Source: Linderina pennispora
Lineage: Eukaryota > Kickxellomycota > Kickxellomycetes > Kickxellales > Kickxellaceae
Assembly (NCBI RefSeq): GCF_002104995.1
Contig: NW_024468350.1
Span: forward strand, 1 to 35,082
Reading direction: 5' to 3'
Length of the DNA: 35,082 bases
The position numbers were made by a program, and so were the translations under genes. Shown here one piece after another: positions 1-35,082 of this stretch (positions are counted from its first letter, which is position 1; the number at the start of each line of letters is the position of its first letter). Under the pieces are notes generated by a model. That model was given only the letters and a program-made list of their open reading frames with translations. It was not told the DNA's origin and made no database searches.

Positions 1-1723
1 CTTCTGGGACTTGATCCTTTGTAGCCCAACGAATCCTGTCATAGTGGCGCAGCTTGAGCTCCTTATTGCGCTGCTGCCGTGTGTAGCGGTAGAGCATTCT
101 CTCACCCTCTTTCCCATTGCTGCTATTTTCGTGCATCATGTATAGCAAATCGCCCCGACCTGGATCGATGAATACACAGCGGCCTTTCAGATTCTGCAGC
201 TCTGGCTGTGGGATCTGGTGGATATAGCGACAGTCAGCTATAGTATTGCCTCCCACAGCACTACCTCCTGCAACATCGCCTGTAGCATCGCCTCCCACAG
301 CATCGCCTGTAGCATCGCCTCCTGTAGCATCGCCTGTAGCATTGCCTGTAGCATTGCCTCCTGCAGCATTGCCTCCTGCAGCACCAGCCTTAGGTACCTT
401 GTCTTGTAACAAAATGCATATCGTTACACCATCTGTTGTCGCCATTCCGTGGAATTTTCTATCACTATGCGCCTTAAATGGCTTTGATGTTAGATCTGCG
501 ACCCGGCCCCATACATCCCACACAGATTGTGCAATCCCTTGGACCGGGTCGTGTGCACAGACTGGGGGTGCTGGTGCATATGCATTGTTAAGTGCTGCAA
601 CAGTGTCTGCTGCTGCCGCCGATGCAGCAGCAAGCGAATCAGCCGCTACTGCTGCAGTTGCTGCAGTGGCCTCTGTTTCATCTGATGGCATCTTCGCTGC
701 TTCGCGTGCAGCCTTCTTGGCCAATTTTTCACCCTTTTCTGCTGCTTTCCTTGCCTCTGTTGCTGCCCTCTTTGCTGCGTTGATCTTGGTAACCTGCTCA
801 CGGGTTTTCGAAATAAACACCTGCTTGAATATTTGGTTGTCTAAGCGCACATGGCCTGGGATCCATGATGTCCGCAGAGGCAAGCATTGAGGGGGAGACT
901 TGCCAAGCTGCTCATTCTCGATAAGCTGGCATAGGCGAATGTATGCACGCAGATGCTGAAGTGGATTTACCTTGGCATCATAGTATCGGCTGTCTTTGGC
1001 GAATCTGTACTTGGCATCATAGGCATTAAGGACTGGTGCCAGCTTGTTGTAGATTGCAAGCATCGGTGGGGTGAGCACACTGAAATCAGGGTGCCTAGAG
1101 GCAACTGCCTGGCGGAGCTTCTGTGCAGGTGTATAAATACACACTTGGCATGCATTATTGAACTCAGCCTTGGACACATTGCCCATTGTACTGTGCAGGG
1201 TGTTTTTGCGGCTGCGAACATCAATCAATTTGGCCAGAATCCGCTGTAGGCAAGTGCCATAGTGCAACACAATGTTGTTCTTATATGCTGTCATCAGCTC
1301 GGTATCCACGTATGTCGCTACCTGATTCATTTCACGTACGCCATGTAGCTCGATATCGCCATTATTTAATAGATAATCATAAATATGATATCTAATTACA
1401 TCACCGAAATCTGCGCTCGACAGTTCTGACCTGTCCTTCCGGTTAACGAAATCCTTGGCAGACATGGCCATCTTCGCCTTCAGGTTGTGATAAATAAATA
1501 AATAAATGGAACGAAAAAACCCCTTTTTTACAAATGTTGCAGGGTCAAAAGCATCATCATAAGCTAGTTGATGGAGTAATATCCATCGTGCAAGCATGTA
1601 TGTATGCTCTTTGATGATATTGACGCTGTGTACAAATTGCTCTAGGCGGGGCAACATAGAATCACGGAAGCCAATACCACCAAGTGATGTCTTTATGACA
1701 GTAGTGCTGCGAGTAATATTCAT
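1..1723 (-). CDS. Fanzor-like (TnpB-related) RNA-guided endonuclease, N-terminal part, runs off left edge
   Basis: Reading the minus strand from the ATG at 1723 gives 574 codons without a stop up to the window edge, so the C-terminus is outside. Fanzors are eukaryotic relatives of TnpB that cut DNA guided by an RNA made from their own locus. Seen here: PLRTSWIPGHVRLD at residues 282-295, matching the conserved P-L-R-x-S-x-x-P segment before the nuclease core, and FIDPGRGDLLYMMHE at 518-532, matching RuvC-I with D520 as the expected metal ligand. It is followed by YRYTRQQRNKE, the usual basic helix after RuvC-I. Residues 313-380 are Ala/Lys-rich and about 446-491 are Gly/Asn/Ala/Thr repeats, placed between these motifs as a probable linker. 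RuvC-II, RuvC-III and the zinc ribbon should lie beyond position 1. The family call comes from remembered motifs, not a search. A domesticated or inactive copy cannot be excluded. Confidence 0.72.
   Translation of the reverse strand, partial: MNITRSTTVIKTSLGGIGFRDSMLPRLEQFVHSVNIIKEHTYMLARWILLHQLAYDDAFDPATFVKKGFFRSIYLFIYHNLKAKMAMSAKDFVNRKDRSELSSADFGDVIRYHIYDYLLNNGDIELHGVREMNQVATYVDTELMTAYKNNIVLHYGTCLQRILAKLIDVRSRKNTLHSTMGNVSKAEFNNACQVCIYTPAQKLRQAVASRHPDFSVLTPPMLAIYNKLAPVLNAYDAKYRFAKDSRYYDAKVNPLQHLRAYIRLCQLIENEQLGKSPPQCLPLRTSWIPGHVRLDNQIFKQVFISKTREQVTKINAAKRAATEARKAAEKGEKLAKKAAREAAKMPSDETEATAATAAVAADSLAAASAAAADTVAALNNAYAPAPPVCAHDPVQGIAQSVWDVWGRVADLTSKPFKAHSDRKFHGMATTDGVTICILLQDKVPKAGAAGGNAAGGNATGNATGDATGGDATGDAVGGDATGDVAGGSAVGGNTIADCRYIHQIPQPELQNLKGRCVFIDPGRGDLLYMMHENSSNGKEGERMLYRYTRQQRNKELKLRHYDRIRWATKDQVPE
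246..390 (-). repeat. In-frame minisatellite inside the Fanzor-like gene
   Basis: Imperfect 12-15 base units (plus-strand words such as gcatcgcctgtagc and gcatcgcctcctgt) repeat about ten times. On the minus strand they encode a Gly-Asn/Asp-Ala-Thr-Gly low-complexity stretch at about residues 446-491. Every unit keeps the frame. It lies just before the RuvC-I motif and probably forms a flexible linker. Confidence 0.8.
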
Positions 1724-2280
1724 TTGAGAAATTCAATAGGCAAGTAAGAAGAGAAATGATGCTGTTCAGTTTTGCTGTATTGCGTATGCATAGCATTAAG
1801 AACTTTTTATTAAAGATTTTCTGGCTTGCATGGTTCTTGGGGCCCTTAGCACTGATACAATCTCTTGGATAAGTCTATACAGACTGGGTCCGTTGTGACC
1901 CAAATACTACCGCTTACGCATGTTCATAAGACAAATTGATTTATAAAATAAACCCACAAATATTGCATAACCGCCAGAAGAGCTATATGGCTTTATTCAA
2001 TAGGTGCTCGTAAATAAATATCCTAAGAGTGTTGCGCAGCCAGTGATGACCACTATGATGATGCCATGGAAATTATCAGGCTGACTGACAATGAGAGCAG
2101 CTCTTGCGCTGAACCAATGGAGATATCCAGCGGAGACCTGTGACCACTACAACAACAACTTGTCACCCTGGTTTCACCGGTGAGGTCAGATGCCGCACAA
2201 AACCAAAGGGAGTTTACAGAGCAAGTCACTCAAACCCGTGTTGAAGCTTAAGAGTTTTTTTAACCAATTAAATAATTTCT
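1724..2280. other. Non-coding stretch upstream of the Fanzor-like gene
   Basis: No convincing gene is seen. It is AT-rich and must hold the promoter and 5' leader of the minus-strand gene starting at 1723. A short GGGTC/GACCC inverted repeat lies near 1886-1904. If the dispersed repeat at 2281-2352 is a transposon end, this stretch is internal element DNA. Confidence 0.5.
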
Positions 2281-2352
2281 AGCGGACGGTCGGACACTTT
2301 TTTGGACTATAAAATCTTATATATAAGTAAAGATAAAGATAAAGATAAAGAT
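2281..2352 (+). repeat. Dispersed repeat, copy 1 (inverted copy at 30920-30988)
   Basis: The 20-base core GGACTATAAAATCTTATATA is shared exactly with the reverse complement of 30920-30988. Similarity extends over about 70 bases, from AGC(G/A)(G/A)ACGG(T)..GGACACTTTT at one side to an AAAGAT-rich tract at the other. Copy 1 has a longer AAAGAT array (about four units) and two extra T residues. It sits 560 bases upstream of the Fanzor-like ATG. It could be a transposon end, a MITE remnant or part of a longer repeat. Confidence 0.75.
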
Positions 2353-3788
2353 GTAGGACTGAGATCTATTCACATCTTACACACGACTCTTGTGTAGCAT
2401 ATCATACAGCGTCTGTACACCACAATTTCTCTTGTCCCTTCACATGCACTGCTCCCCGGTCTTATGACACATCTCGCAGACGCGCATATTGTCGTTGTTC
2501 ATACTCGTAGCGATGTTTCTGAGCTTTGCCTGTTTTGACTATTGAGCTCCTTGGTCTGATGGGGCTGCCTCAGCTGGGGGTGCGCGAGACGTGTCGAGCC
2601 CAAGAACAAGGCTAGAATGTGCCGTCTGATTCGAACCTTGGCCGTTGCTCCCAACTGGTTCTTATATAGACGAACACCATCCTGCATATATTCAAATTTC
2701 TAAGGTGAATGTTGAAACACGGCTGTAAATCATGAGCTGTAAACGAGGCTTCTTTATGTAACATACAGATCCAGCCTACATTCACTGATCGCTCTGATTC
2801 GCACCACTCTGAACAATGATACATGAAATCCGAACAAAATACCCAGTGGTAAACTTTATTGAATCAAAGATGATAGACCAAAGTGCGCATGCGTGCATTA
2901 TGTTTCATATCATAGTAGCGTCACCAGTATAAGTTACATATGCGGCTAATGACTACACAGCTACCAGATGGTAGCACTAATATGTTGAAATGACTTCAAA
3001 ATAATTGTTGGTATAAATGTACAAAATGGGTTTCTTATTCATGCGGCCCCACCTTGTATTGCACTGGGCTGGACTTTTTGTACCCAAATCTAAGGCTAAA
3101 TACACCGAATCCTTTTTGCCCTCTGTTGGTTTGGCATAGGCGACCAACTGTCAAGTCTGCTTGTCCCATCCACTGCTTTACAAAACTAGCCGGTTTTAGT
3201 TAGTTTACAGCCATATGAACTAATGATGTTGGAATATCAGGTTCAAGCGTGATTTTTTAGCTGTTGCTCCACCTTCGGATATCCAGATACCAGGTTCGAC
3301 TTGGTCTACTGGGCTTAGCCACTCCTCATAATGTGTATGCTTTTTTAGAACACTTTCAGCAACTGTTGCCCAGTCGATGCTCTGTTCAGACCCGTATTGC
3401 CGCTTCACCTCGCTTGACACACTAGCCGCCAGTCAATCACCTGGCTGAAAGCTAAGCTCATGCTACACCCTATGGAGGGTTATATCTCCTGCCCTAGATC
3501 CGTAAGCATGGGTAGGAAGGGCTATATACAACAGGATGCTCTAGTTATGCGCAATAATGGCAGCTAAAGCCACCAGCGCGGAGGCGAATTGCCTAGGGTT
3601 AAATTTAGTTCTCTATGATTCTCTTAAGAATTGGGTCCAGAAACAACTAGGTTTGGATCAGAGCTGCAAGCCACAGCCGCTGATCCTTTCTAAAACCCAT
3701 CCTCGCCTTCACCGGCTTCGCTTCCCACCCTGTCCTGTGTCACCGTTGCTCCTCTTCATCCCTCGCTACCTCACAGTTTTTTTTTACA
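2353..3788. other. Gene-poor stretch between dispersed repeat and RNase H-like gene
   Basis: Only short, unconvincing open frames occur here, apart from the small minus-strand relic at 3220-3420. The last 60 bases are pyrimidine-rich, ending in a run of T just before the ATG at 3789, and look like a fungal promoter/leader. Confidence 0.5.
3220..3420 (-). pseudogene. Possible Myb/SANT-like gene fragment
   Basis: A 66-codon open frame with no ATG contains EVKRQYGSEQSIDWATVAES, which resembles the start of a SANT/Myb-type helix-turn-helix repeat (charged helix, then I-D-W-x-x-V-A). An in-frame TGA lies shortly upstream and the similarity fades after about 45 residues. It is most likely a degraded piece of a larger gene. 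It could equally be a chance open frame. Confidence 0.22.
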
Positions 3789-4619
3789 ATGGACGACAGG
3801 TATTACGCGGTGGCCGCTGGCTATACTGTTGGTGTTTATGAGGACTACGAATCAGCACGGTATCAAACTGATGGTTATTCTAACAACGACATGCGTGTCT
3901 TCTACTCGCTGGAGGACGCCGAAGACTATATTGACTTGGGCTCAAAGCGCTTCTTCAACCGGTACCGCCGGTATGTATCACGCGGGCGTGGACCCCCACA
4001 AATCCTCCACGTTTACACTGACGGCATCTGCAAGGGCAACGGGCAGCCGGGCGCAGTGGGCGGAGTAGGTGTATATTTCGGCTGCAACGACCCAAACAAC
4101 CTGTCCGAGGTACTGGTGGGTGGCCGACAGACAAACCTGCGTGCCGATTTGACAGGCGTTTTGCGGGCTCTGCAGATTGTGCATTCTGGGATCCGTCGGT
4201 ACGACACGAATATCGATTATCAGGTGGTGGTCTATACTAAGTCGAAATATGTTTTACACTGCTTGTTCGAAGGGTACGACAAATGGGTGCAGAACGGGTG
4301 GACAACGAGCCGTGGGTATGATGTGCAGAATCGTGATCTGATCCAGCAGCTTGTCCACGAATTTCGCAACTCCAAACTGCGTATATCTGTTGAGCATGAC
4401 TCAGTCGAGAGTGGAAACCTGTGCTCGGGAGCGGCAAACGATCTGGCAAATGAGGCAGTGGAGGAATACTATGAAGAGTACGAGTGGGATGACGATGACG
4501 ATGACGACGACTATGATGACTACTATGAGTCTGATGAATACTACGACTCCGAGGATGACGATTACCTAGCTTACTTGGAAGCTGCCAGACTACTCGAGAT
4601 GCTGCGTATAAATGACTAG
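3789..4619 (+). CDS. RNase H1-like protein with altered catalytic residues and acidic tail
   Basis: The 276-residue protein has the layout of eukaryotic RNase H1, which removes RNA from RNA-DNA hybrids. Residues 4-50 (YYAVAAGYTVGVYEDYESA) match the N-terminal hybrid-binding domain. About 71-225 match the RNase H fold. Of the four acidic active-site positions, the first is kept (YTDG, D78) and the last is kept (NDLA, D218). The second, normally Glu in RAEL, is Asp (D120 in RADL). The third, normally Asp in the TDSxYV motif, is Lys (K151 in TKSKYV). The enzyme is therefore probably weak or inactive and may act only as a hybrid binder. The C-terminus (224-262) is a run of Asp, Glu and Tyr. The ATG at 3789 is the first in frame and directly precedes the hybrid-binding domain. 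A tRNA-Arg gene follows 214 bases downstream. Confidence 0.82.
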   Translation: MDDRYYAVAAGYTVGVYEDYESARYQTDGYSNNDMRVFYSLEDAEDYIDLGSKRFFNRYRRYVSRGRGPPQILHVYTDGICKGNGQPGAVGGVGVYFGCNDPNNLSEVLVGGRQTNLRADLTGVLRALQIVHSGIRRYDTNIDYQVVVYTKSKYVLHCLFEGYDKWVQNGWTTSRGYDVQNRDLIQQLVHEFRNSKLRISVEHDSVESGNLCSGAANDLANEAVEEYYEEYEWDDDDDDDDYDDYYESDEYYDSEDDDYLAYLEAARLLEMLRIND

Positions 4620-4786
4620 GTCCTTAGCCATAAGAACGCAATGCCAATCAGTGACAAAAATTCCTCAATAACTTTTGCAGTGACTCAAACAGCTGAATAT
4701 CATGTTGAAGGTGTACATGGGATACAGTGGAAAGTATGAATAGGCAGGCATAGTATGCTTCGCCATGTACACCAAAACATCTAATT

Positions 4787-4796
4787 TATATACATT
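4787..4796 (+). promoter_or_regulatory. TATA-like element upstream of tRNA-Arg
   Basis: TATATACATT starts 46 bases before the tRNA-Arg gene. The same word, or its last eight bases, precedes tRNA-Asn and tRNA-Ser in this window. Upstream TATA boxes for RNA polymerase III are known in some fungi such as Schizosaccharomyces. The role here is inferred. Confidence 0.4.
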
Positions 4797-4832
4797 CGTA
4801 ATTTCAGGAAATCAGAATCTGAGTATGTCGGT

Positions 4833-4905
4833 GGCCGCGTGGCCCAATGGATAAGGCGCTTGACTACGGATCAAGCGATTCCAGGTTCGAGTCCTGGCGT
4901 GGTCG
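4833..4905 (+). tRNA. tRNA-Arg (anticodon ACG)
   Basis: A 73-base cloverleaf without intron. The acceptor stem is GGCCGCG/CGTGGTC (two G-U pairs), the anticodon stem CTTGA/TCAAG closes loop CTACGGA, and the T arm is CCAGG-TTCGAGT-CCTGG. The discriminator is G at 4905. The D-arm TGGCCCAATGGATAAGGC matches fungal tRNA-Arg(ACG). Confidence 0.95.
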
Positions 4906-5593
4906 ACATTTCTTTTTCGCTCAATTTTGTAACTGAATCTTTGTATCTTCAGCTTGGTTATGCTGATTTATGACCTACTGTTTTGCGCAGCTATTTGGTG
5001 GATTCTACTGCCTATATGAATAGCATGTAGACATATATACATTATTTTTGAATTGTTCTGCCATCTTTAATAATGGTTGCTTATAGGAATAAAATAGGGG
5101 TTTGATGAAGTAGTCGACACACAGAGAGTGTAGAGGAGTATGAAGAAATACGGGGGGCTGCTTGTTTTGACGAGTGCCGAGTGCACATATACGAGTTGAG
5201 TATTCTTTGGTTTGTACTAAATCTGCTCCGTTCCGTCGATGGTGAACAATTTAGATACACTAAAACCCTACCGAAAAATACTATCGAATCCAAGAGCTAC
5301 TGTCATATGACCTATAAATAATCGGAATCTGAGTCAGATCATTGTATGTTCAACAGTGATTGATGCCATCGCAGGACCCATATAAGAGTACAACAATAAG
5401 GACTAAACCTCAGCTTTCTGGGGCACCGGTCCTTACTCCTATTTTTATCGGCGCCTACCTCGATCTTGGTATGCGGAAATATCGCAAAAGGACAGCTTCG
5501 ACGATCTCTCACATCAGTGGGTGATTACCATGATGTGCTCACGGGTCTGCCGCTGGTCCATGGAATGCCTGACACGAGGTCACACCATTATGA
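4906..5593. other. Intergenic stretch between tRNA-Arg and tRNA-Asn
   Basis: No gene is seen. Positions 5033-5050 carry the 18-mer ATATATACATTATTTTTG, repeated exactly at 5593-5610 just before tRNA-Asn. No tRNA follows the first copy, so it may be a relic of a tRNA promoter or of an element that inserted near tRNA genes. Confidence 0.5.
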
Positions 5594-5603
5594 TATATAC
5601 ATT
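5594..5603 (+). promoter_or_regulatory. TATA-like element upstream of tRNA-Asn
   Basis: TATATACATT starts 51 bases before tRNA-Asn and is identical to the element before tRNA-Arg. A Pol III upstream role is inferred. Confidence 0.4.
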
Positions 5604-5644
5604 ATTTTTGGATGCCGGCAGAAAACAGTGTTGGTACTGTATCT

Positions 5645-5718
5645 GCTTTCGTGGCGCAACTGGTTAGCGCGTCTGACTGTTAATCAGGAGGTTGATAGTT
5701 CGAGCCTATCCGAGAGCG
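5645..5718 (+). tRNA. tRNA-Asn (anticodon GTT)
   Basis: A 74-base cloverleaf without intron. The acceptor stem is GCTTTCG/CGAGAGC, the anticodon stem TCTGA/TCAGG contains a weak pair and closes loop CTGTTAA, and the T arm is GATAG-TTCGAGC-CTATC. The discriminator is G at 5718. Confidence 0.95.
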
Positions 5719-5855
5719 GTGTCTTTTTGCCCCAGTTCACTTTTACTATTTGTCCATGTCTCCAGAGGCAATGGATGTGTCGTCTTACTTCTCCATATCA
5801 CCAATCAGATGGTTCGACGGTTATTATTATAGGCAATGGCTATCCAAGAAAGATT

Positions 5856-6482
5856 TTACTTGCTAAGGTACTTTGCCATCTTCGGGTCAGCACTGACAAC
5901 CTCAACAACCTTGTTGATCAGGGGTGCCTTTTCCGGAGTGAAAAAGTCCGACATGCCTGACAGGCACTGGTTTCCAAAGTCGTTAATCGAGCGCAAGGTT
6001 GCAACGAGAGCTACATCCATGTATGTGATTTCGTTGCCAAAATAGTGGCCGTTGGAGCCGTTGTTCTTGAGATGGTTCTCGTGGTATTTGATGAAGAACT
6101 GGACCTGGGTTTCAAACCGTTCCTTGATAGACGGGCGAGCCTCCTCAACAGTAAAGCGGTGTCTTGGGGCATAGTTGAAAATATCAACGAGCTGATGGCG
6201 TAGCTCATCTTGGCGGGCACTGTCTTGAGGGGTGCCGTTGACAAGCAAGCCGTGCTTGGCTGCCAGGTAGCGCTCAATTGCCAGAGACTCGCTAAGCTCA
6301 AAAACGTTTCCAGACTCATCAGTCTCGATCAGGACGGGGAGCTGGCCAACCGGCTGGTTGACTTTATCCTGGGGCCAGACAGGGGCCTCATCGCTGTGCT
6401 CGGAATCGTTGTAGCTCAGCAGGGCACGGCAAGTCTCGGCGCGAGCCTTGAGAGGGAAGTAACGAAGAACATAGGTAGACAT
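5856..6482 (-). CDS. Sigma-like glutathione S-transferase
   Basis: The 208-residue protein has the usual length of a cytosolic GST, which conjugates glutathione to electrophiles or peroxides. The N-terminal thioredoxin-like half opens YVLRYFPLKARAE, where Y8 fits the catalytic tyrosine of sigma-type enzymes. The glutathione site is seen as QLPVLIE (47-53, with the cis-proline) and ESLAIERYLA (65-74). The helical C-terminal half carries ITYMDVALVATL, which fits the conserved N-capping box and hydrophobic staple. No signal peptide is visible, so it is probably cytosolic. The gene is intact and intronless, with the ATG at 6482 placed directly before the first beta strand. It ends 137 bases from tRNA-Asn. 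Confidence 0.88.
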   Translation of the reverse strand: MSTYVLRYFPLKARAETCRALLSYNDSEHSDEAPVWPQDKVNQPVGQLPVLIETDESGNVFELSESLAIERYLAAKHGLLVNGTPQDSARQDELRHQLVDIFNYAPRHRFTVEEARPSIKERFETQVQFFIKYHENHLKNNGSNGHYFGNEITYMDVALVATLRSINDFGNQCLSGMSDFFTPEKAPLINKVVEVVSADPKMAKYLSK

Positions 6483-6981
6483 GGTTGCTTTGTGGGTGTT
6501 TGAGTGTGGGTTGTCAACGAAAAGTAGTATGGCAAGTAGTGAAAGTGAAGGTGCTAGATTGGTATGCGTTGCAATTTATATGTTTTTGGATGGCTGTCAC
6601 TAGGTGGCGTTGGTTGGCATTCTGCGGAGTTCGGACTACTTTTTGCACAATGCAGCTTGCAAGAGACAGTAATGTTTACAGCATGAAAATGTTTGTAAGC
6701 ACGGATAGTTTGTATCAAGAGGTTAGCTCTCAAAAATGATGTAAAGGAAAGGCCAAAGGGGCTCCTGCTGTCATGCTTACAAATTGGACAGCCATAAGAG
6801 AGGAGGCTGTAAAAAACCACTCTCCTCACATGCACAGTGTGAAAGAGTGCCAATCATACCCATAAATGCCACGTATGTCGAGCCTGTATTTGTCAGCCGT
6901 AATGCAGATCAAGGTGAAAAGTGGCAATCTCTCTGGTGGATATCCGTAAAAGGACGATTCGCTTAGAAACCACAAACCATA
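6483..6981. other. Intergenic stretch, promoter side of the GST gene
   Basis: It lies upstream of the minus-strand GST gene and downstream of the minus-strand OB-fold gene. No gene, RNA or repeat is recognised. Confidence 0.5.
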
Positions 6982-8922
6982 TCACACATGTATCCCCGAT
7001 ACCCCTACCCTATCTATCGGACATGCTGCTTCAATGCGCAACAAAGGGCCACTATCACCACCGCCGTCGATAAACGATGTCAGCGAAATGACAAACTCCA
7101 GTCCTAAGGGACTCTTCAGTTGTTGGTGCTGCTTGTGCTCGGCGGACAGTGACAGGAACTGCGATGGTGATATCCCCAGGATTGTTGCTGCAGCTTCCGG
7201 CGAGACATCTGCAGTACAACAGTCAGTCCCGTCATCGATTTCTGCTGTAAGCGCAAACTCCCACACAACATCAATGTCTGGGACCTCTTTGATTTTGCAG
7301 CGCCGGCAGCTAAACCCGTAGTCGCTCTTGAGTGATTCCAGCACAGTGCCGTCTAGACGCGCAGAGGGAACAACAGTTCGCCTGCACTTTCTGTGGGCAA
7401 ACCTTGTTATCCCTACTTGGTCCCGCGAGTCCTTGACAAAATCGCCAGCACTATGTATCCCAGTCACCGTTGCACGCACATAGCAATTGGCCTCACCTGC
7501 AATGTCAGCCAGGAACGAATATCCCCGCAGCTCAGAGCAGCTTAGCATTCCAGGCATCTGCGAGATATTGAATATCTGTGCATGGATTGCAAGGCTCCCA
7601 TTAATAATGACTCTGCTGTCGTTGAGTGGATTCGGGCTCTCGTCCTCGTGGGTCTCAAAGTTGTGCAGCACCACCAGTTGGCCAGGCATAGCTCGGGCAG
7701 CGGTTCTTCCAAGCTCACCCCAAACTGTGGCATCGCATACTCCTGTTCCATCGCCGATGCGCAGAACATAGCGGTCCAAAGTTGAGCCGTTCTCTACCTG
7801 GGTCGGATAATTTTCAGAGACTGCGACGACTCGCGCCATCATCGTCAGGTTGATGATCTCGGGCACAAGCTGGCCAATCGAGATCTGGTGTGCGTATCGC
7901 CGATAGTCAAAGAACCCAAGGTCATTGTACGCAACGCTTGTTTGTGATGTCTCGTTGTATGAGGCGCGTGTGCCGCGCATGATGAAGGCAATTGTCTGCG
8001 GTCCATAGACAAACTCCGTATCTGAGGCCTGCTCGGCGCAGAGCAAGCCAATGTAGTCATCATCATGGAAAAGCCGCACCAGCGGTATATCTGCATCGTA
8101 AAATCGGATGGATACCAGGTATGGTGCTTCTGCATGCTCGATCAGACAGCTGACGGTGGCATACGAGACTGGCCGGCCGTCTTCGAATTCCTCTTTGGTA
8201 CGCTCAATGCGCTCGATCTTCCCCCACACCTGGTTCGCATCGAATATTGGGTCGCGTGCATATACAAACCTTTCTCGGCTAAAGGCAACGCCAAATATGT
8301 CTCGCAAGAAGAGCTCGTCAGTAGGTGCGGTGTCCTGCAGTGCACTGTTGGATGCCCCGACTTTGACCTCAAATACGAGTGCACAGTCAGGCAAAAGTGT
8401 TAGCAATGGTCTGCCTGACCCGCACCCGCGATCTGCTGCCTTGAGGTTTGTTGCGTAGATGCACCGCTGGTCAAAAAACCCAGCAAACTCCTTGGAGCCA
8501 ATCATCGGGCAGTGTCGCTCGTGGACAAACATATCCATGTGCTTGTCTGCCGTGCGCAACCGCCGCTCACTGCCTGAGCTCGGTCCACCGCAGACGCTCC
8601 ATAGCCAGATATCTGTGCCTGGAAGCTTGTGTGTCTGCAAAACCTTCAGGTGGAAACGAGTTGATAGCGGTGGCGGAATGGAGCGTCCTAGGAATGGATC
8701 AACTGTCCGGAATATCTCACCATCCGCAGATTCCTTGGCTATTAGCGAGTGCCATGACGCTTCAAGCTCAGTTAACAGAACCGTCCGCGTCATATTTCCA
8801 TGTGCTGTCAACAGCGATGCTACTTTCGTTGCGATCCACGGCCACGGCACCTCGCCTGGCTGCTTCTGACAGCATGCTGCGAGATCCTCACGCAACGCAG
8901 CCAAAGTGCCTGAGAATTCCAT
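6982..8922 (-). CDS. Multi-OB-fold ssDNA-binding protein (Cdc24/RPA1/MEIOB-like)
   Basis: A 646-residue intact open frame. Residues ~358-430 (MARVVAVSENYP, then RYVLRIGDGTGVCDATVWGE, then PGQLVVLHNFE) form a typical nucleic-acid-binding OB fold of RPA type. A C-terminal part (~505-600) has HRKC, then SCRRC, followed by beta-rich EFALTAEIDDGT and a helix ILGISPSQFL. This resembles the zinc-containing third OB domain of RPA1 and relatives, with an incomplete cysteine set. The N-terminal ~350 residues probably hold further OB folds but are diverged. Candidate families are fission-yeast Cdc24 (replication, Okazaki fragment processing), MEIOB (meiotic recombination) or an RPA1 paralogue; I lean weakly to Cdc24. 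A role in replication or recombination in the nucleus is inferred. The ATG at 8922 is the first in frame. Confidence 0.6.
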   Translation of the reverse strand: MEFSGTLAALREDLAACCQKQPGEVPWPWIATKVASLLTAHGNMTRTVLLTELEASWHSLIAKESADGEIFRTVDPFLGRSIPPPLSTRFHLKVLQTHKLPGTDIWLWSVCGGPSSGSERRLRTADKHMDMFVHERHCPMIGSKEFAGFFDQRCIYATNLKAADRGCGSGRPLLTLLPDCALVFEVKVGASNSALQDTAPTDELFLRDIFGVAFSRERFVYARDPIFDANQVWGKIERIERTKEEFEDGRPVSYATVSCLIEHAEAPYLVSIRFYDADIPLVRLFHDDDYIGLLCAEQASDTEFVYGPQTIAFIMRGTRASYNETSQTSVAYNDLGFFDYRRYAHQISIGQLVPEIINLTMMARVVAVSENYPTQVENGSTLDRYVLRIGDGTGVCDATVWGELGRTAARAMPGQLVVLHNFETHEDESPNPLNDSRVIINGSLAIHAQIFNISQMPGMLSCSELRGYSFLADIAGEANCYVRATVTGIHSAGDFVKDSRDQVGITRFAHRKCRRTVVPSARLDGTVLESLKSDYGFSCRRCKIKEVPDIDVVWEFALTAEIDDGTDCCTADVSPEAAATILGISPSQFLSLSAEHKQHQQLKSPLGLEFVISLTSFIDGGGDSGPLLRIEAACPIDRVGVSGIHV

Positions 8923-9637
8923 TATTAAGCGTAAAGCGAGAGCAGCAGAAATAGAGACCCGAACTGCGCACTAATCGAGCTAATTTATTATAGAAACATG
9001 GACAGATAGTGTAAAATGGGTGGTTAGGCTGAGTTCCTTGGGAGCAGGAATGAAATCTGCTTCTCTGTCTGGTTTGACTGACAATGCAGCTGCCATGTCT
9101 ACTACAGACGCTGGCTGCTGCCTCATCCGTTTGCCTGTCTACTTTACTTTTCTGGATTAAACACACCATGCTGGCAAAATCTATTAGTATCAGCAGCGTG
9201 TCAACAGTGGCAGCTGTTGTTTTGATTTCTTGGCATGGCAGCATTCGCACTCTGAGACTAGCACACTGGCACAGAAAATTCTTTGGAGCTGTTTTAGATG
9301 TGGCGAGGTACCGGATAACGATTCCCTCCAATATGCATAGGCACAAATGGCATAGGTTGCGAAAAGCGGTATTGAAAACTGGTATGTTCTTGCTTTCGCT
9401 CAGTGGCATTATATCAATAGCACTATGGAACATGACAGCTGGCGTTAATTTTTGCATGTGTATATTTGTTGGTGTGTAATATCCATGAAGCGGGAGGTTC
9501 TGGGTTATATTAGCGGCAGAGTGCAAGAATGGAGTGTCAAGCGTACTGCTCCACTGTTCGATCTCCTTATGTATACATTATTTTCTACTAATTTCAGCAG
9601 TTGATTGGTTCAGAGCTTCGGCTCGATCCGGATAAGC
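8923..9637. other. Intergenic stretch upstream of OB-fold gene and of tRNA-Ser
   Basis: Open frames exist on both strands (plus 9084-9479, minus 8888-9526) but neither shows a recognisable domain, and they overlap each other. The tRNA-Ser upstream element lies near the right end. I call no gene here. Confidence 0.45.
9572..9579 (+). promoter_or_regulatory. TATA-like element upstream of tRNA-Ser
   Basis: TATACATT, followed by ATTTTCT, starts 66 bases before tRNA-Ser. It matches the last eight bases of the element before tRNA-Arg and tRNA-Asn. The spacing is longer than in those two, so support is weaker. Confidence 0.3.
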
Positions 9638-9719
9638 GTCAGTGTGTCCGAGTGGTTAAGGAGACAGACTCGAAATCTGTTGGGCTCTGCCCGCACAGGT
9701 TCAAATCCTGTCGCTGACG
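9638..9719 (+). tRNA. tRNA-Ser (anticodon CGA)
   Basis: An 82-base class II cloverleaf without intron. The acceptor stem is GTCAGTG/CGCTGAC, the anticodon stem ACAGA/TCTGT closes loop CTCGAAA, a long variable arm contains GGGCTCTGCCC, and the T arm is ACAGG-TTCAAAT-CCTGT. The discriminator is G at 9719. Confidence 0.95.
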
Positions 9720-10020
9720 ATTCTTTTGCCCATTCCTTTTGCCGCCCCACCCCGGCCTCGGCAATCCTCACTCCCCGAGCGCTGACCAAGTCACGCGCTG
9801 CACATGTTTTTGCTGCTGCTTTTGGCGGACCGCCGGCGATTCCTAAGCCGACCAGGTCACGCTTCCCACCACCACACCGCAAGCCACTGTCCCCAGCCCC
9901 CCCCGACGCCTTATGTAAAAGCTGCTGCTTGTGCTGCCAGCTGCGTATTTATTGCGCTCCAACCCACCTGGAACGAAGCGCCTGCCTCATCTCGTTCTCC
10001 ACTCCAACCATGCTCCAACC

Positions 10021-11958
10021 ATGCTCCAACCACTCGTATCTACCATTTACTTTGCTGCTCTGTCCTGTGCGCTTATCTCCCAGCCACAGCAGCGACAGCT
10101 CTCCACACCAGCCAAGCCGTTCAGCCCTGCTCTCAGCCACAGACAGCCATTCACTGTCTACGAGACTCCTCTGTCTCTGAACCCCATTGCAAGCCCTACC
10201 ACCTTTTCCTCGTCGCTTGCCCACAGCGACCCCTTGCTGCTGCAGAGCATGTCGATTGCTGCCACTTATCTGCACCAGAAGCATGGCATCCAACTGGACA
10301 GCATCCACATCACCGATGCATACACCGACACTGCTACAGGGCTAACACATGTCTACATGGTCCAGACCCACGGTGGCCTGCATGTCACCAATGCCGTAGC
10401 AAACGTCAACATTGACAAGAATGGACGTGTCATTTCGTCTGGCCATTCATTTACTCCTGAGCCTCTGGCTAGCAACAATGCCGACTTTTCATCAGCTGCT
10501 CTCTCAACAGACTCTGCCAGAGCGGCCCTTCTTGCTTTGGCCAACCACATCCAAGCACCACTTGCCGACACTGACCTTGGTGGCATGGCAGCAACCAGCT
10601 TTGACTCACCGTCTGGGCTCACTGTCACGAACTTGCCTGCACACTTTGCCATCGATGGAACTGCCCGTATTACCTCTGCTCTCTTGCAGAATGCTGACGG
10701 CTCAGTATCCAGCGTCTGGCGTGTCAATGCCGAGCAGCAGGACCACTGGTGGACTGCAAGCATCGACACTTCTTCGCACAATGTGCTCGCCCTCTACGAC
10801 TGGTACTCGCAGTCTGAATCATACAATGTCTATGCCAAGGATGTGCTGTCTCCTGAAGATGGCAAGCACACACTGGTTGCTGACCCGGCAAGCAAGGATG
10901 CCAGTCCAAAGGGCTGGGTCACCAAGGGCTCGACCTACGGCAACAATGTCTGGGCACAGTCCAACCCAACCGGTGGCTCGACGTGGCAGACAAACCACCG
11001 CCCGAAAGCTGGCCCCGGCAATGTGTTCGATTTTCCCCTCAACTTGTCGCAGCCACCAGAGTCGTACATTGACGCAGCTATTGTGCAGCTGTTCTATACC
11101 AACAACATCATGCACGATCTGTCCTACATCTACGGCTTTGATGAGGCTGCAGGCAACTTCCAGGATGAGAACTTTAGCGGCAGAGGGGTTGGCGGGGATG
11201 GCATCATTGCCAATGCCCAGGACGGCTCTGGCACCAACAATGCCAACTTTGCCACGCCTCCTGATGGCCAGCGTCCGCGCATGCGTATGTATACATGGAC
11301 CCAGACTATGCCAAACCGCGACGGCGACTTTGAGCAGGACATTGTGGCACACGAGTTCACCCATGGAATCTCGAACCGGCTGACAGGCGGGCCCGCCAAT
11401 ACCGACTGCCTGAATGATGGCGAGTCGGGTGGCATGGGCGAGGGGTGGAGCGATGCAGTGTCGACTATCCTGCGCCTCAAGAGCACTGATACACATGACA
11501 CTGACCTTGTGCTGGGCCACTATGTGTACACCAAGGGGATTCGCAACTATCCGTACTCGACCAGCATGGACACCAACCCATCAACATACAGCTACCTCGA
11601 CCGCATGGACTACCAGGAAGTGCATGCCATCGGCGAGGTGTGGGCTGAAATTCTGTATGAAGTGATGTGGGCGCTGATTGACAAGAATGGCTTTGCCGAT
11701 GACATCTTTGCCCACGACCTGACCAAGGGCAACTCCATCATGCTCCAGATCCTGCTTGACGGGATGAAGCTGCAGCCGTGCAACCCAACGTTTATCGATG
11801 CACGCAATGCCATAATCCAGGCCGAGCAGAATCTGACTGGTGGCAAGAACAGGTGCGAGATCTGGGGTGCATTTGCCAAGCGCGGACTTGGTGTCAATGC
11901 ACCGGGTGGTGGATGGGGCAGGCATACCGATGACAGCAGTGTTCCTGATGGGTGCTAG
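10021..11958 (+). CDS. Fungalysin-type secreted metalloprotease (peptidase M36)
   Basis: M36 fungalysins are secreted zinc endoproteases made with a long propeptide. I place the start at 10021 (645 residues) because the protein then opens with a signal peptide, MLQPLVSTIYFAALSCALIS; the frame is open to 9931, but the extra 30 residues would bury it. A propeptide with FTP-like features (around SMSIAATYLHQKHGI) precedes the catalytic domain. The zinc site is HEFTH (H444, E445, H448) with the third ligand in GEGWSD (E474). Flanking NRDGDFEQDIVAHE and GPANTDCLNDGESGGMGEG are family hallmarks. The C-terminus is intact, ending in DGC. The product probably digests extracellular protein for nutrition. 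The gene is intronless and lies 301 bases after tRNA-Ser. Confidence 0.95.
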   Translation: MLQPLVSTIYFAALSCALISQPQQRQLSTPAKPFSPALSHRQPFTVYETPLSLNPIASPTTFSSSLAHSDPLLLQSMSIAATYLHQKHGIQLDSIHITDAYTDTATGLTHVYMVQTHGGLHVTNAVANVNIDKNGRVISSGHSFTPEPLASNNADFSSAALSTDSARAALLALANHIQAPLADTDLGGMAATSFDSPSGLTVTNLPAHFAIDGTARITSALLQNADGSVSSVWRVNAEQQDHWWTASIDTSSHNVLALYDWYSQSESYNVYAKDVLSPEDGKHTLVADPASKDASPKGWVTKGSTYGNNVWAQSNPTGGSTWQTNHRPKAGPGNVFDFPLNLSQPPESYIDAAIVQLFYTNNIMHDLSYIYGFDEAAGNFQDENFSGRGVGGDGIIANAQDGSGTNNANFATPPDGQRPRMRMYTWTQTMPNRDGDFEQDIVAHEFTHGISNRLTGGPANTDCLNDGESGGMGEGWSDAVSTILRLKSTDTHDTDLVLGHYVYTKGIRNYPYSTSMDTNPSTYSYLDRMDYQEVHAIGEVWAEILYEVMWALIDKNGFADDIFAHDLTKGNSIMLQILLDGMKLQPCNPTFIDARNAIIQAEQNLTGGKNRCEIWGAFAKRGLGVNAPGGGWGRHTDDSSVPDGC

Positions 11959-12728
11959 CGGTGAACATGTGCATATGTAAATGTCCCCTCCATTCCGCCT
12001 CCATCAGTTTTTCAACGCCCATTTATAACCATCGCTTTCCAACCTTGCAACTACTTTGTTAACCACACCGTCCATTTCTTAAATGCATCGTTATGTGCCA
12101 TGTGCACAAGCAGTAGAAGGAAGGCTTTGCTTAGAAGTAAGGTGTTTGGCGGCAATGGCTTTCAATCAATTTCGACATTTCGTTGTGGTATTGTCCAGAT
12201 ATTGGGATCTGTGTGTTTTATTATCCAGAAAAATGGCTCTACTAGGCCCTGCTCATCAGGTATAAATATCACAGCGGCTTGTTGCTAAATGACAGAGCCA
12301 TCATCAAACACCCAGTGCGGTTCCCTATTCCCCATTCCCCATTCCCTATGTTTTTCACTTGAAAACACTTGCAGCAAAGGCAGATATTCGACTGGTCTTG
12401 TCTGCTTACCTGTGCATAGATTCAGTATCCAGTAGACGAATGGCTTGCCAAAATATCTTATCGGACAAGCGACAGCGAGCTAATGCATATGAATATGTAC
12501 AGCCAGTGCCCGAAGCGGCAAGAGGCAACCAATACGATTGCTGGCTCTTGATCCTCTGAGGGACATGGCGTGGGGTTGCCCGAATGACAACAATATGCAT
12601 GCACAACCGACTGAGCAAAAAGCAAAGGTGGCATGGACGAACACCACCGGTTGGCGCAAACCAGGGTGCCGAGCACTAGGACGATCCAAAAGAGTATGGC
12701 GATCTGGCGAGCAAAAATAGATCCGTAG
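11959..12728. other. Intergenic stretch after the fungalysin gene
   Basis: No gene is recognised. It holds the 3' end of the fungalysin transcript and a short TTCCCCA tandem repeat at 12319-12350. The small open frames here show no domain. Confidence 0.5.
12319..12350 (+). repeat. Short tandem repeat (ATTCCCC units)
   Basis: Four imperfect copies of a 7-base unit (CTATTCC, CCATTCC, CCATTCC, CTATG). Probably a simple sequence without function. Confidence 0.6.
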
Positions 12729-12801
12729 TGGGGCTTCCGTGGATCGAACACGGTGCCTTATGAACTTCAGTCATACGCTCTCCCAGATGAGCTAAAGCCC
12801 C
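12729..12801 (-). tRNA. tRNA-Phe (anticodon GAA)
   Basis: A 73-base cloverleaf on the minus strand, without intron. The acceptor stem is GGGGCTT/AAGCCCC, the D arm is TAGCTCATCTGGGAGAGC, the anticodon stem TATGA/TCATA closes loop CTGAAGT, and the T arm is CCGTG-TTCGATC-CACGG. The discriminator is A at 12729. It lacks the TATATACATT word found before the other three tRNA genes, although an A/T-rich TTTTATTTTTT tract lies about 50 bases upstream. Confidence 0.95.
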
Positions 12802-13898
12802 AGAACCATCGGAGATCAAACCAGATTAGATCCCAGATTCTGAGAACCTCAAAAAATAAAACATATTTAACTCTATACGACATTGGTCACCTTAGAGTTC
12901 GTTGCTTTCTCCGCTGACCTTCGCTATCGTTGCTCTTAGATGATATCTCCAAATGAAAGGTTAGACGTCCCAATTACGGATAGCATCTCATTGCACGGTT
13001 TGTGAGTCTACGATGGAGCATCCATGACTTGAAATCACTTGGTGTACTGCTTTTATTATCTGAATCTGCTTCGGCGAATGTGTGGATGCACTCTAGTATA
13101 GCTGTACTCCAACATCATTAGTTTGTGGCCAGATTTATACTCAGATACATGCCGACCATTTTGTAGGATAGCTTCCCCACAGCAACATCATGAAACCTGT
13201 GTAGAGCGTGGGATCATTTATCTCAGATCCTGGTCGAGTGACTGCTTTTCTGATCGCTGTCGACAGTATCGCCGTATATTAAGCCACGCATCCTGATAAG
13301 CAGTTGCTTTCCCAGAAGCAGCCGAGCGATGTTAATACACACCTACCACAGGTATTTCAAACAAGCATATCTAAGCTAACGCTGCCCAGCAGACGCGGCA
13401 TTTGGTGTGGCCACGGGAACGCACATGCACGGCGCCTCCCCCATCTGGTGAAGCAAGCGCACAGCACAAGCGGCGTACGAGCGAATTCCAACTGCGGCCT
13501 AGCCTTTTCCTCAGAGCATTGACGTCAGCTGGACATCACACTGCTATCTTTTTTTTTTTGGGGAGGAAGGGAAGAAAAGAGCCTGGCTGGCCAATGGGGA
13601 CCGGTGACCTCTGGTGCCCCAACAGCTTTGGGGAAAATTTTTTATTTTTTTGCTCAGTTGGATACCAGTAAAAAATTTTTATTTGCCTCAAGAGAGCACC
13701 AAAAAATCAAGAGCGTAGCAGCGAGAAGGGCGAGCAGATTGAAGCTTTTCTTCTCTTTTCAGCAGTACTCGACACCTATTTTCCTCATACTTTTTCAGGA
13801 CTCTATTAGAGGGAGGAACAAAGCCGAAAAGCAAACATATAGAATACACCGGGCATATACCGTTTACGCTAGTACTTTCTTTCATAACATAAACGACC
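12802..13898. other. Intergenic stretch before the ABC-F gene
   Basis: No gene is recognised. T-runs at about 13550 and 13638-13680 and a C/T-rich leader precede the ATG at 13899, consistent with a strong housekeeping promoter. Open frames here carry no known domain. Confidence 0.5.
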
Positions 13899-15758
13899 AT
13901 GGCAGTTTCCGCATCCAAGCAGAAGCGTCTCGCAGCGAAGGCGGCCAAGGCAGCGGCCAAGTCTGGCAATGCTGGTAATGCCGGCAATGCCGGTGAGGCC
14001 TCCGGAGCCAGCACGCCCGGCACCGCCACACCCGGAACGGCGACGCCGACGGGCACTGAGGGTGGCAAGGGTCTGGCCAAGACGATGAGCCAGCTGAAGC
14101 TGGTGGTTGATCGGTCCGCGACCGGAGTTCTGACATCGGCGCCGCTGTCGCGCGACATCCAGATTGACTCATACACGCTGTCGTTCCACGGACGCATGCT
14201 GATTGAGAATGCGTCGGTGGAGCTCAACTTTGGCAACCGGTACGGTCTGCTTGGCGACAACGGCAGTGGTAAGACGACATTCCTGCGGTCAATTGCCGAG
14301 GGTGACATTGAGCTGCCGCCGCACATGGACACGTATCTGCTGAGCGAAGAGGCGGAGCCCACGGAGCTCTCGTCGCTCGAGTATGTTGTCAAGACGGCGC
14401 AGGACGAGCTGATCCGTCTCGAGCACGAGCTGGAGGATCTGCTAGCGTCTGAGGAGGGCGCGGACAACCCTCTGATTGACGATATCTACGAGCGTATTGA
14501 TCAGCTGGATGCAAGCACGTTTGAGCCGCGCGCGGCCGAGCTGCTGCATGGACTGGGATTCGATAAGGAGCGCATGAGGATGCCGACCAAGAGTCTGTCT
14601 GGAGGCTGGCGTATGCGTGTGGCGCTGGCCAAATGCCTGTTCAAGAAGCCGACGGTGCTGCTGATGGACGACCCGACGAACCATCTTGATCTGCAGTCGG
14701 TGGTGTACCTTGAGGAGTACATGAAGACGTACAACCGGATTCTGCTGATTGTGTCGCACTCGCAGGACTTCCTCAACAACGTGTGCACGCACATCATCCA
14801 CCTGACGCCGAAGCGGCGGTTGGTGTACTATGGTGGTAACTACGACACGTTCGTGCGGACCAAGGCCGAAAACGAGGTCAACCAGATGAAGGCGTACGAG
14901 AAGCAGCAGGCGGAGATTGAGCACATCAAAAAGTTCATTGCGTCGGCGGGTACGTACGCGAACCTTGTGCGGCAGGCCAAGTCGAAGCAGAAGATCATTG
15001 ACAAGATGGAGGCGGCGGGTCTGATTGAGAAGGTGGAGGCTGACCGCAAGTACGTGTTCCGGTTCCCGGACACGCCCAAGCTGCCGCCTCCTGTGCTGAG
15101 CTTCGACGACGTGACGTTCTCGTACGACGGCAACCCCGACAATGCGCTGTACTGGGAGGTTGACGCGGCAGTGGACATGGACTCGCGGATTGCGCTGATC
15201 GGCCCGAACGGAACCGGCAAGAGTACGCTGCTGAAGCTGATGACGGGCGAGCTGGACGCGACCGAGGGCCGTGTGCAGCGGCACACGCAGCTGAAGCTGG
15301 CCAAGTACAGCCAGCACTCGAACGACCAGCTGGACCAGGACAAGTCGCCGATCGATTATCTGCGCGACAAGTTCCCGAAGATCTCGCAGGACATAGACTT
15401 CTGGCGGCAGAACCTGGGGCGGTTCGGTCTGTCGGGTAGCCACCAGACCAGCCCGATCAGCACGCTGTCGGATGGGCTGAAGAGCCGGCTGGTGTTTGCC
15501 GAGATTGCGCAGCAGGCGCCGGGCATTATTCTGTTTGACGAGCCGACCAACGGTCTGGCGCCCGAGGCCATTGATGGGCTGGCGGATGCGATCAACCACT
15601 TCAGCGGCGGCGTTGTGCTGGTGTCGCACGACTTCCGGCTCATCAGCCAGGTGGCCAAGGAGCTGTGGCTGTGCGAGAACAAGCAGATTACCAAGTTTGA
15701 GGGCTCGATCGAGAAGTACAAGGAGTCGCTGCGCAAGGGCATCACCATCAAGCAGTAA
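13899..15758 (+). CDS. ARB1: ABC-F ATPase, Arb1/ABCF2 type (ribosome biogenesis)
   Basis: Arb1 is a cytoplasmic/nuclear twin-ATPase needed for 40S and 60S ribosome maturation. The 619-residue length matches yeast Arb1 and human ABCF2. After a Lys/Ala N-terminus, the first ATPase domain has Walker A GDNGSGKT (119-126), signature LSGGW (233-237), Walker B LLMDDPTNHLD and H287. The second has Walker A GPNGTGKST (435-443), a signature changed to LSDG (523-526), Walker B ILFDEPTNGLA and H577. No transmembrane segments are present, as in all ABC-F proteins. Two positions are unusual: the catalytic glutamate of the first site is Asp (D258), and the D-loop aspartate of the second is Ala (A554). The gene is intact and GC-rich with strong codon bias, which suggests high expression. 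The ATG at 13899 follows a pyrimidine-rich leader. Confidence 0.95.
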   Translation: MAVSASKQKRLAAKAAKAAAKSGNAGNAGNAGEASGASTPGTATPGTATPTGTEGGKGLAKTMSQLKLVVDRSATGVLTSAPLSRDIQIDSYTLSFHGRMLIENASVELNFGNRYGLLGDNGSGKTTFLRSIAEGDIELPPHMDTYLLSEEAEPTELSSLEYVVKTAQDELIRLEHELEDLLASEEGADNPLIDDIYERIDQLDASTFEPRAAELLHGLGFDKERMRMPTKSLSGGWRMRVALAKCLFKKPTVLLMDDPTNHLDLQSVVYLEEYMKTYNRILLIVSHSQDFLNNVCTHIIHLTPKRRLVYYGGNYDTFVRTKAENEVNQMKAYEKQQAEIEHIKKFIASAGTYANLVRQAKSKQKIIDKMEAAGLIEKVEADRKYVFRFPDTPKLPPPVLSFDDVTFSYDGNPDNALYWEVDAAVDMDSRIALIGPNGTGKSTLLKLMTGELDATEGRVQRHTQLKLAKYSQHSNDQLDQDKSPIDYLRDKFPKISQDIDFWRQNLGRFGLSGSHQTSPISTLSDGLKSRLVFAEIAQQAPGIILFDEPTNGLAPEAIDGLADAINHFSGGVVLVSHDFRLISQVAKELWLCENKQITKFEGSIEKYKESLRKGITIKQ

Positions 15759-17073
15759 AGCAGATATTGAGGAGATCCGAGCAAGCTTGCGGGGGGTCCA
15801 CCAATTCGGAAACGGATCTCTGGGTCCGCCCAACACCCTGTTGTCGTCTCCAAAGGATCTCGGTTTTGGTTAAAATAAAATCGGCGAATTCTAATTCATG
15901 CAATAAGGTGCGAGCACGCAAAATAGAGCGCGAGCGGTGGTGGGGGAAAAGACGGGAGGGGCGGGCAATAGTGCGGTTCCAAGTATCAGCAGACGAGGAT
16001 AGTGTCGTTTTTGGAATTGCACAGTGGTTGCCAGCTGCACAAAACTCAAAATCTTGAAATCTGTCCCGTTCTGCCCCTTGGTCATCAGCGGCTCACTATC
16101 CAGGTCATCAGGCATCGCAGGCTGTAAATCCCCGAGGGGAAAGCAGCATCCTTTGTGGCACTATACGTGCGGAGCACGCAAGGGCATCAGAACTGGCTAT
16201 TTGGCAGGCGCTGCTGGTATAGTACTTTGGCTTATTATCGCGCTGGTAGTTTTTCTGGGCATCAGCAGAAACTACGGGGGGCCAAGCTTGCGGGACGTAT
16301 TTTTAGTAGCGACTGCATATTTGCGGGGTATTGTCGGCGAGCATCATCAGCAGAACCGCTTGCAGCCTGGCTATTGTCCTGGGAACAACCGATACTTGCT
16401 ATCTTTTTTGCGCAGTGTCTCCGCTCGGATGGAGGCAATTAACAAACGAAAGCGGCAAAAATAAATATAGATGCATTTCTTGTCTGCGCTATGATGGGCC
16501 GTCGGTTGGTGAGAAGAACCAGCTGGTGTATGTTTACAGACGTCCAGAAATACAATGTGCATGTGTCCTGAAACAGACACAAAACAGGACACACTGGGAG
16601 GAAAAAGCGTATTCACGATTGTGATACAGGTGTTCGCAGAGGAAATGACATGCGCGTCTGGCAGTCGAATAGTGCGAGTGCATAAGAGCAAAAGCCGATG
16701 GAGAAAGGACTGGTCTTTTTGGCCTGGGTGTTTACATGGGTTGCCTTGCACTGCTCTCGCCAATCACTCGCCATGAGCCCCAACAAAGCAAGAGTGAGGA
16801 AAAAAGTGTCCCTAATTTTTTCCCTCTACTACTGCCCGAGCCTGGTTGGTTCGACCCAAAAACAGGACCCTTGGTGCTTTTATTCGCCCTTCAGACTATT
16901 TAAAACACCGCCTGGCTGGCCATCCTCGTGGGCGCAAGCGCCCAGAGAAAAAAAAACCACACCCTCCTTCAACCTTCTTCATTTCCTCATCCCCGTTTCC
17001 ACACAAAGCAAAAAGCACATTTCTATATCCACAGCATCGCATTTATCTTTTCTCGTAATCTCTTTCTCAAATA
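15759..17073. other. Intergenic stretch between ABC-F and C2/PH genes
   Basis: It holds the 3' end of the ABC-F gene and the promoter of the next gene, with a TATA-like CTATTTAAAAC near 16897. An open frame at 16024-16464 encodes one hydrophobic stretch (LAGAAGIVLWLIIALVVFLG) but has no ATG before its last codons, so I do not call it a gene. Confidence 0.5.
16807..16820 (+). promoter_or_regulatory. Shared promoter word TGTCCCTAATTTTT, copy 1
   Basis: This 14-mer starts 267 bases before the ATG at 17074. The identical word starts 266 bases before the ATG at 26753. Both promoters also have a T-A-rich TATA-like stretch closer to the gene. A shared transcription-factor site is possible; chance is not excluded. 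Confidence 0.3.
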
Positions 17074-19454
17074 ATGGCATCTATGGTAGACAGCTGGGTG
17101 GTGGTGGACAAGACCTCTGGCGGCGAGCTGCGGGCCAAGGCCAGCCACGAGTCCCTGTACATTAGCGATTTGTCTGCCAGCAAGCCACGCGTGCATATCC
17201 AGAAGACGACAACCAAGAGCCTGGCGCCGGAGCTCATGGACTGGATCAACAACTCGGCGCAGGAGCTGCCTGTGGCCGAGCGCAACCCGTCGACCACCAG
17301 CTCGTACAAGACAAACTCGAGCTCGGTCAACCGCCGCACAATGCGCAGGTCGAGCATTCACGGGACGGGGGGGTTTGGCGGGCTGCAGCGCAGTGACGAC
17401 TGCTACAATGACGGCATGTTTGTTGTCAAGGTATTGGAGGTCAGGCAGGTGGGAGCAAACAAGCGTAAGTAAAAGTGGCAGTTACCAAAGCAGTTGAGCG
17501 AGGGTTGTGTGTGTTTTTTTGTTCGTAACTGCTAACCGGTATTTTCCATGTAGCCATGAACTTGCAGTGCGTGGCACAGGTGGGCGACGAGAAGTTTGCG
17601 ATAGCGCCGGTGCAGACACAGTGCACGGGCGGCAATGTGTGGGCGGCCAAGATGGACGACACGTTTGTGTTTGACGTATCGCGGCAGTTCACATTCAACC
17701 TGGCGGTGCTGGGGACGCACGTGGCGCCGGTGCGTCGGCACCCGACGATATCGCGGATAACAATGAGTAAGCTGCATCTGGGGTCGCAGGTCAGCGTGGC
17801 GACCACGCAGACGGTGAGGTCCAAGAAGCGCATCTCGGGGCTGTTCTCCAAGATGTTCCGCAACAAGCACATAGCCAATGACCCGGTGTACGCCGGCAAC
17901 AAGTCGCGGGTGTCTCTTTCGCCCAGCACGACGTTCCTGCAGGACGACGTGCTTCTGGAAGAGGCCACGGACGAAAGCGGCCGGCCGCTTGAAATCCAAA
18001 GACACTCGGTGTACTCGCCCACCAGCTCCACCAGCGACTTCAGCCAGGCACCCGAGAGCTCGCGGTTCTCTGGGTATTTCCCACGGGCGCGCGCCAACAC
18101 CACAGCAACCGAAGCGTCGGTGTTCCGGCCGCGGCTGCGCACATTCTCCAATGCCTCGCAGATCACGCCGCAGTCCCTGGGCGAGGTCTTCCTGGACTTC
18201 CGCGTCGATAGGCGCGAGAAGCGCCGCACCACGCTGACTTTGCCTGCGGTCAACCAGGCGCAGGAGGCGATGCGTGGCGGCAACCACGTCGAGGTGCAGG
18301 TGCTGCTGGAGTACGGAATTCTGGTCAACGAGACGTACGAGGAGCGGCTGGCCAGGCAGCAGCAGGAGCGCATCAGCGAGGAGCGCATGATGCAGCAGCG
18401 CCGCAGGCAAGAGACCGAGATGCAGTGGGAAAAGGCAGACCATGACGACCGGCAGCCCAGGCTGCGCGGGTTCGTCAGCGTGTTCACCCGCAGCGGGCGC
18501 ATCTCCACGTGGAAGCGGTACTGGGCGGTGCTCAGCAGCGCGCGCATCGAGCTCTTCGACAATGAGAAGGAGCACGAGCCGGTGGCAGCCATCCCGCTGT
18601 TCCATTTGCATGACGCCGGGGTGCCTGAAACCGACCTGGTCAATCTGGGGCCGACGGGCATTGAGCTGCGGCTGTCGCCTTTGGCCATGACCGACAGGCA
18701 TAGAAGGCAGAGCGCACACCCGCGCCAGTCCGACGCCATGGAGGCGACGCTGCGGGACATTAACGTGAACGACCTGGACGACGACGACGCGGCGCTGGTG
18801 CAGTACTGCGACTGGCAGTGCCGTGTGTACATTCTTTTGGGGTCGCTGCCGGACCGCGACCTGTGGCTGCACGAGCTGCGCAATGTGACGGTCCCCAGCG
18901 CCGAGTTTGCGCGGTTCCGGGCCCGCCAGCGCCGCCAGTGGCGCAACCAGGAGCTCAGCCTGGCAGCCGAGCAGCTACGGCGCATAGGCAGAAACCTGCA
19001 GGTGGTCCATGGCCAGGCCATGCCCGGTCTGTCGGAGCAGGAGACTCTGTCGGCCAAGCAGGCGTTCCTGGAGAGCATCGGGAGGACCTCGGCCCGGGTC
19101 GTGTCGATGTCGGGCATCTGCGGCGAGTTTGGCGGCAACACCCTGACCAATGCGCCGTTCGCCCCGCGCCTGGTCAACCTGACCGTGCGCAAGCCCAGCG
19201 GCTCGCAGCGGCTGCCGCTGCCGGCCGCGCTGTGCAGCGACGCGTTCCCGCGCATCCCCAGCCCGCCGCCGCAGAAGAAGATGCGGGCCAGGCGCGACAG
19301 CAGTGAGCTCGGGCTGCCGGGCACCGCTGTCGCCAAGGACCGCAATGTCAGCGGCGGCAGCACCGTCATCCAGGTCATGGGCACCGCCAAGGAGCGCCGC
19401 CAGGGGACCGTCAGCCGCCGCTTCCTGTTTGTGTGGAGCGTCAACGACCTGTGA
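17074..19454 (+). CDS. Anillin/Bud4-like protein with C2-like and PH domains (two exons)
   Basis: Exon 1 is 17074-17464 and exon 2 is 17554-19454. The 89-base intron has GTAAGT at 17465, a branch-like GCTAACC and TAG at 17551-17553, and splicing joins the frames with a proline codon to give 763 residues. A C2-like beta region starts at about residue 117 (FVVKVLEVRQV) and runs to about 210. A Gln/Arg-rich helical stretch follows at 385-430. A PH domain begins at about 434 (LRGFVSVFTRSG, then STWKRYWAVL) and ends near 575 (WLHELRN), with an acidic insert. This order resembles anillin, Mid1 and Bud4 proteins that scaffold the septin ring and division site at the membrane. The family call is by pattern, and another PH scaffold is possible. 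The gene is convergent with its neighbour, 68 bases apart. Confidence 0.68.
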
Positions 19455-19522
19455 ACATGTATTACTCTTTCTTCTTATCCCACTTGTTTTAGCGCATTAA
19501 AGTAATTTTTTTCTCCCAAGTC

Positions 19523-22500
19523 TCATGGTGCCAGCGGCTCGATTCCACCGCTTTGGCACGCCTCTGCATACGCAGCACGCACGTTTTTGGCCATGCCCGC
19601 CGACCGCGACAGCTTGGCCTTGTACAGCCGGCGGTCGTCCTCCATGCTGACGCCCAGCCGGCACACGTGCTGCCCGGCGACCCATTTCCACGACCGGCTG
19701 GCGCCGAAGAAGCACACCAGCGCGACACTGTCGGCATGGCGGTCCTTGTGGACTTCCTCAGGAACCCTGGGGCTTTTGGGGTCGACGATCTCAGCCGGGA
19801 ACCACGGATACGACGCCATCTTTGCCCACACCAGCGTGCCCGGCCGGTACTCGACGTCCTGCTGCATTGCCTGCGCATGGCGAGTCTTGGCGCGCTTCGC
19901 CGGAGCTGCCATCTCAACGGGCGGCGAGGATTCGTGTGGGCGCTTTTGCGTCTTGCCCGAGTCCTTGCGCAGCCGCGTGGTGATGACGTTGATGTCGTCG
20001 GGCACTGCCGAGTCGGGCGTCTGGCGGCGCGCGCGGCTGCTGCGGCGGATGTCGGGCGGCGGCACCGACAGCTGCTCGAACAGAGTCAGCCGCCGTGCGT
20101 CTTCAGCATCGTCGGCCGGCTCGGCTACCCAGGCCCATCCGCGCATATTCTTGGGCGGTTTGCCGTCAGCGTGTCCGTTCGTCGGCGCTGCTTTGCTGGT
20201 CCCATTTGTCATCGGCACTGCTTCTTCTTCGGCCTTCGTGCGGCTGCGCGACCGCGTCATTGGCAGGTCTGCCTGGACCACAGCCTGGCTGCCATTATCG
20301 GCTGCAGGTGAAGGCTCCTTGGGACTCGCTTCTGCTGGTGCCAGGGCCTTGCTGTCTGTGTCGGCCTGCAGCGGGCTGGGCGGCTCCGGCACGCGGCTGT
20401 TGAGGGCAAAAATGTCCATGTCGATATCAACCAGCATGCGCCCGGTCTTTGGGTCGATCGGCAGCCGCTCGATCTGCCGCCTTGCCTCACCCATCAGCCG
20501 CTCAATGTGCTTTTTGACGCGCACGGCCAGCCGGAAGTAGTACGTGCCGGGCTTATTGTACGTCGTGCAGTTATTGACTACCAGCAAAAGGTCGCGCTCA
20601 AACTCGTCCATGCCACGGTACTCGAACTCGTCCAGCTTCTGCCGCATGGTGCCGAAATCCATGGGCTGGTGGATCAGCGACAGGTAGTCGGGGGCCTCGT
20701 CGGCGCTGACCGGGCGGCTCAGCACGCCGCGCGGGTCGCGCTTGTCAATCAGCTCGTCAATGACCGACCTCATGATTGGCGTCAGTGGATCAATCGCCTG
20801 CTGCAGATAGTCGGTCTGCAGGCGCGTGCGCTTGAGCTTCTCGCGCTCGCGCCTCCGCACGCTCTCGACCAGCAGCCGCACGCGCTCCAGGTCCGTGCGC
20901 AGCCGCCGCACAAACGCCTGGCGCTGGCCCTCGGCCATCTCCAATGCCCGCTGCTGCGTAGCCGACGCTGTCCACGGCTCCAGATGCAGCCGCTTCAGCA
21001 GCGGCGCGCCGTGCCGCATCGCGCGCTTCAATGCCCAGTACCGCGCCACCTGCGCCACCAGCTGCGGCCGCTGCGCAAGCCCCGACCGCGCAGTGGCCAG
21101 TTTGCGCAGCACCCGCCCATACACATGTGCATTCAGCACCGGGCGGTCCGGATTATACACCGCCATCGTCAGCCGCAGCGACGCATCGGTGCTGCCACGC
21201 CTGGCCGCCTGGAACTGCCGCGTGGTTTCCGCTGTCGGCGAGCGCAGCAGCTCGGTGCTGGTGGGCGGCCATGCCGTGGCAGGCGAGCTGTGGCCGTTGG
21301 CTGCCCGCGCCAGGCTGGCCGAGGCCGAGGAGAGCGCGCGGCGCTGGCTGATGGCTTTGAGGGGCGCTGCCAGGTCGATTTGCGCGCGGTGGCTGGCTGG
21401 CGTGTGCTTCTCGCAATACGCACGGAACACCGGCTCGCCCGTGAGCCGATCCTGCTTGACGATCATGGCGAACCGGGCCTTGCGCGCGCACGTGGCATGG
21501 AAGGCCGTCACGCACTGCCGGTGGGCGCACTGGATGCACGCGCCCTGCTTGCGGTGGCACAGGTGGCAGTACAGGCGCCAGCGAGACCGCGGGATCTGGT
21601 CCACCGAGTCGATCGGCTCCATGTAGACGGTGTTGGCTATGCCCACCTCGGGGATCCACAGCGCACACAGCAGGTGCGCCCACTTGTTGGCTGTGGTCTT
21701 CTTGAATGCCCCGCCGCGCTGCGGACAGAACATGCACGCGACGGCCTTGTCAGGCGCCAGCATGCACCGTCGGCACAGCCACTGGCCCTCGGGGATATAC
21801 GGCACTCCGTAGCAGTCCTGGTGGACCGCCAGATTGCAGCCGTCGCAGAACACAATCGCGTTTGTGTTGTCGCACTCCTCCTCGCCGCAGATCGCACACG
21901 CCGCGTCCTCGGCTGGCAGCTGCTCCTGGTGCTGCGCCGAGATTGCCTTCTGCGCGTCCTTGGTCAGGTCAAACCACTCCTTCTCCAGCCCGTCCACAAT
22001 CGTCTCCAGCACATTCGCCGACACATCTGACGCGACTCCGCTCTCGGCTCGTTCCCGGTTCACTTGCCGCAGCCACTCGCGGTCAATGTCCTCCAGGTCG
22101 TACTCAACCATCTCTGCCAGATCCGTCTCCGTCAGCTCGACGTTGCGGATATAGTGCGCTGACGGCCGTTCAAACTCTGCCGGCCGGTACTGACCCGCCT
22201 GTCCTTCCAGCTTCCGCACCTGCGCCGACGGCAGCGCCAGCACCGGCTTCTTCGGCGCCAGCACCACCACCGACGACTGCGGCGTGCCAGAAAACGACCC
22301 CGCTCCCTTGCCGCGTCCCAATGCGACCGGCGGCGACTGCGGCGGGTTCGGGTCGTTGAACAGCAGCTTGATCGTCAGGCTGCTGGGCTCCGTCGTCTGC
22401 GGCACCGGCGTGCTGACCACCGACGACTGCCCCGACGACTCTGCCCGTCGGAACTGCACTAGCAGCGGTGCGTCCTCTGCCAAATCAGGAAAGAACTCCC

Positions 22501-23791
22501 GATAGCTGCGCTCCTCCCGCGGCTTGTCGAGTATTGCTGGTGGGCTCTGCGCGCGCACCGGTGTTGCTGTCTCGCTGTCATTGGGGAGCCCTGCCGTCAG
22601 TGCCAGCAGCGAGGCTGCCAGTTTGCGCTTGCGCGGCACGTGATCTTGCGCTGCCTTCAGCGCCCGTGCGCTGTCGCTGACCGTCGCCTCGTCGCTGGCT
22701 GAGATTAGCTCCGGTGCCACTCGCCTCCGCTTGCGTGGTTGGTCGTCTACATTTGGCTGGTCGGCGCTGCGCAGGCTGTGCCGCAACCGCTCCCCCAGCT
22801 CTGCCCCTGAACGCTCAGCTTCTGACGACTCTGCTTCCGATGACTCAGCCTCCGATGACTCAGCCGACCCGACGAATTCCGCATCGTCCGAATCCTCGGG
22901 AATTGCTCCCAAGGGTGGAAGCTCCTCGATCTCTTCCTCGGCCTCGGCCTCGGCCTCTTGCTCGCCATCTGACGTTGATCCAGACGTCTCCGAGCCGCTG
23001 GCCTCCTCTTCCTCTTCCTCTTCCTCCTCCATGACCTCGCTGTCTGATGTCTCTTCGGCCACCTGTGGCTCGACGCTAATCTCATCCGTTTCTTCTCCCT
23101 CATCTTCCTCCTCCTCCTCCTCCTCCTCCTCCTCCTCTTCCGAGGTTCCCGATTCGCTTTCAGCCTCTTGGTCGTCTGAATCATCAGGGTCGTCCTCCTC
23201 CACCTCCATGGCTTCTGCTGTTTGCGCCTGTACGACAGCATCCTCTTCTGACGACTCTGTTTCCTCTTCAGATTCGCTTCCTACCTCTTCGGTGGCCTCT
23301 ACTTCGCCGCTGGATTCATCCTCCTCCTCCTCTTCCTCCTCCTCTCCAGAGTCTGTGGTTTCTTCGACTTCCTCTTCGGCTTCTTCTTCGACCTCCTCCT
23401 CAGCTTCCTCGGTTTCTTGTTGCTCGACCCCGGTCTCTTCCTCGGAAGACTCAGATTCGGACTCTTCTTCTGATTCAGGCTCCTCGCTTGAAGATCCCTC
23501 CATCTCCCCTATATCAACCACGACCGCTGGCTGCTCCTCTTCTCCCTCTTCAGACGACGACTCTGCACTCTCAGAGGCTTCAGCTAATGCGTCCACCTCT
23601 ATCCCTTCGCTCTCCGTCTCCTCCTCTGCCTCTGTGCCCGTATCGCTCTCTACTTCATCCCCGCTGCCTTCCGCTGCCTCCTCGTCTGTGAATGCGTCGC
23701 TGCCTAGTTCGCTTGTGCAGTCCTCCGACCCTGCGCTGCCCGACGCGCTTTGCTCTGGCCGCTCTAAGTCGTCTGTATCTTGTGTGCTCAT
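19523..23791 (-). CDS. BRPF/Nto1-like histone reader: PHD-zinc knuckle-PHD, bromodomain, PWWP
   Basis: BRPF proteins are scaffold subunits of MYST histone acetyltransferase complexes (NuA3 in yeast, MOZ/MORF or HBO1 in animals). The 1422-residue single-exon protein has: a very acidic Glu/Ser-rich N-terminus (about 1-330); an EPL1-like segment (about 530-620); PHD finger 1 from C632 (ACAICGEEECDN), then a zinc knuckle and extended PHD finger 2 to about 760; a bromodomain at about 1000-1105, with the acetyl-lysine-binding Asn in CTTYNKPG; and a PWWP domain from about 1312 (GTLVWAKMASYPWFP). Yeast Nto1 lacks the last two, so this is the full animal-like layout. It should bind unmodified H3 tail, acetyl-lysine and methylated H3K36 (family knowledge). 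The ATG at 23791 is the first in frame. No frameshift is seen across 4.3 kb. Confidence 0.92.
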   Translation of the reverse strand: MSTQDTDDLERPEQSASGSAGSEDCTSELGSDAFTDEEAAEGSGDEVESDTGTEAEEETESEGIEVDALAEASESAESSSEEGEEEQPAVVVDIGEMEGSSSEEPESEEESESESSEEETGVEQQETEEAEEEVEEEAEEEVEETTDSGEEEEEEEEDESSGEVEATEEVGSESEEETESSEEDAVVQAQTAEAMEVEEDDPDDSDDQEAESESGTSEEEEEEEEEEEEDEGEETDEISVEPQVAEETSDSEVMEEEEEEEEEASGSETSGSTSDGEQEAEAEAEEEIEELPPLGAIPEDSDDAEFVGSAESSEAESSEAESSEAERSGAELGERLRHSLRSADQPNVDDQPRKRRRVAPELISASDEATVSDSARALKAAQDHVPRKRKLAASLLALTAGLPNDSETATPVRAQSPPAILDKPREERSYREFFPDLAEDAPLLVQFRRAESSGQSSVVSTPVPQTTEPSSLTIKLLFNDPNPPQSPPVALGRGKGAGSFSGTPQSSVVVLAPKKPVLALPSAQVRKLEGQAGQYRPAEFERPSAHYIRNVELTETDLAEMVEYDLEDIDREWLRQVNRERAESGVASDVSANVLETIVDGLEKEWFDLTKDAQKAISAQHQEQLPAEDAACAICGEEECDNTNAIVFCDGCNLAVHQDCYGVPYIPEGQWLCRRCMLAPDKAVACMFCPQRGGAFKKTTANKWAHLLCALWIPEVGIANTVYMEPIDSVDQIPRSRWRLYCHLCHRKQGACIQCAHRQCVTAFHATCARKARFAMIVKQDRLTGEPVFRAYCEKHTPASHRAQIDLAAPLKAISQRRALSSASASLARAANGHSSPATAWPPTSTELLRSPTAETTRQFQAARRGSTDASLRLTMAVYNPDRPVLNAHVYGRVLRKLATARSGLAQRPQLVAQVARYWALKRAMRHGAPLLKRLHLEPWTASATQQRALEMAEGQRQAFVRRLRTDLERVRLLVESVRRREREKLKRTRLQTDYLQQAIDPLTPIMRSVIDELIDKRDPRGVLSRPVSADEAPDYLSLIHQPMDFGTMRQKLDEFEYRGMDEFERDLLLVVNNCTTYNKPGTYYFRLAVRVKKHIERLMGEARRQIERLPIDPKTGRMLVDIDMDIFALNSRVPEPPSPLQADTDSKALAPAEASPKEPSPAADNGSQAVVQADLPMTRSRSRTKAEEEAVPMTNGTSKAAPTNGHADGKPPKNMRGWAWVAEPADDAEDARRLTLFEQLSVPPPDIRRSSRARRQTPDSAVPDDINVITTRLRKDSGKTQKRPHESSPPVEMAAPAKRAKTRHAQAMQQDVEYRPGTLVWAKMASYPWFPAEIVDPKSPRVPEEVHKDRHADSVALVCFFGASRSWKWVAGQHVCRLGVSMEDDRRLYKAKLSRSAGMAKNVRAAYAEACQSGGIEPLAP

Positions 23792-24263
23792 TCCTGCCCT
23801 CGCAAGAAAAACAAAAGGGTTGAAGCGTCTCCTCGCGGAACTGTGTAGGGGGGCCTAGATATGCGTATGTTTAAATAACGGAAGTCGCGCTTTATTTAGT
23901 TTTGTCCAAGGCAATTGGTGCCTACCTGTATGCGAATAAAAACGTGTTCCCAGTGTGGTTTGCCTGTGCTTGTTAAATGCGCTGAATTTTCCCCTTTGTG
24001 TGCGTGCACTATGCAATGTTGCGTGCAGAATGTGCGTATGGAGGGAGGCTGAACAGAGTGGACGCCAGAGACAGGTAAACAAGTACAAGCGTGTCTATAC
24101 GCCGCGCCCCGCCTGCGCGTTAAACAAAATAATAAACCCTTTGCAATAGCACCTCCAACCATATGGGCTCCTCACGGATTAGCTGATCTTGCAATCACAG
24201 GACCAGTATCCCTAGCCCAGCTTTGCCAAGTTCCCTTCATGTTCGCGAAAAAAAATATGACAT
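23792..24263. other. Intergenic stretch, promoter side of the BRPF-like gene
   Basis: It separates the ATG of the BRPF-like gene from the 3' end of the transporter gene, both on the minus strand. No gene is recognised. Confidence 0.5.
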
Positions 24264-25384
24264 TTATTTTTTCCCAGCGCCTCGCCGGTTGACCTGCCTG
24301 AGGACCGACCCGTCCGCCTGCGTCTTGCCTGGAACAACAGAAACCTCCGAACCCGAGTCGCTTTTCCCCGCGCCCATCTGCACATGCGCCGGCAATGGCT
24401 TTATTTGCGAGTACGCAAACGTGCCCACAAACACCATCGCGCAGCCGGACAATCATGCCGCTATTTACAGTACTCTTGAACAGCACAACCGACAGCACCA
24501 GGCTCACCAGCTTGCGCAGATTCAGCACTACATTGAGCGTCAGCGACGACGACATTCGACGTCAATCTATGCACCCCCGACACGCACACCTAGCTGCGAC
24601 AGAATATTCGCCACCAGCGACACCCACAGGCCCGGCACTGAAACATCTGGACACACCGCTCCCTACGCCCGGCAGTGTCGCCAGGCTGACCGGCTGCGAC
24701 CTGCTCAGCGCTCGCACCTTGTGCCATGATATCGCGCCCAAAAACCACAAACATCGGCAGTGCCAGCGCATGGTTGTAGAACAGGCCCTCTTGCCAGTGT
24801 TTGCCGTACTTTTTGTACGTCGTCTCCTGGTACAGCCCCAGCATGGCCGCCAGGAACACGCCCATGGTCAATAGCGCAATCCCTATCAACGACTCATCCG
24901 CTCCTTCCGCATCGTGCTGTGTGACGCTTGCCAATGTCGCCACCACCACTCCCACCGACACCATTAGCACAGCGACCACCTGCTTCACCGGATACCGCTT
25001 GCCCATCACCATGTACCCGCACGCCATATTCGCCATCAGCCCGCTCGACCGGAACACAATATGCAAAGGAATCGAGATCCGGTACCCTAGCGCAATGTTG
25101 TTCAGAACCGAAACCAAGAAATACAGCCCCACCATCACTGCCCACCGTCGCAAGGGCACCCGCCGCGCCCGCAGTCGCGGCAAGAACGACCGAGCTGGCA
25201 CGTATACGTACGACGGTAGTCCGATCAGCGTGATGAACAGGAATTGCGCAAACGTTATCAGGTTGCCGCTCTTCGGCACCTCCCGCACAAGGTGCTCCAG
25301 CGCAAACACGTTCGAGCAGCACCCGCCGAATATAAACCCAAGCACCGACAGCCACCCGCTGGCTATAAACGCTGTTAATTCCAT
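24264..25384 (-). CDS. Yea4/SLC35B4-type UDP-sugar transporter, interrupted by about five frame changes
   Basis: SLC35B4/Yea4 proteins carry UDP-GlcNAc and UDP-xylose across ER or Golgi membranes. The first ~220 residues from the ATG at 25384 are a clean multi-span transporter (LGFIFGGCCSNVFALE; GNLITFAQFLF; FRSSGLMANMACGYMVMGKR). After FGRDIMAQ the frame must change near 24718, 24651, 24590, 24550 and 24453, each time by one extra base, to recover LWVSLVANILSQL, VCVSGVHRLTSNV, SSLTLNVVLNLRKLVSLVLS and CAMVFVGTFAYSQIK, all typical of the family's C-terminal half. With the five changes the length is about 371 residues, near the family norm. No acceptable introns fit. It is either a sequence-error victim or a recent pseudogene. 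The stop is at 24264. Confidence 0.8.
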
Positions 25385-26752
25385 GCGCAGAATGTGTAGT
25401 GTACAATTATGAAATATTACAGAAGCAGGCTGTGGAGTAAAGAATAAGGTGCTTTCACAAAAGGTCTATTAAAAAATCGTCGCTGGAGTGGAGAGGGATG
25501 TATGAGAAGCTGGAATACTCTTCCCCCTGGTTCGCCCCCTGATCGGGCCAGGAAAGGAAATCCGTGCTGTGACGTGGCGACCCTGGTTCGCAAGAGAGGA
25601 GTGGAATCCAGTGATCGTGGATTTACCGCCCATGTCCCGATTAAGCATGTGACCTCATTGCCACCAGTTTGGAGTGGTATACAGATACACAGGGTATCGG
25701 GCTGCCTATTAATTAAAAATCGGCGCTCTGCCAGAAATCAGCTAATTTCAGTCCAAGTATGCAGAAGGAAATGTGTAGGCATTATTGGATCCGGGTACTG
25801 TGCGTCTAGGGCAATAAGCGCTACAATGCGACACAATCTACATACATGCTAGGCGAATACTTCGTGCTGCCTTGTAGTACACGCCCCCCATCCTGGATCT
25901 CCATCCCTCCCGAAACCTCTGCAGCTATCACCTGGTATTCTCAAATGGCCTGGCACGGTGAACCTTGAATGCTGTATTAATACACAGTGTTTGACAGCTC
26001 TGGCCAGCGAATTGGAACAGCCGCAGATCACGCCTGGGAGACGCAAAAAACCAGAGACACCCGATGGGTATCTGCATACAACCTGTTTTCTCAAACAATA
26101 GGCTAGTGTTGCTGCGGGAGAGTATGTGTGTACATGTCAAAACAGAACAAGGTGCTCTGCAGCTTTATACCACCGTATCCCTCTTCCCAGATCCCCAATC
26201 TCCGTCTGCTGTTGCTTCCCATCTCGACATATCCTGATACGTACCAACGATTACCGAAAAGGAATAGTGGTTGCACACTGTGGTCAGGGTTAGTAAGGTG
26301 TCAGCCCTTTTCTTTGACAAGAAGAGGTGAATTTATGACAGTGCGGAAGGAAAGCATTGTGGTCATGGCATGATGACATGCATATGCCTTGTGACCACAT
26401 TGGCTTTCGAGAGGGTGGATGAGTGGTGGGCATACAGCAAAAACACCAGCCCTGTTTTTCCTCCTCTGACATGGGCGCATTCAATTTGTCCCTAATTTTT
26501 CTTGGCCGCTGCCACTGCCCCCTTTCCTTTATTCAGGGATTCTCTTTGGACGCAAGGTACAAAAGGTCTGCATCTCGCAGGACCCACTGCCGCCCAAAAA
26601 GCAGCTTAAAAATAGGCGCACATCTTGAACCTTTTTCCCTTCACTATATCTTTTTTTCTCCCACTATCCTAGTTCATTACAGGATATTAAGCTTTTTCGC
26701 ACTGTTGCTTTATGTTCTTATAGCTTCCCTATTATTTTCCTCCAGCAACGCC
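25385..26752. other. Divergent intergenic stretch
   Basis: It lies between two divergently transcribed genes and must hold both promoters. It carries TGTCCCTAATTTTT at 26487-26500 and a TATA-like CTTAAAAATA near 26603 on the plus strand. No gene, RNA or transposon is recognised. Confidence 0.5.
26487..26500 (+). promoter_or_regulatory. Shared promoter word TGTCCCTAATTTTT, copy 2
   Basis: It is identical to 16807-16820 and lies at nearly the same distance from the ATG (266 against 267 bases). Confidence 0.3.
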
Positions 26753-28719
26753 ATGGCGCAGAAAATGCAGCCAACCGCGCCCTATGAGGCCAACTACAGC
26801 TACCAGGGAATGAACAACGTCAACGTTATCAACGGGAGCGTGCCAAACATCATCTCTGAGGCAAGCGGCTTGATGGGCAATGCGCAGCAGCAGAACGCCG
26901 AGACCCAGAGCCAGGTATCGGCCACCAGCAGCAGCACCATCACTATGCCGCACAGCCAGTCGCCGCCAGCCCCGCCACTGCCGCCCGTGGGGCAGCAGCA
27001 CGGATATCCAGCATATGGAGGCCAATATCACGGTGACCCGGCCCGCCGCAGCGCCCGCCCCCACAGCAATACCAATACAATAACCACCAGGGGTATGGCC
27101 CGGATGGAGGGCCGGTGTCGAGTGCACAGGGGTCCGAGTATGGCGAATACGCAGGCAATGGTCGTCCGCCGCAGGTTAACCGCTACGGAACGTATCCGCG
27201 TCCAATTCTGAGGCCGCCTACTGGCCCGGCATTCCACCCGCCACCAATGAATCCAGGCCCCCCACCCATGGCCCAGGGTCGGCCTCCGATGGGGCCAGGT
27301 CGTCCGCCCATGGGGCTTGGCCGCCCACCGATGCCCCAGGGCCGCCCACCGATGCCCCAGGGCCGCCCACCAATGGGACCTGGTCGCCCACCCCCCAGCG
27401 CCGCGGGCAGCGGCTACTATTCCGGCAGCTCCGAGTATAGCTCTGACTCTGACTATCCGGTAGCCCGGCCACCGATGCACAGGAAGCAAGGTGGATTCGT
27501 CGGTGCCCTCAAAGGAGCTGATGGAGCACCTTAGCTACGCCGACCTCGTCCCTATTGTGGGCACTATTGGGACCTTCGCTTACCACAAAGCTTCGGAGCC
27601 GCAATAAGCGAGATAATGCCCAGTACCAGAAACCCTCGTGGATGAACCATGTCGAAAACGCCGCGTTCATCTACACTGCCTACGACTTTGTCAAGGGCCC
27701 TGGAGGCTCTACCTCTTCCAACAGCCAGCGCCCGGCACAAGGCCCACGCCCGCCTGGCGGTGGTGGGGGGATGAACTGGACAAGCATTCTGGCTACAGCC
27801 ATCGGTGCCAACCGTCCTCAAATGTACGGCGGATTCCACCCGTACTCGCAGCCAGACAAGGGCACCCTGGCCATGCATAAAATCATAAGCAGTCTGTTCA
27901 AAAAGGCCACCTCGCGTGACGCGGCTGTGGACAGCAATGGGCCCATTTCGCTGGACGACTTTGACAGGTCCTGCGCCATTGACAAGCGCACTGCCGAGTA
28001 CTACCACAGCCTACTTTTTGGTCCGCAGGCAGACCTGAGCAAAGCTACAGCGCAGATGCTGGGCGGTGCAGCAGCAATCCAGGCACTCCGGTCCGAGCCC
28101 CAGGTGCAGGAGGCGCTGAAGACAGCTGTGAAGCAGGGACATGCAAACAAGATACCAAAGGACCTCAATCATGAGCATGTCGTGCTGGGAGTCGCCATGT
28201 CCGAAGCCGACCAGCTGATGCAGAGAAAGTCCACCGTTGTGCATCTTTCGCCCTGACGACACACTCTTCAATATTGCGAGGATCGCCATTGCCTCAGTCA
28301 TCCAGATCAAAATGGACGAGGAGAAAACCATGGGGATGGGCTCCGAGACACTGCAGGGCCACCAGGAGGATGGAAACCACCAGAGACGAAGAAAGCCACA
28401 TCGCCGGCATAGCGCAGCCGAGCAAACACCGGCGGGGCAAGGCTACTTGGCCACCACTGGGCAGGTGAGCGAGGCTGTGTCCTACAACAATCCACCAAAT
28501 CACGAGCAGTATCAGCACCAGCAGCGCCAGTACCAGTACCAGCACAGTCAGCAGCGCTATCAGCAACATCAACAGCATCCACAGCATCCACAGCAGCAGC
28601 AACAGTCGCAGCCACAGCCACCACAGCCACAGCCAGCACCGCGCGTCGTAACACAAACTACTACTGATACTACCCGTACTAAATCTGTTCTACATGTCAT
28701 CACCACCACAAAATTGTAA
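26753..28719 (+). CDS. Conserved fungal Pro/Gln-rich protein (DUF7721-like), frame broken about four times
   Basis: The protein starts at the ATG at 26753 (MAQKMQPTAPYEANYSYQGM). A Tyr/Gln/Pro-rich region leads into heptad repeats of GRPPMPQ type. The centre has SYADLVPIVGTIGTFAYHKA and WMNHVENAAFIYTAYDFVKG. A conserved core follows with TAEYYHSLLF, MLGGAAAIQALRSE and VVLGVAMSEADQLM, then FNIARIAIASVIQIKMDEEK and a His/Gln-rich tail. The GGAAAIQAL and GVAMSEA words recall a fungal family of unknown function, DUF7721 as I remember it. Frame changes are needed near 27044 (base missing), 27502, 27595 and 28236 (extra base each). If restored it is roughly 650 residues. The function is unknown. 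The low-complexity ends suggest a protein that condenses or binds partners. The tail could be a separate gene, but its continuity argues against that. Confidence 0.6.
27240..27396 (+). repeat. Tandem 21-base repeats encoding Gly-Arg-Pro-Pro-Met heptads
   Basis: About seven imperfect copies of a unit encoding GRPPM plus two residues (PQ, GP, GL). The two central units (CCGATGCCCCAGGGCCGCCC) are almost identical, which points to recent duplication. It lies inside the Pro-rich part of the conserved fungal protein. Confidence 0.8.
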
Positions 28720-28821
28720 AACTATATTATAGCGACATAGCTATCTGTATTACATGTTGTGTTAACTCTTCCAACGGGGTTTGCACAAAGAATATTATAA
28801 AAGTACAAAGCCGCACTTCCT

Positions 28822-29211
28822 CTAGCACATCACCAAGTCGCAGCGGCATACTGGGCACACTGCGTTGGTAGTCAGCCATGGATCAATGCAAGGCACATGG
28901 AAAATGTGTTCGCATGGCATCCTCCGCACCATGCACTCACTGCCAATCTTCTCCAGACATACGGGACACTCTGCCTGCCTGCACACTCCAATCTGGGTTG
29001 CCGGAAATTCCCGCTCAATGTCCTCCACCATGAATACCCGTACAATGTGCTTGCGGAGTGGAACTACCATTGGCGCCCTCCACCGACGAACCCGCAGCCG
29101 GGGCCAAATCTCAATGTGGTAAAAGTAGAAGAATATTGCTGTGCAAAACAGTAGCCCGCAGACAACACCTGCAGCTATCGATGCCTTAATCACTATGCTG
29201 GGTCCCGACAT
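28822..29211 (-). CDS. Membrane-anchored RING-H2 protein, probable E3 ubiquitin ligase
   Basis: The 129-residue protein from the ATG at 29211 has one membrane span at about residues 8-31 (IKASIAAGVVCGLLFCTAIFF), a basic stretch after it (RLRVRRWR), and a C-terminal RING-H2 finger. The finger has a complete ligand set: C82, C85, C100, H102, H105, C108, C119 and C122, in the order C-x2-C-x14-C-x1-H-x2-H-x2-C-x10-C-x2-C. RING-H2 domains recruit ubiquitin-conjugating enzymes; the WLTTNAVCPVC segment has the usual Trp, here as PWL. It resembles ATL/DMA-like small membrane E3 ligases that act at ER, vacuole or endosome. The substrate is unknown. The frame is open upstream to 29223 but without ATG. 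Confidence 0.85.
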   Translation of the reverse strand: MSGPSIVIKASIAAGVVCGLLFCTAIFFYFYHIEIWPRLRVRRWRAPMVVPLRKHIVRVFMVEDIEREFPATQIGVCRQAECPVCLEKIGSECMVRRMPCEHIFHVPCIDPWLTTNAVCPVCRCDLVMC

Positions 29212-29667
29212 GCGACTGCACAAGAGGGCGTCTGTCTAGATTGCGAAAGTGGTAAAAGTATATTTGAAAAAGAGACATAAAGAGAGGCAGAGAAGCAGAG
29301 AAGCAGAGAAGCAAGCGCCTTACGAGTCCAGCAGGTATTGTGCTGCAAAACTTGGTTGGCGTACCTATCGGCATGCCTGTCACCTGCTCTCACAGAGATG
29401 CATTAACCGTCGTTAGAATTTTTGCTCCTGGGAACCGGCAAAGTCGGATGCGAAAAGAAAAGTGAAAAATGAGAATCCCCCGCTTTCGTGCTGCGCGATT
29501 GTCAGGATCGCACGCTCTAAATAGGCGTGTGGAGACGAATAGAACACTGGCTGTGTGAACGGGCCGGGGGAGTGAGGGGGATGAGAAAAAGAGCGATTGA
29601 CTTTGCCATCTGGCAGATGATCGTCCACAGCAGCAAATCAGTTCGGGACAGCGACCCTTCGACCTCA
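29212..29667. other. Intergenic stretch between RING-H2 and micro zinc-finger genes
   Basis: Apart from the GCAGAGAA repeat, nothing is recognised. It holds the promoter of the minus-strand RING-H2 gene. Confidence 0.5.
29285..29314 (+). repeat. 8-base tandem repeat (GCAGAGAA)
   Basis: Three full copies of GCAGAGAA and flanking partial copies. It is a simple repeat in the promoter region of the RING-H2 gene. Confidence 0.7.
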
Positions 29668-29775
29668 TTAGGGAATGGGCATTGCCTCGCACTCGTCATA
29701 GTAATGGGCTGTGAGTTCCTTGCTTGACTCAAACTTCTCGCCGCAGCAAACGCAGTCGTAGGTAGGGTAGGGCAT
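29668..29775 (-). CDS. 35-residue single zinc-finger microprotein
   Basis: A short minus-strand open frame from the ATG at 29775 to TAA at 29668 is almost entirely one C2HC finger: C8-x2-C11-x3-F15-x5-L21-x2-H24-x4-C29. The two hydrophobic core positions are exactly where classical C2H2 fingers have them. The frame is closed by a TAA three codons before the ATG, and no splice acceptor is visible between them, so the protein seems complete by itself. The tail after the finger is EAMPIP. A single finger usually cannot bind DNA strongly, so protein or RNA binding is as likely. Whether it is expressed is unknown. It could be a last-exon remnant of a larger gene. Confidence 0.5.
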   Translation of the reverse strand: MPYPTYDCVCCGEKFESSKELTAHYYDECEAMPIP

Positions 29776-29971
29776 GATGTATTAGTGATTAGAGGAAAGT
29801 ATCAACTGAGTAACGTAACAAGAGGGAAATAGAAGAGCTGAAGAAGCAACTTGCCAGTCTGGATGGCTCCTGCGTTCTGCATGCGTTTTATATGCAGAGG
29901 CTGTCCACAGCTAGGACCGGCTTGATGCAGACAGCCACACCAATCACCGGTCCAGACGGTCCAGTTTGCCT

Positions 29972-30004
<33 letters not shown>

Positions 30005-30510
30005 CGCTTCTAGGCAACGCTGATGTCCGCTCTAATAATAGGGCGATAAATATCACAGGACAATGCAATGGCGTCTAAACTGCCCAACCAACAACCCAAC
30101 CAAGCTGCGGCAGGGATGTATGTCCGCGATGGCTTGGAATAAAAAAGAACGGTGCTGCTGGTGACTACACAGATATCAACAGTACATCAGCAGAAGCTGA
30201 AGTTCTTTGGGAGTCTGCAGACTCCTTGGCACATCCAAGGCATGGGACCTAGTTCCACTCATAGCTGTGTACTTCATGGCACGACCCTATGCGGAATCCC
30301 AGGGCCATGGCCATGACTAAGGCTTATCCGGCAGCGGACTTGGGTGATCTGCAGCAGCCAAGACAACCCTCCGCTCCTGCGACTATGTACTCCTGCTAGA
30401 GCATAAATAGCATACCCTCGCCCTCTGAACTGTACAGTCCAGCTCCTGGTTCCAGCACATCCACTATTGTTTGTTCCACATTTGTATAAAATACAAACTA
30501 CCACTAGCTG
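29776..30510. other. Intergenic stretch with a long poly(T) tract
   Basis: No gene is recognised. It contains the 31-base T run at 29974-30004. The end next to 30511 has a TATA-like TGTATAAAATAC about 25 bases before the ATG of the small membrane protein. Confidence 0.5.
29974..30004 (+). repeat. Poly(T) tract of 31 bases
   Basis: An uninterrupted run of T. It may be the reversed poly(A) tail of a retrotransposed copy, a simple repeat or an assembly artefact. I see no recognisable retroelement next to it and no target-site duplication. Confidence 0.9.
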
Positions 30511-30771
30511 ATGAGTGACGACCATGAGGACCACGATAAGCACGACGGGCACGACAAAAACGCCTCATCAAATGGCCACATCAACAACACGCACCTTGGG
30601 CAGGTCGCCGCTGTATCCATCGCAGCAATTATCGGTTTCATCATCATTATAATGCTGATACTGCTTCTTGTTCGCTGGATTCAGCAACGGCGGAAAAAGA
30701 AACACCAGCAGCAGCAACCACAGCAACAGCAACAACAGCAACCTGAGACCAAGCCGGAAGAGCAAGTGTAA
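30511..30771 (+). CDS. Small single-span membrane protein, His/Asp-rich outside, poly-Gln tail
   Basis: An 86-residue protein of unknown function. The N-terminus (1-28) is very hydrophilic with six histidines alternating with Asp (DDHEDHDKHDGHDK), which could bind metal. One membrane span covers about 31-56 (VAAVSIAAIIGFIIIIMLI and on). A basic stop (RWIQQRRKKKH) follows and then a Gln-rich tail. By the positive-inside rule the N-terminus faces outside or the lumen. The N-glycosylation sequons NAS and NNT are also on that side. The layout suits a small cell-surface or vacuolar protein. A TATA-like sequence just upstream and a TAA stop support a real gene, but no family is recognised. Confidence 0.6.
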   Translation: MSDDHEDHDKHDGHDKNASSNGHINNTHLGQVAAVSIAAIIGFIIIIMLILLLVRWIQQRRKKKHQQQQPQQQQQQQPETKPEEQV

Positions 30772-31282
30772 ATGATTATTGAATAAACCTAGAGTCGCCA
30801 ATGAATGTGCAGAAACCCTTGTATAGATTGTTTGCGTCTTCTGCTATTGCTGCTCTAATATTCCAAACAGCATCCTATACGTTGTAATAGCTTTTGGAGT
30901 GCTGCCATTTCTCTTCTCTCATCTATATCTTTACTTATCTTTACCTGTATATAAGATTTTATAGTCCAAAAGTGTCCAACCGTTTGCTGGAACGTTTTTG
31001 ATGGCCTGAAATGATTCATGCTCTTTTGGCCCTCACGGCGAATGTGCAAACAATGCTGACTAGCAGCCGAGCTCGCATCACAGGCAAAGCAGTTCTAGTA
31101 ACTAATATTACTCATCTGAAAGCAGGGGTCTTCAGGTACTGGAGGCATTTTGTAGACATTTGCAAAGATGGTGCTGGGCCCTGTACTCCCTGCCGAAGCA
31201 CTTCCCTAATGTCCCTGAAGTTCCAACAATTGCTATTACGAGAAACAGATACTAGTGCATGGAAGGGGAGGCTATAAAGGTG
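30772..31282. other. Intergenic stretch with dispersed repeat copy 2
   Basis: Except for the repeat at 30920-30988, nothing is recognised. It separates the 3' ends of two convergent genes. Confidence 0.5.
30920..30988 (-). repeat. Dispersed repeat, copy 2 (inverted relative to 2281-2352)
   Basis: Its reverse complement matches 2281-2352, including the exact 20-base core GGACTATAAAATCTTATATA and the flanking GGACACTTTT. The AAAGAT side is shorter here. Sequence beyond the match differs from copy 1 on both sides, so the two are independent insertions or remnants of a repeat family. Confidence 0.75.
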
Positions 31283-33315
31283 TTAAGGCTTGGCTGCGCA
31301 CCGATCGATAGGCGGCGGTGCAACACCCCAGCTATTAATGCCAATATATGTGACGTACACCATGATGATAACGCCAACGGTGCCCAAGGTGGCATCCTTG
31401 ATCTTGACCCACTGGCTGGTGGAGGTTTTGTAATGCAGGGCGGTCGGGAAGATGAAGCTGAGCGGAGTGCACGAGAATGCACCGATGATAGCAATGAAGT
31501 TATCGAACTGGTCAGCGCCAAACACGGCCACCATAGCAATCAGAAAGACTGTTCCGGCGCGGAACAGGTTTTTCTGCCACTTCACATACGGGTCGCCCTT
31601 GCCAGAGCCAGCAAATAGGTTGGCCTCAACAATACGGACAGCGGGGAACAGTTGCAAAGGAACAGATAGCATGATGGCCAGCGAGTAGAACAGCTGGACA
31701 CAGATTGTGCCCCACGAGCCGCTGGGCAGACTCAAAAGAACGACAGTCTCGACTTCCTCGCCAAATGCCATATACGACAGTGAGCCAACAAGCACACACG
31801 CACACACATACACAGAGTGCAGAAGTCAGGACCATGGGGAACTTGTCCTGGTGTGTCATGCTGTCGAGCACGGGGATCACCAGAGTCACGCCTTCGTATG
31901 CGAAGACAGCCGTGCCAATCAGTAGCGGGAACCGCACTGGGTTGAACTGCACAACATCGGCAATTCCGTGCTCCGACACAGTCAGGATATCGTAGAACAG
32001 GACGTATCCGAGCCCGACTACAATAAACAGATTGGCAGCCAGAGCGAATGGCGCCAGTTTCTTGATCTTGCGCACCCACGACAGCGGAATGTAGGCAAGG
32101 AGCTGGATAAGAACCAGAAGCTGGGCGAAAAGTCAAAGCGGCACTTTGTCAGGACATTCCAAAGGTCCCTCATATTTGTGGCAATAAAGATTGTGTAGGC
32201 TGAGCAGAACCCAAGCTGTGCTGCGACAATCGACACAGTAATAAAGCTGCGCATCCACGGGCCATACAGCTTGTTGCCAAGGTCGCTGTAGCTGCCGCCG
32301 ACCTTCAGATACACATCTGCCAGCAATATCATGCAGTGCCAGGCATACCACGCAACAAACGTCATTACAAACGCCGACGCTAGAGGCCGCCATTGGAAAA
32401 CGCCTTAGGCAGCACGAGAACCCCGGTGCCCACAAACGCCTTGACCAGCAAGAAAAACGCCTTCGACTGGACGCCGTCGCATGGATGTCTCTAGCCGACC
32501 GCTGGCGTGCCAGCAGCGGTGCCTCCTCGCCCTCTTCCTCCTCATCGTCTTCGTCGCTAGGATAATCACCTCCAGCGAAATGGCCGTACAGGCCGATGAA
32601 GTCGACAAAGCTGTCGGTAAGCATATCCACCTGTCTGCCCTCGCGCTCGCACGGTCCTGCACAAAGTGCCTGCGCATTCCACCGGCGCTCTCAATTGGCT
32701 GCGAGACACGCCTAGGTCCCAATCGGAATCCGACGCCATGCCCGAGAACGACCCGCGGCGCTTGCCCCGCACAGACTGTGTCGGCGAATGCTTCTTCTGC
32801 CACTTGTAGATGCCATGGGTGATATCGCCTGACGGCAACGTCAGCGGGTCAACCACCTCCCGGGCATCCTCCGCCTCATCGTCGTTGATATCGCCGGCAT
32901 AGCCGCCCTCGTCATCCTCCAGCTCTGTTCGCAGCTGGCTGGTGGCACCTATCGACCCCCGCGCGCTGCTCGCAACAGAGTCTCTCGCCCTCGTCACCAA
33001 GTGCCGCCGCAGCCGCCGTGCGGTCTCGTTGGCATCGAGACGAGCTGGACTGGAGCCAAGCCGCGCGGAGGCTGCGTCAGAGTCGCCGGCATCGCTGCTG
33101 GCGCTGTGTGCGTTGTTATCGTCCAGATGGGAAGTGCGCGGTAGGGAGGAGGGGACAGAGGTGGCGAGTTTTTCAGTCGCCCTGGCCATGCTCACCGACC
33201 CACGGATACTCAAGGGCGTGGACTTGCCGCCACTGCCGCTGCCTCCGAGCTGGGCGTTGCGCGGTAGCCGGTTGTCGCTGTCGGACTGGTGGTCGGCGTC
33301 TTTGGGCTTAGACAT
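31283..33315 (-). CDS. Avt3/Avt4-like vacuolar amino-acid transporter, about six frame changes
   Basis: Avt3/4 export amino acids from the vacuole and belong to the AAAP (SLC32/36-like) family. From the ATG at 33315 a long hydrophilic N-terminus includes DITHGIYKWQKKH and DFIGLYGHFAGGDYPSDED, both Avt3/4 signatures. The transporter core follows: FFLLVKAFVGTGVLVLPKAF, FVMTFVAWYAWHCMILLADV, QLGFCSAYTIFIATNMRDLW, QLLVLIQLLAYIPLSWVRKI, GTAVFAYEGVTLVIPVLDSM and SYMAFGEEVETVVLLSLP, ending in AAKP. Recovering all of these needs frame changes near 32725, 32665, 32505, 32395 and 32125 (a base missing each) and in a CA/TG microsatellite near 31805 (extra base). The total length, about 678 residues, fits yeast Avt3/4. 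Short introns do not explain the breaks. It lies 108 bases downstream of the TBC gene in the same direction. Confidence 0.8.
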
Positions 33316-33423
33316 AATAATACAACTGAATGCTGCTGTCTAAATTTGGGGGGTAAAAAGAAGTAGAGATTATCTAAAGGCTTATTGGGCGGGTCAAGGA
33401 AAGAGAAAAAGACCAGCAAACAG

Positions 33424-35082
33424 TCACTTGAGCTTGGACAGGGATACGTAAACTAAATCGAGCTGGCGCAGCATTGTGCGCATATCCGACTCGGACAAAT
33501 CCCTGGACCGAACCGTATCTGAACCACCTGCGGGCTCCCTCAGCACCTCGTCCTGCCACACCCTCGACATCGTAAACAGCGCAGCGCTCACCGTGGCAAA
33601 GCTCTCCGGCTCAGGGCTCCGCGCCAGCAGCTCCACGCACTGTGCTGCAAGGCTTGAGACCTGAGCCGTCAGTGCTCCAATCGCCTGTGCTCCGTCGCCT
33701 GGCGACTTCACCGAGTCAGTCTGCAGCTTCTGCGGTAGTGACGTAGGCGTACCAGGCGGGCTCTTTGGTGACACACTTGCCGAGCCGCCTACCCGCATCT
33801 GCTGCAGTGTGCTGCTTGTATATCGCTTACGCGCCTGAAGCATTGCACTTCGTCGGCTTGCTGCTGCTGCTGCTGCTGGCCCGGGCACGACTGGTGGTTT
33901 CTGCCCATATCCTGCACCGACCTGCCTCCTAGCGGGTCGCCGTCAATAATCCGCAACCCAATTGCATCGTCATTGACCAGATTCCACGAGTCGTCCTCCC
34001 AAACCGTATACTGTTCAGCAATCTTGCTTGCCGTGCCTCTCGTCTGCCTGCCCCGCAGGTACCCGGCCTGCAGCGCCAACCGCTGGACTGGCAGCAGGTT
34101 TGTCTGCACCAGCGCCTGCACCGGCACCTTATTCACGACGCTCGTCGGATCCATGATCGGTGATATTACAGCTGCGTGTGCTGGCAGCGGCGTGTTGGGA
34201 AACATTGGAGTACGCTCCAGCACATCCTGCCCAGGTTGCGGCAGTGGCGGTATGTGCAGGAGCGTCGTTAGGCAATCGGCGTAATCGCCTTGCATCAGAT
34301 CCTGCCGATTCGCTAATAGCAGCGTCACGCCGATCCAATCCACAAGCCCCAGCATCCCCGACACATTATCGGCCAACATGATATCCCACAGCGCCATCAC
34401 ATCCGACAGATGTGCAAACTCGCGACTGAAAAGAAGCCGGTACCACCGAATCCCGAATAGCTGGGGTTCAATACTAAGCTCCTGCAGATGTCCGGCCAGC
34501 TCAGGGTCCACAAGCGCAATCCGCTCCATCAGGCGCTGACACTGTGAGATTATTGGCGCGTCTATGCTGCTGCGCCGCCGCGCATTGACTGCCCGCAGCC
34601 CAGGCGATACCATGCTGGGCGACTGGAACCACACAGTGCAGATGCGCATCAGCCGCGCAAACATCGCATACGCGTCATGCTCCACATACCGCACATCCAC
34701 CACGCGGCTGACCACAGCTCTCCTTCCTCCACACTGTCAGCCTCCACTGCCATCAGAATTAGCGCCAATAGCTCATGCATGCCCTGTCTGTACTGCAGTG
34801 AGTTGTGTACCTTGGCATGCACAAACAGCACATCTCCAATCATCTTCTGCACGCGCGCCGGTCGGAAATATGCCTGGTCTGGGAAGGTCCTCGTAACGTC
34901 CTGCATTATCAGTGTGCGCAGCTCCTGGTCGCGATGGTACTTTTGCCACGGGCTGTCTTCGTCCAGCGACAGCGGGTTCATCCGCTCCCAGTCGACATCT
35001 TTCCCTTCTGTCGCCAGTTCGCCTGGGTCGACTATGTATTTGGACCGCAGCTGCGTGTAGTTTTGCCGCTCGCGGTCCATTG
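33424..35082 (-). CDS. TBC1D5-like Rab GTPase-activating protein, N-terminus off right edge, two frame changes
   Basis: TBC1D5 is a GAP for Rab7 that works with retromer on endosomes. The frame enters from beyond 35082; the Met at 35080 is internal, since the family has the start of the TBC domain before it. The TBC signatures are present: NPLSLDEDSPWQKY, the arginine finger in IMQDVTRTFPD, and the glutamine finger in YRQGMHELLA, so GAP activity is likely. VEHDAYAMFARLM, then PQLFGIRWYRLLFSREF and WDIMLAD follow. The frame changes near 34717 (between VEEGEL and VVSRV) and again within a CAG repeat at about 33865-33885, each as if one base were missing. The tail reads ARKRYTSSTLQQMRVGG and ends in SLSKLK. 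It is transcribed toward the transporter gene, 108 bases away. Confidence 0.82.

Follow-up and report, generated by a model that had tools for sequence, protein, structure and literature searches.

Why eukaryotic transposons carry Fanzor nucleases is an open question, and the genome of Linderina pennispora, in which a truncated gene of this kind lies at a contig end, bears on it. The window, meaning the whole stretch of 35,082 nucleotides that was analysed, makes up the whole of contig C5 (assembly of 26.17 Mb in 222 contigs); the gene is therefore cut by the contig end, and its C-terminal third was read from other copies. The first-pass annotation had described a single minus-strand frame of 574 codons cut at the window edge and encoding the N-terminal two-thirds of a Fanzor-like nuclease. 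Translation bore this out, revealing an ATG start and no stop before the contig edge (2..1723, minus strand; codons 1-574 of about 860, as judged from full-length genomic relatives). All three annotated motifs were present in the frame: PLRTSWIP, YTRQQR and the RuvC-I motif FIDPGRGDL (146..172, minus strand), which contains the catalytic Asp520 codon (164-166, minus strand) and aligned with RuvC-I of PpFz1 and SpuFz1. A phmmer search of PDB with the window protein returned P. parasitica Fanzor1 (PpFz1, E 7.7e-36), S. punctatus Fanzor (SpuFz1, E 2e-8) and G. theta Fanzor1 (GtFz1, E 2.9e-4), and a Pfam search assigned no family to either the window protein or the full-length Fanzor protein. These PDB matches and the high-identity recurrence of the frame across the genome (at least 97 matches, with 76 of 398 candidates scored) rule out a chance ORF, and the identity of the frame as the 5' part of a Fanzor1 gene is as good as certain. 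Comparison of its copies indicates that Fanzor1 is very probably carried by a Helitron, with a RepHel protein as the mover.

Among the ten other copies that matched best (L002-L011), all but the broken L009 have intact ORFs of 857-876 aa. With the 860-aa copy L002 as query, the PDB matches strengthened to E 2.1e-84 for PpFz1, 1.3e-34 for SpuFz1 and 1e-5 for GtFz1, confirming the expected similarity to Fanzor proteins. PpFz1 (PDB 9cf0-9cf3) was the best PDB match along the protein and has a similar layout of RuvC-I, -II and -III and zinc ribbon, but the two proteins aligned in four blocks only (7-304, 402-441, 497-629 and 656-819 of 860 aa), separated here by Ala/Lys and Gly-rich repeat linkers. 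One of these, a Gly/Ala/Asp repeat at residues 443-496 (236..397, minus strand), varies in length between copies. The RuvC-II Glu, RuvC-III Asp and zinc ribbon that had been proposed as a check are all present in full-length copies, which have the RuvC-I Asp in DPG (D520), a relocated RuvC-II Glu in DEFRTSS (E725), which precedes the first zinc-ribbon Cys by six residues, and a ribbon of the form CxxC...C(x4)C; the string CPFC...C(x4)C...NRDLAAVLN, in which the RuvC-III RD follows the ribbon, occurs in L002-L008, L010 and L011. DPG together with a Glu six residues before the ribbon is given as a Fanzor signature in PMC10711439. That the window copy is active is, judged from its sequence, a fair but open possibility. 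Its likely allele, L014 on contig C157, is 99.3% identical over 2330 bp, and its match to the Fanzor protein stays in one frame only as far as aa 444.

The gene lies in a sharply bounded element of ~3.34 kb that is common to the copies and in which Fanzor was the sole gene found. Two 3'-end searches placed this element in at least 61 places (40 + 21, allelic pairs included; 40 candidates scored in each, of 249 and 246). In the window, the upstream part of the element, a 5' untranslated region, spans 1724..2351 (minus strand) as defined by the boundary common to copies, and ends in a 5'-TC terminus at 2351-2350 (minus strand), the start of a run of ATCTTT repeats, with a flanking A at 2352. Among 23 loci whose 5' ends were parsed, 16 read A|TC, three had another base and four could not be parsed. 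The 3' end consists of a hairpin, GCTCGC-ATC-GCGAGC (6-bp stem, ATC loop), a spacer of 8-9 nt and CTAG; 71 distinct 3' junctions (62 after merging near-alike flanks, mostly alleles) closed with CTAG in 65 cases, CTGG in three, CCAG in two and CTTG in one, and the sequence continued with TA in 70 and TT in one. Searches with both flanks of 15 loci recovered empty alleles for four of them, and all four fit insertion at A|TA without target duplication, two of them cleanly, with nothing gained or lost. The other two, L084 and L085, have 8 and 11 extra nucleotides where the element would insert, which may be scars of excision or repair.

The 5'-TC, the subterminal hairpin and the 3'-CTRR are all features of the Helitron1 type. 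Helitron2 elements are described as having hairpins and asymmetric terminal inverted repeats at both ends, the 5' repeat within 2 nt of the end and the 3' repeat upstream of the hairpin (PMC3627910). In copy L004, the outer 30 nt contained no terminal inverted repeats (longest inverted match, 4 nt) and the 5' end only 6-nt palindromes; an 8-nt asymmetric inverted match begins 50 nt from the 5' end (4 of 500 shuffles had one as long), which is not the Helitron2 placement. A Tc1/mariner or other TIR transposon is ruled out by the lack of TIRs and of TA duplication, and LINE-like 5' truncation by both ends being common to many copies. An autonomous Helitron would encode an intact RepHel, and this element contains Fanzor only. 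Together, these data make a strong case that the Fanzor element is a non-autonomous, Helitron1-like Helitron with the gene as its cargo, that is, a unit without a transposase of its own. Its 5' ends vary in the number of ATCTTT repeats and include partial duplications of the terminal module (window 2334-2352; L079, L080, L081 and L083), as if slippage in the final stage of replication lengthened the 5' end.

The remainder of the window (2353..35082) is host flank. Two tested stretches of it match contig C157, one over 2641 bp at 96% and the other, coding DNA, over 1801 bp at 100%, and both contigs have the same flank, GTGAATAGATCTCAGTCCTAC, beside the insertion point; C5 therefore most likely represents the other haplotype of C157 upward of position 20010. 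Other small contigs, including C106, C206, C221 and C136, likewise look like second haplotypes of large contigs, with a noncoding divergence of about 4% as measured for C5, and such pairs are useful for comparing filled with empty alleles. Rfam identified four tRNA genes in the flank, at 4832-4907, 5644-5719, 9637-9720 (+) and 12728-12801 (-), for Arg, Asn, Ser and Phe. The window also encodes an ABCF/Arb1 protein, which shows 96% identity to an incomplete protein of Linderina macrospora (402 aa, covering 66% of the query) and 88% to its counterpart in Martensiomyces pterosporus; both species are Kickxellaceae of the order Kickxellales, which points to a host in this order, probably Linderina.

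The insertion site offers one possible function for the cargo. The published TAM of PpFz1, ATN (PMC11423790), fits the A|T(A) site at which this Helitron inserts, so insertion would split an ATN-type TAM. In a homing mechanism, the final ~75-120 nt of the Helitron could supply a guide-RNA scaffold and the first ~15 nt after CTAG-TA the guide; Fanzor might then cut uninserted copies of the site (TAM ATA), repair might copy the element in, and the donor would be spared because its ATA is split. If this is true, surviving empty alleles should mostly be TAM or seed variants. We searched the flanks of 57 copies for empty alleles (15 + 26 + 16 of 19) and kept 12 that lay outside obvious repeats; four rows in repeats were removed ahead of the count (L023, L073/L112 and, twice, L116), L005/L089, which matched in part and has AAA in place of ATA in its allele, was also left uncounted, and L012/L088 proved filled. 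Nine other copies (5 + 4) were filled on both haplotypes, and six allelic matches with an adjoining Fanzor match (L053, L054, L120, L125, L127 and L128) stand outside both counts. The 5' flank of empty alleles was compared for L013, L030, L016 and L029, and by eye for L070 (L133); that of the L002 empty allele gave no match.

Within the first 12 nt after the A, 11 of the 12 empty alleles were changed. Changes affected 20 of 144 sites (13.9%) in this interval, 9 of 120 at positions 13-22 and 33 of 480 (6.9%) at positions 23-62 (Fisher P 0.016, permutation P 0.013, n = 12), values that are flattering because the window limits were set with the rows already in view. The excess of changes in the predicted target is thus a weak, post hoc signal, and the same excess could arise from repair scars, target preference or a TA carried by the element itself. 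The empty allele of L119/L134 is a clear counter-example: ATA is kept and the target is perfect, which means that Fanzor cutting is either not efficient at every site or not happening now. The stronger idea that all empty alleles are TAM or seed mutants was dropped once this allele proved intact. With ATN as the TAM, intact targets would also include the empty alleles of L002 and L070.

The near-constant TA after CTAG could itself belong to the element and be written over the target, in which case it would be no part of a TAM. The constancy of TA across junctions speaks for this, as do empty alleles that read TC (L070 and L065) or TT (L002) at the corresponding position; against it, TA was already at the site in most of the 12 empty alleles, and L123 reads TT after CTAG where its empty allele has TA. 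We regard an element-borne TA as possible, if on the improbable side, and RNA-guided homing by Fanzor as plausible but unproven from these alleles.

The 3' end, to which the homing mechanism would assign the scaffold, is conserved in sequence. Across nine copies, divergence in the last 120 nt was 4.4, 2.0, 0.0 and 4.1% in successive 30-nt windows, compared with 10-12% in the coding tail just upstream. The 5' untranslated region (eight copies) diverged by 3.7-8.1% in columns 151-600 and by 1.5% in columns 601-650, and columns 51-150, near the element 5' end, were also conserved (1.7-1.9%). Conservation that extends outside the hairpin fits a guide-RNA scaffold. Against this reading, predicted folds of four 3'-end RNAs were in no case clearly better than those of shuffled sequences (z -1.30, -1.12, -1.04 and -0.47), and Rfam had no match in the 3' noncoding end; its one match on L002 was far below the gathering score and in the coding region. 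SpuFz1 is reported to use a conserved scaffold of 75 nt, which lies between the stop codon and the 3' repeat, and a guide of 14-15 nt from the flank (PMC10432273).

We then considered the transposase. The RepHel domain Helitron_like_N gave 13 exon matches in the genome, in about seven loci (best E 2.8e-49). The 5' end of the RepHel Helitron on contig C112 matched that of the Fanzor element at 94% over 101 bp (L001 2255-2355), defining a common 5'-terminal module of ~80 bp (2255..2333, minus strand, in the window) that is 84.7-100% identical between this RepHel and the other Fanzor copies matched; RepHel 3' ends have the same design as those of the Fanzor element. A 155-bp RepHel 3'-end query found eight genome matches, all of which were scored. 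The family 5' module abuts CTAG at all eight, and the 5' region of a Fanzor element follows at seven, with the Fanzor gene itself seen behind some of these junctions only. The junction reads exactly CTAG|TCTTTACC in five of the eight and has altered first bases in three. At the eighth end, on C2, another short Helitron-like stretch follows; C23 matches 1504 bp of this region at 97.5%, has a Fanzor element in between and, on the strength of that common stretch, is probably the other haplotype. As C2/C23 and L081/L082 (common flank) are likely haplotype pairs, the eight ends represent about six independent RepHel loci. The best-read example spans ~8.9 kb of C157, between 20009 and about 11080, and at this one insertion point the window haplotype has Fanzor alone and C157 has RepHel plus Fanzor. 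The family also occurs in tandem form: a RepHel Helitron leads, a Fanzor Helitron is joined to it head-to-tail, and the two have a 5' module in common. RepHel, an HUH nuclease joined to a helicase, would move both units.

That RepHel and Fanzor lie in tandem is observed; whether they move as one unit is a question we grade as open to likely. An alternative is that Helitrons of this family merely insert in tandem at each other's ends, with no co-moving unit. It would account for the variable junctions and for the family 5' module that also follows a Fanzor 3' end at L024 and L052. It likewise suits the identities, RepHel 3' parts being 94.5-99.7% identical and the adjoining Fanzor 5' parts (seven loci) 83.3-98.7%, a gap that suggests joining on several occasions, or exchange via the 80-bp module, and that does not fit a unit simply moved whole. 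Chance tandem insertion, however, sits poorly with the asymmetry of occupation, a family element following eight of eight RepHel 3' ends and only 2 of 47 Fanzor 3' ends. In addition, RepHel 5' flanks differ between loci, so that tandems exist at several sites, the Fanzor element missing on C2 is present on C23, and recombination in the common module could swap cargo. On balance we think it unlikely that adjacency reflects tandem insertion only.

No intact RepHel of the family was seen among the loci read, and present mobility is therefore unproven. The RepHel copies look decayed: stops occurred in three of the seven larger N-domain matches, and 13-362 codons past a marker motif in four of the five copies read, and a Copia RVT_2 stretch adjoins the fifth. 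Some of these stops could be intronic. PIF1 matches in the RepHel units were weak (0.001-0.0017, below the cut-off, at locus ends). The C112 copy is shortened and contains ~500 bp (L031 885-1384) that are 94% identical to their own reverse complement. Alone among the RepHel loci examined, a divergent Helitron, L037 (G000:C68:198243), has an open frame of 1989 aa with no lesion seen, and it could drive the family in trans.

If RepHel is the mover, Fanzor might be passive cargo, amplified as RepHel accepts the element ends, with the protein adding nothing to spread. Retention of both Helitron ends means that RepHel alone could move the element, and several of the 30 first loci have internal deletions. 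One class of copies (L091-L096; three copies of other classes were also checked) lacks one base of a C-run at codon ~280 in six of six examined and multiplied regardless; either the frame is truly broken and this subfamily was moved in trans, or the loss is a homopolymer reading error. Set against this is the constraint on the protein. Pooled pN/pS over 36 pairs of nine intact copies was 0.32, the restriction to intact ORFs favouring low values; by block it was 0.03 for residues 401-442, 0.13 for 656-800, 0.23 for 1-310 and 0.32-0.55 for other coding blocks, while the near-neutral repeat linker (1.08) served as an internal control. Intact Fanzor ORFs are apparently under purifying selection. 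Also difficult for this reading is that none of the eight RepHel 3' ends stands alone, while 45 of 47 Fanzor 3' ends have no family element after them. A nuclease that contributes nothing to the spread of its Helitron therefore seems doubtful to us.

Bacterial IS200/IS605 elements combine an HUH transposase, TnpA, with TnpB, and have hairpin ends without inverted repeats. Here, too, an HUH-type transposition enzyme adjoins a TnpB-family nuclease, and RepHel thereby stands to Fanzor as TnpA does to TnpB; the likeness is one of layout, and RepHel is a Rep-helicase of eukaryotic Helitrons. A parallel with IS200/IS605 has also been drawn in PMC10432273. We tentatively suggest that the tandem Helitron, with its putative 3'-end guide scaffold, could be a eukaryotic counterpart of such elements, in which Fanzor would cut empty alleles toward fixation and lost copies would be restored. 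In this one genome the element is present in many copies, and in at least nine the ORF is intact and apparently under selection. A partner transposase family is identified and the ends are exact, filled and empty alleles can be compared between two haplotypes, and a guide, a scaffold and a TAM can be predicted for each copy, which makes the idea of Fanzor homing directly testable.

Fanzor1 in non-autonomous Helitron2 elements of Chlamydomonas was already known (PMC3627910), and a Helitron association of Fanzor is mentioned in PMC10432273 and PMC10711439. Like the family described here, Chlamydomonas CRe-1, CRe-2 and CRe-3 carry Fanzor1 as cargo, have ends in common with a Helitron of the same genome, and occur in many copies with internal deletions (PMC3627910). 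Unlike these Helitron2 elements, which are often 5'-truncated and make variable target duplications (Bao and Jurka 2013, PMC3627910), the elements here have Helitron1-like ends, no duplication at four of four empty sites with both flanks, and a position directly after seven of the eight RepHel 3' ends found. SPu-1 of Spizellomyces punctatus, which encodes SpuFz1, is another fungal Fanzor1 element in many copies, with a noncoding segment conserved from stop codon to 3' end and related loci without the gene; it has inverted repeats with no transposase found between them, according to PMC10432273, in contrast to the Helitron described here. No report that we recognised as a tandem RepHel-Fanzor element came from the open-access papers searched. 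Relatives of the protein, sought among 7999 candidates scored per search, which the Ala-rich linker had perhaps filled, comprised one distant protein, P0002 of Coemansia sp. RSA 2673; the open-access papers searched included none on Fanzor together with Coemansia. In the Coemansia protein DMG replaces DPG and NRN replaces NRD, and it may therefore be catalytically dead.
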